DNA from: an uncultured Bacteroidota bacterium
GTDB taxonomy: Bacteria; Bacteroidota; Bacteroidia; B-17B0; Aurantibacillaceae
Length of the DNA stretch: 64,000 nt
Direction: 5' to 3'
Assembly: GCA_937873155.1 (NCBI GenBank)
Contig: CALMVZ010000026.1
Coordinates: 124,001 to 188,000, forward strand
The translations under genes were made by a program, and so were the position numbers. The first letter of the stretch is position 1. The number at the start of each line of letters is the position of its first letter. A model generated the notes under the pieces. The model was given only the letters and a program-made list of their open reading frames with translations, was not told where the DNA came from and ran no database searches. Shown in pieces: positions 1-64,000 of this stretch.

Positions 1-163
1 ATATGGAAAGATTCCCTAACCACGTCTGGTTAACAGGAGAATCATCTTCACTAAGTTCTATTTCTGAATTTGAGTCAGGAACTTTTTCGTCCGGGTCGAA
101 CATCACTTTTATCCACGGATAAATTTTGTCTTTAACTTTGTCTATGGAAAGTTCGTTTGTCAT
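1..163 (-). CDS. hypothetical protein, N-terminal fragment cut by window edge
   Basis: An open frame begins with ATG at 163 on the minus strand and runs off the left edge, giving 54 codons. The N-terminus starts MTNELSIDKVKDKIYPWIKV and continues with an acidic stretch (EIELSEDDSPVN) before WLGNLSI. Composition and codon use look like real coding sequence and it lies downstream of kdsA on the same strand. I do not recognise the family. The rest is outside the window. Confidence 0.55.
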   Translation of the reverse strand, partial: MTNELSIDKVKDKIYPWIKVMFDPDEKVPDSNSEIELSEDDSPVNQTWLGNLSI

Positions 164-254
164 AATGCTTGCCACTAACTTGCTTATACCCGCCATAAAC
201 ATTCGCTTATCCGCACCCAGTTTGCCGGATTGGCGCCATTAGGGCGTTTATTCT

Positions 255-1079
255 TTAATACTTCCTCACCACATTATGCAATTCGATCAGAGGTTTTAAG
301 AACTCTTCCAGATCGTAAACGCATAATTGGGATGCGGCATCACATAAAGCTTTTGCAGGTTCAGGATGGGTTTCAATGAAGACACCATCGACACCTGAAG
401 CAACCCCTGCTCTTGATAATACAGGTAAAAATTCACGCGCGCCGCCTTTTGCATCAGAACTCGGGATACCGTATTTACGCACGCAATGCGTTACATCAAA
501 CACAACAGGGTAACCAATATTATTCAAATGATAAAAACTCCTCGGGTCAACAATAAGATCATTATATCCGAATGTATAACCGCGTTCAGTCAAAATAATA
601 TTATCGTTTCCGCTCTCGATACATTTTTGTACCGGGTGCTTCATGTTATCAGGCGCTAAGAATTGTCCGTGTTTTATGTTCACTACTTTTCCTGTTTTTG
701 CAGCAGCTACCAATAAAGTAGATTGCATACACAAATAAGCAGGGATCTGTAGCACATCACAAACTTCTCCCGCAGCTTTGGCCTGGTCAGGATAATGAAT
801 ATCCGTTAGCACAGGAAAACCAAATTGCTCTTTTACTTTTGCTAATAAAGCAACACCTTTCGCTAAACCCGGCCCGTCGTAATATTTTAAACTGCTGCGG
901 TTGTCTTTCTGGAAAGAGGATTTATAAATGATCTTTATGTTCATGCGCTCGGAAACTTCTTTCAGTTTCTCGGCGGTCTTCATCATAATACTTTCTTCTT
1001 CTATAACGCATGGCCCTGAAATAAGGAAAAGGTCCTTAGCGCCACACTCGATATTACCTACTTTTACTATTTTTTTCAT
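255..1079 (-). CDS. kdsA: 3-deoxy-8-phosphooctulonate synthase (Kdo-8-P synthase)
   Basis: Condenses phosphoenolpyruvate with arabinose 5-phosphate to Kdo-8-phosphate in the cytoplasm, the first committed step to the inner-core sugar of lipopolysaccharide. At 274 aa it has the full family length (TIM-barrel DAHP synthase/KdsA fold). Visible signatures are the N-terminal GPCVIE, the KDNRSS loop that binds PEP phosphate, FPVLTDIH, IKHGQFLAP and FDVTHCVRKYG. ATG at 1079 directly precedes MKKIVKVGNIECG, the usual start. It diverges from the acetyltransferase gene at 1131. The ATG is preceded by a weak -7-like TAAATTTA at 1084-1091. Confidence 0.95.
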   Translation of the reverse strand: MKKIVKVGNIECGAKDLFLISGPCVIEEESIMMKTAEKLKEVSERMNIKIIYKSSFQKDNRSSLKYYDGPGLAKGVALLAKVKEQFGFPVLTDIHYPDQAKAAGEVCDVLQIPAYLCMQSTLLVAAAKTGKVVNIKHGQFLAPDNMKHPVQKCIESGNDNIILTERGYTFGYNDLIVDPRSFYHLNNIGYPVVFDVTHCVRKYGIPSSDAKGGAREFLPVLSRAGVASGVDGVFIETHPEPAKALCDAASQLCVYDLEEFLKPLIELHNVVRKY

Positions 1080-1104
1080 GGCTTAAATTTACGAATAAAA
1101 AGCC

Positions 1105-1112
1105 TATTTTTG
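1105..1112 (+). promoter_or_regulatory. Bacteroidota -7 promoter element
   Basis: TATTTTTG matches TAnnTTTG and lies 18 nt before the ATG at 1131. A weak TTA sits about 19 nt upstream where TTG is expected. It also argues against a TTG start at 1110, which would lie inside the element. Confidence 0.5.
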
Positions 1113-1130
1113 CCTAACAAAACCAGATTT

Positions 1131-1781
1131 ATGGCCGATACTTTCGAGATAGTAGAATTTAACCCTGATGATAAGGAGCAAATGGATCTTATCTGTGCTA
1201 TCCATTCGGATGTATTGCCGGATAGTTTCGTTGTGGAAATGGGTAATATCTTCATGAAGCAATTTTATTATAAATGCCTCCCGAAGATCGGTTCTTTAAA
1301 GTGTTTTTTAGCGAGATATAATGGCAAATATGTAGGGATGATCGTCACCAATAAAAAGCCATTTTCATTGATCCGTTCCGCTATACCTATTTATTTCTGG
1401 CGCATTAGTTTTGTAATGAGCGCTGCCATGTTAACCGGACCGAAACGCATTAAAACCGTTTTGAATCTGTTGAAATATAAACCGGATCCGCTTTTAAAAA
1501 CCATGGAAGATTCGAAGACTGCTTTCGAAATTCTGACCATTGGTGTATTGAATGACTACCGCAAAGTGTATATCACCGAAAAAGAAAAGATCTCACACAA
1601 AATATTGAAGCATGCCGTTAACGAATACAAAAACAACGGTTACAAAAAGATCACCGGGCAGATCCTAAAATCCAATCGTATGGCATTGGGTTTTTATGAA
1701 ACCTTCAATGCCAATTTTGTACAATCTACTACTAACGAAGGCGGCGTTATTTTGGATCTTAACATTGAGAATGTGAAGTAA
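1131..1781 (+). CDS. GNAT-family N-acetyltransferase
   Basis: A 216-aa protein with the layout of a Gcn5-related acetyltransferase. An N-terminal half with FLARYNGKYVGMIV (strands beta2-beta3/4) is followed by EILTIGVLNDYRK, the beta4 strand before the acetyl-CoA pyrophosphate loop. The C-terminal NRMALGFYETFNANFV matches motif B (N-x3-xxFYExxGF). A basic/hydrophobic insertion (residues ~80-110) separates the two halves. I chose ATG at 1131 because the upstream TTG lies within a -7 promoter element. The acyl acceptor cannot be inferred; small molecule or protein are both possible. Confidence 0.75.
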   Translation: MADTFEIVEFNPDDKEQMDLICAIHSDVLPDSFVVEMGNIFMKQFYYKCLPKIGSLKCFLARYNGKYVGMIVTNKKPFSLIRSAIPIYFWRISFVMSAAMLTGPKRIKTVLNLLKYKPDPLLKTMEDSKTAFEILTIGVLNDYRKVYITEKEKISHKILKHAVNEYKNNGYKKITGQILKSNRMALGFYETFNANFVQSTTNEGGVILDLNIENVK

Positions 1782-1819
1782 TTCATATTCCCGGAAGGTG
1801 TATATTTCAAAAATAAATT

Positions 1820-1827
1820 TATCTTTG
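1820..1827 (+). promoter_or_regulatory. Bacteroidota -7 promoter element
   Basis: TATCTTTG fits TAnnTTTG and is 24 nt upstream of the ATG at 1852. No clear TTG is present at the -33 distance. It supports the ATG rather than an upstream GTG as start of the OmpA-like gene. Confidence 0.5.
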
Positions 1828-1851
1828 AAAGAACCAATAAGAGATCCTTTT

Positions 1852-3117
1852 ATGTACCGGTTTAAGTCAATTCTTCTTGTTCTCTTTTTAGTTCCATTAC
1901 TGCTTTGTGCCCAGAAAAAACCGTTTAAGGTGGGCGACAGGGTTAATATTTCTGTGGATTGTTATAATGAAGCAGACTCGAAGACCGCTACTTTGATCCC
2001 GGATAATAAATACACACTGGTATTCAATTACAATTGGGGTGCAAAAGACAGGGATGGAAAAGACAGTATTGCGAAAATTGAAACGGCTTTGACAAGAATT
2101 CTGGATCTGTATAAAATTTCAAACATCCGTTTGATCTGTTTCTCTTATGATAAAGGCGATAATTATGAACAGTGGCTGCAATATGTAAAGACAGCAAAGC
2201 CTTTTAAAACCAGAAAAGAAGTAAAGATCGAGTGGTATAATACCAATGATTATGCCGAAGTAAATAAAACACTCCGCAAGATCTTTAATAAAGTAACCTT
2301 GATCGGTCCGGATGGAAAAGTGATGGCGGAATCAGATGCTGTACTAGGTTTTGAGAATGAAATGAAAGCCATACCCGGCATTGCGAACACCAAATTAAAA
2401 GCGAAATTATTAACAGATAGTTCAGGTGTCAGGATCCCATTGGTGAAAACAGCGGTCTCATTTATTTATGAAGCGAAGGCAGATACATTCGCTATTACAA
2501 AAACAGATGAGTTCGGGGATTTCGAATTAACCATGCCTGAGAATGAGAATTCGAATTACGAGCTGATGGTAATGCATAATGATAACCGTCCGGTGAGTGT
2601 GATTTTGGCCGCGCAGAATGGCGCTGAGATAGCAACGTTTTCTAAAGGTGCAAAAAGTTTTAAATATAAGTTACTAAAGGCCGATGTGAACCGGTTAAAT
2701 GAAATAGAGACTAAAGACATCACTTTAGCCTTCAGTAATTTCAAAAAAAGTACGGTGAATGAATTAAGAGTGATCGAATATATTGTTTACAGTTTAGGAA
2801 AATCATCAATAGAAAAGCCGGCAGAAGCCGTATTGAATAAAGTGGTAACGATCATGAAAGAAAACCCGAAGGTGAGATTGGAAATTACTTCCCATACGGA
2901 TTCTCAGGGTGATGATGCCACTAATTTGGCATTATCGGAAAAACGGAATCAAGCTGTGATCGCTTACATTGTAGCAAAAGGAATTAAAAAGAACAGGATA
3001 ACAGGAGTAGGGAAGGGAGAAACGATGATCAGGAACCGTTGTCATAACAACGTAGAGTGTTTAGATAAAGAACACGAATACAACCGCCGCACGGAGTTTA
3101 ATTTCTCAAAAGAATGA
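1852..3117 (+). CDS. OmpA-family outer membrane protein with Gram-negative porin-type C-terminal peptidoglycan-binding domain
   Basis: 421 aa starting MYRFKSILLVLF, a clear signal peptide ending near LLLCAQKK. The N-terminal half (to ~180) contains a thioredoxin-like stretch without a CxxC, followed by a carboxypeptidase-regulatory-like beta-sandwich (TDEFGDFELTMPENE). The last ~120 residues form an OmpA-like domain: LEITSHTDSQGDDATNLALSEKRN and the closing NRRTEFNF, with the Asp/Arg that bind diaminopimelate. It probably anchors the outer membrane or a motility/adhesion complex to peptidoglycan. The exact partner is unknown; PorE/GldM-associated OmpA proteins in Bacteroidota have comparable layouts, but nothing here proves that role. 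Confidence 0.75.
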   Translation: MYRFKSILLVLFLVPLLLCAQKKPFKVGDRVNISVDCYNEADSKTATLIPDNKYTLVFNYNWGAKDRDGKDSIAKIETALTRILDLYKISNIRLICFSYDKGDNYEQWLQYVKTAKPFKTRKEVKIEWYNTNDYAEVNKTLRKIFNKVTLIGPDGKVMAESDAVLGFENEMKAIPGIANTKLKAKLLTDSSGVRIPLVKTAVSFIYEAKADTFAITKTDEFGDFELTMPENENSNYELMVMHNDNRPVSVILAAQNGAEIATFSKGAKSFKYKLLKADVNRLNEIETKDITLAFSNFKKSTVNELRVIEYIVYSLGKSSIEKPAEAVLNKVVTIMKENPKVRLEITSHTDSQGDDATNLALSEKRNQAVIAYIVAKGIKKNRITGVGKGETMIRNRCHNNVECLDKEHEYNRRTEFNFSKE

Positions 3118-3231
3118 TGATCTGCGAATACAGTTTATACGTGTGTATGAATCTTTGTGTTTAGATAGTTAGATTTCGTATATTCACATAGATCACCTTC
3201 GCGGCTACAATTAATTCATTGATAAAAGCCG

Positions 3232-3261
3232 TTGATTTTATGGTAAATTATCTTATCTTTG
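3232..3261 (+). promoter_or_regulatory. complete Bacteroidota sigma-A-type promoter (TTG-N19-TATCTTTG)
   Basis: TTG at 3232-3234, 19 nt spacer, TATCTTTG at 3254-3261. This is the best match in the window to the Bacteroidota consensus (TTTG-N19-TAnnTTTG). It sits 15 nt before the ATG at 3277. Confidence 0.7.
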
Positions 3262-3276
3262 GATAAAATCAGTGAA

Positions 3277-4857
3277 ATGAAAAGATTTGTATTTAGTTTA
3301 AGTTTAAGCTTGATGGCGTTCAGTTCAATTAACGCGCAAATATACTATAAGGATGTTGCGGGTATATTTTATGCCCGCTGTACTTCATGCCATCATGATG
3401 GAGCCAACGATTATTCATATATGAATTTCACTGGTGTTAACGCAATGAAAACCGCAATTGCTTATGATCTAAACAATAATATTATGCCGCCCTGGAAAGC
3501 AGATACCAATTATACCCGCTTTCAGCATGAGCGAATCATCAGTGCAACAGAAAAAACACAGATCTTAAATTGGATTTCCGGCGGTGCTTTGAAGGGCGAC
3601 ACTACCCAGGCGCCCGCCCCACCTGTTTATACAACAAATTATGAACTGCAGGGAACTCCTGATCTTGAATTAAAAATTCCAACATTCACAAGTACTGCAA
3701 CCAGTAGTGATATTTATGTTTGTATTTCAATTCCAAGCGGGTTATTACAAAACCGTTATGTTCGTGCTTTCGAAATTGTCCCGGGTAACGCACCAATAGT
3801 TCATCATGCAGTAATTGGTTTGGATACAACCGGAACTTATGCCAGTGATTATTCCGGAACATGTTACTCACCTTCCTGGAATGTTGGATTAGGATCTTAC
3901 GCTCCAGGCACAAGAGCAACGGTGTTTCCAAATTCTTCGGTATTAAGAGCAGGAATTAAAATGAATGCGGGATCAAAGGTTATAATGCAGTTGCATTATC
4001 CTAAAGGTTCGGTTGGGCAAATAGATAGTACAAAGATCAGAATATTCTTTTATCCATTAAGCACACCGGGGATCCGTCCAATTTATGTAACAACTCCCTT
4101 ACAAAACTGGAGCATGTTTATGCCGGCCAATACAACAACAACTTTTACGGCGTATTATCCTACTTCAGGAACTTTAACAACAGACCTTTCTATGTTTTCA
4201 ATTTTTCCTCATTCGCATATGCTGGGAAAAAGCATGTTAATATATGCGGTAAAACCGGGAATAGATACCATACCTTTGATTTCTGTTCCTGAATGGGATT
4301 TTGAGTGGCAGGATTATTACACATTTCGTAAACTGGTAAAAATACCCACCGGTTACAGGTTATTCAGTAAGCATGTTTTTGATAATACAAGCGGTAACCC
4401 TCATAATCCCAGCAGCCCGCCCATAAATGTAGTTGCAGGTACTTCTACGCTGAACGAAATGCTTTTTGATGGTATGATGGCACTTGCTTATCAACCCGGA
4501 GATGAAACGTTGAATATGGATTCTCTTATGAGTATGGATACTTTGTTTTTCTCAGGTATAAAAGAAAACTCAAAAACTTTTGGTAGTTTGAGTGCAATTG
4601 CTTTTCCAAATCCATTTACGAATTCTGTTTCAATAAAATATTTTCTGCACGAAAACACCGGTGTTGCATTTGAATTTTTTGATATTGTGGGACGAAGTAT
4701 AAGCACTCATCTGGTTGGTAAAAAAGAGGAAGGTTTGAATGAATTTATATGGAACGGAAAAACATCTGCCGGATTAAATTTACCAAACGGAATTTATTTT
4801 TATGAAATAAAAGCCGGCGGACAATCTTTTAAGAGTAAAATTATTAAACAGGAATAA
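3277..4857 (+). CDS. secreted copper type II monooxygenase-like protein with N-terminal c-type heme motif and T9SS sorting domain
   Basis: 526 aa, signal peptide MKRFVFSLSLSLMAFSSINA. An N-terminal domain carries a single CTSCHH c-type heme motif and MPPWKAD, as in cytochrome-type domains fused to peptidylglycine monooxygenase-like modules. The central part (~130-430) has the His/Met copper ligands expected of an ascorbate-dependent monooxygenase fold: VHHAVIG, MQLHYPKG and FPHSHMLGKSM. The last ~80 residues (AIAFPNPFTNSVSIKYF to the end) are a type A T9SS sorting domain. So the protein is exported across both membranes. The substrate is unknown. ATG 3277 gives the signal peptide directly and lies just after a strong promoter. 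Confidence 0.75.
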   Translation: MKRFVFSLSLSLMAFSSINAQIYYKDVAGIFYARCTSCHHDGANDYSYMNFTGVNAMKTAIAYDLNNNIMPPWKADTNYTRFQHERIISATEKTQILNWISGGALKGDTTQAPAPPVYTTNYELQGTPDLELKIPTFTSTATSSDIYVCISIPSGLLQNRYVRAFEIVPGNAPIVHHAVIGLDTTGTYASDYSGTCYSPSWNVGLGSYAPGTRATVFPNSSVLRAGIKMNAGSKVIMQLHYPKGSVGQIDSTKIRIFFYPLSTPGIRPIYVTTPLQNWSMFMPANTTTTFTAYYPTSGTLTTDLSMFSIFPHSHMLGKSMLIYAVKPGIDTIPLISVPEWDFEWQDYYTFRKLVKIPTGYRLFSKHVFDNTSGNPHNPSSPPINVVAGTSTLNEMLFDGMMALAYQPGDETLNMDSLMSMDTLFFSGIKENSKTFGSLSAIAFPNPFTNSVSIKYFLHENTGVAFEFFDIVGRSISTHLVGKKEEGLNEFIWNGKTSAGLNLPNGIYFYEIKAGGQSFKSKIIKQE

Positions 4858-4878
4858 TTGTAATTTGACTAAGTTTAG

Positions 4879-4908
4879 AAGTCCTTCTGTTTTAGGAAGG
4901 ACTTTTTT
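4879..4908 (+). terminator. rho-independent terminator (probably bidirectional)
   Basis: AAGTCCTTC (4879-4887) pairs with GAAGGACTT (4896-4904) over an 8-nt loop, followed by a T run. It lies between the convergent ends of the monooxygenase-like gene and the GreA-like gene. Confidence 0.85.
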
Positions 4909-4909
4909 A

Positions 4910-5353
4910 TTAAAACAATTTTTGAATAGTATATTTCACAGCATTCATCTCCACAACATCCTTCTCTTTTTTTCCAATCAATAATTTCCCTAACGGTGAT
5001 TGAGGTGAAATTGCAAAAACAGTTTCTCCATCCGCTATAATTTTCCCTAAACCAATGCTTAAAAATAAAAGGCCTTTATCACTGTGCACTAAGGTTCCTT
5101 TTGCAATTTTAGCGGAAGGTTTTGAGATATCTATTTTTTCAAGTTCTGCTTTTTGATCCCGGATTTCTTTTAATTGTTTGCCAAGTTTCTCCTGTTCAAT
5201 TTGCATCATCGCACGGGATGTTTCGTGTTTGTCGCCAGCTGTGCTTTTAGTCTCGTTATTAGCGGCTTCAGTAACACTCTTTAATGCCTGATCAAGTTCC
5301 ACCGCTTTTTGGTTGAGTATAGCTAAACAATGCTTATAAACCTTTTCTTTCAA
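4910..5353 (-). CDS. GreA/GreB-like protein
   Basis: 147 aa with an N-terminal helical hairpin (residues ~10-75, charged and heptad-like) and a C-terminal FKBP-like domain typical of Gre factors (KGTLVHSDKGLLFLSIG, FAISPQSPLGKLLIGKK). The signature SPLGKLLIGKKEKDVV is the one used by transcription cleavage factors. Homologues in flavobacteria are often mislabelled as 3-oxoacyl-ACP synthase. The hairpin tip has TKSTAGDKHETSRA rather than the paired acidic residues of GreA, so RNA-cleavage stimulation is uncertain; it may be a Gre-fold regulator binding the RNA polymerase secondary channel. Confidence 0.65.
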   Translation of the reverse strand: MKEKVYKHCLAILNQKAVELDQALKSVTEAANNETKSTAGDKHETSRAMMQIEQEKLGKQLKEIRDQKAELEKIDISKPSAKIAKGTLVHSDKGLLFLSIGLGKIIADGETVFAISPQSPLGKLLIGKKEKDVVEMNAVKYTIQKLF

Positions 5354-5421
5354 TACCGCAATTTACTCAGTATTTATCAATGAAAAATGAGTATTAAAGA
5401 ATATTTTATTAAGTTTGGTTA

Positions 5422-6999
5422 ATGAGAAAAACCTGTCTCTTTATATTAATTTGTGTTGGCATTCGTGGTTTTTGTCAGAACAGTGATTCCCTTAAACTTT
5501 CGCTTAAAAATGCAAAACATGATACTACCCGTTGCCGGATTTTAAATGAAATGATCGAGGCAGAAGGAGATCCGTCAGTTTGGATAAAGTACAACACAGA
5601 ATTAAAGGAACTCACAGAAAAAAATGCAGAAGCAGGAGGAAAACTTAAGAACGTGTACTTAAAATATCTCGCTATTGCCTATGGGAACGTCGGTTATTTT
5701 TGGGAAGCTGAGCATGACTTGGATAAACAACTTGATCTTTTTAATAAGAGTTTGAAAATTTCGGAAGAGATAGGTGACAGGAAAGCTGCTGCCATGACAT
5801 TAAATAGTATCGCAAGTGTCTACTACGATAAGAGTGAGATCCCTAAGGCACTCGAGTATTATAAAAAAAGCGGGACAATATCTGAATCAATCGGAGATAA
5901 GAAAGGTCTTGCTGCTAGTTTAAATGGTATTGCCCTTATCTACGATAAACAAGGCGACATCCAGAATGCATTGGACTTTCATCACAGAAGTTTAAAAATG
6001 AAAGAAGAGGCAGGTGATGAGGAAGGGCTCGCTTTATCTCTTAATAATATAGGGTTTATCTATAACTACCAGGGAGAATCTGCAAAAGCATTGGAATATT
6101 TTACGCGAGCGTTAGATATTTATGAAAGACTTGGGAATTTGTATGGAATAGGATTGTGTCTGAATAATGTGGCTTCAGCATATAAGGAGCAAGGCAATAA
6201 ACCTAAGGCCGTGGAGTATCTTCTCAGGAGCCTAAAGATCAAAGAAGATGCGGGTGATAAAGAAGGGCTCGCTTATAGTTTCAGTAATTTGGGTACTGTT
6301 TATGAGAGCGAAGGTGATGTTGTTAAGGCAATGGAACATTATGAAAAAAGTTTAAAAATAAGGGAAGCGATCGGAGACAAGGCAGGGATGTCGAATTCGT
6401 TGTGCAACATTGCCAATTTATTATTCGACTTAGGTAAAACCGAAAAGGCGTTGCTGTTCGGAAATAGGGCTATGGCTGTTTCGAAAGAAGTGGGATTTCC
6501 TTTTCTACTGCTTAATTCAGCTGAGACTTTAAAGCGTGTTTTCCAAAAATTAAATAGGCATAAAGAGGCTTTTGAAATGTACGAACTGGAACTAAAAATG
6601 CGTGACAGTATAACCAGTCAGAAAACACGGAAGGCAGCAGTAAGAAAACAATTACAGTATGCCTATGAAAAGAAGGAAGCCGTTGCAAACGCGGAGCATA
6701 AAGTGCAATTAGAGAAACAACAGGCTATTGCTGATGAAAAACAAAGAAAGCAAAATATTGTGATCTGGTCTGTGGGTGTCGGATTGATACTTGTTGTCGG
6801 GTTCGCAGGTTATGTTTTCAAAACATTAAGATTAACGAGAAAGCAAAAGTCATTGATAGAAACAAAGAGCAGGCAAGTGGAAGAAAAGCAAACTGAGATA
6901 TTAGATAGTATCCAATATGCGAAACGGATTCAGAGAGCGCAAATGCCTTCAGAAGTATATATCAGTAAGAATTTGACCAGGTTAAAAAGTAAGGCTTGA
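5422..6999 (+). CDS. TPR-repeat single-pass membrane protein (copy 1 of a tandem pair), lacks output domain
   Basis: 525 aa. A short signal peptide (LFILICVGIRGFCQ) is followed by about seven TPR units of ~40 aa (ALEYYKKSGTISESIGDKK, ALDFHHRSLKMKEEAGDEE and so on, residues ~80-340). Next come a charged coiled coil (~395-440), one membrane span (IVIWSVGVGLILVVGFAGY) and a second coiled coil ending ILDSIQYAKRIQRAQMPSE. In related Bacteroidota proteins the DSIxYAxRIQ helix leads straight into a SpoIIE/PP2C phosphatase domain; here the protein stops ~15 residues later. The gene overlaps its paralogue at 6996 by 4 nt. Likely a periplasmic protein-interaction scaffold or sensor without its own phosphatase. 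Confidence 0.7.
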   Translation: MRKTCLFILICVGIRGFCQNSDSLKLSLKNAKHDTTRCRILNEMIEAEGDPSVWIKYNTELKELTEKNAEAGGKLKNVYLKYLAIAYGNVGYFWEAEHDLDKQLDLFNKSLKISEEIGDRKAAAMTLNSIASVYYDKSEIPKALEYYKKSGTISESIGDKKGLAASLNGIALIYDKQGDIQNALDFHHRSLKMKEEAGDEEGLALSLNNIGFIYNYQGESAKALEYFTRALDIYERLGNLYGIGLCLNNVASAYKEQGNKPKAVEYLLRSLKIKEDAGDKEGLAYSFSNLGTVYESEGDVVKAMEHYEKSLKIREAIGDKAGMSNSLCNIANLLFDLGKTEKALLFGNRAMAVSKEVGFPFLLLNSAETLKRVFQKLNRHKEAFEMYELELKMRDSITSQKTRKAAVRKQLQYAYEKKEAVANAEHKVQLEKQQAIADEKQRKQNIVIWSVGVGLILVVGFAGYVFKTLRLTRKQKSLIETKSRQVEEKQTEILDSIQYAKRIQRAQMPSEVYISKNLTRLKSKA

Positions 7000-8327
7000 A
7001 GAAAATAATTCTCATACTATTTATTTTTCCGCTCATTGTTTTGGGGCAGGATGCTGATGCTTTGAAATTAGCTCTTGAAAAAGCGGGTCATGATACAACA
7101 CGGTGCAGGATATTGACAGAGATGATAGAAAATGAAGGTGATGATAATATCTGGCCAAAATACAACAAGCAATTAGAAAGTATTGCGAGAAAAAATATTG
7201 CGAATAACGGAACATTGAAAGACATATATTTAAAACATTTGGCGTATGCTCTTAATAATACAGGCTATTTGGCCAATAGTCAGGGCGATATTCTGAAGGC
7301 ACTGGAGTATTTCCGTAAAAGTTTATTCATCCAGGAAAAGATCAATGATAAAAAGGGAGTTGCGGAATCTTTGAATAACATTGGTGCTATTTATAAAAAG
7401 CAGGGAAGTATAAAAAGGGCGCTTGAATATTACCAAAAAGGCTTAGCGATAAATAAAGAAATAGGAAACAAAGAGGGGGAGGGAACGGCTTTGAATAATA
7501 TTGCGGGTATATATGATACCAGGGATGAAATACAGAAAGCATTGGTGTATTATAGCTTAAGTTTAAAGATCGCTGAAGAACTTGACGACAAAAGTTCAAA
7601 AGCATTAGCGTATAATAACATTGGATACATCTATAACCGTATGGGGGATGTTTCAAAAGCATTATTTTATTTCAAAGGAAGTTTAAAGATACAGGAAGAG
7701 ATCGGCGACAGGATCGGAATTGTAAATTCGTTAAGTAACATGTCGTATTTGCTTGCCGATAATGGAAGGGCTAATGAGGCGTTGGGTTATGCTAACAGGG
7801 GAATGGAAATGGCAAAGGAATTAGGTTTTCCTGAAAGTATAAAGAGTGTGGCTCAGTCGCTCAAAAAAATATTCCAAAAACAAAATAAATATGAACAGGC
7901 TTTGGAAATGTATGTTCTCGAAATAAAAATGCGGGATAGTATTAATAATGATGTGACCCAAAAAGCATCAATTAAAAATCAGGTCCAATATGAGTTTGAA
8001 AAGAAAGAATTGGTTGCCAAAGCAGAATATAAAGTAGAATTAGAAAAGCAACAGGCGGTTGCGGAGGAGAAGCAGAGACGGCAAAAAGTGATCATTAGTT
8101 TGGTGATAGCCGGATTGGTATTGGTAATAATATTTGTGGCCTATGTTTTTAAAAGTCTTAATGTAACGCGGAAGCAAAAGCAATTGATCGAGATCAAGAA
8201 CAGGGAAGTAGAAGAGAAGCAAACCGAGATCTTAGATAGTATTTATTATGCCGGGAGGATTCAGAGTGCTTTGCTGCCTTCATATAAATACATTGATAAA
8301 AATTTGAGCAGATTACAAAACAACTGA
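6996..8327 (+). CDS. TPR-repeat single-pass membrane protein (copy 2 of a tandem pair), lacks output domain
   Basis: 443 aa, begins at TTG 6996 overlapping the TGA of the previous gene, so translation is probably coupled. The layout equals the neighbour: signal peptide (ILILFIFPLIVLGQ), a shared motif after it (HDTTRCRIL.EMIE.EGD), fewer TPR units, coiled coil, one membrane span (VIISLVIAGLVLVIIFVAY) and the terminal linker ILDSIYYAGRIQSALLPS, where it again stops before any phosphatase domain. The two genes clearly arose by duplication with loss or gain of TPR units. Confidence 0.7.
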   Translation: MKKIILILFIFPLIVLGQDADALKLALEKAGHDTTRCRILTEMIENEGDDNIWPKYNKQLESIARKNIANNGTLKDIYLKHLAYALNNTGYLANSQGDILKALEYFRKSLFIQEKINDKKGVAESLNNIGAIYKKQGSIKRALEYYQKGLAINKEIGNKEGEGTALNNIAGIYDTRDEIQKALVYYSLSLKIAEELDDKSSKALAYNNIGYIYNRMGDVSKALFYFKGSLKIQEEIGDRIGIVNSLSNMSYLLADNGRANEALGYANRGMEMAKELGFPESIKSVAQSLKKIFQKQNKYEQALEMYVLEIKMRDSINNDVTQKASIKNQVQYEFEKKELVAKAEYKVELEKQQAVAEEKQRRQKVIISLVIAGLVLVIIFVAYVFKSLNVTRKQKQLIEIKNREVEEKQTEILDSIYYAGRIQSALLPSYKYIDKNLSRLQNN

Positions 8328-8328
8328 T

Positions 8329-9519
8329 CTATTTATTCCCTTTTATTTTTTCAAGTAGTTTGGAAGTTTCTTTGTATTCCTCAGGAGTCATTTTATCAGA
8401 CTTTGCTTTGTCGATCGCTTTATTGGCATATATCTCCGCTTCTTTCATTTCGCCTGCTTTATACAGAACAGCAGCGTAAGTATCTAAAAAGGCATAATTG
8501 TTATCGGTCTCACAGGCACGCTTTGCCATTAAGATAGCGGACTTCAGTAATTTCTTATCAGATACATTCTCATAAAAATCCCAGGCCATGCTGTTCAAAG
8601 CATTAGGATTATTGTTATTGTATTTCAAAAAACCATTCGCTGCATGTTCGTAATACTTTGCTTTATTAAAGCGTGCATAAGCTTCCATGTCAGATTCAAA
8701 AAGAATAGCATCGGTCTTCGGCCATTTTAAAGCTGTAAATTCTTTTTTTGCTTTGTCATAACTCGTTTCGTCAAACTCCTTAGCCCGTGTGTATTTAGAA
8801 AAATAACTTTTACCGAGTTGCTGTAATTTTTGTTCAACGGTATCTTTTCCGTAAGCTTTTTCAAATGCAGACTGATTCTTTAAGAAATATTTTATTTCAC
8901 GTGATTCATGATCATAAACAAAATCACGCATCACTATCCAATTGGCACGTTTCAGGAGGTCTTCTTCTTTTACTGTAGAAATGTACGTCAAGGCATTCTT
9001 AGAAGGATCCTGGCAACAACCCATTAGAAGGTCAATATAACTTACCACATTCGATTCGTTCAATGGAGCGCTTTCGTATTTAGTTTTTAAAGCACCATAG
9101 GCAAGTTCAGGTGTTTTTGTTTTCTGAGCGAATTCTATAAAAGGTTGGGAAGGCATTGAGCCGGCCTGGCGATGCACTACATTTCCGTTAGCGTCTAAGA
9201 ACATTAAATTCGGGAAGCAGTTAACATCATACTTTTTTGCAAACTCTATGCCTTCGCCTTTTTCCTGATCAAGTTTCAGGTTCACGAAATTAGCATTGAA
9301 ATAATCAGCAACCGTATCATTCGTAAAAACATGTTTAGCCATGTGCTTACACGGACCGCACCAGGTTGTCATGGCATCTATGAAGATCAATTTGTTTTCT
9401 TTTTTGGCTTTTGCAAAAACAGAGGCAAGATCTCCTGTTTCAAAAGTGATCTGGCGGTTTTGAGCCATCACTGAAATAGTGAGGAGGAGGAGCGTGAAAG
9501 TGAAAACTAAATTTTTCAT
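8329..9519 (-). CDS. periplasmic thioredoxin-fold protein with C-terminal TPR-like helices
   Basis: 396 aa with signal peptide MKNLVFTFTLLLLTISVMA. Residues ~25-130 form a thioredoxin domain with active site TWCGPCKHM and the cis-proline region DVNCFPNLMFLD. The rest is helical with TPR-like segments near the C-terminus (TYAAVLYKAGEMKEAEIYANKAI). It probably acts as a periplasmic thiol-disulfide protein for an unknown client. A candidate promoter (TTG/CAA at 9560-9562, TATATTTA on the minus strand at 9542-9535) lies upstream, divergent from nhaD. Confidence 0.8.
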   Translation of the reverse strand: MKNLVFTFTLLLLTISVMAQNRQITFETGDLASVFAKAKKENKLIFIDAMTTWCGPCKHMAKHVFTNDTVADYFNANFVNLKLDQEKGEGIEFAKKYDVNCFPNLMFLDANGNVVHRQAGSMPSQPFIEFAQKTKTPELAYGALKTKYESAPLNESNVVSYIDLLMGCCQDPSKNALTYISTVKEEDLLKRANWIVMRDFVYDHESREIKYFLKNQSAFEKAYGKDTVEQKLQQLGKSYFSKYTRAKEFDETSYDKAKKEFTALKWPKTDAILFESDMEAYARFNKAKYYEHAANGFLKYNNNNPNALNSMAWDFYENVSDKKLLKSAILMAKRACETDNNYAFLDTYAAVLYKAGEMKEAEIYANKAIDKAKSDKMTPEEYKETSKLLEKIKGNK

Positions 9520-9578
9520 GATGTTTTGTTTTAATAAATATACGAAATTTATAGAAATGCAATTTCATCACAATAGCG

Positions 9579-9586
9579 TATATTTG
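9579..9586 (+). promoter_or_regulatory. Bacteroidota -7 element of nhaD
   Basis: TATATTTG matches TAnnTTTG and ends only 4 nt before the GTG start at 9591, so the transcript is predicted to have almost no leader. Confidence 0.55.
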
Positions 9587-9590
9587 TACC

Positions 9591-10853
9591 GTGTTAGTAC
9601 TCTCATTAATATTCATCCTTGGATACAGTTTAATTACCCTTGAACATAAGATAGGCGTCAATAAAGCCGCGTTGGCACTTTTAACAGGTGTATTATGCTG
9701 GTGTGCTTATCTTTTTATCGCGTCGGATTCTCACTTAGTACCGGAACAGTTAATGCACCACCTGGGTGAAATATCCGGTATACTCTTTTTTCTTTTAGGT
9801 GCTATGACAATTGTGGAACTCATCGATGCGCACGATGGTTTTCATATAATTATCACATCAATTAAAACAACTAACAAGAGAAAACTTCTTTGGATAATCT
9901 GTATTATAACGTTTTTTTTATCCGCAGTCCTCGACAATCTTACAACAACAATTTTAATGGTTTCCTTACTCAGGAAGATTATCCCTGATAAAAGCGACAG
10001 ATGGTTATTCCTGGGATTGGTAATAATTGCTGCAAATGCCGGTGGTGCCTGGTCACCTATTGGTGATGTTACAACCACTATGCTTTGGATTGGAGGCCAA
10101 ATAACAAGTGTGAATATTATGGCGAAGCTTATTATCCCCAGCATTATTTGTCTTTTAGTTCCGCTAATGATCGCCTCATTAAGATTGAAAGGCGATATTC
10201 AAACTTTAACTAAGGAAGTTCCCGCATCTGTAATTAGCAGATCTCACCGAAATATAATTTTTTTTAGTGGTATTGGAGTTTTGTCAGGTGTTCCGGTTTT
10301 CAAAAGTATAACTCACTTACCACCTTTTATGGGTATGCTATTGGGCTTAGGAATTCTTTGGATAATCTCAGAGATAATTCATAAGGATAAAGATACAGAG
10401 GACAAAGATTCTTTATCTGTAGTATATGCTTTAAGAAAGATTGATACTCCAAGTATTTTATTCTTTCTGGGAATATTGGTTGCAATCTCAGCGCTTCAAT
10501 CTGCCGGTGTACTTACAGTATTTGCGGGGTTTCTGGATAAGAACATAGGTAATGAAAGCCTGATTGTGATGATCATTGGTTTGTTTTCAGCAATTGTCGA
10601 TAATGTTCCATTGGTAGCAGCATCAATGGGCATGTATGATCTTTCACAATACCCTACGGATCATAGTTTTTGGGAGTTCCTCGCATATTGTACCGGCACA
10701 GGCGGAAGTGCATTAATAATTGGTTCCGCAGCAGGTGTTGCCGTAATGGGAATGGAAAAAATGGATTTCTTTTGGTACCTGAAAAAAATAGCGTGGCTTG
10801 CTTTGATCGGTTTCTTTGCAGGGGCTATAACATTTGTCACTTTTTTTGGTTGA
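9591..10853 (+). CDS. nhaD: Na+/H+ antiporter NhaD
   Basis: 420 aa, about 11-12 membrane spans, ion transporter superfamily. It exchanges cytoplasmic Na+ (or Li+) for protons. Family motifs are clear: SAVLDNLTTTILMVSLL and NAGGAWSPIGDVTTTMLW in the first half and IGLFSAIVDNVPLVAASMGM and CTGTGGSALIIGSAAGVA in the second, each carrying the Asp/Asn/Thr residues of the inverted-repeat core. I use GTG at 9591, which begins VLVLSLIFILGYSLI, the first membrane span. It is likely monocistronic. Confidence 0.9.
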   Translation: MLVLSLIFILGYSLITLEHKIGVNKAALALLTGVLCWCAYLFIASDSHLVPEQLMHHLGEISGILFFLLGAMTIVELIDAHDGFHIIITSIKTTNKRKLLWIICIITFFLSAVLDNLTTTILMVSLLRKIIPDKSDRWLFLGLVIIAANAGGAWSPIGDVTTTMLWIGGQITSVNIMAKLIIPSIICLLVPLMIASLRLKGDIQTLTKEVPASVISRSHRNIIFFSGIGVLSGVPVFKSITHLPPFMGMLLGLGILWIISEIIHKDKDTEDKDSLSVVYALRKIDTPSILFFLGILVAISALQSAGVLTVFAGFLDKNIGNESLIVMIIGLFSAIVDNVPLVAASMGMYDLSQYPTDHSFWEFLAYCTGTGGSALIIGSAAGVAVMGMEKMDFFWYLKKIAWLALIGFFAGAITFVTFFG

Positions 10854-10879
10854 TTTGAAAGGAGAAGAAGTGTATCTTT

Positions 10880-11023
10880 CTATTTTGATTTACCATTAAT
10901 AAATTCTTCAAGGAGCTCAATTTTCTCAGTCAGGTACACACGCTTAATTCTCGTTAATTTAGGCTTATTCAACTCTTGTTTAAGTTTAAAACTAGCTTGT
11001 TTTGCTTTTAACTGTTCTTTCAT
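10880..11023 (-). CDS. possible small basic protein (47 aa)
   Basis: Frame from ATG 11023 to TAG 10880. The peptide starts MKEQLKAKQASFKLKQELNK and ends KIELLEEFINGKSK: very charged, helical, with a C-terminal amphipathic helix. The region between nhaD and the STAS-like genes holds no other gene. Composition is plausible for coding sequence, but there is no recognised family and no strong promoter, so it stays a candidate. Confidence 0.35.
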   Translation of the reverse strand: MKEQLKAKQASFKLKQELNKPKLTRIKRVYLTEKIELLEEFINGKSK

Positions 11024-11098
11024 AATTCTATTTGCAAAATCGGAACCTGTTAAATTTAATTCCTAATTAAAAATGTCTTGCATAAACTGATCGATACA

Positions 11099-11488
11099 TC
11101 ACCTGGAAACTTTATTACCTGTTATATCAGAAGAAACAAGCCAATCTATCGCACTTTCATATTCAGTAAAAATTCTTAATGGCGTTTTTTCACTATCCAT
11201 CGTAATAAAATTTTTTATAATTTCTTCATTGGTGTTCCTTCCTGCTAATATTGCCAGCCTCGCCATTTTACTATCCGAATGTTGATCGCTAATTGATCTT
11301 TTGGCTTTTTCATCAATTAAAAGAGGCGCGCGGACATCGATCAATTTCAAATGATAATTCTTTCCATACATGCAGTCAATGTATTTATAAAGCTCATTTA
11401 GGTTTGAGTGCGTCAGAAAAGCATCCTCAGTAAACTGGATATGAATAATATTATTCTCCTTATGTATCTTGCAGATTGAATTTTCCAT
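11099..11488 (-). CDS. STAS-like protein, paralogue A
   Basis: 129 aa from ATG 11488 (MENSICKIHKENN). It shares with two neighbours the layout beta-beta-helix, then LKLIDVRAPLLIDEKAK, a helix, then LAILAGRNTNEEIIKNFITM.S.KTPLRIFTEYESAIDWL. The order and the conserved hydrophobic strand followed by a small-residue loop resemble SpoIIAA/STAS-type folds (a family restricted to Bacteroidota); the phosphorylatable Ser of SpoIIAA is not evident. The start overlaps the end of paralogue B by 29 nt, so the two are co-translated. Role unknown; the position next to the Crp/Fnr regulator suggests the same stress response. Confidence 0.6.
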   Translation of the reverse strand: MENSICKIHKENNIIHIQFTEDAFLTHSNLNELYKYIDCMYGKNYHLKLIDVRAPLLIDEKAKRSISDQHSDSKMARLAILAGRNTNEEIIKNFITMDSEKTPLRIFTEYESAIDWLVSSDITGNKVSR

Positions 11489-11894
11489 TATTTTCTCCCG
11501 ATGAATTTTTGTCATGAATATCTTTAAAGTAATTTAGCCAGTTGATGGCAGTATCATAGTCCACAAATAGTTTAGTCGGTAATTTTTTACTGTTCATTCC
11601 CGTAAAAAGATCTATGATTTGTTGTTTGGTATTAGCGCCAATCAGAATGGCTTGAGCCTTAGCTTTTAATTTTACCTTCGGACTTTCAAAAAAATGCCGG
11701 GCCCCTTCTTCCAATAAAAATGAACCACGGGCATCAAATAGTTTAAGATGCTTTTTCCGAATGTAAGAAGTAGATATGTATGTATTAATTTCTTTGGCGC
11801 TATCGTATGATAAAATGATCCCATCGTGAATTATCAAGTGAACAATGTCATTGTCCGCATAAATTTTATAGTTCCCGGTAACTTTGCTCTTCAT
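11460..11894 (-). CDS. STAS-like protein, paralogue B
   Basis: 144 aa from ATG 11894 (MKSKVTGNYKIYADND). This start aligns with the N-termini of paralogues A and C; an upstream ATG at 11945 would add 17 residues with no counterpart. Shared motifs are HLKLFDARGSFLLEEGAR, AQAILIGANTKQQIIDLFTGM and the terminal KLFVDYDTAINWL. First gene of a two-gene unit with paralogue A. No Fnr-type box was found upstream, unlike paralogue C. Confidence 0.6.
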   Translation of the reverse strand: MKSKVTGNYKIYADNDIVHLIIHDGIILSYDSAKEINTYISTSYIRKKHLKLFDARGSFLLEEGARHFFESPKVKLKAKAQAILIGANTKQQIIDLFTGMNSKKLPTKLFVDYDTAINWLNYFKDIHDKNSSGENNGKFNLQDT

Positions 11895-11945
11895 GTTTTT
11901 TAATCCTTTTAAAATGATCCAGGCAACTCTATACTTATGGAGCAT

Positions 11946-12090
11946 TCAACATTAAGTCTTAATAGAAAATTTTATCTGTTTAACAAGCTTAACGGCAATT
12001 TGTTAAAATAGCGAAAATTAAATGCACTTATAAAAAGTATCTGTTACCACAGATCTTCCGAATAAATGCATTCAGCTTGTAAATTGGAAA
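11946..12090. other. intergenic, no gene seen
   Basis: AT-rich spacer upstream of paralogue B. I see no complete Fnr box, no TAnnTTTG with TTG spacing and no coding frame. Confidence 0.5.
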
Positions 12091-12438
12091 TTAGGCTAAA
12101 GGGGGGCCTCTTTTTGGATTAGATGTAATTGCAAAAAGTAAGTTAGGCTCCCTGGTAAAAAGAGGTAAAGTCGTAGTATAAGTAAATATTATTTTCGGAG
12201 TAAAATCTGATGATTGAAGAATAGCTATCTCAAAACCTATTAATTTATTCTTCCTGTTAAATAAAGTGTGCTTAAGTTCTTGGGCAGTAAATTTATTCAG
12301 GTTAGAATTACTAATGCACTTTTTTTGGTGATTTGGATTATGATCTTCCTTTAGAAATATTTGAGTATTATACCCACGCGTAACAAGCGACAGAAAAAGG
12401 AAAAATATGGTAGAATTTAAGTTTTTCAGAATTCGCAT
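12091..12438 (-). CDS. hypothetical exported protein (weak)
   Basis: 115 aa beginning MRILKNLNSTIFFLFLSLVT, which looks like a signal peptide, followed by a Lys/Asn-rich region and a Thr/Pro-rich end. It would fill an otherwise empty 570-bp gap on the same strand as its neighbours. No family is recognised, the composition is only moderately protein-like and the C-terminus (SNPKRGPPLA) looks unstructured. It could be spurious. Confidence 0.35.
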   Translation of the reverse strand: MRILKNLNSTIFFLFLSLVTRGYNTQIFLKEDHNPNHQKKCISNSNLNKFTAQELKHTLFNRKNKLIGFEIAILQSSDFTPKIIFTYTTTLPLFTREPNLLFAITSNPKRGPPLA

Positions 12439-12521
12439 AAGTGTATTATGCTCATAAAATTACAAACATCCGATTTAAAATACAAATTCCTGTTATCTCC
12501 TGTTTACTAAAGAAGGATATT

Positions 12522-13199
12522 CTACGAGTATTCGTGCAATTCTGAAGGTTTCAGAATAGTGATTTTAGTATTGTTGCTAGCAATAATATGTTCATCTTTA
12601 AAGATCCTTAATGTTCTTACAAGAGATTCTTTAGCGGTTCCTACAAAATTCGCAAAATCGTCACGACCTATTGATATCACTGATTTCTTATTATCGTCTA
12701 TTTGGTAAACTTTATTCAAGATCAAAAGACTTAACGCTACCCGTTCTTTTACAGAATACTGCGTGAAAACCGTCATTTTATTAATCCAAACTGTGAATTC
12801 GTGCGAGAGATTTAAAATTATTTTCTTTGCTAGTGTTTCTGAATTTTCAAATAAAGTGAGAAAAGCTTCCTTAGGCAAAAAACTAACTACAACGTTATCC
12901 ATTGCAACCGCCGATACAGGATGCGGATCACTTCCTAATAAAGGGCGGTAACCGAAGTAATCACCTTTTTTATAAATGTAAACTATGCTCTCAAAACCTT
13001 GTTGGTTAGATTTGAAAATTTTGACCTTTCCTTTTTTCACGATATAAATACCTTTCGAATAAGTCCCTTCTTTGAATAATAACTGGCCTCTTTTGTATTC
13101 CTGCCGGATCACTTTATCCAGGATCTGGGTCTTTTCTTTTGCATTTAACATCTCGTAAAAGGAAGAGGATTTTAAATGATAATTTTCTAAATTGAACAT
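12522..13199 (-). CDS. Crp/Fnr-family transcriptional regulator without cysteines
   Basis: 225 aa. The N-terminal cyclic-nucleotide-binding-like beta-roll (~20-115; QLLFKEGTYSKGIYIVKKGK, GDYFGYRPLLGSDPHPVSAV) is followed by a dimer helix and a winged helix (FANFVGTAKESLVRTLRIFKD, ~170-200). The protein contains no Cys, so it cannot hold an Fnr-type 4Fe-4S cluster; a heme/NO sensor (DNR-like), redox or ligand input is possible. In the recognition helix KESLVR, the Glu and Arg that in Fnr contact TTGAT are kept, while the Fnr Ser position is Val. An Fnr-type box and -7 element lie in its own promoter, suggesting autoregulation. Confidence 0.85.
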   Translation of the reverse strand: MFNLENYHLKSSSFYEMLNAKEKTQILDKVIRQEYKRGQLLFKEGTYSKGIYIVKKGKVKIFKSNQQGFESIVYIYKKGDYFGYRPLLGSDPHPVSAVAMDNVVVSFLPKEAFLTLFENSETLAKKIILNLSHEFTVWINKMTVFTQYSVKERVALSLLILNKVYQIDDNKKSVISIGRDDFANFVGTAKESLVRTLRIFKDEHIIASNNTKITILKPSELHEYS

Positions 13200-13240
13200 A
13201 CTGCTATAATAATGATTTCTTAATGATTATTAAGTGGTTA

Positions 13241-13284
13241 CAAGTATAATTATTGTTAAATCAAACTCCGTTGATATTTATCAA
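13241..13284 (-). promoter_or_regulatory. Fnr-type box and -7 element upstream of the crp/fnr gene
   Basis: Perfect TTGATATTTATCAA at 13271-13284. Read toward the regulator gene, 22 nt separate it from TATACTTG (13248-13241), a 7/8 match to TAnnTTTG. The start codon is 42 nt further on. This matches class II activator spacing (box centred near -41). Confidence 0.75.
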
Positions 13285-13299
13285 TACGGCTTTCTTATG

Positions 13300-13343
13300 T
13301 TGATATATATCAATAGGATTTCTGTCTCCTAAGACTAACTTTG
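13300..13343 (+). promoter_or_regulatory. Fnr-type box and -7 element upstream of the ClC gene
   Basis: Perfect TTGATATATATCAA at 13300-13313, then 22 nt, then TAACTTTG (13336-13343), a full TAnnTTTG match. The transcript would start near 13349, leaving a leader of ~100 nt before ATG 13449. The two divergent boxes have centres 29 bp apart. Confidence 0.8.
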
Positions 13344-13448
13344 TTACGCTAAATTTTTGACATAGTTTTCAAAATGGGTAGTTGGCAGGTATGGTATGGC
13401 TGGGTTTCCGGCCTTATCGATTTTAGTGTGATACAATAATTAACTTTT

Positions 13449-15221
13449 ATGAAGGTCCGTGTTTTACACTTGGCTAATTCTCTGGTTTCAAAGATTCATC
13501 TTTTCTTAAATGACAAGCAGTTCCTTATTTTTTCAAGTATTCTGGTTGGAATAAGCGCTGGTCTCGGAGCTGTACTTCTCAAAACTTTTGTTCACTTTAT
13601 CCGACAGTTTCTTTTTGATACTGATATCGATGAAATTAAATATCTCTATTTGCTGTTCCCTTTTGTAGGTATCGTCCTTGTTGTGTTTCTTGTCAAGCCG
13701 TTTTTAAAGAATGATGTAAATGTTGGAGGTGTTGGTATATTGCACTCAATAGCTAAGAAGGGAAGTTTTCTCCCTTTTGAAAAAATGTACTCGTATATAA
13801 TGACGAGCGGGCTAACCGTAGGATTTGGCGGTTCTGCCGGATTGGAATCCCCTATTGTCAGCACCGGCGCCGCAATAGGATCAAATTTTGCGCGAGTGAA
13901 CAAGTTGACTTACAAGGAGCGTACTTTATTATTAGCAGCCGGTGCGGCGGGCGGAATTTCAGCGGCGTTTAACGCCCCGATCGCTGGTGTGTTATTCGCG
14001 CTGGAAGTAATTCTAGTCGACATTTCAATTACGGCTTTCATTCCTTTATTAATTGCTTCGGTATCTGGGGCACTCATGTCGAACATTATATTAAAGGAAG
14101 GGATCCTGTTAAGTTTTCAAAACCTTAGATCCTTCGATTATCACAATGTTCCATTTTACATCATCTTAGCTTGTCTAACAGGCCTCATGTCTTTATACTA
14201 CGTTAATGTATTTCAAAAATTCGAAAGTTTATTTGAGAAAGTGAAATCCAAGGTCGTCAGAATAATAGTCGGTTGCGTAATTCTGATCGGTCTTCTTTTT
14301 GTTTTCCCTTCACTTTTTGGCGAGGGTTACGATAGTATTAAATTTCTATCAGGAAATCAAATGGAAAAAATATTTAAAGGTAGTCCCCTATACTTAGCGG
14401 CATATTCCAATTTCGCCGTTGTGATCATGCTCACTGCTGTCATGTTTTTAAAAGTGTTTGCAGTATCGGCAACTATTGGTTCAGGGGGGGTAGGCGGCAA
14501 CTTTGCGCCTTCACTGTTTGTCGGCGCATATCTGGGTTACTTATTTGCTTTTATATGCGGGCTATTTAATATAGATCTGCCGCTTAGTAATTTTACTTTG
14601 GTCGCTATGGCGGGAATACTTAGTGGTGTGTTTCATTCTCCTCTGACTGCAATATTCCTTATCGCCGAAATTAGTGGTGGTTACAGTTTAATTATTCCTT
14701 TAATGATTGTATCTGCTATAAGTTACCTCATTGTAAAGTATTTTCATCCGGAATCTATGGATATTAAAAAATTAAAAAACTCGGGCGCGGTACTTTCAGA
14801 AAATAAAGATGCAAGCATTCTTTCAAGAATTGATCTGCCGAAACTGATCGAAAAAGATTTCGCACAGCTAAAACGAACGGATACATTAAAGGTGGTGATT
14901 GAAAATGTGAAGCACAACAGGAGAAATGTTTTTCCAGTGCTTGATGAGAATAATTATTTGGAAGGAATAGTTCGACTTGATAGCATAAGGGAAGAAATGT
15001 TTAAGCCTCATCTTTACGATAAGATCTCCGTAAAAGATATAATGGAAAAATCTTCGGTAAGAATTTCTCTTACCGACAACATTTTTAGTGTTATGAAAAA
15101 ATTCGAGGAAACAGGAGACTGGAACTTGCCTGTTGTAGACAACGGGGTTTATCTTGGCTTTCTCTCCAAATCAAGTATTTTATCTACCTATCGAAACGAA
15201 TTGATCTATTCTTATAATTAG
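13449..15221 (+). CDS. ClC-family chloride channel/transporter with C-terminal CBS pair
   Basis: 590 aa. The ClC membrane domain (residues ~30-440) has GSAGLESPIVSTGAAIG, containing the gating Glu (GxExP), and GSGGVGGNFAPSLFVGA (selectivity-filter GxFxP). Two CBS domains follow (~460-585), which in other ClC proteins bind adenine nucleotides. In E. coli ClC-ec1 the internal proton Glu (E203) sits in LFIIEEM; here the same place reads LFALEVI, so the second Glu is Val, as in animal ClC channels. That argues for a channel or uncoupled transporter rather than a 2Cl-/H+ exchanger. Controlled by an Fnr-type box. Confidence 0.85.
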   Translation: MKVRVLHLANSLVSKIHLFLNDKQFLIFSSILVGISAGLGAVLLKTFVHFIRQFLFDTDIDEIKYLYLLFPFVGIVLVVFLVKPFLKNDVNVGGVGILHSIAKKGSFLPFEKMYSYIMTSGLTVGFGGSAGLESPIVSTGAAIGSNFARVNKLTYKERTLLLAAGAAGGISAAFNAPIAGVLFALEVILVDISITAFIPLLIASVSGALMSNIILKEGILLSFQNLRSFDYHNVPFYIILACLTGLMSLYYVNVFQKFESLFEKVKSKVVRIIVGCVILIGLLFVFPSLFGEGYDSIKFLSGNQMEKIFKGSPLYLAAYSNFAVVIMLTAVMFLKVFAVSATIGSGGVGGNFAPSLFVGAYLGYLFAFICGLFNIDLPLSNFTLVAMAGILSGVFHSPLTAIFLIAEISGGYSLIIPLMIVSAISYLIVKYFHPESMDIKKLKNSGAVLSENKDASILSRIDLPKLIEKDFAQLKRTDTLKVVIENVKHNRRNVFPVLDENNYLEGIVRLDSIREEMFKPHLYDKISVKDIMEKSSVRISLTDNIFSVMKKFEETGDWNLPVVDNGVYLGFLSKSSILSTYRNELIYSYN

Positions 15222-15224
15222 CCA

Positions 15225-15268
15225 TTGATATTTATCAATGCGCTTTTATCTAATATTCAATACTTTTA
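15225..15268 (+). promoter_or_regulatory. Fnr-type box and -7 element upstream of STAS-like paralogue C
   Basis: Perfect TTGATATTTATCAA at 15225-15238, 22 nt, then TACTTTTA (15261-15268; 7/8). Predicted start near 15273, leaving a ~110-nt leader with a hairpin before the ATG at 15383. Confidence 0.7.
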
Positions 15269-15330
15269 CAAAAGTACATTTTCATTGATGGTGAACCTGA
15301 GTGTTGAGTTTAGGTTTTGTTTAATTTAGG

Positions 15331-15364
15331 AAATCCTGTCGGTAAAAAGCCGGCAGGATTTTAG
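15331..15364 (+). terminator. terminator-like hairpin inside the leader of paralogue C
   Basis: AAATCCTGTCGG (15331-15342) pairs with CCGGCAGGATTT (15350-15361) with one G-U, followed by a short T run. It lies between the Fnr-controlled promoter and the gene it should drive, so it is either an attenuator or the end of a ~90-nt small RNA; it may also be the ClC terminator. Confidence 0.6.
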
Positions 15365-15382
15365 TTATCTATCGTTTGGTGT

Positions 15383-15760
15383 ATGCGTAAAGAGAATTCC
15401 ATTTGTTCGATCTATAAGGATAATAATGTTGTTGTATTGCAATTTAATAATTACGCAATATTGAAGTGCCCGGACCTTGTGGAAATATTTGAGTACATAT
15501 ATGAAGCTTATGGTAAAGAGAGGTATTTAAAACTGATCGATATCCGCGCAGAATTAGTAATGGATGACAAAGCGAGGGATTATCTCCAAAATCAAAAAAT
15601 AAAGTACCGAACCGTAGCTATTGCAGTTTTAGTAGGAAATAATACGAATCAGGAAATCCTTAATATTTTTATTAGCCTGGATAGTAAAAAAACACCTGCA
15701 AAAGTATTTGTGGAACAGAACAGCGCCATGTATTGGCTGAGCTCATTTGCGGCAAAATAA
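15383..15760 (+). CDS. STAS-like protein, paralogue C
   Basis: 125 aa starting MRKENSICSIYKDNN. Closest relative of paralogue A in this window: RYLKLIDIRAELVMDDKAR, VAIAVLVGNNTNQEILNIF and DSKKTPAKVFVEQNSAMYWL align without gaps. An alternating beta/alpha pattern with a buried central strand fits a STAS-like fold. Unlike A and B it is on the plus strand and has its own Fnr-type promoter, which ties the family to the regulon. Function unknown; a non-enzymatic signalling or anti-anti-sigma-like role is conceivable. Confidence 0.65.
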   Translation: MRKENSICSIYKDNNVVVLQFNNYAILKCPDLVEIFEYIYEAYGKERYLKLIDIRAELVMDDKARDYLQNQKIKYRTVAIAVLVGNNTNQEILNIFISLDSKKTPAKVFVEQNSAMYWLSSFAAK

Positions 15761-15860
15761 AACCCGCAAACAATTCTGTTTATGAGCCTGGTTTCCTATG
15801 AACTGTCATTTATTATAAAATAGCCGGTTTTGAAATTACAAACCTTATTTAAATCACAAA

Positions 15861-15903
15861 TTGATATTTATCAATGTTAAACCCAATGGTTCTTTATATT
15901 ATG
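15861..15903 (+). promoter_or_regulatory. Fnr-type box and -7-like element upstream of the 59-aa gene
   Basis: Perfect TTGATATTTATCAA at 15861-15874, 22 nt, then TATTATG (15897-15903), a degenerate -7. The box lies inside a possible TTG-initiated extension, which is why I place the start at ATG 15918. Confidence 0.65.
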
Positions 15904-15917
15904 CAGGTAATTATAAA

Positions 15918-16097
15918 ATGGATAACTGGAAGATTTCAATAGAACATTGCGGAGAGATAATAGAGCTTGATCTTGAAGCTAAAAGTTATGCAGATGCTTT
16001 TATTAAAGTCGGAATGCACTATCCAAGTTGTTCAATTATCAGTATAAAACCAATTCGGGTCGTAAAAAAGATTGATCGTAGAACAAGCAAGAACTAG
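15918..16097 (+). CDS. small hypothetical protein (59 aa), Fnr-box controlled
   Basis: MDNWKISIEHCGEIIELDLE opens a compact alternating beta/alpha protein with one Cys, containing KSYADAFIKVGMHYP and a final strand IISIKPIRVV before a basic tail. The layout beta-beta-alpha-beta and length suggest a soluble small domain; I do not recognise the family. Its stop overlaps the stop of kamA on the other strand (shared CTAG), so the two genes converge with no terminator between them. Confidence 0.55.
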   Translation: MDNWKISIEHCGEIIELDLEAKSYADAFIKVGMHYPSCSIISIKPIRVVKKIDRRTSKN

Positions 16098-17413
16098 GCT
16101 GTTTTATCCAGACTAATCTCTTCCATCAACTTTAATTCATCTTCAAAGAAAAATTTTTCTTCAAAAGCCGGAACCAGATCATCCATCCAAATAGCTTTCG
16201 GATCGTATTTTGCAAAGAAGGGTCTGCCTGCCCAATTAGGATTTCTTCCCTGAAGCATTCTTAAAACAAAATATTTTGTTGAATTAATTTCCGAGATCCC
16301 TAATACCTGAACTTTTCCGGGAGTGCATGACATACTTGGGCCTCTTACAGTCCGGCAGATCCCACTAACATTTTGATACGCTTCTCTGAAAATTTTCCAG
16401 GCATCTTCTAAGGTTACTGCAAAATAATCTTGCGCTCCTGTGTCTCTTGGAATGAACATGTAATAAGGTATGCAGTTAAGGTTAACCTGTTTCCTCCACA
16501 TTTCACTCCATATCTCAGGAGAGTTGTTGATGTTTTTCAGAAGAGGTGATTGTGTCCTGATTTGCACTCCTGTTGCTCTTAATTTTTGGATAGCAATTTT
16601 TGCAGCCTCTGTATCCAATTCACGCGGATGGCTAAAATGTGCCATTATTGAAAGATTAATTCCTGATTTCACTATACGTTCGAATAGATTAAGATACTCA
16701 TCTGCGTCATCATCTGATATAAATTTATATGGCCAATAACTAAGTACTTTGGTTCCGATCCTTATGCTCTGAAGATTATCTGGTCTTCTTTGTAAAAAGG
16801 GTTCTATGTAAGATGCGAAAACTTTTGCTTTCATGATCATTGGATCTCCGCCTGTAAAAAGTATATCTGTAACTTCTTTGTTTGCTTTCACATACTCGAA
16901 CAAAGTAGCCGATTCTTTATTCATGAATTTTAATCCTTCCATTCCGACAAATTGTGGCCATCTGAAACAAAAAGTACAATAGGCATGACAGGTTTGTCCC
17001 TGACTCGGGAAGAAGAGTACTGTTTCTTTATACTTATGCTGCATTCCTGAAATCGAATTTCCGTTGATAGTAGGAACATTCATGTCCATCTGTCCTGCCG
17101 GGTGCGGGTTCAATTGTAGTCTTATTTTATCTGCAGTTGTTTTGATAATATCCTTATTGTTGGTTCCCATAAGAGTATTCCACATCAAAGAATAGTTATT
17201 TTTGCTTAGCATATCTTTCTGCGGAAACGTCAATTTAAAAAACGGGTCTTCCGCAACATTGTCCCAATCAATTAATTCATTTACTACGTAATTGTTGGTT
17301 TTAAAGGGGAAAACATTCCCCACAACATCGATCGCTTCTTTAAGTTCAGCCGACAGTTTCTCAGCTTGTGGAAGTGTCTTGTAATTGTTAAGTGAATAAG
17401 AGTTTAGCTTCAT
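16094..17413 (-). CDS. kamA: KamA-family radical SAM aminomutase (lysine 2,3-aminomutase-like)
   Basis: 439 aa from ATG 17413 (MKLNSYSLNNYKTLP); an upstream ATG would put the Fnr box inside the gene. The radical SAM cluster motif is CHAYCTFCFRW (C-x3-C-x2-C). TGGDPMIM provides the SAM-binding GGxP-like loop. SCTPGKVQVLG near the C-terminus resembles the PLP-lysine region. Family members shift the alpha-amino group of lysine to the beta carbon using SAM and PLP. The length resembles catabolic KamA more than EpmB, but the substrate is not proven. No kamD/E or kdd genes are nearby, so a complete fermentation pathway is not encoded here. Confidence 0.75.
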   Translation of the reverse strand: MKLNSYSLNNYKTLPQAEKLSAELKEAIDVVGNVFPFKTNNYVVNELIDWDNVAEDPFFKLTFPQKDMLSKNNYSLMWNTLMGTNNKDIIKTTADKIRLQLNPHPAGQMDMNVPTINGNSISGMQHKYKETVLFFPSQGQTCHAYCTFCFRWPQFVGMEGLKFMNKESATLFEYVKANKEVTDILFTGGDPMIMKAKVFASYIEPFLQRRPDNLQSIRIGTKVLSYWPYKFISDDDADEYLNLFERIVKSGINLSIMAHFSHPRELDTEAAKIAIQKLRATGVQIRTQSPLLKNINNSPEIWSEMWRKQVNLNCIPYYMFIPRDTGAQDYFAVTLEDAWKIFREAYQNVSGICRTVRGPSMSCTPGKVQVLGISEINSTKYFVLRMLQGRNPNWAGRPFFAKYDPKAIWMDDLVPAFEEKFFFEDELKLMEEISLDKTA

Positions 17414-17423
17414 TTTTTTTCTG

Positions 17424-17466
17424 CAAGTTATTTCAGTATCCTGTTTTTTCTGTTGATGATTATCAA
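17424..17466 (-). promoter_or_regulatory. Fnr-type box and -7 element upstream of kamA
   Basis: TTGATGATTATCAA (plus-strand reading) at 17453-17466 is a perfect TTGAT-N4-ATCAA. On the minus strand, 22 nt separate it from TAACTTG (17430-17424), a one-base-short version of TAACTTTG. The kamA ATG is 10 nt further. Confidence 0.75.
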
Positions 17467-17739
17467 CGTGCAATCACAATTATGCTTTCTTAACAAAAAG
17501 CCGTATATAATAATACGTAACCGGCCAGTCCAAAACTACACCCATTCGAATAAATGAGAATGCATTGAAAAATTAGTCCACATTATTAAGAGATGCAGTG
17601 AAATTATCAATGCACTAATAGGCAGATCCAATGCAAAAAAGTCCGCCCATACAATAAGAGTGTAGGGGGCCTGCATAAATTATCCCTCTCAATGAAAAAG
17701 AGTTGCAAAGCAAAATAAACCGTATAATCTTAACTTTCA
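17467..17739. other. intergenic between kamA and panD promoters, nothing recognised
   Basis: About 270 nt with no coding frame. Apart from the two Fnr-type promoters at its ends, I see only short AT-rich direct and inverted repeats with no clear function. Confidence 0.4.
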
Positions 17740-17783
17740 TTGATATTTATCAATTACATAGCCAGGATAATATCGTAATTTTA
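17740..17783 (+). promoter_or_regulatory. Fnr-type box and -7 element upstream of panD
   Basis: Perfect TTGATATTTATCAA at 17740-17753, 22 nt, then TAATTTTA (17776-17783; 7/8 match to TAnnTTTG). The ATG follows 18 nt later. Confidence 0.75.
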
Positions 17784-17801
17784 CAGGTTCAAAATTTTGA
17801 A

Positions 17802-18146
17802 ATGGAGCTTATAGTTTTAAAATCAAAAATACACAACGCATACGTTACGGAAGCTAATATTGATTATGTAGGCAGTATAACTATTGATGAAGCTTTGATG
17901 GATGCCGTTGGATTACATGAAGAAGAGCAAGTACATGTTATAAATTATCGAAACGGTGAAAGGTTGATCACCTATGTCATAAAGGGAAAAAGAAACAGTG
18001 GCGAGATCTGTATGAACGGACCGGCTGCTTTGAAAGTGGCCAAGGGAGATAAGATCATAATAATTGCTTATGCGGGCATTAAAAAAGAAGAGGTGGGCAA
18101 ATTTAAAGCAAAGGTAGTTTTTCCCAAACCTGATAATTCGATATAG
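17802..18146 (+). CDS. panD: aspartate 1-decarboxylase
   Basis: 114 aa, the usual PanD length. It converts L-aspartate to beta-alanine and CO2, consuming a proton. Signatures: MELIVLKSKIHNAYVTEANI, the self-cleavage site YVGSITID (Gly-Ser; the Ser becomes the pyruvoyl group), NGERLITYVI (catalytic Arg/Tyr region) and NGPAAL. ATG 17802 matches the canonical N-terminus. No panB or panC is adjacent; instead it has an Fnr-type promoter, so it may serve a stress role or pantothenate supply under low oxygen. Confidence 0.9.
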   Translation: MELIVLKSKIHNAYVTEANIDYVGSITIDEALMDAVGLHEEEQVHVINYRNGERLITYVIKGKRNSGEICMNGPAALKVAKGDKIIIIAYAGIKKEEVGKFKAKVVFPKPDNSI

Positions 18147-18227
18147 CCAGATAAAAACATCCTTTCCCTAAAAAGGGAGGGCCATCGATATCCTTAATTT
18201 ATAACAATCCAATATTTTTGTAACTAA

Positions 18228-18270
18228 TTGACAAAAATCAATCCTAACTTAGTATATTATTTATAATATG
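18228..18270 (+). promoter_or_regulatory. degenerate Fnr-type box and -7-like element upstream of the histidine kinase
   Basis: TTGACAAAAATCAA at 18228-18241 differs from the consensus at one position. TAATATG at 18264-18270 begins exactly 22 nt downstream, the spacing seen at the other boxes. The kinase ATG is at 18350, leaving a leader of ~75 nt. Confidence 0.5.
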
Positions 18271-18349
18271 CAGAACATAAGTAAATATGAAAGCTGCCTC
18301 CTGCATTATTCTTTTAATGAGCCTGAAGAATTAATTGTTTATTTCTAGC

Positions 18350-19810
18350 ATGTCAATAAGGTACCAGTTAATAGTCGGCTTTTCGTTTCTCATACTCATC
18401 TTCACGGTGGTTTTTTTCGTTAACCAGCGCTTATCCCGGGAAGTATTAACGAATACAATTTATCTCAACAATTCAGAAGCTGTTATTAGAAATTCAAATG
18501 CGCTTCATAAGGAGATAATCGAAATGCAGAGTGGTTTCAGGGGATATCTTCTTACCAATCAGGAAAGCTTTTTACAGCCCTATTACGATGGATTAAAAAG
18601 TGTGCCTTTACTCCTGACAGAACAAATGCAGTTATTATCTACACAAACTCAAAAGTTAAAATTAGATTCGATTATAAAATTACATAAGGAATGGATCTCA
18701 TATTCAGATTCACTCATTTCTACAAAAAAAGATACACTTCCGGAAGCAGGATTCAGGTTCAAGAAATTATTTGATACTAAACTTAAAATGGAGGTGGGGA
18801 AAAAACTAAATGATCAGATCACTGCCATGTTTTTTACTCTTGACAATTACGAATATAAATTACGTTTAGAAAGAAGGGATGTACTTCAGAATTCCATTTC
18901 TCAAACCAGAAGGATCTCGATCGTTCTAACTGTTATCTGCATTCTGATTTCTTTTGCTATGGGATTTTATTTCCTGCGTACGATCACTGGACGCATTTCA
19001 AAAATGGTTCGTTTTTCTGAACGAATATCAGGTGGGGAATTTATAAGTTTGCCTGATACAAAAAAAGATGAAATGACTCGTTTAGTAAATTCTCTAAATC
19101 AAATGTCAGAAACTTTAAGCACTACATTTAAAGAGCTGAAGAAGAAAAATGATGAGTTAGACCAGTTTGCATATGTTGTGTCACATGACCTTAAGACTCC
19201 ACTACGCGGAATTAATAATATAGTTAACTGGGTTGAAGAAGACCACCCCGATCAGATCACACCGGAATTGGCTAAGAGCCTTACGCTTATTAAAGGACGT
19301 ATCGAGCGCATGGGAAAAATGATAAATGGTCTTTTGGAGTATGCAAGAATTGGACGCGTGAAAAAGCAGATCAAAACTTTTGACCTGAACGAGCTTTTAC
19401 TCGAACTTAAGGAACTTATTATTCCATCAAAAGGAAATTTAATAATCGAAAAAAAGTTGCCATGGATAAAAGCAGAGAAAATTCGTCTCGAGCAAGTCTT
19501 TTCTAACTTAATAAGTAACGCGATAAAGTATAACGATAAAGAAAACCCGGAGATAAAAATTAGCTTTGAAGATAAGGGCGACGAGTACATGTTCTGTGTA
19601 AAGGATAATGGCCCGGGAATTGAGAAGCAGTATTTGGACAAGATCTTTTTAATTTTCCAAACACTTAAAGAACGTGATGCTTTTGAAAGTACAGGCGTAG
19701 GATTAGCCATTGTTAAAAAAATAGTGGAAGATAATAATGGCAAAATAAATGTCGATTCAGAATTAGGCAAAGGTTCTGCATTTTATTTTACATGGCCTAA
19801 ACAAAAATAA
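18350..19810 (+). CDS. CHASE3-HAMP sensor histidine kinase
   Basis: 486 aa. One membrane span (YQLIVGFSFLILIFTVVFF), a helical CHASE3 sensor domain (~35-180, signature MQSGFRGYLLTNQESFLQPY), a second span (ISIVLTVICILISFAMGFYF), HAMP, then HisKA with VSHDLKTPLRGINN (phospho-His) and HATPase with NLISNAIKYND, DNGPGI and GVGLAIVKKI. ATG 18350 gives the first membrane span directly. The next gene, 5 nt downstream, is a single-domain response regulator, so the pair forms a phosphorelay without a DNA-binding output in this operon. A degenerate Fnr-type box lies upstream. Confidence 0.85.
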   Translation: MSIRYQLIVGFSFLILIFTVVFFVNQRLSREVLTNTIYLNNSEAVIRNSNALHKEIIEMQSGFRGYLLTNQESFLQPYYDGLKSVPLLLTEQMQLLSTQTQKLKLDSIIKLHKEWISYSDSLISTKKDTLPEAGFRFKKLFDTKLKMEVGKKLNDQITAMFFTLDNYEYKLRLERRDVLQNSISQTRRISIVLTVICILISFAMGFYFLRTITGRISKMVRFSERISGGEFISLPDTKKDEMTRLVNSLNQMSETLSTTFKELKKKNDELDQFAYVVSHDLKTPLRGINNIVNWVEEDHPDQITPELAKSLTLIKGRIERMGKMINGLLEYARIGRVKKQIKTFDLNELLLELKELIIPSKGNLIIEKKLPWIKAEKIRLEQVFSNLISNAIKYNDKENPEIKISFEDKGDEYMFCVKDNGPGIEKQYLDKIFLIFQTLKERDAFESTGVGLAIVKKIVEDNNGKINVDSELGKGSAFYFTWPKQK

Positions 19811-19814
19811 AAGA

Positions 19815-20222
19815 ATGAAAAAGACTGTTTTATTGATAGAGGATGATTACTTAGATATCGAAAGTGTAAAGCGCGCTTTTAAAAAACTAAATGTCGATTG
19901 TGATCTCCATGTTGCACACAATGGTGCGGATGGTTTGGCATTGCTCACCGGAAGTGCTTCACAAAACACTCGTATCACACCGGATATTATTATTTTGGAT
20001 ATAAATATGCCTAAAATGAGTGGTATAGAATTCTTACGAATAGTAAAGAACTACTACAGCTTCAAGAACATTAAGATCTTTATACTTACCACATCTATGG
20101 AGGAGTACGATAAATTTTCCACTGAGACTCTCGGTATCGACGGTTATATAATTAAACCTTTAAGTTTTACGGCTCCCGTTTCACCTGAAACAGCAAAGTT
20201 CATTGATGCGCTACTGAATTAA
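19815..20222 (+). CDS. single-domain response regulator (Rcp1-like)
   Basis: 135 aa consisting only of a receiver domain: acidic pair EDD, phospho-acceptor in DIIILDINMPKMSG, conserved Thr in FILTTS and Lys in YIIKPLSF. The insertion around GLALLTGSASQNTRITP is typical of the Rcp1 group that pairs with phytochrome- and CHASE3-type kinases. No output domain, so it acts by protein-protein contact. Very tight spacing to the kinase (5 nt) and to the antiporter (18 nt) suggests one operon. Confidence 0.85.
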   Translation: MKKTVLLIEDDYLDIESVKRAFKKLNVDCDLHVAHNGADGLALLTGSASQNTRITPDIIILDINMPKMSGIEFLRIVKNYYSFKNIKIFILTTSMEEYDKFSTETLGIDGYIIKPLSFTAPVSPETAKFIDALLN

Positions 20223-20240
20223 TTACTTTTTTTACCTAAT

Positions 20241-21419
20241 ATGACAGCTGCTATTATTATCACTTTTTGTGTACTGCTTTTGTTGGCGTATTTCTTTGAT
20301 ATCACCTCCCCTCGAACAAATATCCCTGCAGTAATACTATTGCTGGTATCCGGATGGTTAGTGAAACAAGTTTCAATTTTGTTTGATTTTGTAATCCCTG
20401 ACCTTACACAGTTATTGCCCGTATTAGGAACAGTCGGGCTTATTCTTATTGTATTAGAAGGTTCCCTTGAGATCGAAATTAACCGGTCAAAGATCAGGAT
20501 GGTGAGAGATGCTTTTTTAATCTCGCTGCTTTCGATTCTCAGTTTAACTTTTTTAGTGTCCTTTGTTCTTTATAAATTCACAGAACAGCCTTTCAGGATA
20601 TGCATTATCAATGCTGTACCATTATGTATAATAAGCAGCGCTATAGCTATATCATCCGCTAAAAATTTATCTGAACATCCCCGCGAGTTTATCACTTACG
20701 AAAGTAGCCTGTCTGATATCTTCGGTGTATTGCTTTTTAATTTTGTGATCCTTAACGAAGGTCTTAGTTGGTCAGCTGTTTCACAGTTTTCACTGCAATT
20801 ACTACTCATTATCTTAGTTTCATTTATTTCGACCCTTGGCCTGGCTTTTCTTCTTAAACGTATTAGCCATCGGGTAAAATTCGCACCATTGATCCTTCTC
20901 ATAGTGCTTATTTACGAAGTATCTAAAGTTTACCATCTTCCATCTTTGGTATTCATTTTATTATTCGGATTAATTATAGGAAACATTGATGAACTAAAAC
21001 AGTGGAAATGGCTTAAAAATTTTGAGCCACAGTTCTTAAACAGGGAAGTTCATAAGTTTCGAGATCTGGTTATTGAAGCAACCTTTCTGGTCCGTTCAGT
21101 ATTTTTCCTGTTGTTTGGCTATCTGATTGAAACTACAGAAATAATAAATGGAGAAACCTTTCTATGGGCCCTTGCCATAGTTACTACAAGTTTTCTAATG
21201 CGATTCTTATTTCTCAAACTTCTTTCGCTCCCTTTTAAACCATTGTTGTTTTTTGCTCCCCGCGGCCTCATTACTATCCTCTTATTTCTCGCAATTCCTG
21301 ATTACGAAAGGTTATTAGTAATTAACCGTTCCCTTATAACACAGGTGATTATTCTTACGGCATTGGTAATGATGATTGGAATTATTCTTACTAAAAGAGC
21401 AAACTCTCCTACTACTTGA
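20241..21419 (+). CDS. cation/proton antiporter (CPA-type, Na+/H+ exchanger domain)
   Basis: 392 aa, ~11 membrane spans. The fold markers include VLEGSLEIEINRSK after a span, SSAIAISSAKNLSE (helix with broken region) and SLSDIFGVLLFNFV, where the Asp likely lies in the ion path. RSVFFLLFGYLIE and FAPRGLITILLFL are typical of CPA transporters. There are no TrkA-N/TrkA-C regulatory domains. It is the third gene of the kinase-receiver operon, so ion or pH homeostasis may be its output. Ion specificity cannot be read. Confidence 0.75.
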   Translation: MTAAIIITFCVLLLLAYFFDITSPRTNIPAVILLLVSGWLVKQVSILFDFVIPDLTQLLPVLGTVGLILIVLEGSLEIEINRSKIRMVRDAFLISLLSILSLTFLVSFVLYKFTEQPFRICIINAVPLCIISSAIAISSAKNLSEHPREFITYESSLSDIFGVLLFNFVILNEGLSWSAVSQFSLQLLLIILVSFISTLGLAFLLKRISHRVKFAPLILLIVLIYEVSKVYHLPSLVFILLFGLIIGNIDELKQWKWLKNFEPQFLNREVHKFRDLVIEATFLVRSVFFLLFGYLIETTEIINGETFLWALAIVTTSFLMRFLFLKLLSLPFKPLLFFAPRGLITILLFLAIPDYERLLVINRSLITQVIILTALVMMIGIILTKRANSPTT

Positions 21420-21762
21420 TTTAAAAGCCGGTTTTACCATTTGTCAATCAGTCCCTGCTCAAGCTATTCCTTTACCCTTATCAAATGCTTCATTAATAAA
21501 TCAGGGGTATTGGAAGATCCGGAAATCGAATTGTTATTTCGGGTAAAGTACAATATATTTAGAAAATTTTTAGCTGTATTGAAGGTAACGTTTACTTCTC
21601 CTCTTTATATAAGGTCAACTTGATTTTTCCGGTGATGACCGCAATGGCTAAAGTTTCTTGACTGATCCATTTGCAGTTTCCATATTCCAAAAAGCTTTTT
21701 TTACTCATTTAACTTTGGCGGCTTTTTCAATCCGGATTTTGCAATGCTCATGCTTCTCCTTT
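21420..21762. other. intergenic, no supported gene
   Basis: About 340 nt between the convergent antiporter and cusB-like genes. A plus frame at 21441-21623 (60 codons) has no family resemblance and an atypical composition. On the minus strand, just after the cusB stop, a short frame encodes a Cys/His/Lys-rich peptide (KCKKEKHEHCK) but has no start of its own; it may be a decayed C-terminal extension. Confidence 0.4.
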
Positions 21763-22962
21763 TTACATTTTACTCATATCATGTCCTTCCATTGGATTCG
21801 CACCTTTTTTAAACATGTACTCACTATTTAATAGATATGCCCCTGATATAACAATAGTATCTCCTTTGGTTAATCCGTGTAGAATTTGTGTGTATTCGTT
21901 TGTTTCAAGTCCGGTATGTACCATAACACTTTCAAATTTATTATGACCCGTTTTTTTCCAAACGGATGCACCCTTACCATCAAGAAGTATAGCATCAGTT
22001 GACAATGCCACCACAGTTTTAGTGTTAAGTAAAATAGAAAAATCAACCTGCATTCCAACCTTAAGTAAATGGTCAGGATTAGCCACTTCAACTCTAACAA
22101 GGTTGATTTGTGAACCTGAACCTAATTCAGGATTTACAAACGAGATTTTTCCAACAACTTTCTTTCCTTTTATGCCGGGGAAAAACAGAGTGGCTTTCAT
22201 GTCCTCACTAATTTTAGAAAGGTCATTCACGAAAACCTGTGCTTCAGCCCACAGGTTATTATAATCCGTCACATGATAAACACTTCCACCTTCCATTACA
22301 TAATCTCCTTCTTTAATATCAACAGAGGAAACTACACCAGAAACATTACTTGTGATCTTAAACAGATCACCGGTTAAATCAGCGTTTGAAATTTTATTGA
22401 TTTGGGCATCACTTAAACCATAAAGTTTTAGTTTATTTTTTGCGCTTTGAATGATCTTATCCATATCAACGGATTCTGTTTTGAATGAACTTTTTTTCTC
22501 AAGAGCCAGTTTGTATTCACGTGCTGCTAAATTCAGGTCTTCACTATAAATCTCATAAACTACATCACCTTCATTAATGGTTTCTCCAACATTTTTAATA
22601 TATAACTTGTCTATCCTTCCCATTACTCTCGAACTGATCGACCACTGCTTGTTTTGATCAACACTTAGTTTTCCTGTAAGCTGTATTTCATCTCCTAATT
22701 CATGCTCTGTCAAAATATCAGTTTTTATGTTCCCTAATTGAATTTGCTGATCACTAAGATGTAAACCGCCCTCGTTCATAGATTGATCCTTTTTAACCGG
22801 AGTTAAGGGCATTTTACAGATAGGGCAATTTCCCGGTTTCGTCTCAACAACCTGTGGATCCATTGAACAGGTGTAATAAACATCTGAATCGGTTTTTTCC
22901 TCTTTGGGAGTACAATGCCCAAACAATAAAACAATGAGGAGTAATAAAGTATTTTTTTTCAT
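21763..22962 (-). CDS. cusB: CusB-like RND periplasmic adaptor (one heavy-metal-binding domain)
   Basis: 399 aa lipoprotein (LLLIVLLFGHCTPKE, lipobox Cys). Residues ~28-60 hold one small HMBD: YTCSMDPQVVETKPGNCPICKMPL. A membrane-fusion fold follows: WSISSRVMGRIDKLYIKNVG (barrel-sandwich half), helical hairpin, KITSNVSGVVSSVDIKEGDYV and beta-barrel. It bridges the inner membrane pump and TolC-type channel and may hand Cu/Ag to CusA. The last gene of the copA-cusA-cusC-cusB operon; a second adaptor precedes it with 4 nt spacing. The C-terminus HDMSKM has Met/His that could bind copper. Confidence 0.85.
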   Translation of the reverse strand: MKKNTLLLLIVLLFGHCTPKEEKTDSDVYYTCSMDPQVVETKPGNCPICKMPLTPVKKDQSMNEGGLHLSDQQIQLGNIKTDILTEHELGDEIQLTGKLSVDQNKQWSISSRVMGRIDKLYIKNVGETINEGDVVYEIYSEDLNLAAREYKLALEKKSSFKTESVDMDKIIQSAKNKLKLYGLSDAQINKISNADLTGDLFKITSNVSGVVSSVDIKEGDYVMEGGSVYHVTDYNNLWAEAQVFVNDLSKISEDMKATLFFPGIKGKKVVGKISFVNPELGSGSQINLVRVEVANPDHLLKVGMQVDFSILLNTKTVVALSTDAILLDGKGASVWKKTGHNKFESVMVHTGLETNEYTQILHGLTKGDTIVISGAYLLNSEYMFKKGANPMEGHDMSKM

Positions 22963-22966
22963 TTCT

Positions 22967-24343
22967 TTAATTTTCTGTTTTAATAAAACTCTCGCTGTCC
23001 ATTAATAGCTGTGCATTTTCAGCTATTAGATCTGATTCCCCAAGCCCGGAGATAACTTCAATCATATTGTCAAGTATGTTTCCTGTAATAATTTTGTAAG
23101 CCTTAAACAAATTATTCTCCCTTATGAAAACCACCTTGCTACTTCCTAAATCTATTACAGAAGTGATTGGGATAAAATTACCGTTTTTGTTGTCCGAACT
23201 AATAGTGGCTTTTACATTTGAACCTACCTTGATTGTGTTATTTGGATTAGATAAATATACTCTTGCTGTTATAGTATTTTCCCCAGGCTTAATCTCGGGC
23301 TCAATAAAATCGATTTTGAGGTTCTCTCCTAAATCTACTCCGTCAAGAGTGAGGTTTGCTTTATTTCCTTTTGCTATTAAACTTTGCTTATCTGCATATA
23401 TATTTAATAACGCCCACAATTTATTTGTACTGTAAACATTAAAAACTGCTTGTCCTTTTTGAACATACATACCCTCCCTGATTAATAACTCCTGTTGCGG
23501 TTGAGTGTTCATTGAAGTCATTTGTGCTGTAGATGCGTCTCCTAACAAATCATGTAAATGGCCTGAAAAATTACTATATACGCTAACATATTCAATTGCT
23601 TTCTTTTCGTTTTTTACTTTTTTCACCTGGTCAGAAGTCAATCCCTGAAGTAGTAATCTGTCTTCAGCAGTCTTTATCAATGTAGTATTCTCAAGATCAT
23701 TTTTCAGTAAGTAGATATAATTTTCCTGTTCAGTTAGTAATTCTTTACTGTATATATCCATGAGTTTTTGGCCTTTACTAACTGTTTGATACTTATATTT
23801 CACAAATAGTTTTTCTATTCTTCCGGCTACTTTCGATGAAATTGTAGAAATTTCACGAGTGTCATAATAAATTTTCCCTGTGGATTGAATAACAACCGGA
23901 ATAGTATTTTCTTTCATGCTAATGGTTTTAACCTGAGAAACAACATACTTGTTTGTTGGCTTAAGTAAAATGTCTATTTCTGTTTCGGTGGTTTTAGGAT
24001 CGTTATTTTGCATTTCGACCAAATCCATTTTGCATTTTGGACAAATTCCCGGTTTATCCTGAATAATCTCGGGATGCATTGGACAAGTATATTTCTTATC
24101 AGAAGAAATCTCTTCTTTTTTCTCAACGAGATCCATTTTACAAATAGGACACTGTCCGGGCTCATCCTTAATAATTTCAGGATGCATAGGGCAAGTATAT
24201 TTTTTTCCTTGACTTGGCACAACATGATTTTCATGATCATTATTATCATGTTCCTTTATGTCGTGATTCTCATTCTCATTCGTGCTATTGCAGGAATTCA
24301 GAATTAGAAGGATGGGTACTATTTTTAATAAACGCATTATCAT
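22967..24343 (-). CDS. CusB-like RND periplasmic adaptor (two heavy-metal-binding domains)
   Basis: 458 aa, lipoprotein (ILLILNSCNSTNE), then a His/Asp/Asn-rich segment (DIKEHDNNDHENH) and two tandem HMBD repeats (YTCPMHPEIIKDEPGQCPIC and YTCPMHPEIIQDKPGICPKC), each with a C-x-M-H and a C-x2-C. The rest is a standard membrane fusion protein (STISSKVAGRIEKLFVKYKY; VYSNFSGHLHDLLGDAS). It overlaps the TolC gene by 4 nt (ATGA). Two adaptors of different size in one Cus operon suggest a heteromeric adaptor ring or division of labour between capture and transport. Confidence 0.85.
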   Translation of the reverse strand: MIMRLLKIVPILLILNSCNSTNENENHDIKEHDNNDHENHVVPSQGKKYTCPMHPEIIKDEPGQCPICKMDLVEKKEEISSDKKYTCPMHPEIIQDKPGICPKCKMDLVEMQNNDPKTTETEIDILLKPTNKYVVSQVKTISMKENTIPVVIQSTGKIYYDTREISTISSKVAGRIEKLFVKYKYQTVSKGQKLMDIYSKELLTEQENYIYLLKNDLENTTLIKTAEDRLLLQGLTSDQVKKVKNEKKAIEYVSVYSNFSGHLHDLLGDASTAQMTSMNTQPQQELLIREGMYVQKGQAVFNVYSTNKLWALLNIYADKQSLIAKGNKANLTLDGVDLGENLKIDFIEPEIKPGENTITARVYLSNPNNTIKVGSNVKATISSDNKNGNFIPITSVIDLGSSKVVFIRENNLFKAYKIITGNILDNMIEVISGLGESDLIAENAQLLMDSESFIKTEN

Positions 24344-25614
24344 TTTATTTCGAGTTGATTTTCGTATTGAATTTGTAATTCAGCTAATTCCATTATCTGG
24401 CCGACATAGTTTAACTGCATTAATTTTAAGTTTTGCCAGGCGTCCAACACCATAAATAATTCTTCTGTGTTTTGTTCGTATGCCAACAACGTTGTTTCGT
24501 AATTTTTCTTCATAGCAGGAATAACAACTTTTTCAGAAAGATCGATCTGTTGTTTTTTATTCTTAATTTTTACTTTGATATTCTCAATAGTTCCACTTAC
24601 GTTATTTACAAAACCTTGTTGTTCAAGTTTAACTGCTTCTATCTCGTAATTTATACCTTTCACACTCGATTTATACATTTTCGAAGACCAAGGGGCGATC
24701 GGAATTGTTACCATTGCCATTAAGCTGAATTGCTGCGGCTGTTTTCCAAAGGCAAGCATATGGTCGTATTTTATACCAAAATCAGGGAGTCTTTTTGATT
24801 TTTCAAATGTTTGTTTGGTTCGCAAAAGATTTTCATTTTGCTTTAGTACCTTGAAGTCACTCCTTGCCGACATTATTGCAGCGCTATCAACCAACATGTT
24901 TTCATATTCATTAAATTTTATTATTGTATCGACATCAAACATGTGAGTTTTGTTCCGATTCATTAGGGTATTTAATTCAATCATTTTTTGATTGATTTCC
25001 TGATTTGTCATTACCATCATAGTTTGAACGTCTCCTAACATCCCTTTTGCTTTGTAATAAGCGTTTAGTTTATCCATTCCGTATTTATATCTTAGCTCGG
25101 TGGACTCTATGAGATATTTTAAAATGCTTTCACTCTCCATTAGTATCGTTTTTCTTCTTTTTAAAATCACCCACTCATAGTAACTCATTTTAGCCATAGA
25201 GAAGAGTTCGTTTTTCATTGAACCTTTCATTTGTAATTCAATACCTGACATGCTTTTCATGTAATTCGAATTTGCATTTAGCTTTTTGGGGTTCATAATC
25301 ATTTGTTGAGCAGATACCATAAAAGATCCCATACCGTTTGTGTTCATTGCCGGATCAGCCTTCCACATTTGGGGGTTGTAGGGAGTCATAAAGAATCCGG
25401 CTCCAACTTGCGGTGCATCTAATGCTTTTGCACCCGAAGCATAAGTGTCATAAGCATTTATTTTCGCATCATATTTTTTCAACTCCGGTTGATTTTTTTC
25501 AATCTCACTTAAGATGTTTTCCAGCGACATTGTCTGTGAAAACATTTTAAATGGGGCAAACATTACTCCTGTAATCAGCAGAATGCCTTTTAAATATTTG
25601 TGTGTCTTCATCAT
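24340..25614 (-). CDS. cusC: TolC/CusC-family outer membrane efflux protein
   Basis: 424 aa with signal peptide (YLKGILLITGVMFAPFKMFSQ) and two OEP repeats of long helices (residues ~30-210 and ~225-420). Typical features are NQPELKKYDAKINAYD near the start, FGIKYDHMLAFG and SLMAMVTIPIAPW. It is unusually Met-rich, as in copper-specific CusC-type channels. It is translated directly after cusA-C (2-nt gap) and overlaps the adaptor gene. It should form the outer membrane exit duct of the efflux complex. Confidence 0.8.
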   Translation of the reverse strand: MMKTHKYLKGILLITGVMFAPFKMFSQTMSLENILSEIEKNQPELKKYDAKINAYDTYASGAKALDAPQVGAGFFMTPYNPQMWKADPAMNTNGMGSFMVSAQQMIMNPKKLNANSNYMKSMSGIELQMKGSMKNELFSMAKMSYYEWVILKRRKTILMESESILKYLIESTELRYKYGMDKLNAYYKAKGMLGDVQTMMVMTNQEINQKMIELNTLMNRNKTHMFDVDTIIKFNEYENMLVDSAAIMSARSDFKVLKQNENLLRTKQTFEKSKRLPDFGIKYDHMLAFGKQPQQFSLMAMVTIPIAPWSSKMYKSSVKGINYEIEAVKLEQQGFVNNVSGTIENIKVKIKNKKQQIDLSEKVVIPAMKKNYETTLLAYEQNTEELFMVLDAWQNLKLMQLNYVGQIMELAELQIQYENQLEIK

Positions 25615-25616
25615 TT

Positions 25617-27512
25617 CTAATCTTCAAATTCCAGAACAATTAATTTTCCATGTTTTTTTAGTTCGTATTCTCGTACCATTGCATAAAGTACAGGTAAAAC
25701 AATTAGCACAAATAAAGTAGATGTAATCAAACCAAATACAAACGGAATGGTAATAGGCTTCATCACGTCGCTTCCTGTTCCTGTTGCTAATAAAACCGGC
25801 ATTAGGCCAATAATATCTACTAACACTGTCATAAGTTTTGGGCGCAATCGTAAAGCTGCACCATCGTAAATTGCATCCTCGACATCGTGATTTGTCATTT
25901 CTTTGTTTTCCGATTTTATTTTTTTTACTTTCTTAAATACTGAGTTATTCATATAGACCAACATCAGCACTCCTGTTTCGACAGCAACACCAAAGAGCGC
26001 GATAAAACCTACGGCAACAGCAACTGAGAAGTTTACGCTAAAAAAATGCAAGGAGTACGCTCCACCAACTAATGCTACCGGAATAGCTGATAATACGATT
26101 AATACTTCTCTGAAAGTATGGAAGGTGAAATAAAGAATAGCCATTATTATGATCAGAACAATTGGGATAATCATTCTTAATCTCTCATTTGCCCGTACCT
26201 GATTTTCATACTGGCCGCTCCACGTTAAGAAATAACCTTTAGGTAATTTTTTCACCACCGTTTCAAGTTTCTTTTTTGCATCATTTACAGTGCTTCCTAA
26301 GTCCCGATCTCTTACATTGAATAGCAGGGTTCCACGTAACATAGCATTCTCAGAAGTAATCATTGGTGGGCCTTCACTTATTTTAATTTCTGCAACGGTT
26401 GACAATGGTATAGGCCCATAATCCATTGTTTGTAATTGTAGTCTCTTTAGTTTGTCGATTTTATCCCTGAAATCTTGTGCAAATCTTACATTAACAGTAA
26501 AGCGTTGTCTCCCCTCTACAGTAGTAGTTACATTCATCCCACCCAAGGCTGTTTCAATAAACATGTTTACATCATCCACACTTAATCCATACCGCCCAAT
26601 CTCGTCTTTTTTAATATTTATATCCACATACTTCCCACCAACAATCGGGTCCACATACAGATCTTTCACACCATCAATTCCTTCTAATTCTTTTTTGAAT
26701 TGTTGAGCAAGTTTGTTTATTGTGTCAAGGCTTTGTCCGTAAATTTTAATCCCGACATCAGTTCTGATTCCGGTTGATAGCATATTAATACGGTTAATAA
26801 TTGGTTGTGTCCAACCATTAATTACACCAGGAATTTGCATTTTAGAATTAAGCTCATTAATGATTCCTTCTTTGGTAAGTCCTTCTCGCCATTCTTTTTG
26901 AGGCTTCAAGAGTATGATAGTTTCAATCATACTTATTGGTGCATTGTCTGTTGCTGTATTTGCTCTTCCGGCTTTACCAAGTACATTTTGTACTTCAGGA
27001 ACACTAAGTATTAGTTTATCCTGCACCTGCATAATTCTTTTTACTTCAGAATTTGAAACATCCGGTAATGTTACCGGCATAAATAGTAATGAACCTTCAT
27101 CAAGTGGTGGCATGAATTCGGTACCAAGATTTAAAACAAGCGGAATGCTTCCTAATACCAACACAATGCTTAATCCGATAGTAGTCTTTTTCCATTTCAG
27201 GCACCAACGAATAATCGGATCGTACATCCAAAGAAAAAAGCGTGAAACAGGGTGTTTGCTTTCCGGCCTGACTTTTCCTTTCAAAAACATTGTCATAAGA
27301 ACAGGAACAAGGAATACTACTACGAAGGCAGATCCTATCATAGCAAAAGTTTTTGTCCACACTAATGGAGAAAATAGCTTATGCTCCTGTCCTTCTAAAA
27401 AAAGAATCGGGCTAAATGACACCAAAGTGATAAGTATGGAATTGAACACTGCCTTTCCAATTAATTTAGAAGAATTTTCAATCTTCTTTTCTCTTTCTTC
27501 GTTTGATAACAT
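25617..27512 (-). CDS. cusA: CusA C-terminal part (TM5-TM12 and second porter region)
   Basis: 631 aa beginning MLSNEEREKKIENSSK, matching the cytoplasmic loop after TM4 of CusA. TM5 onward follows (FNSILITLVSFSPILFLEGQE). The porter region includes EFMPPLDEGSLLFMPVTLPD and NRINMLSTGIRTDVGIKIYG, which resemble Cu/Ag-type HME-RND pumps. Compared from memory with E. coli CusA, the Met in APISMIET and INMLSTG correspond to two of the three periplasmic Met ligands, while the third (RYGMTV) is RYGLSV here. The frame is identical to that of the upstream half, separated by two in-frame TAA codons and 24 nt, so the pump is split rather than frameshifted. Confidence 0.85.
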   Translation of the reverse strand: MLSNEEREKKIENSSKLIGKAVFNSILITLVSFSPILFLEGQEHKLFSPLVWTKTFAMIGSAFVVVFLVPVLMTMFLKGKVRPESKHPVSRFFLWMYDPIIRWCLKWKKTTIGLSIVLVLGSIPLVLNLGTEFMPPLDEGSLLFMPVTLPDVSNSEVKRIMQVQDKLILSVPEVQNVLGKAGRANTATDNAPISMIETIILLKPQKEWREGLTKEGIINELNSKMQIPGVINGWTQPIINRINMLSTGIRTDVGIKIYGQSLDTINKLAQQFKKELEGIDGVKDLYVDPIVGGKYVDINIKKDEIGRYGLSVDDVNMFIETALGGMNVTTTVEGRQRFTVNVRFAQDFRDKIDKLKRLQLQTMDYGPIPLSTVAEIKISEGPPMITSENAMLRGTLLFNVRDRDLGSTVNDAKKKLETVVKKLPKGYFLTWSGQYENQVRANERLRMIIPIVLIIIMAILYFTFHTFREVLIVLSAIPVALVGGAYSLHFFSVNFSVAVAVGFIALFGVAVETGVLMLVYMNNSVFKKVKKIKSENKEMTNHDVEDAIYDGAALRLRPKLMTVLVDIIGLMPVLLATGTGSDVMKPITIPFVFGLITSTLFVLIVLPVLYAMVREYELKKHGKLIVLEFED

Positions 27513-27539
27513 GTCTATTAAATTATTTTACTCAAATTA
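27513..27539 (-). other. in-frame stop region splitting cusA
   Basis: Read on the minus strand: TAA (27539-27537), two codons, a second in-frame TAA, five codons, then ATG at 27512 in the same frame. No strong Shine-Dalgarno is visible; Bacteroidota rarely use one. The second half may be translated by reinitiation. Confidence 0.8.
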
Positions 27540-28799
27540 TTCGTCTTCACTACTTATTGATTTTAATGCATTTTCTACCATCACAATTCCTGCATCTACC
27601 AGGTCGCCAACCGCTAAAGCTACACCTGCCAGCGACATAATATTAGATGTTATCCCAAACCAACTCATCATGATAAATGATATTAAAATGGAAATTGGTA
27701 TTGTGATTATTACTATCAGGGCGCTCCTTACATGAAATAAAAATATTAGCAACACGATTGCAACTACAATGATCTCTTCAATTACTGCTTCTTTTAATGT
27801 AGCTATTGTAGCTTCAATTAAATCCGATCTGTCATAGGCTGTTTTAAATTTCACTCCCACAGGAAGTCCTTTTTCTATCTCAGGGAGTTTTTCTTTTATT
27901 CGGTCAATTACATCTTTCGCATTCTCTCCGTAACGCATTATTACGATTCCACCTACTTTTTCTCCTTGACCGTTTTCATCAATAATTCCCAATCTTAAAT
28001 CACCTCCCATTTGTACGGTAGCAACATCCTTAACTCGTATAGGAGTGGAATTAACAGTTTTCAAAGGAATCTCTTCAATTTCTTTGATGTTTTTTATATA
28101 ACCTGATCCTTTAATTATATAGCCGATGTCGGATTGTTCAAATTTCCTTCCTCCGACATCATTATTATTCGCTGCTATTTTTTCATTGAGATCCATTAGT
28201 GTTACACCATAGTATCTTAATTTATTAGGATCAACAACCACTTGATATTGTCTTTGAAATCCACCGAAGGACGAAACTTCACTAACGCCATCAACCGTTT
28301 GTAGTGCGAAACGAACGTACCAATCCTGTAACGCACGTAATTCGCCTAAATCATAACCGGGTGCATCCAAAGTGTACCAATAAACATGTCCTAATCCGGT
28401 TCCATCAGGGCCAAGTGTAGGTGTTATTCCTTCGGGTAATAATCGCTGCGCATAGTTTAAACGTTCCAGTACTCTTGTTCTCGCCCAGTAGATATCTACA
28501 TCATCATCGAAAATGACAAACACAAAACTCATACCGAACATACTGTTAGCCCTGATGTTCTTCACTTTTGGTATACCTTGTAAATTACTTACAAGAGGGT
28601 AGGTAATTTGATCTTCAATGATCTGTGGATTACGCCCCATCCATTCAGTAAAAATGATAACTTGATTTTCCGATAAATCAGGAATAGCATCAACAGGAGT
28701 GTTTTTAACAGCTACTATTCCGTAAACAGTTACACCAACTGCAATCAGCAGAACAATAATTCTGTTTTTTAATGCCCAGGTTATGAAGTTACTTATCAT
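27537..28799 (-). CDS. cusA: CusA N-terminal part (TM1-TM4 and first porter region)
   Basis: 420 aa starting MISNFITWALKNRIIVLLIA (TM1). A periplasmic porter region follows (DEDIYWARTR-like DVDIYWARTRVLERLNYAQ; GFQRQYQVVVDPNKL), then TM2-TM4 with SLAGVALAVGDLVDAGIVMVEN. The TM4 acidic motif is of the monovalent-cation HME-RND type, different from the DFGxIVDGA of divalent pumps. The protein ends ALKSISSEDE-stop, in the loop between TM4 and TM5. It needs the following gene to make a complete ~1050-aa pump. Confidence 0.85.
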   Translation of the reverse strand: MISNFITWALKNRIIVLLIAVGVTVYGIVAVKNTPVDAIPDLSENQVIIFTEWMGRNPQIIEDQITYPLVSNLQGIPKVKNIRANSMFGMSFVFVIFDDDVDIYWARTRVLERLNYAQRLLPEGITPTLGPDGTGLGHVYWYTLDAPGYDLGELRALQDWYVRFALQTVDGVSEVSSFGGFQRQYQVVVDPNKLRYYGVTLMDLNEKIAANNNDVGGRKFEQSDIGYIIKGSGYIKNIKEIEEIPLKTVNSTPIRVKDVATVQMGGDLRLGIIDENGQGEKVGGIVIMRYGENAKDVIDRIKEKLPEIEKGLPVGVKFKTAYDRSDLIEATIATLKEAVIEEIIVVAIVLLIFLFHVRSALIVIITIPISILISFIMMSWFGITSNIMSLAGVALAVGDLVDAGIVMVENALKSISSEDE

Positions 28800-28820
28800 A
28801 TTGCCTCAATTAATTAATTG

Positions 28821-29033
28821 TTAACTTGTCTTCTCCGCTTTAAATCCTGCTTTTTCAATTGCCTCAATAATTTTATCCGGATTTATGCCATCTGTTTCAA
28901 CAGATAAAATCTTTTCAGGGTTAAAAATATCTACGTCCCATTTTTCAATTCCTTTTTCATCATTCAAAAAGGGAGTTACTTTAGCAACGCAACCTGTACA
29001 TTTTATATTTGTTTTGAATTTCAAAGTTTTCAT
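28821..29033 (-). CDS. small HMA-domain copper chaperone (CopZ-like)
   Basis: 70 aa, a single heavy-metal-associated ferredoxin-like domain: MKTLKFKTNIKCTGCVAKVT carries C-x2-C in the first loop, and AIEKAGFKAE ends the domain. No signal peptide, so it is cytosolic and likely delivers Cu(I) to CopA, encoded immediately upstream (14 nt), or to CusA. The GMTC Met is replaced by Lys (NIKCTGC), an unusual but tolerated change that may tune affinity. Confidence 0.85.
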   Translation of the reverse strand: MKTLKFKTNIKCTGCVAKVTPFLNDEKGIEKWDVDIFNPEKILSVETDGINPDKIIEAIEKAGFKAEKTS

Positions 29034-29047
29034 ACTTAATGTTTTTA

Positions 29048-31477
29048 TTAATTGATTGATTTTAATTTAAGCCACAAACTATTACTTACAACGCTTACAG
29101 AACTTAAAGCCATTGCTGCGCCTGCGATCATCGGATTTAATATAAAGCCGTTAACCGGGTACAAAATTCCCGCTGCTATTGGAATACCAATGATATTATA
29201 AATAAAAGCCCAAAAAAGATTTTGTTTAATTGCTTTTACAGTGAGTTTGGATAGTTTTATTGCTTCCGGTATCAACATTAAATCGGAAGAGATGATCGTC
29301 ATCTTAGCGACATCGATCGCAATGTCCGATCCTTTTCCCATTGCAATACTTACGTCCGATTGAGCTAAAGCCTGAGAATCATTAATGCCATCACCAACCA
29401 TCGCAACAACTTTTCCCTGCTTTTGAAGTTCCTTAATAAAGTCAGACTTTTGAGAAGGCAGTACTTCTGCTTTAAAATGTTTTAATCCTACCTGCTTAGC
29501 CACTGCGTTAGCCGTTTGAGCATTATCTCCGGTTAACATGTACACATCTATTCCATCCTTTTGTAGCTGACTTATTGCTTTTGCCGAACTTGGTTTCACT
29601 TTATCTGCAATGGCAGCGATAATCAAAATGTGTTTAGCATCTGAAAAATAAACAACTGTTTTTGCCTCTTCTTCCAAAGCATTTGCTCTTGTTTGTTCGG
29701 ACGTACCAATCAGAATATTATTTTCATTCATCAACCCTTTATTGCCAACATAATAAGTTTGACCATTGAAATTGGCTTTGACTCCTCTTCCGGTAATACT
29801 CTCAATATTGTTTATTTGAACAGGATCTATTTTCTCATTCTTTAATCGCTTGCTTACAGCTTCAGCAAGGGGATGTTCTGATTGGGATTCAATAGCTAAT
29901 AAGATTCGCTTTGCATTATTACTATCAGTTTGATCAAGAATTATCATGTCAGTTACTTCAGGTTTGCCTTCCGTAATAGTGCCTGTTTTGTCTAAGATAA
30001 TTGCATTAACATTTTTAGCCAATTCAAGGCTTTCGGCATCCTTAATTAAAATACCATGATCAGCACCTTTACCAACGCCGACCATAATGGCAGTTGGAGT
30101 CGCCAAACCTAAAGCACAAGGACATGCAATTACTAATACTGTTACCATTGAAAGTAAGCCTTGCGTTAACCCATTTTCTCCGCCAAGAATAATCCATAAA
30201 ATAAAACTGAGAACTGAAATGCCAATAACAATTGGCACAAAAACACCTGCAATTTTATCTACAAGTTTCTGTACCGGAGCCTTACTTCCTTGTGCTTCTT
30301 GCACCATTTTTATTATTTGTGCCAATACGGTTGCACCGCCAACTTTAAGCGCTTTGATCTTAAAACTTCCTTTTTGGTTTATAGTCCCGGCAAATACTTT
30401 ATCTCCATTCTTTTTTTCGACCGGAATAGGCTCACCGCTAATCATGCTTTCATCCACAAAAGAAGTTCCGTCAGACACTTGTCCGTCTACGGGAATTTTA
30501 TCGCCCGGTTTTACAAGTAGTAAGTCTCCAATTTTAACATGAGCAATTGGCATTTCCATTTCATGGCCTCCTTCATGAATTACTACAACCGTTTTTGGCT
30601 GAAGTCCGATTAGTTTTTTTATGGCAGAGGAGGTATTGGATTTGGCTTTTTCTTCCAGTAATTTCCCCAATAATATGAAGGCTACAACTACTGAAGCGGC
30701 CTCAAAGTAAACATGAGCATGCAAGCCCCTTTTGTGCCAAAATTCAGGATAAAATGTATTAAAGAGACTGAACAAGAATGCGATCCCTGTGCTTAATGCA
30801 ACCAAAGTATCCATGTTGGCCTTAAAATGTTTAGCTTGTTTAAAAGCATTGATAAAGAAACTCCTTCCGAACCAAAAAAGAACCGGAGTAGTCAATATCA
30901 TCATAATGAGATTGGCATAAGGCATTTCCATAAAGAACATACCTATGACAACAACAGGCAACGAAAGTATTACAGCCCAAATGGTTTTATTCCTTAATTC
31001 AGTATAAAGGCTTTTATGAATTTCTTCTTTTAGATCATGAGCATTCTCTTCATCGATTATCATATCATAACCGATGGATTGCAAAGCTTCCTTCATTTGC
31101 TGCATACTGATCAAATCAGGAATAAACTCAACTGTTGCGCTTGAGTTAGCAAAATTCACCGCCGCGTTGATCACACCGTGTTGGGATTTTAAAATTGATT
31201 CGGTACTAACAGCACAGGATGCGCATGTCATTCCTGTGATTGGAAAGGTTTTCTTTATACTTTCAACACCGTAACCCAGATCTCTGATAGTCTTAATAGC
31301 TTCATTTAGAATAGGCTTTTTGGGATCAGCTTCAATAATAGCCTTTTTGTTATTAAAATCTACCCGATGTTTAATAACACCTTCCAATTTCGATAATCCA
31401 CCATCAATAATCATGGCGCAATGTTCGCTGTCCATGCCGATAAGTGGAATTTCAATTGTTTGTTTTAAGGTTTCCAT
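29048..31477 (-). CDS. copA: Cu(I)-exporting P1B-type ATPase
   Basis: 809 aa. Two N-terminal HMA domains: the first degenerate ([15 protein letters not shown], only one Cys) and the second intact ([11 protein letters not shown]). Then eight membrane helices with [15 protein letters not shown] (CPC site), phosphorylation loop [23 protein letters not shown] (SEHP) and [13 protein letters not shown]7/8 carry [15 protein letters not shown] and [16 protein letters not shown], the Cu+ selectivity pattern of CopA. First gene of a seven-gene minus operon for Cu/Ag efflux. Confidence 0.93.
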
Positions 31478-31490
31478 TTTATTTTTTATT

Positions 31491-31498
31491 CAAAGATA
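31491..31498 (-). promoter_or_regulatory. Bacteroidota -7 element of the copA-cus operon
   Basis: Minus-strand TATCTTTG ends 13 nt upstream of the copA ATG. No clear -33 TTG at the right distance. Confidence 0.5.
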
Positions 31499-31629
31499 GG
31501 TAGGTTTGTAGGGGCGGCTATTACGATATTTATTATTTGGTTTATGATATTTACTGATTAAATTTTATCCAGGATCTTTCTACTGGCTTAATATTACGTT
31601 TAGTAAATTCGAACTTTACTGCTACATTT

Positions 31630-32181
31630 TTATAAATTATTCAAAATAAAGTCCACTCTTTCATTTGCTGACAAAACAGGAACATGTACTATAGGAAAAG
31701 GCAAGGCCTCATAAACTTCTGTTATTAATGAATGAATTTTTTGTTGAGCCTCAGCGTTTTCCTTACGGGCATAATCGTTTACCAAAGGCAAGTAATCCAT
31801 TATAAATATTTTCTTATAAAATACTTTTTTCAGAGCTTCAGTTAATCTATCATCGACGGAAAGATCTAAAAACCTATAGTAAGCTAAAGCATCAGGTATA
31901 GCTCTGTCAAGAAATACCTGTACTTCAGGATTAATTTCATTTTCTTGCTTGATTTGCATATCTAACACTCCTAATTGAAACTCTCTCTGATTTTTTCTTA
32001 CTTCTTCAATAGTTCGTCCCTTTAATCGCTGAGTATCCAAGAAATGTCGGGCATGTTCCATTGTAGTGATATACCCACGGTCGCGCAAAAGGTTTACGGT
32101 TGTTGTTTTACCGGAACTTGGGCCGCCTGTGATAACATACCAGTTAGTTTGTTTAGTAATATCTACAATTATCTTTTCCAT
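31630..32181 (-). CDS. P-loop AAA-type ATPase / NTPase
   Basis: 183 aa from ATG 32181 (MEKIIVDITKQTNWYVITGG). Walker A GGPSSGKTT is near the N-terminus, a DRAIPDALAYYRFL segment gives the Walker-B/lid-like Asp-Arg, and the C-terminus (FPIVHVPVLSANERVDFIL) is typical of the AAA_28-type NadR/kinase-like proteins. The role is unknown; small-molecule kinase activity is possible. It is the last gene of the arsR operon, after the P2A ATPase and a small membrane protein. Confidence 0.7.
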   Translation of the reverse strand: MEKIIVDITKQTNWYVITGGPSSGKTTTVNLLRDRGYITTMEHARHFLDTQRLKGRTIEEVRKNQREFQLGVLDMQIKQENEINPEVQVFLDRAIPDALAYYRFLDLSVDDRLTEALKKVFYKKIFIMDYLPLVNDYARKENAEAQQKIHSLITEVYEALPFPIVHVPVLSANERVDFILNNL

Positions 32182-32199
32182 TTGATACTTCAATTATTT

Positions 32200-32568
32200 T
32201 TACTTCGTCAATCGTTCCGCCTTTTTCATTTCTAACCATGTCCATAAACCCCCAAGTCCATCAATTACCCCGAAAGACAAAAAATGCCAATCCGCTTTCC
32301 CTGTTGCAATCAAATAAATAACAATTAACGGTGCGAAAAATCTTGTGTGTATAGTGTATCGTGCAAAATCAACATTACCTTGTAAAGCTGAGCGTATATA
32401 GTAATATGATGAACATATTAACACAAAGCCAAGTAAACGAATCCACGGTTCATTAGAGGTTGGTAACCCTACTATTGGTAATACAATATTTGGCACAACC
32501 AGTAAAACAATACCCATTAGTATGGAATACAAACCAAAAATAAAAATACTTCTATTTATCCTGTTCAC
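32200..32568 (-). CDS. small four-helix membrane protein
   Basis: 122 aa with four hydrophobic stretches (IFIFGLYSILMGIVLLVVP, WIRLLGFVLICSSYYYI, FFAPLIVIYLIAT, WHFLSFGVIDGLGGLWTWL). Starts at GTG 32568, which overlaps the TGA of the P2A ATPase gene (GTGA), implying coupled translation. Unknown family; the tight coupling suggests an accessory subunit of the ATPase. Confidence 0.65.
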   Translation of the reverse strand: MNRINRSIFIFGLYSILMGIVLLVVPNIVLPIVGLPTSNEPWIRLLGFVLICSSYYYIRSALQGNVDFARYTIHTRFFAPLIVIYLIATGKADWHFLSFGVIDGLGGLWTWLEMKKAERLTK

Positions 32569-35189
32569 TGTTGTATGATTTTTAATTTTTTACCTATCTG
32601 AATTATTATTAGCGAAACGATACTTGCCCCGATAGAAATAAGCCAATCATATACTGACATCTCATAAATTGATAGCACCTTCCTTACAGGTTCAATTGCA
32701 TAGACACCTAACAAAATGATTACAGAAAGAGCAATTGCACCCCATATATACTTATTCCTAAACACCTCAGAATTGAAAAAAGATGTCCCATTTCCCATAT
32801 TGAACACATGAAGTAACTGCGAAAAAATCAGGGAGAAAAATAAAATATTGTTACATAATTCCGGATTCCATATCTCTGTATTATGAACTGTTAAATGACT
32901 AAAAAATACTGCTCCAACACTAACTGCTCCAATAATAATTGAATAAAAGAAAACGGCTATCCACCTCTTTTTGTCAATAATAGGTTCGTTCATGTTCCTT
33001 GGTGGCCTCTGCATTATTGCATTGCTTCCTTCAGTAACACCCAAGGCAAGCGCAGGTAAAACATCCGTTATTATATTAATAAAAAGTATCTGAAGAGCGA
33101 ATAACTGAAAATGAAGATTAAATACAGATGCAGTTGCGATCACCAATAACTCACTCAAATTACATGACAATAAAAAGATAACGAACTTCCGGATATTCTC
33201 GAAAATGATACGGCCTTGTTTAATAGCAATTACTATTGATGAAAAGGAATCATCTTTTAATACCATATCAGCTACCTCCTGAGAAACCTGTGTGCCTCTT
33301 AAGCCCATTGCGATGCCTATATCCGCCTTTTTTAATGCAGGAGCGTCATTTACTCCATCTCCTGTCATTCCAACTATGTTTTTCCCTTCTTGCAGTACTG
33401 CCACAAGATCTAATTTTTGTTTGGGGCTAACTCTTGCAAACACCAGCGTATCCATCCAACTTGTTTTTTCATTGGCAGTCAGATGTTCGTAGTCTTTCAT
33501 TTCTTTTCCCACCATTGCTTTAAAATTATCATTGTCAGCAATACCAAGTTTAACAGCAATGTTTTTAGCAGTTGCAGGATGATCTCCTGTTATCATGATA
33601 ACTTTAATTCCTGCTGTTTTACATTCCTTAATAGCTTCAAAAACTTCTTCTCTTGGCGGATCAATCATTCCGAAAAGACCTACAAATACAAGGTTAATAG
33701 ATAAGTCTCCTTTGGCAGAAGCAGCAGGGCCATAAGCTCCTGCAATCACTCTTGATCCTGAATTAGCAAGCTCCTCTGCTTTTTTTATCCAAAGGATTCT
33801 GTTTTCATCATTGAGTTCTTTAATACCATCTCTTTCTAAAATACGATCACAACGCAACAGTAATTCTTCTGAGGCTCCTTTTGCATAAGTTGTATTACTG
33901 CTTTGATCTTTATGCAGCGTAGCCATTATTTTCGTTTCCGAAGAAAATGATTCTTCTTTTAACTTTGGATATTTTTCTCTGTAACTTTGAATATTGATAG
34001 AATTCTTTTCTGCAAATTTTAGCAGACCTGTTTCAAGTGGATCTCCAATTTCTTTAACAGTACCATTGATACTTTGTAATTCAGCGGTATTACATAAAAC
34101 GGCAATTCGATTTATAATTTCCAACGCTTCAGAATTATCAGCGGCAGTAACTATTTTATTTACTTCTATTTTATTTTGTGTGAGTGTACCTGTTTTATCG
34201 GTACAAATTACATTTGTTCCTCCAAGCGTTTCAACAGCGGATAATTTTTTTACAATTACATTGTACCTTGCCATTTTCATCATCCCTTGTGCCAATGCCA
34301 TTGTAGCAACAATAGGCAAGCCTTCAGGTATAGCAGCAACAGCTAGAGCAATTGAGGTCTCAAGCATTTCAAGAAATTTTTGTCCATTCAAGAGTCCGGC
34401 AACAAAAATTATTACTACCAATGCCACAGTAATCCAAATAAGTTTTTTACTAAAGTTTTCTAATTTTTTTTCTAATGGTGTAGCGGCTTGATCTGCTGAT
34501 TGAACCATTCGGGCTATGCTACCAAGCTCAGTGTCCATTCCCGTAGTTGTTACTACCATATACCCATTTCCCTTTGTTGAGTAAGTGCCTTTGTACAACA
34601 TGTTAGCTCGCTCGGCAAGAGTTGTATCGGCATTTATTTTGTCGGTTTGTTTCTCAACAGGGAGTGATTCTCCTGTTAAAGCCGATTCATCAATTTGGAC
34701 TTGAGAGGCTTTAAAAATTCTTCCATCAGCAGGAATCATGTCTCCTGCCTCAATATAAACTATATCGCCGGGAACGATTTCCTCAGCGTTTATTTCTTCT
34801 AACTTTCCATTACGCTGTACTTTGGCAGGGACCGCAGACAATTTCTTCAAGGCATTCATAGAGCGTTCTGCTTGATACTCCATGTAAAAACCTATAAGGG
34901 CATTAATTAGTATTACAATAAGAATAGCAATGCCATCTAACAACTCGCCAAAATAAAATGATAATCCTGCCGCGAAAACAAGAAGCCACACTATCGGACT
35001 TTTAAACTGGCTCAGAAAAATGAGCCAAATACTTTTGTCTTTTTTCGCTTCAATTTTATTCGCACCATTCTTCAATCGTTTTTGAGCTTCGGTTGAAGTT
35101 AATCCATTTGCAGCATCAGACTGTAAGGCGGTTAATACTGCCTCCGATTCAATAGCGTGTGGGATTATATTTAATTTAATGCTTGCCAT
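32565..35189 (-). CDS. P2A-type cation-translocating ATPase (Ca2+/Mn2+-type)
   Basis: 874 aa. Cation_ATPase_N domain, TM4 motif AAIPEGLPIVATMAL (PEGLP of SERCA/PMR1-type pumps), phosphorylation loop CTDKTGTLTQNKIEV, TGDHPATAKN, MTGDGVNDAPALKKADIG and TM6 NIITDVLPALALG (N-x4-D Ca2+-site residues). There is no HMA domain or CPC motif, so it is not a heavy-metal P1B pump. It probably exports Ca2+ or Mn2+. Preceded by an ArsR-type gene, which is unusual for a Ca2+ pump. Confidence 0.9.
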   Translation of the reverse strand: MASIKLNIIPHAIESEAVLTALQSDAANGLTSTEAQKRLKNGANKIEAKKDKSIWLIFLSQFKSPIVWLLVFAAGLSFYFGELLDGIAILIVILINALIGFYMEYQAERSMNALKKLSAVPAKVQRNGKLEEINAEEIVPGDIVYIEAGDMIPADGRIFKASQVQIDESALTGESLPVEKQTDKINADTTLAERANMLYKGTYSTKGNGYMVVTTTGMDTELGSIARMVQSADQAATPLEKKLENFSKKLIWITVALVVIIFVAGLLNGQKFLEMLETSIALAVAAIPEGLPIVATMALAQGMMKMARYNVIVKKLSAVETLGGTNVICTDKTGTLTQNKIEVNKIVTAADNSEALEIINRIAVLCNTAELQSINGTVKEIGDPLETGLLKFAEKNSINIQSYREKYPKLKEESFSSETKIMATLHKDQSSNTTYAKGASEELLLRCDRILERDGIKELNDENRILWIKKAEELANSGSRVIAGAYGPAASAKGDLSINLVFVGLFGMIDPPREEVFEAIKECKTAGIKVIMITGDHPATAKNIAVKLGIADNDNFKAMVGKEMKDYEHLTANEKTSWMDTLVFARVSPKQKLDLVAVLQEGKNIVGMTGDGVNDAPALKKADIGIAMGLRGTQVSQEVADMVLKDDSFSSIVIAIKQGRIIFENIRKFVIFLLSCNLSELLVIATASVFNLHFQLFALQILFINIITDVLPALALGVTEGSNAIMQRPPRNMNEPIIDKKRWIAVFFYSIIIGAVSVGAVFFSHLTVHNTEIWNPELCNNILFFSLIFSQLLHVFNMGNGTSFFNSEVFRNKYIWGAIALSVIILLGVYAIEPVRKVLSIYEMSVYDWLISIGASIVSLIIIQIGKKLKIIQQ

Positions 35190-35263
35190 TATTAATTAAT
35201 TTATAACAAAGTTGCTGCCTTTTTCACCTGAAGCCTTTGTTACATGTATACTTTTCTTATTCT

Positions 35264-35557
35264 TCATTTCCCGTCGAGCAAATTTTCGATACAAGTAAAA
35301 ATCAAATTATTTTTATTTAATGAATAATAAACGTGTGAACCAACCCTCTCAAAAAGCAGTATGCCTTTATTTTTTAAAATAGAAAGATGTCTTGATACTT
35401 CAGGCTGATTTAATTTTAACTTGTCACAAATTTGGTTAACCGAAAATTTAATTTCTTTTTTTTGACCAAGGAGAGTTAGAATGCTAATTCTATCAGGATG
35501 TGCCATTGCTTTCAATGACTCTGATATCAATATTAAGTCGTTTTCCTTTTTTTTCAT
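35264..35557 (-). CDS. ArsR/SmtB-family regulator
   Basis: 97 aa winged helix: MAHPDRISILTLL (H-P-x-R-hydrophobic), recognition helix LKLNQPEVSRHLSILKNKGI and wing FERVGSHVYYSL. It lacks the ELCVCDL metal site of ArsR/CadC and has only two Cys, so the inducer cannot be read; an alpha-5 site is possible. A palindrome just upstream is its likely operator, so it probably represses its own operon with the P2A ATPase. Confidence 0.85.
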   Translation of the reverse strand: MKKKENDLILISESLKAMAHPDRISILTLLGQKKEIKFSVNQICDKLKLNQPEVSRHLSILKNKGILLFERVGSHVYYSLNKNNLIFTCIENLLDGK

Positions 35558-35566
35558 AGCTTATTC

Positions 35567-35597
35567 ATATTCAAACATGTGAATATCCGTATATACG
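35567..35597 (-). promoter_or_regulatory. probable ArsR operator
   Basis: ATATTCA (35567-35573), 6-nt spacer, TGAATAT (35580-35586): a perfect inverted repeat of the ArsR/SmtB type. Its spacer overlaps a minus-strand -7-like CATGTTTG. A second palindrome CGTATATACG follows at 35588-35597. Confidence 0.65.
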
Positions 35598-35694
35598 AAT
35601 GCATGTTGAATGACTCAAATCAATGGCAGAAGTGATTTTTGTCATCTTTTTAGGCTTGAATCTATAGGAACACGTTACTGGAATCAATCTTAAC
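35598..35694. other. intergenic between arsR operator and the 36-aa gene
   Basis: Non-coding AT-rich sequence, no clear terminator or second promoter. Confidence 0.3.
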
Positions 35695-35805
35695 CTAATT
35701 ATTACCTAACAAGGAAAGCTGTTTTTCAATACTATGGTTACATTGCTCCAATTGAAGTTTACATCTTTTACATGCTTTTATTGTCGAATATTTTATATGA
35801 ATCAT
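35695..35805 (-). CDS. possible 36-aa Cys/His metal-binding peptide
   Basis: ATG 35805 to TAG 35695. The sequence has ACKRC (C-x2-C) followed after six residues by CNH, giving four potential ligands in 13 residues, then a helix (IEKQLSLLGNN). It lies 47 nt after the HMA-AraC gene, the last annotated gene of the copper operon. Small size prevents a family call; the spacing of ligands resembles a zinc-ribbon half or a copper/zinc carrier. Confidence 0.45.
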   Translation of the reverse strand: MIHIKYSTIKACKRCKLQLEQCNHSIEKQLSLLGNN

Positions 35806-35852
35806 ATTACTACACCTTTTAGTATTGCGATTATGTTGGAATAAAAACTTTG

Positions 35853-36413
35853 TTAAAGCTCTTCGATTTTTTTACGTTTATTATCCTTCAATGATTTAAA
35901 AAAGGACGGCGTTAAGCCAGTAACTTTTTTAAATTGACTGGAGAGGTAGGCGACACTGCTGTAATTTAATTTATCGGCTATTTCAGACAGAGAAAGCTCA
36001 TCATACACCAATAATTCTTTTACTTTTTCAATACGTTGTGAGATAAAATATTTTTCTATGGTGGTGCTTTCCGTTTCTGAAAACAGGTTGCTAAGATAAT
36101 TGTAATCATAACCTAATTTTTTAGAAAGGTAATCAGATAAGTTTACTTTTAGTTCCTCGTCAGAATGATGCACCAATTCGATCACGACATTTTTTATTTT
36201 CTCAATGACCTGAGTTTTTTTATCATCAATCACCTCAAAGCCTACCTGCTTTAAGTCTGACTTAAGTGCATCCAATTTTCCGGAAGAGATCTCATTTTTA
36301 GTAGTTGCTTCCCCCAATTCAAGATGAAGTAGCGTAACACCGTGTTTTTCAAAAAGCGATGTTACTACCATTATACAACGATTACAAACCATATTTCTTA
36401 TTGCATACTTCAT
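35853..36413 (-). CDS. HMA-AraC fusion transcriptional regulator
   Basis: 186 aa. Residues 1-65 form a shortened HMA-like domain with MVCNRCIMVV (C-x2-C) and VGFEVIDDK; residues ~85-180 form an AraC DNA-binding domain with two HTHs (LSEIADKLNYSSVAYLSSQFKKVTG). The metal-binding module directly joined to the DNA-binding module suggests a one-component Cu(I) sensor. It is co-transcribed with the copper operon. Characterised AraC proteins usually sense sugars or small molecules; metal sensing is inferred. Confidence 0.8.
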   Translation of the reverse strand: MKYAIRNMVCNRCIMVVTSLFEKHGVTLLHLELGEATTKNEISSGKLDALKSDLKQVGFEVIDDKKTQVIEKIKNVVIELVHHSDEELKVNLSDYLSKKLGYDYNYLSNLFSETESTTIEKYFISQRIEKVKELLVYDELSLSEIADKLNYSSVAYLSSQFKKVTGLTPSFFKSLKDNKRKKIEEL

Positions 36414-36417
36414 AAGT

Positions 36418-37344
36418 TTACAGAAAAAAGTAATATTGAATGTTTAATAAATACGAAGGATATTTCCTGATGTAAGATCTATTGACGAATGGAATAGCAG
36501 TTGAGCAATCAATTCTTAAATTGGATTTTACAATGAATTGAATTGCCGGACGAAACTCCATATAATTACCAGCTTTGAATTCATTAGAATTGGTGAGCGA
36601 TACCGGTTTACCGTCCTTTAAAACATCTAACCTGCCGTACGATCTGCCAAGGAATTCTGCATAAAGATTAATGTTGGTTTGCTGATAATTTTTGTATTTA
36701 AAGGGATAAACCAAATAACCAAATGATAAACTGTAGTTATAGGCGTTTCCATATCGGAGACTTACTCCATTGGTTCCTTTATAGTCGAACGGCTTTATGA
36801 TTCCGCCGGTTAAAGAGACCGCAAGTTTTTTTATAAGTACAGTAGAAATAATTCCTCCGCCAACAGCTTTGGTATCTCCCATAAGTGAAACTTCCGCTTC
36901 ATCATGTGGAAGCTCTGTGTAAGCGCCGTTCCCGTACAAAGCCATTCTGAAATGTTTATGATCGCCATCTTTATTTATAAAGCGGTAACGAAAGCCAAGG
37001 TTTACAGATTCAAAAGCATAATTATAGTTTCCCGTTGCTGAACTCTGATTCACATAGTCAGTTTGAGTGCTGTCTTTTTGAATAAAATCATTTGGTAAAA
37101 CTTTGTTATGGTGATTGGAAGTAGTTACCATTGCATTGAACATTAGCTTAGAACTAACAGCATACATGAACATAGCCCCATGCCAGGAACGAAAATTGTT
37201 CCTGTTCATATACCCTTCGTTCATTAATCGGATTCCAAGAGCGTTTTTAGGAACAATGCTCGCGGGCTCAGAATTAGGATATAATTCCTGAGCCCGAGTT
37301 GCGGATTGAGCAAGCAGTGCAACTAATAAGAACAGTTTTTTCAT
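36418..37344 (-). CDS. outer-membrane beta-barrel protein
   Basis: 308 aa, signal peptide MKKLFLLVALLAQSATRA. The mature part has alternating amphipathic strands, many aromatic girdles (YNYSLSFGYLVYPF) and terminal aromatic LLNIQYYFFL, the signature of an integral outer-membrane barrel. Met/His-rich surface segments (ALGIRLMNEGYMNRN, MVTTSNHHNK) are consistent with copper contact. Overlaps the HMA gene by 4 nt. Probably provides copper passage or sensing at the outer membrane. Confidence 0.65.
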   Translation of the reverse strand: MKKLFLLVALLAQSATRAQELYPNSEPASIVPKNALGIRLMNEGYMNRNNFRSWHGAMFMYAVSSKLMFNAMVTTSNHHNKVLPNDFIQKDSTQTDYVNQSSATGNYNYAFESVNLGFRYRFINKDGDHKHFRMALYGNGAYTELPHDEAEVSLMGDTKAVGGGIISTVLIKKLAVSLTGGIIKPFDYKGTNGVSLRYGNAYNYSLSFGYLVYPFKYKNYQQTNINLYAEFLGRSYGRLDVLKDGKPVSLTNSNEFKAGNYMEFRPAIQFIVKSNLRIDCSTAIPFVNRSYIRKYPSYLLNIQYYFFL

Positions 37345-37886
37345 ATCGTAACGTGATAGATGCGTTTAGTAGATGAAGCGGGACAACACTTATCAGGTTT
37401 GCCTGTCTTAATACACTTCATAGAAGTTAAACCGGCGTACTTCTTATATTCTTTCGATGAGGTCAAACCTTTGTCAACGAATTTCAGAGAAACTGCATTA
37501 TCCAATTTCTGATCGGAGACATTAACAAAATGGTAGGTGTTGCCTTCAAACTCATAATGATAATCTTTGCTTATTGACGTACCGGAAAATTTAAACTCGG
37601 CAGACAATTCACCTACAGAGAATCCGGCACCTTCAATTTTATTTTTGATGTCATCAATGATGACTTTCTCACCTTGCTTAAAGGTCAAATTAAAGATAGC
37701 ATTCTCTAGATCCACATCAATCTTTTCAATAAAACTTAAAGACGATAAAGCTTTATGAACCGAGTTGGAGCACATACTGCATGTAATTCCTGTTACTTTA
37801 ACTTTTGCGCCAACAAAGTTGGCGAAGGATACGGTGCTAATACACACAAATAGAACTGACAGAATTGTTTTTGTTATTGTTTTCAT
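37341..37886 (-). CDS. exported HMA-domain protein
   Basis: 181 aa. Signal peptide (ILSVLFVCISTVSFA), HMA domain with GITCSMCSNSVHKAL (residues ~30-95) and a C-terminal domain ending KCIKTGKPDKCCPASS, adding three more Cys. A periplasmic copper carrier is likely; the second half is of unknown fold. Together with the barrel and regulator it forms the tail of the copper operon. Confidence 0.75.
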   Translation of the reverse strand: MKTITKTILSVLFVCISTVSFANFVGAKVKVTGITCSMCSNSVHKALSSLSFIEKIDVDLENAIFNLTFKQGEKVIIDDIKNKIEGAGFSVGELSAEFKFSGTSISKDYHYEFEGNTYHFVNVSDQKLDNAVSLKFVDKGLTSSKEYKKYAGLTSMKCIKTGKPDKCCPASSTKRIYHVTI

Positions 37887-37905
37887 GGTACTTGTTTTAT
37901 TTTTT

Positions 37906-37987
37906 AATGATGCAGGAGTCCTTAAACCAAAATAACTGCTATGAGGGAGTTAATCAGAAGAAGGGTTCTCCGCGCATCATTGGTTTA
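37906..37987 (-). repeat. overlapping inverted repeats between MbnP-like and exported HMA genes
   Basis: AATGATGC (37906-37913) pairs with GCATCATT (37974-37981), and TTAAACCAA (37922-37930) with TTGGTTTA (37980-37987). They overlap and are mutually exclusive, so could form alternative RNA structures in the 105-nt gap. An 8-codon frame (MMRGEPFF) starts inside. Confidence 0.4.
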
Positions 37988-37991
37988 TATA

Positions 37992-38798
37992 TTAATTTTT
38001 AATTAAACTAAGTGTAAACATATCTTTATAATTATTCGCGATTAACTGTCCCGGGCCCAGACTCATCATAACCGGGTCTGTAGAAAAATTAATAGCAGTT
38101 GGTGTTTTAAAAGCTTCCAGGATATCTGTTTTAATGTATATATCTGAAACATGGTCACCAACAACGACTAAGTTTGGGGCTGTAAGTGATAAAGTGAATG
38201 TTCGGATATTATTATATGGATTCTGAAATCCCCCGATATCATACTGAATGTTATGAACTGTATTTGCAGGAGCGCTTGAACTATATCCCTCAAGCTTGAA
38301 GAATATATAGCCTTGGCTCCAAGTCCAAAACATATTATGAATCGGATCGAGTGGACCTGTTTGCGCACCGGAAACATTCCTTAAACTATCCACTCCAACA
38401 GAAAATTCAAGCTGTATGTAATTACCCAGGGGTACATTTTTGAGAGAAAATTTGCAGGTGTTGGAACTGTCTGCCGCATCAACGAGATGGTAACTATATG
38501 TATCATACGGCTCGCTAAAATAAGAACCATCGCTTTTTTTCAATCTTATCGCAGATATATAATACTTTAAAAATGATACAGAGAAAGTATCATTATTCGC
38601 ATTAAGATATTTTGGGGTTGAGCCCACATAAACGCTGTCTTTAGAGAGGCTTACAACTGTGTTTCCGGCCATGTTAGTGAAATTGATGCGCACATCATTT
38701 TGCGTAACCGGTGCCGGTTCTTCAGTCGGGTTAGTGTCTGTTTCCTTCTTGCAGGATAAACAGATCAGGAATGGGATTATCAATAAAATTTTTTTCAT
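37992..38798 (-). CDS. MbnP-like copper-binding lipoprotein
   Basis: 268 aa from ATG 38798, lipobox IPFLICLSCKKE. The MbnP-type signature GPLDPIHNMFWTWSQGYIFF is present with the Trp residues that in MbnP/MopE-type proteins are modified for copper binding. VRINFTNMAG and YLNANNDTFSVSFLKYYISAI fit the family. MbnP proteins are partners of methanobactin or MbnH; no MbnH is adjacent. Directly follows the HMA lipoprotein with a 1-nt gap. Confidence 0.75.
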   Translation of the reverse strand: MKKILLIIPFLICLSCKKETDTNPTEEPAPVTQNDVRINFTNMAGNTVVSLSKDSVYVGSTPKYLNANNDTFSVSFLKYYISAIRLKKSDGSYFSEPYDTYSYHLVDAADSSNTCKFSLKNVPLGNYIQLEFSVGVDSLRNVSGAQTGPLDPIHNMFWTWSQGYIFFKLEGYSSSAPANTVHNIQYDIGGFQNPYNNIRTFTLSLTAPNLVVVGDHVSDIYIKTDILEAFKTPTAINFSTDPVMMSLGPGQLIANNYKDMFTLSLIKN

Positions 38799-38799
38799 G

Positions 38800-39201
38800 T
38801 TATTTTTTTCGTTCATATTGACAACATTCGTGCAGGTTTGAATAGGTTGAATCAGCGCTCTTGTATTTTTGGGTATCATAACCGGTCGCGGAAATTTTCT
38901 TATGAATTTCATCAAGCGTTATGAGTGTACTATCATAAGACACTTCCATTATTTTAGTGTCGCTATTCCAATCCGCTTCTTTTACACCATTTACTTTAAG
39001 AGAAGCTTCTATTTTATCTTCACACATGCCACAATTACCCCAAACCTTAAATGTTGATGTAGAAATACCATCCACAACAGAAGTTTTAGTCTCTACCACT
39101 TCCTGATCGTTGTGGTCACCGCAGCTTATAACTGTGATAAAGACTAATAAAAAAAGGATCTGACAAAGCTCTGCCATTGATATTTTTCTGATAATTTTCA
39201 T
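38800..39201 (-). CDS. HMA-domain lipoprotein
   Basis: 133 aa: signal with lipobox (FLLVFITVISCGDH), then an HMA domain carrying WGNCGMCEDKIEAS (C-x2-C) and ending SATGYDTQKYK; a terminal ECCQYERKK adds two Cys. An anchored periplasmic copper acceptor, likely partner of the MbnP-like protein encoded next. An alternative start at Met-9 is possible; the chosen ATG gives a more basic signal-peptide N-region. Confidence 0.75.
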   Translation of the reverse strand: MKIIRKISMAELCQILFLLVFITVISCGDHNDQEVVETKTSVVDGISTSTFKVWGNCGMCEDKIEASLKVNGVKEADWNSDTKIMEVSYDSTLITLDEIHKKISATGYDTQKYKSADSTYSNLHECCQYERKK

Positions 39202-39206
39202 TTAAC

Positions 39207-40271
39207 CTAGTTTTTAATTATCTTTTTATAAGTTGTCCCTTCAACCATTTCAATTCTCAAAACATACTGGCCGGAAGGAAGAGCTGTTATATCAAAGGTT
39301 TCGAATAACACAGGTATAATATATCTTTTAGTTTTAACTGTAGCACCCATCATATTTATTAAATCTACAGCCTTAATCTTCCCACCTTTAATATTTAGAA
39401 AATCATAAGCTGGCACAGGGAAAACAATTGGATTGGTGCTTTTTGTGTGCTCAAGAATACCAACAGACGACTCAAGAAGAATAGTTGTGTCCTTTGCAGC
39501 AATTCCGCATTCATTATTCATAAATAAATTTATATAATAGACAGCGGTAGAATCAGGATATACGTTGGTTGCTACTGTTACCCCACTTATACTGTTGCCG
39601 TCTCCGAAACTCCAGTTAATGTTACTTAATGGAATAGGCGGATAAACAAGTCCTATAGTAACTGTATTACCAGTGACAGTCATAGTAAAGCTTGGATTAG
39701 CGCCTGTTACATCTAAATGAATTGTTGCGGTGCTGCTGTCCACGACGGCACCCTTCCGGGCTTTTAGTTTAACCTGATAGAAACCAGTGTCACCATACAT
39801 ATGAACAGGGATAGGATCTGAAGAGTTATTCCCATCACCAAAGTCCCAATAAAATTGATCCGCACAAGTTGACATATTTATAAGCTGATTTGAACATTCT
39901 TCAAATTCAAAAATAGCTTTGGTAGTATTATTAATAGTAAGGGTTCTTGATATGGAAGTTAAGTGGCCATTGTCAGAATACAATGTTAGTTCATAAAGCC
40001 CTGGATTATTAAAAGCGTAGGCGTAGTTTGTTGTCGTTGCAGAATCTATTGATTGTATAGAATTTAGAGTGGTATCAACTGTGCTTAACATCCATTTATA
40101 GGTAACGCCACCACGCGTTTGATTTATGAACGTAGCCGTATCTCCTAAGCATAAATCAAACGCAGAAAACTGTGGATATGGTGCCGCATGCATAACTTTT
40201 TCTGTTTGTGACAATGCAAACAGTGAAGTACAAACGTAAAAGATGATCAATATGTGTCGTCTTAAGTTCAA
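39207..40271 (-). CDS. PKD-domain surface protein with T9SS sorting domain
   Basis: 354 aa starting at TTG 40271 (1 nt after the MCO stop). Signal peptide (ILIIFYVCTSLFALSQ), two PKD domains (residues ~110-190 and ~190-270 with FYWDFGDGNNSSD and INWSFGDGNSISG) and a final type A sorting domain (NPIVFPVPAYDFLNIKGG onward). Probably a secreted scaffold that holds the multicopper oxidase or binds other surface partners. Confidence 0.75.
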   Translation of the reverse strand: MNLRRHILIIFYVCTSLFALSQTEKVMHAAPYPQFSAFDLCLGDTATFINQTRGGVTYKWMLSTVDTTLNSIQSIDSATTTNYAYAFNNPGLYELTLYSDNGHLTSISRTLTINNTTKAIFEFEECSNQLINMSTCADQFYWDFGDGNNSSDPIPVHMYGDTGFYQVKLKARKGAVVDSSTATIHLDVTGANPSFTMTVTGNTVTIGLVYPPIPLSNINWSFGDGNSISGVTVATNVYPDSTAVYYINLFMNNECGIAAKDTTILLESSVGILEHTKSTNPIVFPVPAYDFLNIKGGKIKAVDLINMMGATVKTKRYIIPVLFETFDITALPSGQYVLRIEMVEGTTYKKIIKN

Positions 40272-40272
40272 T

Positions 40273-42009
40273 TTAGTTCTTTAGAAATTTTATGGTTAAT
40301 AAGTCCTTACCTGATCTAATTCTTGCGATATATAAACCATCATTCAGGCCGCTTATATTTATTGAGAATGTTTCAGATGAAATATTTTTACGTGTAAAAA
40401 CGGTTTGGCTCAAGGCATTTAAAATATCTACACTTTCAATAAAAGAATTTGGGTCTTTTATTTGAAATGTAATCTTATCTGCAGAAGGATTTGGGAATGC
40501 TTTAACTAACGATAGATCCTTAGTGTTCTCTTTGATACCAATAGAATTTGGATCCTGCACAAGAAAAGTGCCCATCATACCATCATCTTCATGATGCAAT
40601 AAATGACAATGGTACATATACGGCACAAAATTATCGGCGAAAGTTGTAAACTTAGTGATGAAGCGAACAGAATCCCCAGGTTGAACAAGAATAACATCTT
40701 TTAACCCCTGATATTGCGGTGGGGGTGGCATACCGTTAATGTCGAGTACAAAAAATTCAATGTCGTGAATATGGAAAGGATGCGCGACAAGAGTTTTGTT
40801 ATAGAGTGTCCATACCTCTGTATTATTCAACAATGTTTTAATATTTATTGAATCCATATTGAATGGTGTATTGTTCATAAAGAAAGGACCGTCAACTTTA
40901 CCTTGTTGTCCGCTGGTAACAGTATCCGCAGTAAAAACTATCCGGCGTTTCGCATCGGCATTAACTTCCAGCAAAGGAACCTTAGGTGCAAATGTTGTAG
41001 GAATAGTTGTTATAGGATTTACTGTTTGCGCTACAACATCAAATCGAAGTATATTAAAATTTAATCCATTAAGCGGATTACTATAATAACCTTCCATCAT
41101 AGGATAAGCGGCCGTGCCAACAGTATCCGCACCAATAATTCCATACGGAAGTTCAGCGGCATAACTCATTAAATAAACTTGCTGTCCAATAGTATAATTA
41201 TTAAAGTCAACAAGGATCTCTGCACGCTCACCAGTAGATAAACGAACTCTATTTGTTTGGTAAGGTTGTGAAAGTAAGCCACCATCACTCGCTATAAGAT
41301 GAAAATTAGAATTATCAGACAGTCCAAAGTAATAGGTTCTATCAGAGGAAGCGTTTAATAAACGTAAACGTACCACTTGCTTAGGCACCTGTAGGTACGG
41401 ATTCATTGTTCCGTTTACCATTACAATGCTGTCTTCATGTGTTGCAGTAGTGAATTGATAGAAAGCATCAAAAACTCTTGTTTGTACGATGAGAGGAAAA
41501 TCATCTACTTTATAACGTCTTGGCAAGGTGTATGTTTTTTCAATATTATCACGCACGATGATCATCCCGGCTAAACCTCTTGTGATCTGTATTTCTGTTT
41601 TTCCTTCGCCGTGAGGATGATACCAAAACGTTGCCGCTTCATTACGCATCTTAAATGAAGGGCTCCATGTTCCACCACTTGCCGCAATGATCTGGTGAGG
41701 GCCGCCATCATTCATAGGCGCAACATGAAAACCATGCCAGTGAACCGTTGTTGGCTGCGTCAGAAAATTCTTCACGTTAAGTGTAATACTGTCGCCGTTA
41801 TTTATCAGCAATGTTGGTCCAAGAAAATTGCCGTTATAACCATAAGTAGGCGTATTATTCGTGCCAATAAACTGCTTTGTACCGGATTGTACGTTCAAAC
41901 TAAAAGATGTTCCGCTTAAAGTATCAGGAATATAAAGCGGATTTTGCCCAACAGTGATAAGACTGAGAACTGTACAGAAGAGAGCTAGTTTTGTTTTAAA
42001 ATCTTTCAT
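40273..42009 (-). CDS. T9SS-exported multicopper oxidase
   Basis: 578 aa, three cupredoxin domains with all copper motifs: HWHGFH and FWYHPHGEG (domain 1), HPFHIHDIEFF and YMYHCHLLHHEDDGMMG (domain 3; T1 Cys-His-Met and T2/T3 His). Signal peptide at the start; a T9SS sorting domain at the end (LVKAFPNPSADKITFQIK onward). Candidate function is CueO-like Cu(I) oxidation at the cell surface, making copper less toxic. Other laccase-like substrates cannot be excluded. Center of the operon. Confidence 0.85.
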   Translation of the reverse strand: MKDFKTKLALFCTVLSLITVGQNPLYIPDTLSGTSFSLNVQSGTKQFIGTNNTPTYGYNGNFLGPTLLINNGDSITLNVKNFLTQPTTVHWHGFHVAPMNDGGPHQIIAASGGTWSPSFKMRNEAATFWYHPHGEGKTEIQITRGLAGMIIVRDNIEKTYTLPRRYKVDDFPLIVQTRVFDAFYQFTTATHEDSIVMVNGTMNPYLQVPKQVVRLRLLNASSDRTYYFGLSDNSNFHLIASDGGLLSQPYQTNRVRLSTGERAEILVDFNNYTIGQQVYLMSYAAELPYGIIGADTVGTAAYPMMEGYYSNPLNGLNFNILRFDVVAQTVNPITTIPTTFAPKVPLLEVNADAKRRIVFTADTVTSGQQGKVDGPFFMNNTPFNMDSINIKTLLNNTEVWTLYNKTLVAHPFHIHDIEFFVLDINGMPPPPQYQGLKDVILVQPGDSVRFITKFTTFADNFVPYMYHCHLLHHEDDGMMGTFLVQDPNSIGIKENTKDLSLVKAFPNPSADKITFQIKDPNSFIESVDILNALSQTVFTRKNISSETFSINISGLNDGLYIARIRSGKDLLTIKFLKN

Positions 42010-42022
42010 GATCAGTTTTCAG

Positions 42023-42817
42023 TTAGTGAACGATACTTAATTTCTGATTTGTAACAGATCCATTAGCCGTTATCTTTACTACATAATTTCCTGCAGGCAG
42101 CGCCTGAGTATTAAATGTTTTAGAGAAGTTGCCGACTGGGACTTTATCAGAAAAAAGATTTGAAATAATGCGGCCTGTGATATCCAAAATCTCGATAACC
42201 ATTGATGAGGTTTCTTTTAACACAAGTTTTACATTTAATTCTGCCGATGCAGGATTAGGAAAAACATTCAGCTCAGAAATTTTATTTGCATTTTCTTTAA
42301 TACCAACCTGGGAATTTAGAAAGGTTCTGATGTCGGCCGCCATTGTTGTTGTATCGCTTGGACTAAATCCCTGATAAGGTGATCCAAGCAATTGATGAGT
42401 TGCTCCGCCGGCAATTACAATTGTAGGCATTCCCATACCTCCATAATATGCTACCTGAACAGCACCTGAATCCATTGGTATAGCAGAAAAGCCATTTGAT
42501 GTTACAAAGTTTTTAGTCTGTGCGCAGGAATAACTATTAGTATAAGCGATCATGTAAAATTTGATCTGGCCCGGATACTGAGAAAGTAAATTGGCTTTCA
42601 TTGCTTCCAAAACAGTTCCTGCGGCAGGACAAGGAGCACAGCTCAACATAAAGTATTCGATTATTACTGCTTTGCCGGAATTAAGATCGCCGAACAAATT
42701 CTGCATATTGCCATCGCAATCTTTACGGTTAAAATCCATCGCGGTGGTTTGCGCGGTTGAAGCGAATGAGAATATTGTCAGTAAGGCAATAATCAAATGA
42801 TAGGTTTTTGTTTTCAT
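42023..42817 (-). CDS. secreted thioredoxin-like protein with T9SS sorting domain
   Basis: 264 aa, signal peptide then a thioredoxin/TlpA-like fold (residues ~30-165) with FMLSCAPCPAAG (C-x2-C), cis-Pro region YYGGMGMPTIVIAGG and a terminal type A sorting domain (ELNVFPNPASAELNVKL). May reduce disulfides or bind copper for the multicopper oxidase. A cuproprotein-maturation (Sco-like) role would need an extra His that I do not see in the expected place. Confidence 0.7.
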   Translation of the reverse strand: MKTKTYHLIIALLTIFSFASTAQTTAMDFNRKDCDGNMQNLFGDLNSGKAVIIEYFMLSCAPCPAAGTVLEAMKANLLSQYPGQIKFYMIAYTNSYSCAQTKNFVTSNGFSAIPMDSGAVQVAYYGGMGMPTIVIAGGATHQLLGSPYQGFSPSDTTTMAADIRTFLNSQVGIKENANKISELNVFPNPASAELNVKLVLKETSSMVIEILDITGRIISNLFSDKVPVGNFSKTFNTQALPAGNYVVKITANGSVTNQKLSIVH

Positions 42818-42842
42818 TGTTTTTTTAGTTTAAGTCTAATAG

Positions 42843-43727
42843 TTAATTTACAAGTACTTTTTTAGTTACGGCACGGTTGTCAATTTGCATTTGTATTAAA
42901 TAGGTGCCTTCCGCCAAGTTGTTTCCCATAGAAATTTTTTGCTTTTGTTTTCCTGACAATTTTGTGGTCGGGCCTTTATAAATGATCTTACCAAGGTTAT
43001 CAAATGCATTAAGTTGTACCTGGCGATCACCTTTAAGGTCGTAGCTCACTAAAATTTCTTTTGAATCCCTATCATAGAATAGATTCAAATCATATTCGTC
43101 GGCTATCTCTTTTACAGAAGCAAATACTTTAGGATGGATCTGGAAAGTGTGAAGAAAGATCTTATCTCCTGTATTCTGACCATTATTATTAGTGCAATTG
43201 GTCGCATACCAGAACGTGATATTTCCTTCATTTGTTGGTGGCGCAGTCCAATTGAATGACCACTGCGAATAATTAAAAGAAAGGCTTGGAGTTCCTGCGG
43301 CCTTATGTGTCATAGAATAGCGCAAATCGGTTCCAATGGCATGAGTAATTATTTGCGTTCTTACAGGATCAGTTACTGTAAATTGCCCGACATTCAAACT
43401 ATCCTTATCCTTTAACGCCCCCAATTCAAATCCGAACTTAACATTAGGCGGTGATGAACCGGTAACCTTTACGGTTATGGAATACGTTTGTCCAGGAATA
43501 TAAGAAGAGTCAACGCTTGAAAAAGTAAGAGTATTATTATTTACAGCGCTGTAAGTAATTGATGCCGTTGTGTGGCAACCTGACTGGGCACAAGTTAAAT
43601 CCAGTGGAGCACCAGTACTACCAGGATGTGAGCCCGAGGTTTTTTTATAGACAGTATAACTGGCTAAAAGAAATACACTAACAAAAGCGCACAAAAGAAT
43701 TATTGATTTTTTATTTCTCATGATCAA
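42843..43727 (-). CDS. Reeler/choice-of-anchor V protein with T9SS sorting domain
   Basis: 294 aa. Membrane/signal segment (IILLCAFVSVFLLASYTVY), a choice-of-anchor V (Reelin-like) domain with TGAPLDLTCAQSGCHTTASI and a sorting domain at the end (LNLFYDRDSKEILVSYD on). The CAQSGCH motif is C-x4-CH, a variant of CxxCH, so covalent heme attachment is possible but unproven. Its neighbour at 43724 shares the domain but not the sorting tail. Confidence 0.7.
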   Translation of the reverse strand: MIMRNKKSIILLCAFVSVFLLASYTVYKKTSGSHPGSTGAPLDLTCAQSGCHTTASITYSAVNNNTLTFSSVDSSYIPGQTYSITVKVTGSSPPNVKFGFELGALKDKDSLNVGQFTVTDPVRTQIITHAIGTDLRYSMTHKAAGTPSLSFNYSQWSFNWTAPPTNEGNITFWYATNCTNNNGQNTGDKIFLHTFQIHPKVFASVKEIADEYDLNLFYDRDSKEILVSYDLKGDRQVQLNAFDNLGKIIYKGPTTKLSGKQKQKISMGNNLAEGTYLIQMQIDNRAVTKKVLVN

Positions 43728-44314
43728 AGGTTTTTATTGTTAATTGTGAAACTTTTGGTGTACACTTTATCTCCTTTATCCGACATGTCATCGTTGGCAG
43801 ATACAGCTCCTACATAGAAAGTAATTGGCTTTTTCGCTTCTTTAGGTGCTGTCCAGTTTACTATCCATTCACCCTCACCGGTTTTTACCGCATCTGTACC
43901 ATTAAAAGTATATGTCACATATTTTCGATCCTGAAGTTTGTAAGCGTTCTTAACGATCTGCGTTCTGACCGAATCAGTGATTTGAAAAGTTCCCTGCTCG
44001 GTGCTGTTTTTAGATTCAAGCGCCAGGATCTGAAATCCGAATCGTGTAACATTTGGATCGCTGATCTTTACTTTAACAGGATATGTATGACCCGGAACAA
44101 ATGCTGTTTCATTATTTCCAAATGTAAGTTCCACTTTAGCAGTACCTGAATTGATCTTACCGTCATCATGGCAACCTGATGTTGCACATGTTTCTTCGCC
44201 AGGCGCTCCGGTATGCGATGCCGGTGCTCCGGAGCTTGACTTTTTAATTGTGGCCGCTATTACGAGAAATGCGCAAAGCAATAAGCCAACTGATGTGATA
44301 ATTTTCTTTCTCAT
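43724..44314 (-). CDS. Reeler/choice-of-anchor V protein without sorting domain
   Basis: 196 aa, signal peptide MRKKIITSVGLLLCAFLVIA, then the same domain as the downstream paralogue: TGAPGEETCATSGCHDDGKI (C-x4-CH), VTRFGFQILALESKNS, VRTQIVKNAY and GEWIVNWTAPKE. Overlaps the downstream gene by 4 nt. Lacking T9SS tail, it should stay in the periplasm or outer membrane. Role unknown, perhaps electron transfer or copper contact with the oxidase. Confidence 0.65.
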   Translation of the reverse strand: MRKKIITSVGLLLCAFLVIAATIKKSSSGAPASHTGAPGEETCATSGCHDDGKINSGTAKVELTFGNNETAFVPGHTYPVKVKISDPNVTRFGFQILALESKNSTEQGTFQITDSVRTQIVKNAYKLQDRKYVTYTFNGTDAVKTGEGEWIVNWTAPKEAKKPITFYVGAVSANDDMSDKGDKVYTKSFTINNKNL

Positions 44315-44403
44315 GATAAATGAAATTAATTTATATAAATAAGTACAAAAAAGTACAGCCCATGCCTGCGAAACGCAAGTGGGTTAAAGGAGAAAACCAG
44401 AAA

Positions 44404-44790
44404 TCAAATCAAGAGCACCTTATGCTTAAGGTAGAGAGGATCGTCATATAAGACGGGTGGGTCGTGATCAGTTTCTTTAAATAAAGAATTATCGGGGCCC
44501 AAAGGTATTTGTAATTCAGGTTGAATGACTTCAGCGCACTGAATTTTGTTTTGCGTTAATTTAACTGCACCGAAAGAATGATGATCGTCTTTTACTTTGA
44601 AGAATGAAGATTCGTTTTTACAGCATCCGCCGCTTTCTTCTTCCTCCGAACCACAGCAACCTTCCTCATCATTTACTGTATAAAAAGCAAATTTTTTAAC
44701 GTGATCGCCGCAGTAATGCAAATTCAGAAACACACCTGATGCAACGAACAGATAAAAGACTGCGAGTGATATGGTTACAACTTTCTTCAA
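44404..44790 (-). CDS. small Cys/Met/His-rich exported protein
   Basis: 128 aa if started at TTG 44790 (signal peptide KKVVTISLAVFYLFVASGVF); a TTG at 44835 is an alternative. The mature part has LHYCGDHVKKF, a cluster EEGCCGSEEEESGGCCKNE and a His/Asp stretch DDHHSF. Such HYC-type proteins head copper operons in Bacteroidota and are presumed metal binders, though unstudied. First gene of the operon. Confidence 0.6.
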   Translation of the reverse strand: MKKVVTISLAVFYLFVASGVFLNLHYCGDHVKKFAFYTVNDEEGCCGSEEEESGGCCKNESSFFKVKDDHHSFGAVKLTQNKIQCAEVIQPELQIPLGPDNSLFKETDHDPPVLYDDPLYLKHKVLLI

Positions 44791-44801
44791 ATTGCTTTGA
44801 G

Positions 44802-44816
44802 TTGCGTAAGACGCAA
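44802..44816. promoter_or_regulatory. palindrome near start of copper operon
   Basis: TTGCGTAAGACGCAA: 6-bp arms around a 3-nt centre, 12 nt before the preferred start codon of the Cys-rich gene. A related TGCG-AAA-CGCA occurs at 44367-44377 in the next intergenic gap. Candidate operator of the HMA-AraC regulator, unproven. Confidence 0.4.
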
Positions 44817-44835
44817 TATAAGGATTTTTAATCAA

Positions 44836-44951
44836 AATAGAGTAGATAATTTAGAAATCTATAGCTTTTGTGTCTATAAAGTTGAAATTATTGAAACAAT
44901 TGAAATGATCATCAATAAAATCAATATAATATTTCAGATTTAGCTTCATAA
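44836..44951. other. spacer between copper operon and island repeat
   Basis: No gene. A minus-strand TATTTTG (-7-like, one base short) at 44834-44840 may drive the copper operon. Confidence 0.35.
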
Positions 44952-45042
44952 TCTAAATTAAGGAGAAAATAGGGGGAACTTTAAAATAAAAAAGGCTTAT
45001 CTAATTGTTAGATAAGCCTTTATAAATCATTATGGTGGAGAA
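44952..45042. repeat. left direct repeat (attL-like) with tRNA 3'-end sequence and terminator
   Basis: About 90 nt matching 51668-51760 at ~85% identity. It ends with TATGGTGGAGAA, the last bases of tRNA-Ala(GGC) including CCA, but the rest of the tRNA is absent. It includes a 13-bp stem hairpin (44992-45020, loop 3) followed on the minus strand by a T run, i.e. a duplicated tRNA terminator. Confidence 0.75.
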
Positions 45043-45344
45043 AACGAGACAATTGTCGAACCGGGAATTGTTTCTGGGGGACTTAGAATTATTAATGAAA
45101 GCTATTGGGATTGACTAGCCCTTCTTAGCAGGTATTTTGTCTCTTCGTTCTTTGGAGACAGTGAACATATTCTCGAACTCTTTTAGGAAGGATTTGTCTA
45201 AAATCACGACAATTCTAAAACATATTTTTAATAAAGGAAAGTAGGTGTTAATAGGGGTTTCTGTTCATTTCCTAACTGAAATTATCGAATAAAATACCTA
45301 CTAAACACCGTTAAATCAACTATTTAACTTTCGTTTATTATCGT
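45043..45344. other. left end of island; possible gene remnant on minus strand
   Basis: A minus-strand open frame of ~49 codons (45264-45115) encodes a protein-like C-terminus (FLKEFENMFTVSKERRDKIP, stop TAG) without a plausible start. It could be a remnant of the gene that came with the island. Nothing else recognised. Confidence 0.3.
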
Positions 45345-45352
45345 TATATTTG
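45345..45352 (+). promoter_or_regulatory. Bacteroidota -7 element of the czc operon
   Basis: TATATTTG ends 5 nt before the TTG start at 45358, so the leader is nearly absent, as at nhaD. No clear -33 TTG. Confidence 0.55.
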
Positions 45353-45357
45353 TAGGG

Positions 45358-45756
45358 TTGAAAAAGCTAGTAGCCATATTCTTTTTACTTCAATTCTTAA
45401 CGAACAATGCGTTCGCCGAAGAGTTAATTAAACTACCTAAACTTTTCACACACTACTATCATCACTCGCACGAGCATCACGACACCGATGATTTTGCTGA
45501 TTTTTTAGCTGATCATTATACAGACAATCATAAAGAAGATAAACACGACGATCAGGATGGTGATTGCGAATTACCTTTCAAACATTGCGATGGTTGCTGC
45601 TTAACCACTCACTCACCTATTATTGCTTCAGTTCCTTCATTCGATGGAAATAATTTTGTTGTTGAAATAACATCTAGCAACAGTTATGTTTCCGAAAACG
45701 AGAAAATAAAAAGTATCTGTTCTCCTCCTATCTGGCAACCGCCAAAAATTAGCTAA
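45358..45756 (+). CDS. exported His/Asp-rich metal-binding protein
   Basis: 132 aa, signal peptide LVAIFFLLQFLTNNAFA. A long His/Asp/Tyr-rich segment (HYYHHSHEHHDTDDFADF; KEDKHDDQDGDCELP) and Cys motif KHCDGCCLTTH follow. Proteins of this kind precede CzcCBA loci in Bacteroidota; it likely captures Zn/Co/Cd in the periplasm. Start codon is TTG at 45358. Confidence 0.65.
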   Translation: MKKLVAIFFLLQFLTNNAFAEELIKLPKLFTHYYHHSHEHHDTDDFADFLADHYTDNHKEDKHDDQDGDCELPFKHCDGCCLTTHSPIIASVPSFDGNNFVVEITSSNSYVSENEKIKSICSPPIWQPPKIS

Positions 45757-45843
45757 TAAATTAATGGGTGTCCGCTTGCGGGCATAATTCCTTTACGACG
45801 CCTCGCGCCGTAGGTATTCATTTATTTAATTAACTAATTCGTC

Positions 45844-48800
45844 ATGCTCAACAAAATAATTGCGTTCTCTATAAAGAACAAACTCATCATAGGGCTTTTC
45901 ATTTTAGCCCTCATTGGTTACGGCAGTTACCAAATAACAAAATTGCCAATTGATGCCGTGCCTGATATTACCGATAATCAAGTACAGGTAATAACTTCTG
46001 CGCCCTCACTCGGTGCACCCGATGTTGAACGGCTCATTACGTTTCCAATTGAACAAGCTAATAGCAACATACCGGGGCTAAAAGAAATTCGCAGTTTCTC
46101 TCGTTTCGGTTTATCATTAATTACAATTGTTTTTAATGATGATGTAGATGTGTATTGGGCAAGGCAACAAGTAACCGAGCGTTTAAAATCGGCACAAGAA
46201 CAAATCCCAAAAGGACTTGGCTCTCCAATGTTAGCTCCTGTAACAACAGGACTTGGCGAAATTTATCAGTACGTCCTTCGTGCTAAACATGGTTACGAAA
46301 CAAAATACGATGCAACCGAACTACGTACTATTCAAGATTGGATCGTTCGCCGACAGTTATTAGGCGTTAAAGGTGTTGCAGACGTTAGCAGTTTTGGCGG
46401 AAAACTTAAACAGTATGAAATTGCCATTGATGCCAACAAACTAAAATCATTCAACATTAACATTAATGATGTGTTTACTGCTCTAGAAAAAAACAATGAA
46501 AACACAGGCGGAGCGTACATTGAGAAAAAATCTACCGTGTTGTATATCCGAAGCGAAGGACTAATTCAAAATACAGAAGATATTAAAAACATTGTTGTAA
46601 AAAATACCGAGAATGGTACACCGCTCTTAATTAACGATGTAGCTGATGTAAGAATTGGAAAAGCTATTCGCTACGGCGCTATGACATATAATGACGAAGG
46701 CGAAGCAGCGGGCGCAGTTGTAATGATGTTGAAAGGTGGAAACAGCAACGAAGTAATTAAAAATGTAAAAGAACGAATTAAACAAATTGAAAAAACGTTA
46801 CCAAAGGGTGTAGAAATTGAACCTTTCCTCGATAGAACAAAAATGGTAAACAGCGCCATTGGTACAGTAACAAAAAATTTATTAGAAGGTGCGCTAATTG
46901 TAATTCTCATATTGGTTCTATTTCTTGGCAATCTTCGCGCTGGTGTAATCGTTGCTTCGGTAATTCCTTTATCAATGTTATTCGCAGTAATTATGATGAA
47001 CATTTTTGGTGTTAGTGGAAATTTAATGAGCATGGGTGCATTAGATTTTGGATTGATTGTTGACGGTGCGGTAATTATTGTTGAAGCATGTATGTTTCAA
47101 TTATACATTTCAAAGCAACAAAACGTATCTCAATTACAAATGGATGATATTGTTTACAACACTTCAACACGCATGAGAAACGCAGCCGTATTTGGCGAAT
47201 TAATTATCCTCGCTGTGTATTTGCCCATCTTTACTTTAGAAGGTATTGAAGGAAAAATGTTTAAACCAATGGCACAAACCGTTGCCTTTGCTCTTTTAGG
47301 CGCATTTATTCTTTCCCTTACTTATATTCCAATGATGAGTGCTTTGTTTTTAAGCAAGCTTACAACCCACAAAAAGAATATCTCAGATAGAATGATGAGC
47401 GTTTTAGAAAACATTCATCAAAAATATCTGCTTAAAGTATTAAACATTCCTAAAACAATAATAAGTTCGGTAATAATACTGTTTGTAATAGCTCTATTCA
47501 TCTTCTCTTCGTTAGGCGGAGAATTTATTCCCGAATTACCCGAAGGCGATTTTGCAGTTGAAACAAGAGTATTAACGGGAAGCAATATTAACACAACAGT
47601 TGATGCTTGTCTTAAAGCGGCGCACATATTAAAACTAAAATTTCCTGAAATTGAAAAGGTGATTGGTAAAGCAGGAAGTGGAGAAATTCCAACTGATCCT
47701 ATGCCAATGGAAGCGGCTGATTTAATGATAATTCTAAAGGATAAAAGCGAGTGGACATCAGCCGATACTTGGGATGAACTCTCAGAAAAAATGTCAGAAG
47801 CATTGCAAGATGTGCCAGGAGTAACGTATAGTTTCCAGTATCCAGTAGCAATGCGTTTCAACGAATTAATGACAGGCGCAAAGCAAGATGTGGTTTGTAA
47901 AATATTTGGAGAGAATTTAGATACTCTTTCAAAATATTCAAAACTTTTAGGCGACGTATCCTCTAAAATTGATGGCGCGGAAGGAATTTACGTTGAACCT
48001 GTTGACGGACTTCCGCAAGTCATCATTAATTACAAGCGCAACATTATAGCTCAATACGGCTTAAATATTTCCGACATAAACAGAGTTGTAAATACAGCTT
48101 TTGCAGGTCAAAGCAGCGGTTTGGTTTTTGAAGATGAAAGACGCTTTGACTTGGTTGTGCGTTTGGCAGGAGAAAACAGAAAAGAATTAGAAGACGTACA
48201 AAACATTTTAATTCCAACTCCAAAAGGAACCCAAATTCCATTGTATCAGGTTGCCGACGTTTCTATTCAGGAAAGCGTAAATCAAATCCAAAGAGATGAT
48301 GCTAAACGCAGAATTATTGTTGGCTTTAATGTTCGCGGTCGCGATGTTCAAAGTATTGTGAACGACTTGCAAACTCAAATTGATAAACAAATAAAATTGC
48401 CTACAGGGTATTTCATTACCTACGGCGGTGCGTTTGAAAATCTTATCGCAGCTAAAAAACGGTTGTCAATAGCAGTACCAATTTCCTTGCTCATTATTTT
48501 CTTCTTACTCTACTTTGCTTTCAATTCAGTTAAACACGGTTTACTTATTTATTCAGCAATTCCGCTTTCAGCTATTGGTGGTGTTTTCTTTTTAGCATTA
48601 AGAGGAATGCCGTTTAGTATTAGTGCGGGTATTGGCTTTATTGCCTTGTTCGGAGTAGCAGTTTTAAACGGTATTGTCCTAATTTCAGAATACAATCGAA
48701 TTAAAGCAGCCGGCCAAACCGATCTTAAAGCAATTGCTTTAGAAGGTACAAAGCATCGTTTACGACCTGTATTAATGACAGCTTTCGTAGCTTCGCTCGG

Positions 48801-50181
48801 TTTTTTACCAATGGCTATAAGTTCAGGCGCAGGCTCAGAAGTTCAAAGACCTTTAGCAACCGTAGTGATTGGTGGACTATTAATTGCAACTTTCCTTACG
48901 CTTTTTGTGTTGCCTATCCTTTATATTTTATTTGAGAAAGGATGTAAAAATAAAGCAAAAGTGGCAGTTGCCCCAACAATTCTACTTCTATTTGTCTTTT
49001 CATTTCAAAGTGTAAATGCACAACAAAGCATTTCTTTGAATGCAGCGATCGACACCGCTTTCAAAAATAACTTAACAGTAAAAAACGAAAAGCTTAATGC
49101 CGAATATCAAAAGAAATTAAAAGCGGCTGCCGTTGATATTCCGTTAACAAATGTAACGGGCGAGTACGGTCAAATAAACTCCGCGTATAAAGACACCAAG
49201 TTTGGAATTTCGCAGAACATTAGTTTTCCAACCGTTTATGCAAAACAAAAATCATTGCAGAATGGGAACTACAAAAGCAGTGTTTTAAACATTGCCGTAA
49301 AAGAAGCGGAACTTAAAAAGCAAGTGAGCGATGTATTTTACTTACTCGTTTATTTGCAGCAAAAACAAAACATTCTTTTGCGCAACGATAGTGTTTATGC
49401 TTCATTCTTAGAAAAGGCTAATCTCCGTTTCAGTAAAGGCGAAAGCAATATCTTAGAAAAAACAACAGCCGAAACGCAACGAGGGCAAATTGCTATTCAG
49501 CTAAACCAAGTAAAAAACGACATTGAAATATTGCAATTGCAATTTCAATTGTTACTTAATACAGTAATGCTATACATGCCTTCTGCTGATAAACTGAAAA
49601 TGGAATTCAACTCCTCGCTCGATAATTCAACGCTCGTAAATCATCCCCAATTAAAAGTGTTGCAGCAACAAAAAAACAGTTCGGTAATAAACACGCAGTT
49701 GGAAAGATCCAAGCTCTTGCCAAGCCTTTACTTTGGTTACAGTAATCAAAGCATTCAGGGTATTGGTGCTGATAATTTGCTTTACACTAAAGCCAACCGC
49801 TTTAATGCAGTGCAACTTGGTGTTGGCTTGCCTTTATTCTTTGGTTCGCAGAAAGCAAAAGTAACCTCGAGTAAAATACTTGAATTAATCTCGGAGAACA
49901 ATTATCAGTTAGGCATAAAGGCGTTTAATAACGAGTATCAAACCGCATTTATACAATACAAAACTCAATTACTGGCAGTAAAATATTTTGAGGACACAGG
50001 TTTACAAAATGCAATTACTATAACTAAAACAGCTAACCAGCAATTTAGTAATGGCGATATAAATTACTTGGAATGGGTAATGCTAATTAACAATGCAATC
50101 TCAATTCAAAGCAGTTACGCCGATGCTGTAAAGGAACTAAATCAAACAATCATTCAACTTAATTATTTAACAACTAAATAA
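45844..50181 (+). CDS. czcA: CzcA-type HME-RND pump fused to a CzcC/TolC-type outer membrane factor
   Basis: 1445 aa. Residues 1-~1040 form an RND pump (IDAVPDITDNQVQV; TM4 ALDFGLIVDGAVIIVE, the DFG-x2-VDGA motif of divalent-cation HME-RND pumps; FIALFGVAVLNGIVLI). Next is an internal signal-peptide-like stretch (PTILLLFVFSFQSVNAQQ, predicted cut near residue 1059/1060), followed by a complete OEP-type channel to the end. Fusions of this order are known in Bacteroidota. Either one chain spans both membranes after internal cleavage or the parts stay joined. Exports Co/Zn/Cd-like ions with CzcB. Confidence 0.9.
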   Translation: MLNKIIAFSIKNKLIIGLFILALIGYGSYQITKLPIDAVPDITDNQVQVITSAPSLGAPDVERLITFPIEQANSNIPGLKEIRSFSRFGLSLITIVFNDDVDVYWARQQVTERLKSAQEQIPKGLGSPMLAPVTTGLGEIYQYVLRAKHGYETKYDATELRTIQDWIVRRQLLGVKGVADVSSFGGKLKQYEIAIDANKLKSFNININDVFTALEKNNENTGGAYIEKKSTVLYIRSEGLIQNTEDIKNIVVKNTENGTPLLINDVADVRIGKAIRYGAMTYNDEGEAAGAVVMMLKGGNSNEVIKNVKERIKQIEKTLPKGVEIEPFLDRTKMVNSAIGTVTKNLLEGALIVILILVLFLGNLRAGVIVASVIPLSMLFAVIMMNIFGVSGNLMSMGALDFGLIVDGAVIIVEACMFQLYISKQQNVSQLQMDDIVYNTSTRMRNAAVFGELIILAVYLPIFTLEGIEGKMFKPMAQTVAFALLGAFILSLTYIPMMSALFLSKLTTHKKNISDRMMSVLENIHQKYLLKVLNIPKTIISSVIILFVIALFIFSSLGGEFIPELPEGDFAVETRVLTGSNINTTVDACLKAAHILKLKFPEIEKVIGKAGSGEIPTDPMPMEAADLMIILKDKSEWTSADTWDELSEKMSEALQDVPGVTYSFQYPVAMRFNELMTGAKQDVVCKIFGENLDTLSKYSKLLGDVSSKIDGAEGIYVEPVDGLPQVIINYKRNIIAQYGLNISDINRVVNTAFAGQSSGLVFEDERRFDLVVRLAGENRKELEDVQNILIPTPKGTQIPLYQVADVSIQESVNQIQRDDAKRRIIVGFNVRGRDVQSIVNDLQTQIDKQIKLPTGYFITYGGAFENLIAAKKRLSIAVPISLLIIFFLLYFAFNSVKHGLLIYSAIPLSAIGGVFFLALRGMPFSISAGIGFIALFGVAVLNGIVLISEYNRIKAAGQTDLKAIALEGTKHRLRPVLMTAFVASLGFLPMAISSGAGSEVQRPLATVVIGGLLIATFLTLFVLPILYILFEKGCKNKAKVAVAPTILLLFVFSFQSVNAQQSISLNAAIDTAFKNNLTVKNEKLNAEYQKKLKAAAVDIPLTNVTGEYGQINSAYKDTKFGISQNISFPTVYAKQKSLQNGNYKSSVLNIAVKEAELKKQVSDVFYLLVYLQQKQNILLRNDSVYASFLEKANLRFSKGESNILEKTTAETQRGQIAIQLNQVKNDIEILQLQFQLLLNTVMLYMPSADKLKMEFNSSLDNSTLVNHPQLKVLQQQKNSSVINTQLERSKLLPSLYFGYSNQSIQGIGADNLLYTKANRFNAVQLGVGLPLFFGSQKAKVTSSKILELISENNYQLGIKAFNNEYQTAFIQYKTQLLAVKYFEDTGLQNAITITKTANQQFSNGDINYLEWVMLINNAISIQSSYADAVKELNQTIIQLNYLTTK

Positions 50182-50187
50182 ATCACA

Positions 50188-51324
50188 ATGAAAAAATATA
50201 TCATAATTGCATTAGTATTTGTTCTTCTCACATCCTGCGGAAGCAAAGAGGTTAAAGCTGTTATCGAAGAGATCGCAAACGAAAACTTGGTTGAACTAAC
50301 CGACGCGCAGCTTAAAAATTCAGAAATTAAAACAGGAAAGGTTGAGCAGCGCAATATTTCCTCCATACTAAAAGTAAACGGTAAAATAGAAGTCCCTCCT
50401 CAAAACATGGTTTCGGTTAGCGTTCCAATGGGTGGTTATTTAAAATCAACAAAACTTTTAGAGGGTATGCATATTACCAAAGGAGAAGTAATAGCTACTA
50501 TGGAGGACCAACAGTATATACAATTACAACAGGACTATTTAACTGCAAAAGCACATTTTACTTCCATTGAGGCAGAATATAATCGTCAAAAAGAATTGAA
50601 CCTAAGCAAAGCCAGCAGCGATAAAGTCTTTCAGGCAGCTCAAACGGATTATCTTTCACAAAAAATTTTAATAAAGTCTTTATCGGAAAAACTAAAACTT
50701 ATAGGAATAGTTCCTGATAATTTAAACGAAAACAACATTTCAAAAAGCATCAATATATATTCCCCGATTGATGGTTTTGTTTCACAGGTTAAAATGAATA
50801 TTGGAAAGTACGCAATGCCAAGCGATGTGCTTTTTGAATTGGTAAATCCCGCCGATATTCATTTGGCATTAACTGTTTTTGAAAAGGATTTGTACAAACT
50901 TTCCGTTGGCCAAAAAATATTTGCTTACAACAATATGCAGCCTCACATAAAATATATATGCGAGGTACTTCTAATTAGCAAAGATGTTTCGCCTGAAGGC
51001 GCGGTTCTGGTTCATTGCCACTTTGAACAGTACGACAAAAGCTTGATCCCCGGAATGTATATGAACGCCGAAGTAGAAGTTTCAACAAACAATGCTTTTG
51101 TAATTCCAAACGATGGTTTAGTTCGTTTTGAAGGAAAGCAATATGTTTTCACTCAAGTCGATAAAAATAAATATCAAATGCAAGAAGTAACCACCGAAAA
51201 CAATGAGAACGGATATACTCAAATCATCTTTGCCGATAGCACTGATGTTAGAAACAAATCTTTTGTAATTAAAGGAGCTTACACGCTTTTAATGAAAATG
51301 AAGAATACGGAGGAGGAAGAATAG
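50188..51324 (+). CDS. czcB: CzcB-like RND periplasmic adaptor
   Basis: 378 aa lipoprotein (ALVFVLLTSCGSKE). Membrane fusion layout: VSVSVPMGGYLKSTKLLEGM (first sandwich half), helical hairpin (~110-180), NIYSPIDGFVSQVKMNIGKY (second half), beta-barrel and a C-terminal domain (TQVDKNKYQMQEVTTENN). No HMBD domain, unlike the Cus adaptors. Follows the pump-channel fusion by 6 nt and completes a three-component efflux system in two genes. Confidence 0.85.
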   Translation: MKKYIIIALVFVLLTSCGSKEVKAVIEEIANENLVELTDAQLKNSEIKTGKVEQRNISSILKVNGKIEVPPQNMVSVSVPMGGYLKSTKLLEGMHITKGEVIATMEDQQYIQLQQDYLTAKAHFTSIEAEYNRQKELNLSKASSDKVFQAAQTDYLSQKILIKSLSEKLKLIGIVPDNLNENNISKSINIYSPIDGFVSQVKMNIGKYAMPSDVLFELVNPADIHLALTVFEKDLYKLSVGQKIFAYNNMQPHIKYICEVLLISKDVSPEGAVLVHCHFEQYDKSLIPGMYMNAEVEVSTNNAFVIPNDGLVRFEGKQYVFTQVDKNKYQMQEVTTENNENGYTQIIFADSTDVRNKSFVIKGAYTLLMKMKNTEEEE

Positions 51325-51667
51325 AAAGCATAAAAAAATATGCGTTTTTAACACTATAAAACTATGGAAAATTTTGGGCTTAACTAAATTATACCAACAA
51401 AAGCAATTATAAAATTGCACTCTAGTTGAAAACATTGCTATCACTGTTGAAGAAATTGACAAAATTGCTGATGTAATTCTTATTTTTCGTTGTGATTGTT
51501 GATTTTATTGAAGTTACATGGAGAAAATCAACAAAAAAGTTGAGAAAATTGATTTTTATATTGATCTAGGTTTAAATAATTTATGTTTCAATAAGGATGA
51601 CGTTGCGAATAGTGGGGGTAGCAACTAATAACTATTATCCGTTGGAATTGGATTTAGTTATGAGATG
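51325..51667. other. right end of island, no supported gene
   Basis: AT-rich, no terminator seen directly after czcB. A short plus frame near 51520 (MEKINKKVEKIDFYIDL, ~36 codons) has plausible composition but no other support. Confidence 0.35.
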
Positions 51668-51760
51668 TCTAAAATTAAGGGGAAAATAGGGGGAAATTGA
51701 AAGTAAAAAATGCTTATCTAATTAATAGATAAGCATATATAAATCATTATGGTGGAGAAT
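51668..51760. repeat. right direct repeat (attR-like) overlapping tRNA-Ala 3' end
   Basis: Counterpart of 44952-45042. It contains the tRNA terminator hairpin (51710-51736, 11-bp stem). Relative to the left copy the stem shows a paired change (GGC/GCC to TGC/GCA), keeping base pairing. The repeat continues into the tRNA 3' end. Confidence 0.75.
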
Positions 51761-51826
51761 ATCGGATTCGAACCGATCACCTCTTCACTGCCAGCGAAGC
51801 GCTCTAGCCAAATGAGCTAATCCCCC
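51750..51826 (-). tRNA. tRNA-Ala(GGC), CCA encoded
   Basis: 77 nt with full cloverleaf. Acceptor stem GGGGGAT pairs with ATTCTCC, D-arm GCTC/GAGC, anticodon loop CTGGCAG (anticodon GGC, Ala), T-arm with TTCGAAT, discriminator A and encoded CCA. Confidence 0.95.
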
Positions 51827-51855
51827 AATTTATAAGAACATTATTTTATTTTTAG

Positions 51856-51898
51856 GCGCTCTAGCCTCCCGATAGCTATCGGGATGAGCTAATCCCCC
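51856..51898 (-). repeat. interrupted copy of the tRNA-Ala 5' half
   Basis: GCGCTCTAGCC and ATGAGCTAATCCCCC of the tRNA are repeated 30 nt upstream of the gene, but two bases are replaced by 17 bases that create the perfect 18-bp palindrome TCCCGATAGCTATCGGGA (51867-51884), a motif frequent in Bacteroidota genomes. The copy lacks anticodon and T arms and cannot be functional. Confidence 0.75.
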
Positions 51899-51906
51899 GT
51901 TTTAAT

Positions 51907-51966
51907 TAAGAATGTAGAATTAAAAATTAGATTAATTCATTCTTAATTTTTAATTCTGCATTTCTT
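51907..51966 (-). terminator. infB terminator-like inverted repeat
   Basis: Imperfect long inverted repeat (AGAATTAAAAATTA against TTAATTTTTAATTCT) after the infB stop. AT-rich, with T-rich flanks. Confidence 0.5.
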
Positions 51967-51972
51967 AACTTC

Positions 51973-54744
51973 TTAAAGCTTTGCCTTAATTTCTACCATG
52001 TCGTAACCTTCGATGATGTCGCCGACTTTTATATCATTGAATCCTTCAATATTCAATCCGCACTCGTAACCTGCAGCTACTTCTTTCACATCATCTTTAA
52101 AACGCTTCAACGATCCTAAAGTTCCTGTATGAACTACAATTCCATCACGTATGATACGCACTTTGGTATTGCGGGTAACTTTTCCATCCAACACATAACA
52201 ACCTGCAATCGTTCCGACTCTTGTAATATTGAATACCTCACGGATCTCGATGTTACAAGCAATTTTCTCTTCGAACTCAGGCGCTAACATTCCTTCCATC
52301 GCTGCTTTCACTTCATTGATCGCATCATAAATGATAGAATATAAGCGGATATCGATCTCTTCAACTTCGGCTAATTTACGGGCGTTAGTAGAAGGCCGAA
52401 CCTGGAAGCCAATGATGATCGCGTTAGATGCTGATGCTAATAATACATCGCTCTCGCTGATCGCACCCACTGATTTGTGAATGATGTTTACCTGGACTTT
52501 CTCAGTTGATAATTTCAATAATGAATCTGCTAACGCTTCAATTGAACCGTCAACGTCACCTTTTACAATGATATTTAATTCTTTGAAATCTCCGATCGCT
52601 AAACGGCGGCCGATCTCATCTAATGTAATATGTTTGTGAGTACGGATACCTTGCTCACGCTGCAATTGTAAACGTTTGTTGGCGATGTCACGTGCTTCAC
52701 GTTCATCTTCCATCACATTGAATTTATCACCCGCTTGTGGAGCACCGCTTAATCCTAAAACTTTTACCGGGGTCGATGGTCCTGCTTCAGTTACTTTCGC
52801 ACCGCGTTCATTGAACATCGCACGGACTTTTCCGCTGTAAGAACCCGCTAACATTACATCACCAATTCTTAAAGTTCCGCTTTGAACTAAAATTGTTGCC
52901 ACATAACCACGGCCTTCTTCCATCGAAGCTTCAATGATACTTCCGTTAGCATGACGTTTCGGATTGGCTTTCAGATCCATCATCTCTGCTTCCAATAATA
53001 CTTTCTCTAAAAGCAGATCAATGTTCTTTCCTTGTTTAGCTGATACTTCCTGGCACTGGAATTTCCCGCCCCATTCTTCAACTAAAATATTCATTGTAGA
53101 TAAACCTTCGCGGATCTTATCCGGATTCGCACCCGGCTTATCAATTTTATTAATAGCAAAGATCATCGGAACATTCGCCGCCTGCGCGTGATTGATCGCT
53201 TCTTTTGTCTGAGGCATGATACTGTCATCTGCCGCAACAACGATAATTGCTAAGTCTGTTACTTTAGCACCACGTGCACGCATAGCGGTAAACGCTTCGT
53301 GACCCGGTGTATCTAAGAATGTGATCGAACGTCCGTCAGGTAATTTTACATTGTATGCACCAATGTGCTGGGTGATACCACCTGCTTCACCGGCAACAAC
53401 ACTTGCTTTACGGATAAAGTCAAGTAACGATGTTTTACCGTGGTCAACGTGACCCATTACAGTTACGATAGGAGGACGCGATACAAGATCTTCAGGCTTA
53501 TCAATTTCTTCCTCGCTGATGGTCTCTACATCTTCGGCACTTGCGAATTCAACCTTGTAGCCGAATTCTTCAGCAACGATAGAAATGGTTTCAGCATCCA
53601 AACGCTGGTTGATAGAAACGAATAAACCTAATGCCATACAGGTAGAGATAATTTGTGTTACCTGTACGTTCATCATTTGCGCCATTTGATTTGCCGATAC
53701 GAACTCGGCCACCTTTAATATTTTCTTGTCCGCTTCAAGCATTTCCTGCTCTGCATCCAAACGCTCACGAACTTCATCGCGTTTTTCGCGACGGTACTTC
53801 GACGTTTTGGATTTAGAACCTTTTTGACTTAAGCGTGCAAGTGTTTCTTTAATTTGTGTTTGAATTTCCTCTTCAGTTAATTCATGGCGTGGTTTTGCAG
53901 TACCGCTGCCGCCTGAAGTTTTCTTACGCGGATCTCCGTATTTTTCTTTGGCACGGTCCTTCGCGATCTGCGCTTGTTCCTTGCCAACTTTTTTAATTTC
54001 TTCTTCCGATAAGCCACCCTTGCGGATACGCTTACGTTTCTTTTTATCGGCAGCTGATCCTAAATTAGAAGAAGCAACAGGTTTTTTCTTGTCATCCTTA
54101 ACAGGGAGAACAATGTTCCCTAAAATTTTCGGGCCTTCCAGCTTTTCAAATTTTGTTTCTAAGAAATCTTCTTTTTGTTCTTCTTCAGCTTCAACTACAG
54201 GTTCTGTGGTTTTTACAACCTCTTCTACAGGCTCTTCAGTCTTTTTGGTCTTGTCTTTTTTCTTAGAATCGTCTTCGTCAGCTTTCGATTTTTTATCCGG
54301 TTTGGTTTTAGCATTGATCGATTTAAGATCTAATTTTCCTAAAACTTTCGGACCTTCTAAATTCTCAATTTCTGTTTTTACGATCTCTTCTTTTTTAACA
54401 GGCGCTTTTTCTTTCTTCTTTTCAGCAGCAGTGTCGGTAAGATCTTTGATCCTGACTTCTTCAGCTTCAGCCTTTGCTTTTTTCGCTTTGCTGTCGTCTA
54501 AAACAATGCTGTCCCTCTTAACCTTACTGATATTTTGTGAAACCTGTTCTGCCTCAACACGCGCATTTTTATCACTCGAAAATTCTTTCTGTAATAAAAC
54601 ATACTCTTCATCGCCGATCTTAGCATTTGGGTTATTATCAACGGGCTTACCTTTTGAGGCAAGGAATTCCACGATCTTCCCAAGCGAAAGATTGAATTCT
54701 TTTGCGACCTTACTTAAGCGTAGTTGTTTTGCTCCGTCTGACAT
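51973..54744 (-). CDS. infB: translation initiation factor IF-2
   Basis: 923 aa. IF2-N domain ([20 protein letters not shown]), long Lys/Glu-rich linker (~60-290), a second IF2-N segment ([20 protein letters not shown]), G domain ([20 protein letters not shown]), then domains II-IV ending [19 protein letters not shown]. The GTPase positions fMet-tRNA on the 30S subunit. Third gene of rimP-nusA-infB, the standard bacterial order. The extended linker is normal in Bacteroidota. Confidence 0.97.
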
Positions 54745-54814
54745 ATTTTAATTACTCCTTTTCTTTTTTTAGTGTTCAATTATTGCAGTTTTGGATATCT
54801 GCAAACCATAAGTA

Positions 54815-56074
54815 CTAGTCAAATTCAGACTCCAGAACTTTTCTGATGTCTGCAATTGTTTCTTCTTCTAAACCTGTACGGCGTTTTAATTCTTCTGTAC
54901 TTAATTCTAATACAGATTTCGCAGTATCGCAACCAATTGCTTTTAATTCATCAATGATAGCCGGTTCAATTTCATCTGCAAATTCTTCTAAGTCTACGTC
55001 TTCACTTTCAACTTCTGAAGTTTCAGTGTCACGGTAAACATCGATCTCATAGCCTGTTAATTTACCTGCTAATTTAATATTGAATCCGCCTTTACCAATT
55101 GCTAATGAAATTTGGTCAGGACGTAAGAATACATCTGCACGCTTTGTTTCTTCATCGATCTTGATCGAAGTAACTTTTGCAGGACTCAATGCACGTTGAA
55201 TTAATAATGTTGAGTTAGCTGTATAATTGATAACGTCGATGTTCTCATTCTTCAATTCACGAACGATACCGTGGATACGCGAACCTTTCATACCAACACA
55301 AGCTCCAACCGGATCGATCCTGTCATCGTAACTTTCAACAGCAACTTTAGCACGCTCACCCGGCTCACGAACGATTTTCTTAATGGTAATAAGTCCGTCA
55401 AAAATTTCAGGAACTTCCATTTCAAATAAACGCTCAAGGAATGCAGGTGAAGTTCTTGATACGATGATCGAAGGTGTTCCGCCTTTCATTTCCACTTTAG
55501 AAACCACAGCTTTAACTGTATCTCCTTTTTTGAAGAAGTCAGATGGGATCTGTTCGGTTTTTGGTAAGATCAATTCGTTACCTTCATCATCCAGTAACAT
55601 GATCTCTTTTTTCCAAACCTGGTATACTTCAGCGTTGATAACATCACCAACACGTTCTTTGTATTTGTTGTAAATTTCACTTTTCTCAAGTTCAAGGATC
55701 TTTTGAACTAAGTTCTGGCGGATCGCTAAAACTGCGCGGCGTCCGAAATCATCTAACTTCACTTGTTCAGAAACGTCTTCGCCGATCTCGAAATCAGGCT
55801 CGATCTTTTTTGCTTCAGTTAAACTGATATGACGGTTAACATCATAATCAAATGAATCTTCAGCAAATTCATCATCAACAATGTTACGGTTCTTCCAGAT
55901 CTCAATATCTCCTTTATCAGGGTTTACAATGATATCAAAGTTTTTATCTGAACCGAATTTCTTGATCAACATGCTCCTGAATACATCTTCAATGATGCTC
56001 ATTAAAGTTGCACGGTCGATGTTTTTGATGTCTTTAAACTCCGAAAACGATTCAATTAAATTTACGCCTTCCAT
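54815..56074 (-). CDS. nusA: transcription termination/antitermination factor NusA
   Basis: 419 aa. N-terminal RNA-polymerase-binding domain (RATLMSIIEDVFRSMLIKKF), S1 domain (~130-200), KH domains (DPVGACVGMKGSRIHGIVRE and ISLAIGKGGFNIKLAGKLTG) and a C-terminal helix-hairpin segment (KRRTGLEEETIADI). Binds the elongation complex and nascent RNA. ATG 56074 is 15 nt after the rimP stop. Confidence 0.97.
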   Translation of the reverse strand: MEGVNLIESFSEFKDIKNIDRATLMSIIEDVFRSMLIKKFGSDKNFDIIVNPDKGDIEIWKNRNIVDDEFAEDSFDYDVNRHISLTEAKKIEPDFEIGEDVSEQVKLDDFGRRAVLAIRQNLVQKILELEKSEIYNKYKERVGDVINAEVYQVWKKEIMLLDDEGNELILPKTEQIPSDFFKKGDTVKAVVSKVEMKGGTPSIIVSRTSPAFLERLFEMEVPEIFDGLITIKKIVREPGERAKVAVESYDDRIDPVGACVGMKGSRIHGIVRELKNENIDVINYTANSTLLIQRALSPAKVTSIKIDEETKRADVFLRPDQISLAIGKGGFNIKLAGKLTGYEIDVYRDTETSEVESEDVDLEEFADEIEPAIIDELKAIGCDTAKSVLELSTEELKRRTGLEEETIADIRKVLESEFD

Positions 56075-56089
56075 GATTTCTGTCTTTTT

Positions 56090-56557
56090 TTAAAATTTTA
56101 ATTTGATTTTTGATTCTTTTATGTTTTGTAATTGTATGTTATGTGTTCTTGTTACGTTTATTTTTCCTTTGCCTATCGGCTTCGGTTCTCTTGTTGTTGT
56201 TTCTAATGTCAGGTCACCATTTGTTCCGATCTCTTTTAAAGTTCCTGAGATCTGTGTACCATCATTCAATTTCAGATCAAAGTCCCTTCCAATGTGTTTA
56301 ATGTACTGGCGGCTTAACTTTAAAGGTTGCGTCGCACCGGGCGAACTAACTTCTAAAGAAAAATCTTCAACTTCACGGTCCAGGCTCTTTTCAATGTGGC
56401 GGCTCAGGTCAACACAATCATTAATTCCTAAACCATTATCCCCATCAATAAAAACTTCGATCCTGTTTCCCGGCAGAACTTTGACATCAATTAGAAATAA
56501 ATGGGTTCCATTTATCTTCTCATTAATAATGTCAATTATCTGCTCCTTCAGTATCAT
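56090..56557 (-). CDS. rimP: ribosome maturation factor RimP
   Basis: 155 aa with N-terminal alpha/beta domain (IEVFIDGDNGLGINDCVDLS), the motif LEVSSPGATQPLKLSRQY and a C-terminal SH3-like barrel (GTLKEIGTNGDLTLET). Assists 30S assembly. ATG 56557 lies 12 nt after a strong leader hairpin. Confidence 0.93.
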   Translation of the reverse strand: MILKEQIIDIINEKINGTHLFLIDVKVLPGNRIEVFIDGDNGLGINDCVDLSRHIEKSLDREVEDFSLEVSSPGATQPLKLSRQYIKHIGRDFDLKLNDGTQISGTLKEIGTNGDLTLETTTREPKPIGKGKINVTRTHNIQLQNIKESKIKLKF

Positions 56558-56569
56558 CTTTACAATAAA

Positions 56570-56591
56570 ATAGGGGACCCGAGTCCCCTAT
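56570..56591 (-). promoter_or_regulatory. leader hairpin upstream of rimP
   Basis: ATAGGGGAC, 4-nt loop, GTCCCCTAT: a perfect 9-bp stem, followed on the minus strand by TTTATT. A TAATTTTG -7 element at 56625-56618 places it inside the leader. Its terminator-like form suggests attenuation of the rimP-nusA-infB operon. Confidence 0.6.
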
Positions 56592-56617
56592 CTTTATCAT
56601 ATCTTATATTTCGGACA

Positions 56618-56625
56618 CAAAATTA
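56618..56625 (-). promoter_or_regulatory. Bacteroidota -7 element of the rimP operon
   Basis: Minus-strand TAATTTTG is a full TAnnTTTG match. A transcript start near 56612 would give a ~55-nt leader. Confidence 0.55.
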
Positions 56626-56751
56626 ACAATAATTTGTTCAATAAAAAAATAATTTTAGTCGAACCTTTACGTTCTTTTATCGTAATATTATTGTAGTTTC
56701 GCCCCGCATCCCCGAAAAACTAAAAAACCGCCTCTTTATTTTAGATTTTAT

Positions 56752-57066
56752 ATGAAAATGACTTGCAAATACATACTTAACTTAAAGCGATTTATCGTAT
56801 TTAACGTATTGTTATTTAGCTCGTTAGTTAGTCAGGCTGGTTTTGCTGATAAAGCAAAGAACGCAATTAGTAAAGAATTTAACAGTTTTGAAGGTATTTG
56901 GATCATGTTGGGTTTGATCGGTGGAGGTTTAGGCCTTTATATTATAATGAACCAGGTTCAAAAACGTCAGGCAGCTAAAGAAGCAGCACAGGATGCTGCC
57001 CGAGGTCCGGTTACTACACACCACCACCGCAGGCACAAACATAAAGTAGTGAAAAAGAGCTCTTAA
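56752..57066 (+). CDS. small single-pass membrane protein with His-rich tail
   Basis: 104 aa. A signal-like N-terminus (FIVFNVLLFSSLVSQA), a short amphipathic part (FADKAKNAISKEFNSFEG), one membrane span (IWIMLGLIGGGLGLYIIM) and a positively charged tail with HHHRRHKHK. Followed by a terminator. Unknown function; the tail could bind metal or nucleic acid. Confidence 0.65.
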   Translation: MKMTCKYILNLKRFIVFNVLLFSSLVSQAGFADKAKNAISKEFNSFEGIWIMLGLIGGGLGLYIIMNQVQKRQAAKEAAQDAARGPVTTHHHRRHKHKVVKKSS

Positions 57067-57073
57067 TTATATA

Positions 57074-57103
57074 AAACCCCGCCAGGAACGGGGTTTCTTT
57101 TTG
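57074..57103 (+). terminator. rho-independent terminator
   Basis: AAACCCCG (57074-57081), 7-nt loop, CGGGGTTT (57089-57096), then CTTTTT. Confidence 0.9.
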
Positions 57104-57188
57104 GTCGGAATTTCCCTCGATGTTTGGATTATTAAACAATGATTATCAAATTGTTAAAAGCCTGTTCTTTAAAATAGGCTTATTTATT

Positions 57189-57217
57189 TTGTTTTTCTTA
57201 CCATAGCTTTATCTTTG
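57189..57217 (+). promoter_or_regulatory. acpP promoter
   Basis: TTG (57189-57191), 18-nt spacer, TATCTTTG (57210-57217), ATG 25 nt later. Confidence 0.65.
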
Positions 57218-57241
57218 TGCCGAATTTTTAATTTTAGAAAA

Positions 57242-57478
57242 ATGTCTGACATAGCAAACAAAGTAAAATCGATCATCGTTGACAAATTAGGTGTTGATGA
57301 AAAAGAAGTAACATCTACTGCAAGCTTTACTAATGATCTTGGAGCTGACTCATTAGATACAGTTGAATTGATCATGGAATTCGAAAAAGAATTCAACATT
57401 GCAATTCCTGATGAGCAAGCTGAAAAGATCTCGACTGTAGGTGATGCGATCGCTTATATTGAAACTAACGCTAAGTAG
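57242..57478 (+). CDS. acpP: acyl carrier protein
   Basis: 78 aa, canonical length, starting [20 protein letters not shown]. Phosphopantetheine site Ser in [14 protein letters not shown]. Carries acyl chains in fatty acid synthesis. An in-frame upstream TTG would start inside the promoter, so ATG 57242 is used. First gene of acpP-fabF-rnc. Confidence 0.97.
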
Positions 57479-57498
57479 TTAAATCTAACTTATTTCTT

Positions 57499-58752
57499 AT
57501 GCAATTAAAACGCGTAGTGGTAACCGGACTGGGTGCCGTTACACCTTTGGGCAATAATGTAAACGATTATTGGACAAACCTGGTGAATGGTGTTAGCGGA
57601 GCCGCTATTATTACGCGCTTTGATGCATCTAAATTCAAGACCCGTTTCGCTTGTGAAGTAAAGGGTTTTAATCCTGAAGATTATTTCGATAAAAAAGAAG
57701 CACGCCGTGTAGATGCATTCACGCATTACGGAATTGCCGCTTCTGTTCAGGCAATGGCCGATTCAGGCTTAGACAAAGAAGGTATCGATAAAAATGAGAT
57801 CGGTGTTATATGGGGTTCCGGTATCGGGGGCTTAGATACATTCCAAACTGAAACTTTTGCTTATGCGAAAGGTGATGGCACGCCCCGTTTCAATCCATTC
57901 TTTATCCCTAAGATGATCGCTGATATTTGCTCAGGCCATATCTCTATACGTTTTGGTTTACGCGGACCGAACTTCACAACTGTTGCAGCATGCGCTTCTT
58001 CAACTAATGCTTTGATCGATGCTTTCAATTATATCCGTTTAGGAAAAGCAAATGCAATTGTTACAGGTGGTTCTGAAGCCGCGATCAACGAAAGTGGTAT
58101 TGGTGGTTTCAATGCCTGCCAGGCAATGAGTACAAATAATGATTCTCCCGCAACAGCTTCCCGCCCTTACGATGCAACCCGCGATGGTTTTGTATTAGGT
58201 GAAGGTGGAGCTGCTTTAATATTAGAAGAATTAGAACATGCATTAGCACGCGGTGCAAAAATTTACGCCGAAGTGATTGGCGGCGGTATGAGCGGCGATG
58301 CTTATCATATCACAGCGCCTCATCCGGATGGATTAGGTGCAACATTAGTAATGCAGCGTGCATTGAAAGATGCAGGTATTTCTCCAGACGAGATCAATTA
58401 CATCAATACACATGGTACCAGTACGCCTTTAGGTGATGGCGCCGAACTAAAAGCTATCGCTAATGTTTTTGGTGAGAATGCTTTTAAAATGAATATCTCA
58501 GCAACAAAAAGTATGACCGGCCATTTACTTGGCGCTGCGGGTGCTGTTGAAGCCATTGCTACTGTTCTTGCAGTGAAGAATGATATTATCCCCCCAACGA
58601 TCAATCATTCTGTTGTTGATCCGGAAATTGACCCCCGTTTTAATTTAACCTTGAACAAAATGCAAAAGCGCACCGTAAATGCTGCCATTAGCAATACATT
58701 TGGTTTTGGTGGACATAACGCTGCGGTTGTATTAAAGAAGTTCAAGCAATAA
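57499..58752 (+). CDS. fabF: beta-ketoacyl-ACP synthase II
   Basis: 417 aa, MQLKRVVVTGLGAVTPLGNN. Catalytic triad: Cys in VAACASSTNAL, His in NTHGTSTPLGD and His in KSMTGHLLGAAG. Elongates acyl-ACP with malonyl-ACP. Encoded 20 nt after acpP, a classic pair. Confidence 0.97.
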   Translation: MQLKRVVVTGLGAVTPLGNNVNDYWTNLVNGVSGAAIITRFDASKFKTRFACEVKGFNPEDYFDKKEARRVDAFTHYGIAASVQAMADSGLDKEGIDKNEIGVIWGSGIGGLDTFQTETFAYAKGDGTPRFNPFFIPKMIADICSGHISIRFGLRGPNFTTVAACASSTNALIDAFNYIRLGKANAIVTGGSEAAINESGIGGFNACQAMSTNNDSPATASRPYDATRDGFVLGEGGAALILEELEHALARGAKIYAEVIGGGMSGDAYHITAPHPDGLGATLVMQRALKDAGISPDEINYINTHGTSTPLGDGAELKAIANVFGENAFKMNISATKSMTGHLLGAAGAVEAIATVLAVKNDIIPPTINHSVVDPEIDPRFNLTLNKMQKRTVNAAISNTFGFGGHNAAVVLKKFKQ

Positions 58753-58759
58753 TATAAGC

Positions 58760-59467
58760 TTGATAAAAAAATTCTTTCCACGTTTCTCTAAGAACAAAGC
58801 TGACGTTCAGTTAAAACGGAACCTTAAGACCTTATTGGGATTCACTCCCGGTAATCTTTCTCTCTACAAACAAGCTTTTTTGCACAGCAGCAAACGAGAA
58901 ACAATAAATAACGAACGCCTCGAGTTTTTAGGAGACGCAGTTCTTGGTGCTGTGATAGCTGAACATTTGTTCAAATTATTTCCTTACAAGGATGAAGGTT
59001 TCCTGACGCAGTTACGTTCTAAGATCGTGAACGGACAAAACCTTCAGCAATTAGCACTTAAACTGGGAATAGATAAACATCTTAAAGTCGGATTAAAAGA
59101 AAGTGAGAAATCAAAATCATCAGTTTATGGCGATGCATTCGAAGCATTGATAGGGGCAGTATATATCGACAAAGGTTTTGTGATCTGCAGAAACTTTATT
59201 TTAAAACGGATCATTAAAATGCATGTCGATCTGGATGAATTGTTAAATACAGATTCTGATTTCAAGAGTCAGTTGCAGATCTATTGTCAGAAAAATAAAC
59301 TGAGTTTGGAGTATCGTTTGTTAAGCGAAGAACAAAAAGGGAAAACAAAGATCTTTGTTGTGCAGGTGTTCATTAATAATAAGCCTTTCGTGATCTTTGA
59401 GAATTACAGCAAGCGTGTTGCCGAGCAAAAAGCGGCGCAACTAACTTTGGAAGAGTTACAGGGGTAG
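58760..59467 (+). CDS. rnc: ribonuclease III
   Basis: 235 aa starting at TTG 58760, 7 nt after fabF. Endonuclease signature ERLEFLGDAVLGAVIAEHLF, catalytic Asp/Glu in YGDAFEALIGAVYID and C-terminal double-stranded-RNA-binding domain (DSDFKSQLQIYCQKNKLSLE, RVAEQKAAQLTLEEL). Processes rRNA and other structured RNA. The acpP-fabF-rnc order is typical for bacteria of this group. Confidence 0.95.
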   Translation: MIKKFFPRFSKNKADVQLKRNLKTLLGFTPGNLSLYKQAFLHSSKRETINNERLEFLGDAVLGAVIAEHLFKLFPYKDEGFLTQLRSKIVNGQNLQQLALKLGIDKHLKVGLKESEKSKSSVYGDAFEALIGAVYIDKGFVICRNFILKRIIKMHVDLDELLNTDSDFKSQLQIYCQKNKLSLEYRLLSEEQKGKTKIFVVQVFINNKPFVIFENYSKRVAEQKAAQLTLEELQG

Positions 59468-59473
59468 TTTCAA

Positions 59474-59505
59474 AATAAAAAACCCCGCACTTTATGTACG
59501 GGATT
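59474..59505 (-). terminator. terminator of the minus-strand surface-protein gene
   Basis: On the minus strand CCCGTAC, 5-nt loop, GTGCGGG (one T-G pair), then a run of six T. Plus-strand pairing is weaker, so rnc may also end here. Confidence 0.7.
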
Positions 59506-59530
59506 CTTAAATTCATGTAACAATAAAACT

Positions 59531-60922
59531 TTATTGTTTGATCACCTTTACGCCACCAGTTTTTCCGGCGGTCGGTTTTACAAAATAAATTCCTTTAGCA
59601 TAATTCTCTCCGAACTTGACTGTTGAATTTTTTTCTGTATAGATAGTTTCAATTAAATTTCCGGTATAAGAATAAACTTCGAATGTATTTGTAGTGCTTG
59701 TGTGAATTGAAAAATCATTTACTGAAGGGTTTGGATAAATAGCAGGCATCGGATCTTTCACTGAAATTTCATTTACCCCTGTAAGTACTGCCGGACAGGT
59801 AAATCCTACCGGCATAAAATAATTCGCCGGGAAACCCGGTAAACTTAAAGCAGCTTGTATTCCATTAAACATAGGGTCAAGATCCACTTGCATATCCTGG
59901 TAATTACAAGCAATACCTGCAAGGCTGGGTGTATTCACAACACCAACGTATTGACTGAATCCTTTATCGACATAAATTTTTCCATCGTTACCTATTTGCA
60001 GGCCGTAAGTGGCCGGTGTCGTGCTAATTGTTGCCTCTGAAGTAGCGATGGCCATAGTAGTTGGTAATGAAACATCGTACTGCACTAATGTTTTATTTGC
60101 GTCATAAGTACTCACATAAACTTTAGAAGCCTCAGCGGAAAATTCGATACCATAAGTTTTGTCGGTCTGATAAAACGTTTGTGCATTACTGACTACACCT
60201 GTGTTGGTATTGAAATCCAAAAGTTCCCAAATATCAAGGTAACTTACCGTAAGAGCGATCTTATTCCCGCAAGGATTAAATTTCATTTGTCCATAACTGT
60301 TTTGAGGTGTTCCTGTATGAGCAGTTCCTACGTTTGATATCACAGGTGAAGCAAGACCGCTTCCTGTTAATGCGTAAGCGTTAAAACTAGTATTGCCCCA
60401 TTGGTGTGCAAGGATCCAGTAACGGTTATTGAAAGGGTCTTTAACCGCCGCTACTTTCTCGGTCATGGGCGTCATTAACATAGTATTTTTAACTGTAACG
60501 CTTCCGTTTCCTGAAGCGAGATTCATATCCACTATGGAATATTGTAATCCATTTGCGCCCACAAAATCATCAGTGGTAAAAATGTAATAAATACCATTGC
60601 TGCCTGGCTGAAGTACAATTAAAGCCGCTTGTGTGCTCGACAAGCCGCCATTTAATCCGCTGCCATTTGCCATTAAGGAATGGGTCTTATCATATACATT
60701 CATTCCGTCCGTATAGAACAATAAATTTCCTGCGGCATCAGAGATCACTGAACAGCCTTCAGACGGAGCATAAGATCCGTTCCCGGGAGCGATCACCGAA
60801 GGAGTGCCTGTTGCGAAATCCAAAGCGCCTCCGTTTCCGAAATACCATTTATCGGTTTGTTTTTGTGAGAAAGAAGTGAGGCCAAGAAATAAAGAAAAAG
60901 CAGTAAGTATAAGTTTTTTCAT
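59531..60922 (-). CDS. T9SS surface protein with beta-propeller-like body
   Basis: 463 aa from ATG 60922, signal MKKLILTAFSLFLGLTSFSQ. The mature part has repeated ~50-residue units such as KWYFGNGGALDFATGTP, CSVISDAAGNLLFYTDGMNV and KIALTVSYLDIWELLDF, typical of a beta-propeller family in Bacteroidota. A type A sorting domain closes it (PMPAIYPNPSVNDFSIHTS on). Likely adhesin or surface layer component; function unknown. Confidence 0.75.
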   Translation of the reverse strand: MKKLILTAFSLFLGLTSFSQKQTDKWYFGNGGALDFATGTPSVIAPGNGSYAPSEGCSVISDAAGNLLFYTDGMNVYDKTHSLMANGSGLNGGLSSTQAALIVLQPGSNGIYYIFTTDDFVGANGLQYSIVDMNLASGNGSVTVKNTMLMTPMTEKVAAVKDPFNNRYWILAHQWGNTSFNAYALTGSGLASPVISNVGTAHTGTPQNSYGQMKFNPCGNKIALTVSYLDIWELLDFNTNTGVVSNAQTFYQTDKTYGIEFSAEASKVYVSTYDANKTLVQYDVSLPTTMAIATSEATISTTPATYGLQIGNDGKIYVDKGFSQYVGVVNTPSLAGIACNYQDMQVDLDPMFNGIQAALSLPGFPANYFMPVGFTCPAVLTGVNEISVKDPMPAIYPNPSVNDFSIHTSTTNTFEVYSYTGNLIETIYTEKNSTVKFGENYAKGIYFVKPTAGKTGGVKVIKQ

Positions 60923-61015
60923 AGAAGAGAAATTTGTGCCAAAGGCATACCTTCGGGAGTGTATAGCTAAACTACAATAATTAACCACAAAACCAAAGGA
61001 AATTAACAATTAAGG

Positions 61016-61492
61016 CTACAGAACCTCTTCTAATTCCTTCTGATAGTCGTATTGAAGGTCAGGATGTAAGGAATCAATAAGAGCTTGTATCTTTTTTATC
61101 TCTCCGGCCTTAAGATTTACCAGGCGTGCACTTTTTTGAATTGGAATTTTTGAGGCCTTCAATTTCATGCAAAAATAAATATGTAGATCTGCAGCAACGC
61201 CTTTATCGCCAACGTACTTTATGTATTTATTGATGATGCGTAAAATTTTTCTCAGGCTTTTTTTGGCGTAATATAAATTAGTGTCGGGATGTAATTCTGA
61301 GAATTGTTTGTCTACTTCTTCTTTTATCTGGGTCACAAAACCGTTTTTGTCATGCGCTTCAAATAAAAGATAATCCAGGAATTCTTTATTATCCTTTTTG
61401 TATTTCGCTAAAGCAATACAGAGTTCGGCCAATTGTTTTGGTTCCAATTCCTGCAGTTCTTTTTTTATTTCGGCTAATGTTCCTGATTTCAC
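61016..61492 (-). CDS. DUF6155-like protein
   Basis: 158 aa starting at GTG 61492. All-helical, charged: LAEIKKELQELEPKQLAELC, LRKILRIINKYIKYVGDKG and LVNLKAGEIKKIQALIDSL. No signal or membrane segment, so cytoplasmic. The family assignment is from recognition, not a search. Function unknown. Confidence 0.55.
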   Translation of the reverse strand: MKSGTLAEIKKELQELEPKQLAELCIALAKYKKDNKEFLDYLLFEAHDKNGFVTQIKEEVDKQFSELHPDTNLYYAKKSLRKILRIINKYIKYVGDKGVAADLHIYFCMKLKASKIPIQKSARLVNLKAGEIKKIQALIDSLHPDLQYDYQKELEEVL

Positions 61493-61527
61493 TCTATAAA
61501 TATAAGTTATTTGAGTAGATTTAGATA

Positions 61528-61896
61528 ATGAAAAAAGTATTCTTGTATATAATGACAGTTATGTATGCTGCAGCAGGGATCTATCATTTCGTGAATCCTA
61601 AGTTCTATATAAATATCATGCCTGATTGTTTTCGGGTACATTCTTTATTAAACATTACCGGAGGGGTCTCGGAAATTGTTTTAGCAGTGATGTTGTTAGT
61701 GGAAAGCGCCAGGAAACCAGCATCATTTTTAATAATTGCAATGCTGGTTGTTTTTTTATTGCTCATCCATATTCCAATGGCCATTGATTTTTACAAGACA
61801 GATCATCAGGAGCTATGGATAGCTATTATCCGTTTACCGTTGCAACTTGTACTCATATGGTGGGCCTGGCTCTATACAAAACCGTTAAAGCCATAA
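61528..61896 (+). CDS. DoxX-like membrane protein
   Basis: 122 aa with four membrane spans (FLYIMTVMYAAAGIYHFV, LLNITGGVSEIVLAVMLLV, FLIIAMLVVFLLLIHIPMA, LPLQLVLIWWAWLY). The first span with YAAAGIYHFVNPKFY is characteristic of DoxX-like proteins. Substrate or partner unknown. Confidence 0.7.
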   Translation: MKKVFLYIMTVMYAAAGIYHFVNPKFYINIMPDCFRVHSLLNITGGVSEIVLAVMLLVESARKPASFLIIAMLVVFLLLIHIPMAIDFYKTDHQELWIAIIRLPLQLVLIWWAWLYTKPLKP

Positions 61897-61948
61897 AGAA
61901 ATCAGAGTCCCGTTTTTTTTGTACATTTATGTTTCAAAAAATTAACGC

Positions 61949-63142
61949 ATGAAATTTTTTTTACAAATTTTAATTTTCACTTTATTAGCTATCTCTGTTA
62001 AAGCGCAAACAGCAACCAGTATAGCTAATGGAAATTGGACAAATCCATTAACATGGAATTGTACTTGTGTGCCTATTAATGGCTACAGTGTTACCATAAA
62101 CCATAGTGTTACGTTAAATACAAGCATGGTATTCAATACGGGGGGTATCACAATTAATAACACGGGTTCTTTAATTCAGGATGCATCATTAAACCGTGAT
62201 ATCTGGATCAACGGTGGTTATTTTAGTAACAGTGGTCTTGCTAATTTCAGATATTTCCTAGTGTCCGCGGGTAGTTTAAATAACTTCAGTAGTTTTACAG
62301 TTTCTGCATTGACTAATTCTGTTGCTTTCGCTAATGGAGGTTCTATCACAATGGATAGTATGTTTGTTGCGGGTAACCTTAATAATTCACCAATGGGAAA
62401 GATCATAGGAGATAGTTTAACTGTTGGTGCCGGCGTTACTCTAAGTAACTTTGGTAGAGTGATCATAACCGCGCAAACCAATAGTGGAACTGTAACTAAT
62501 GTTAACTATATGTCAAGTTCGTATTATACAAATTCCGGAACGTATACTAATTCAGACTCTTTAATGATCGGTGCAAGTTTCTGGAATAAAGGAAAGTTCA
62601 ACAATAATGCAGGAGCAAAAGTTAGAATTACTAAAAATTTCCATAATTATCATCCATCTAAAACTGCCTGTTTTGACAATAATGGAAATGTAACTATACT
62701 GGATAGCTGGTATAATACAGATTCTGTTACCGGTGGTTCAAGTGGTTATTTTCAAGTGCAGGATACTTCTGCAAACTCTGGTTTTATGAAAAAGAATTTT
62801 ACATTCTGTGATTTGACACCTGCAACTTCAAACGTTGATTTAAACTCAGGTTCAATTGCAAGCGGTATTAATTTTTCATGTTCTGTTGGCATTAAAGAAA
62901 ATGAATTGGCAGAAGCAAAACTTTATCCAAATCCTTCAGGCAGTATTTTTAATATCAGATCAGATATTGCAGAGTTAAGTGTTGTTATTTCGGATATAAG
63001 CGGAAGAATTGTCTTTGAAAAAACTATTTCCCGAGGGGATCATGAGATAGAACTAAAATATCCGGATGGTGTTTATTTAGTGAAACTCACAGATAAACAA
63101 AATGGAAATTCAGTTACAAAACGACTAGTTATCCAAGACTAA
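61949..63142 (+). CDS. T9SS surface protein with beta-helix-like repeats
   Basis: 397 aa, signal MKFFLQILIFTLLAISVKA. A Thr/Asn/Ser-rich body with repeated strands (SVTINHSVTLNTSMVFNTG, GGYFSNSGLANFRYFL, GTYTNSDSLMIGASF) suggests a right-handed beta-helix, ending with a type A sorting domain (LAEAKLYPNPSGSIFNIRS). Possible adhesin; function unknown. Confidence 0.7.
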   Translation: MKFFLQILIFTLLAISVKAQTATSIANGNWTNPLTWNCTCVPINGYSVTINHSVTLNTSMVFNTGGITINNTGSLIQDASLNRDIWINGGYFSNSGLANFRYFLVSAGSLNNFSSFTVSALTNSVAFANGGSITMDSMFVAGNLNNSPMGKIIGDSLTVGAGVTLSNFGRVIITAQTNSGTVTNVNYMSSSYYTNSGTYTNSDSLMIGASFWNKGKFNNNAGAKVRITKNFHNYHPSKTACFDNNGNVTILDSWYNTDSVTGGSSGYFQVQDTSANSGFMKKNFTFCDLTPATSNVDLNSGSIASGINFSCSVGIKENELAEAKLYPNPSGSIFNIRSDIAELSVVISDISGRIVFEKTISRGDHEIELKYPDGVYLVKLTDKQNGNSVTKRLVIQD

Positions 63143-63143
63143 A

Positions 63144-63884
63144 ATTATTTTACTGGTTCCTGAAATATTTAAACCTCTTAATATTGTTGCAGCACAAAGC
63201 ACAAGATTAGGAGGCTTAAGTATTTTTCCCTATAACGAATTAAACCTTGGATTTTCTTCCGGTGATGATATGGAGATCATCAAAAAGAACCGAAAGTTAT
63301 TTTTTGATGCGGTTGGAATTTCTGAAAGTAACATTGCATGGAGTAAATTAATTCATGGCAATAAAGTTCTGGTTGCTGATAAACCGATCAAAGGTGAAGG
63401 ATGTGATGCTGTCATCACCAATAAACCAAATGTATTTGCCTGTGTTTCTATTGCCGATTGTACGCCTGTTTTAGTTTATGATCCAAAGCAAAAAGCTGTA
63501 GCTGCCATTCATGCCGGTTGGAGAGGAACCTCGGCTAAAATAGTGATTGAAACTTTAAAAGCAATGCTAGCTAATTACGGAACCAGGGGAGAAGATTGTT
63601 TAGCCTTCATTGGTGCATGTATAGGTGAAAAGAATTTTGAAGTAGGTGAGGAAGTCGCGATTCAATTCAGTGATGATGTAAAACACTTTGATGAACAAAA
63701 GCAGAAATATTTTGTGGACCTGAAAAAAGAGAACAAAAAACAATTGATACAGTCCGGCCTTTTCGAAAAGAATATTGAGATTTCCAATTACTGTACGATA
63801 GATGATAACGATAAATTTTTCTCGTATAGAAAAGAAAAGGGAGTAACTGGAAGAATGTTGGCGGTGATTGGGTTTAAGGAGTGA
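63144..63884 (+). CDS. pgeF: peptidoglycan editing factor PgeF (YfiH/DUF152, laccase-domain), non-canonical start
   Basis: About 247 aa. Motifs: CVSIADCTPVLVYDP, AAIHAGWRGTSAK and GACIGEKNFEVG hold the Cys/His metal-site residues of the family. PgeF removes or prevents misincorporated L-Ser in peptidoglycan; other reports describe purine nucleoside phosphorylase activity for the fold. The conserved N-terminus AAQSTRLGGLS and NELNLGFSSGDD is encoded upstream of the first ATG (63270) in the same frame, but no ATG, GTG or TTG occurs between the in-frame stop at 63126 and 63270. Initiation at ATT (63144/63147) or CTG (63153) is therefore likely. Confidence 0.8.
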   Translation: MILLVPEIFKPLNIVAAQSTRLGGLSIFPYNELNLGFSSGDDMEIIKKNRKLFFDAVGISESNIAWSKLIHGNKVLVADKPIKGEGCDAVITNKPNVFACVSIADCTPVLVYDPKQKAVAAIHAGWRGTSAKIVIETLKAMLANYGTRGEDCLAFIGACIGEKNFEVGEEVAIQFSDDVKHFDEQKQKYFVDLKKENKKQLIQSGLFEKNIEISNYCTIDDNDKFFSYRKEKGVTGRMLAVIGFKE

Positions 63885-63892
63885 TCTGGAAA

Positions 63893-63971
63893 GTGGTTTC
63901 GACAAGCTCAACCACCGGAATACAAAAGAATTTCTTTTAAAAAGAGGCGGTGCCTGAGCTTGTCGAAGGCA
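63893..63971. repeat. REP-like inverted repeat
   Basis: TTCGACAAGCTCA (63898-63910) and its inverse TGAGCTTGTCGAA (63955-63967), flanked by GTGG/CCACC and GGTGCC/GGCAC. This pair is a widespread intergenic repeat in Bacteroidota. Confidence 0.7.
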
Positions 63972-64000
63972 CTGCTAACGTAATTCCCTCAAATACATCT

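Follow-up and report, generated by a model that had tools for sequence, protein, structure and literature searches.

Eleven genes on the minus strand of the window (the whole 64,000-nucleotide stretch of DNA analysed here, from an uncultured Bacteroidota bacterium) may form a copper-responsive envelope operon, in which a T9SS-exported oxidase module is linked with a metal module of the periplasm and outer membrane; we hold this to be about an even call. The best reading of the cluster is copper handling or protection at the outer surface. Its sequence-based support came from gene order, T9SS tails, the copper sites of a multicopper oxidase (MCO), haem-c-type motifs, a Cys/Met-rich thioredoxin-like (Trx-like) family, an HMA-like AraC regulator and flanking Cus and CopA genes, and we infer copper induction, surface location, a Cu(I) substrate, copper transfer, and haem with electron flow.

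Gene cluster and its surroundings

The open reading frame list and a reading of the junctions placed the 11 co-directional genes between 35853 and 44835, with gaps of 105 bp at most (Table 1). Pfam and NCBIfam profile scans, used for the domain calls, confirmed the MCO, PKD, two HMA, MbnP, HYC_CC_PP, choice-of-anchor V (Reeler) and AraC-type HTH products. The single-strand cluster described in the initial annotation was recovered with every product that it had listed, apart from the MbnP start, which lies near 38798 and not at 38915; the longer frame to 38915 overlaps the HMA lipoprotein gene, and the corrected start falls one base past the HMA lipoprotein stop.

Table 1. Features of the candidate operon and of its flanks (positions in the window)
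Feature	Position	Strand	Evidence
HYC_CC_PP family, small Cys/His-rich exported protein	44404..44835	-	NF047658 45.5 bits
chV1, choice-of-anchor V/Reeler, CX4CH, without T9SS tail	43724..44314	-	NF041895 92.6 bits, PF02014 24.1 bits
chV2, second choice-of-anchor V, CX4CH and T9SS tail	42843..43727	-	NF041895 86 bits, TIGR04183 24.4 bits
Thioredoxin-like protein with T9SS tail	42023..42817	-	PF18962 50 bits; weak thioredoxin matches
MCO (multicopper oxidase) with T9SS tail	40273..42009	-	PF07732, PF07731, PF00394 above cut-off; PF18962 41.3 bits
PKD-domain protein with T9SS tail	39207..40271	-	PF18911 63.2 bits, PF18962 34.3 bits
HMA lipoprotein, CxxC and C-terminal CC	38800..39201	-	PF00403 44.7 bits
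MbnP-family lipoprotein, corrected start	37992..38798	-	PF20243 168.6 bits
Exported HMA protein (HMAe), TCSMC motif	37341..37886	-	PF00403 38.2 bits
12-stranded outer-membrane barrel, COG4313/FapF-like channel fold (predicted)	36418..37344	-	AF2 model; no domain-scan match
AraC-type regulator, HMA-like CxxC N-terminal domain	35853..36413	-	PF12833 55.3 bits
Small His/Cys-rich exported protein, divergent, precedes Cus-type genes	45358..45756	+	ORF
CusA-type RND pump fused to outer-membrane efflux protein	45844..50181	+	PF00873 935 bits and PF02321 83 bits, one ORF
CusB-type membrane fusion protein	50188..51324	+	PF16576 80.9 bits
CopA-type P1B ATPase, two HMA domains	29048..31477	-	PF00122, PF00702, two PF00403 stretches
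Small HMA protein beside CopA-type gene	28821-29033		ORF

The HYC_CC_PP gene is separated from chV1 by 89 bp, chV1 and chV2 overlap by 4 bp, and the spacings that follow are 25 bp (chV2 to Trx-like), 13 bp (Trx-like to MCO), 1 bp (MCO to PKD), 5 bp (PKD to HMA lipoprotein), 1 bp (HMA lipoprotein to MbnP) and 105 bp (MbnP to HMAe), after which HMAe overlaps the barrel gene by 4 bp and the barrel gene ends 4 bp from the AraC gene. From chV1 to MbnP neighbouring genes are thus no more than 25 bp apart, which places the MCO and the metal-binding genes in one tight run. The gaps of about 90-105 bp at two places may split the transcript. No clear internal terminator was found within the candidate operon. 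A search upstream of 57 AraC, MCO, CopA and barrel operons revealed no shared operator motif, only an A-rich start-site signal; sigma-70 matches were no more frequent than in shuffles, and the scan with the Bacteroidota promoter pattern gave no useful match.

Downstream of the cluster, 295 bp away, is an ArsR gene. The initial annotation had mentioned neither the divergent Cus-type genes, nor the gene of CopA type, nor the haem-c-type motif on the Reeler pair. Elsewhere in the same genome there is a second T9SS MCO (G000:C2, L040), 48% identical and with no copper genes nearby, and an AraC-HMA-barrel-CopA arrangement (L209). No MbnH or di-haem peroxidase gene adjoins the cluster MbnP; CCP_MauG genes occur in the genome on contigs C3, C11 and C38 only, with a separate MbnP-CCP pair on C3 (G000:C3), away from the cluster.

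Conservation of gene order and of T9SS tails

Whole genomes and the GTDB contig set were the sources of MCO relatives, whose neighbours were annotated with iterated profiles; counts refer to 89 distinct MCO loci, 56 of them well flanked. Among the four genes upstream of the MCO, a co-oriented Trx-like gene was present in 67 of the 89 loci, and a contiguous, likewise co-oriented HYC_CC_PP gene in 42. At 26/89 loci another protein of about 230 aa, mostly T9SS-tailed, lay directly upstream of the MCO, and Reeler genes were near the MCO in only about 10/89. The pairing was also seen from the other partner: across 247 evenly sampled genomes of the class, 45 of which contained the MCO, 20 of the 24 best Trx-like matches (E 1e-31 or better, that of the window among them) had a T9SS MCO next to them in the same orientation. 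The gene-order conservation named in the initial annotation as a check was thus found for the Trx-MCO pair.

Within 10 kb of the MCO, 34 of the 56 well-flanked loci had copper-type neighbours, counted as HMA-AraC, CopA, CusA, CusB and HMA proteins; among 20 control stretches there was one such case (Fisher p 1.2e-5), the controls being hand-picked at arbitrary positions, mostly in genomes that had yielded MCO loci. At about 40% of the well-flanked loci such a neighbour was absent.

The full chV1-chV2-Trx-MCO block was found in six distinct loci (the window, L037, L058, L059, L061 and L213), and the MCOs of these Reeler-bearing blocks are among the closest relatives of the window MCO (62-65% identity). 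The closest relative of all, L057 (74%), has the Trx-MCO pair without Reeler genes, so the latter are an addition whose presence varies within the group. Neither L057 nor L058 has copper genes. The HMAe-barrel pair was located beside AraC, CopA or MbnP genes in L209, L210, L222, L223, L225 and L228; as a unit on its own it has CopA nearby in L210 and L225, whereas in L222, L223 and L228 it is divergent from MbnP genes. Since the surface unit and the HMAe-barrel unit each recur, the window operon joins two recurring units, and the MCO module is likewise joined to HMAe-barrel-AraC in L103 and L121. The surface module consists of HYC_CC_PP, both Reeler proteins, the Trx-like protein and the MCO, and the metal module of the HMA lipoprotein, MbnP, the HMA protein, the outer-membrane channel and the HMA-like AraC regulator. 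In the locus comparison the PKD protein was not a conserved module member.

Profile scans bore out the four T9SS sorting domains of the initial annotation, at the C-termini of chV2, the Trx-like protein, the MCO and the PKD protein; the last three passed the PF18962 cut-off, and chV2 passed TIGR04183 narrowly (24.4 bits, cut-off 23). The translocon gene SprA is present in the genome (SprA_N 538 bits). Of 261 candidate places in the genome, the 150 that were scored all passed the cut-off, so that the genome has 150 tails or more and four in 11 genes are weak evidence alone; the improbability of four tails per se was rejected as an argument on this count. It is the conserved gene order, not the number of tails, that exceeds chance. 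The tail was kept on the MCO in 84 of the 89 distinct loci and on the Trx-like partner in 74 of 79. Export of both proteins by the T9SS is the best reading of their sequences, which would place them at the cell surface.

Metal, thiol and haem-c-type motifs of the products

All T1 and T2/T3 ligand motifs are present in the MCO (HWHG, HPH, HPFHIH and HCHxxxHxxxxM), and all the His, Cys and Met copper ligands are conserved across the 89 loci. Its nearest solved structures are CueO-type, and it missed the CueO NCBIfam equivalog cut-off (342 bits vs 525). Asp439 and Met441 of the substrate Cu(I) site of CueO are absent from the window MCO, with Thr and Val aligned there; the family has Thr/Ser and mostly Ile/Val at these positions. 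No Met-rich insert was found in the window MCO, whose 102-aa linker contains 3 Met. A few relatives have Met-rich linkers with no correlation with copper context, and linker Met content was rejected as a marker of copper-context MCOs because it does not separate them from the others. Cu(I) is thus no more than a candidate substrate of the MCO.

Among 77 homologues of the Trx-like protein, Cys60 and Cys63 (the CxxC) and Cys34 are invariant, Cys98 is 98% conserved, Met130, before the cis-Pro-type proline, 98%, and Met57 96%. From these Cys and Met residues we infer a Cu(I)-capable thioredoxin, and the extra conserved cysteines, Cys34 and Cys98, are new here. In the HYC_CC_PP family the HxC, C, CC and PP positions are near-invariant.

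The AF2 model of chV1 (pLDDT 91.8) matched the Reeler fold of F-spondin (E 1.9e-7). An N-terminal C-Xn-CH motif, with n usually 4 or 2, was present in 55 of 64 Reeler homologues; the nine motif-less ones include truncated or mis-started ORFs. C43, C48 and H49 of chV1 are invariant in 40 aligned sequences, and both chV1 and chV2 have CX4CH. Such a motif is typical of haem c attachment, and it is described here as a putative haem-c-type motif, new here on Reeler proteins; the 40-sequence alignment contained no invariant distal His or Met as a second axial ligand. Reeler haem-type proteins were found in 165 of the 247 genomes and are thus not copper-specific.

In the metal module, C57, C60, C126 and C127 of the HMA lipoprotein are invariant among homologues, and in the loci that were examined around the barrel HMAe is the gene directly before it. 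The lipobox Cys and the WxW Trp of MbnP are conserved, with W159 invariant; the protein missed the TIGR04052 equivalog cut-off (40 vs 140 bits), and a PDB search with it returned no match. The AF2 model of the barrel (12 strands, pLDDT 91.0) resembles the FapF (E 6.6e-9) and COG4313 (E 1.2e-6) channels, a predicted likeness that is new here. The N-terminal MxCxxC of the AraC regulator, with C10 and C13, is invariant in 29 homologues; its N-terminal domain gave no Pfam match, a weak full-length profile match to HMA with the CxxC aligned, and no profile similarity to control families.

Proposed mechanism, alternatives and known systems

In the proposed mechanism, copper would be sensed via the CxxC of the AraC protein and the genes induced. 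The HMA and MbnP lipoproteins would bind copper in the periplasm or at the outer membrane, near the outer-membrane channel, and the Trx-like protein would hold Cu(I) or keep thiols reduced, and so load or protect the MCO. On the outer face the MCO would oxidise Cu(I), or another reductant, with O2, and this surface oxidation would make copper less toxic before it enters the cell; if the Reeler proteins bear haem c, they would pass electrons to the MCO, and CopA and Cus would export leftover copper. The fullest form of this idea is a first-line copper defence at the outer surface, in which the T9SS MCO, a Cys/Met metallo-thioredoxin and Reeler c-type cytochromes make up an extracellular Cu(I)/electron relay under a copper-sensing HMA-AraC; this we consider improbable.

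The surface copper-handling reading of the initial annotation was strengthened by the cluster itself, by the copper context, by the tails kept on the MCO and the Trx-like protein and by SprA, and weakened by the missing CueO Cu(I)-site residues and the loci without copper neighbours. These last two points also stand against our best explanation, together with the lack of a Met insert, a linker Met content that does not follow copper context, the L040 paralogue, the widespread Reeler proteins, the two gaps and the lack of an operator motif. The main rival, possible yet distinctly less than probable, is that phenols, Mn, Fe or some other reductant, and not Cu(I), would be the substrate of the MCO at the surface, with the HMA, MbnP and Trx-like proteins supplying its copper and the export genes as general neighbours. 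The absence of the CueO substrate-copper residues and the many T9SS MCO loci without copper genes are in favour of it, and Trx-like and HMA proteins would suit copper insertion; the strong enrichment of CopA, CusAB and HMA-like AraC near the MCO argues against it.

An unlikely alternative is that two systems lie side by side, perhaps as separate transcripts: a surface redox module and a copper module of HMAe-barrel-AraC, HMA lipoprotein and MbnP. The gaps of 105 bp before HMAe and 89 bp after HYC_CC_PP would suit such a division, as would the occurrence of HMAe-barrel(-AraC) alone elsewhere (L209, L222-L228) and the copper-free close relatives L057 and L058; however, the tight run from chV1 to MbnP, the lack of a clear internal terminator and the same joining in L121 and L103 speak against it. 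It is very unlikely that the haem-type Reelers are the basis of the core, which would then be a module for extracellular electron transfer or oxidative stress with the copper genes as a side association: C-Xn-CH is invariant in the Reeler family, but Reelers are near so few MCO loci, and the Trx-MCO pair is conserved without them.

If copper handling at the outer surface is true, copper detoxification or capture would start outside the outer membrane in many Bacteroidota, and the T9SS, known for adhesins and hydrolases, would serve copper handling. Functions would be suggested for HYC_CC_PP, the haem-motif choice-of-anchor V proteins, the T9SS Trx-like family, the HMA-barrel pair and the HMA-like AraC regulator, and the idea is directly testable in cultured carriers, among them Flavipsychrobacter stenotrophus (L123) and Taibaiella chishuiensis (L089), which have a HYC-Trx-MCO-AraC-CopA locus.

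Among known systems, the window MCO shares with CueO the MCO fold and all copper ligands, and its operon lies beside CopA- and Cus-type genes. It differs in having a T9SS tail and a Sec-type signal, whereas CueO is a Tat-exported periplasmic enzyme, and in lacking the Met-rich insert and equivalents of Asp439/Met441; the regulator, unlike in Cue/Cus, is an HMA-like AraC protein. Methanotrophs have two copper binders at the cell surface, MopE and CorA, whose partners are di-haem peroxidases (PMC3621798, PMC3912023, PMC3423442), and MbnP and MbnH are known partners (PMC3621798). The cluster has an MbnP-family protein with the WxW Trp but no MbnH; no T9SS link or MCO has been described for the methanotroph systems, and the genes around the cluster suggest an excess of copper rather than starvation for it. 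The initial annotation had called the outer surface a compartment unused by known Cue/Cus systems, which holds, but MopE (PMC3423442) and CorA (PMC3912023) are already known as surface copper proteins of methanotrophs. The chV proteins resemble F-spondin in their NF041895 match and predicted Reeler fold, but are bacterial, have the N-terminal C-Xn-CH haem-c-type motif and are partly T9SS-exported. The barrel matches the 12-stranded fold of COG4313/FapF (TM about 0.6) at 10-12% identity and is paired with an HMA protein. A literature search that covered few subscription journals found nothing on a T9SS multicopper oxidase, on this operon, on an HMA-AraC regulator for copper or on Reeler cytochromes in bacteria. 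We rate the operon as a new variation on known copper-handling systems.

Second regulator and barrel set in the source genome

The genome from which the window derives (G000) was found to carry, at another place (G000:C34, L209), a second set of AraC, exported HMA and barrel genes, which is followed directly by a CopA gene. The barrel encoded there is 73% identical to that of the window.

Operon borders and related loci

Coordinates of the bordering features and related loci
Location	Strand	Feature
Window 32565-35557	-	P-type ATPase and ArsR genes
Window 35558-35852	-	Gap holding a short ORF
Window 44836-45357		Divergent intergenic region
Window 45021-44991	-	Hairpin
Window 45844-50181	+	Fused efflux ORF
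G000:C2:46035-47723 (L040)		Multicopper oxidase paralogue
G000:C3:1426-2699 (L235, L237)		MbnH-like and MbnP genes
L058:11733-13196		T9SS protein

Immediately downstream of the copper operon, a Ca2+-type P-type ATPase adjoins an ArsR regulator, and the gap 3′ of the AraC gene contains a short ORF (MIHIKYSTIKACKRCKLQLEQC...) similar to a shortened version of the N-terminal CxxC domain of the AraC regulator. A strong terminator-like hairpin lies in the divergent intergenic region, together with what looks like a gene remnant; beside the operon, a single 1445-aa ORF fuses a CusA-type RND pump with an outer-membrane efflux (TolC/CusC-type) domain.

Elsewhere in the source genome, a CCP_MauG (MbnH-like) gene adjoins a separate MbnP. 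A T9SS multicopper oxidase paralogue (48% identity) was also observed, with copper genes absent from its neighbourhood, which is kept in another genome (G002, L044). Across the oxidase loci, a T9SS protein of ~487 aa with a CDCC motif (as in L058), in which no Pfam domain except the tail was found, often follows the multicopper oxidase.

Choice-of-anchor V family

Homologues of the Reeler-type choice-of-anchor V proteins (L172-L188 and others) were present in 165 of the 247 class genomes. Many contain CxxCH or CX4CH, some of the homologues are proteins of 550-940 aa, and together they constitute a widespread family of putative Reeler cytochromes.
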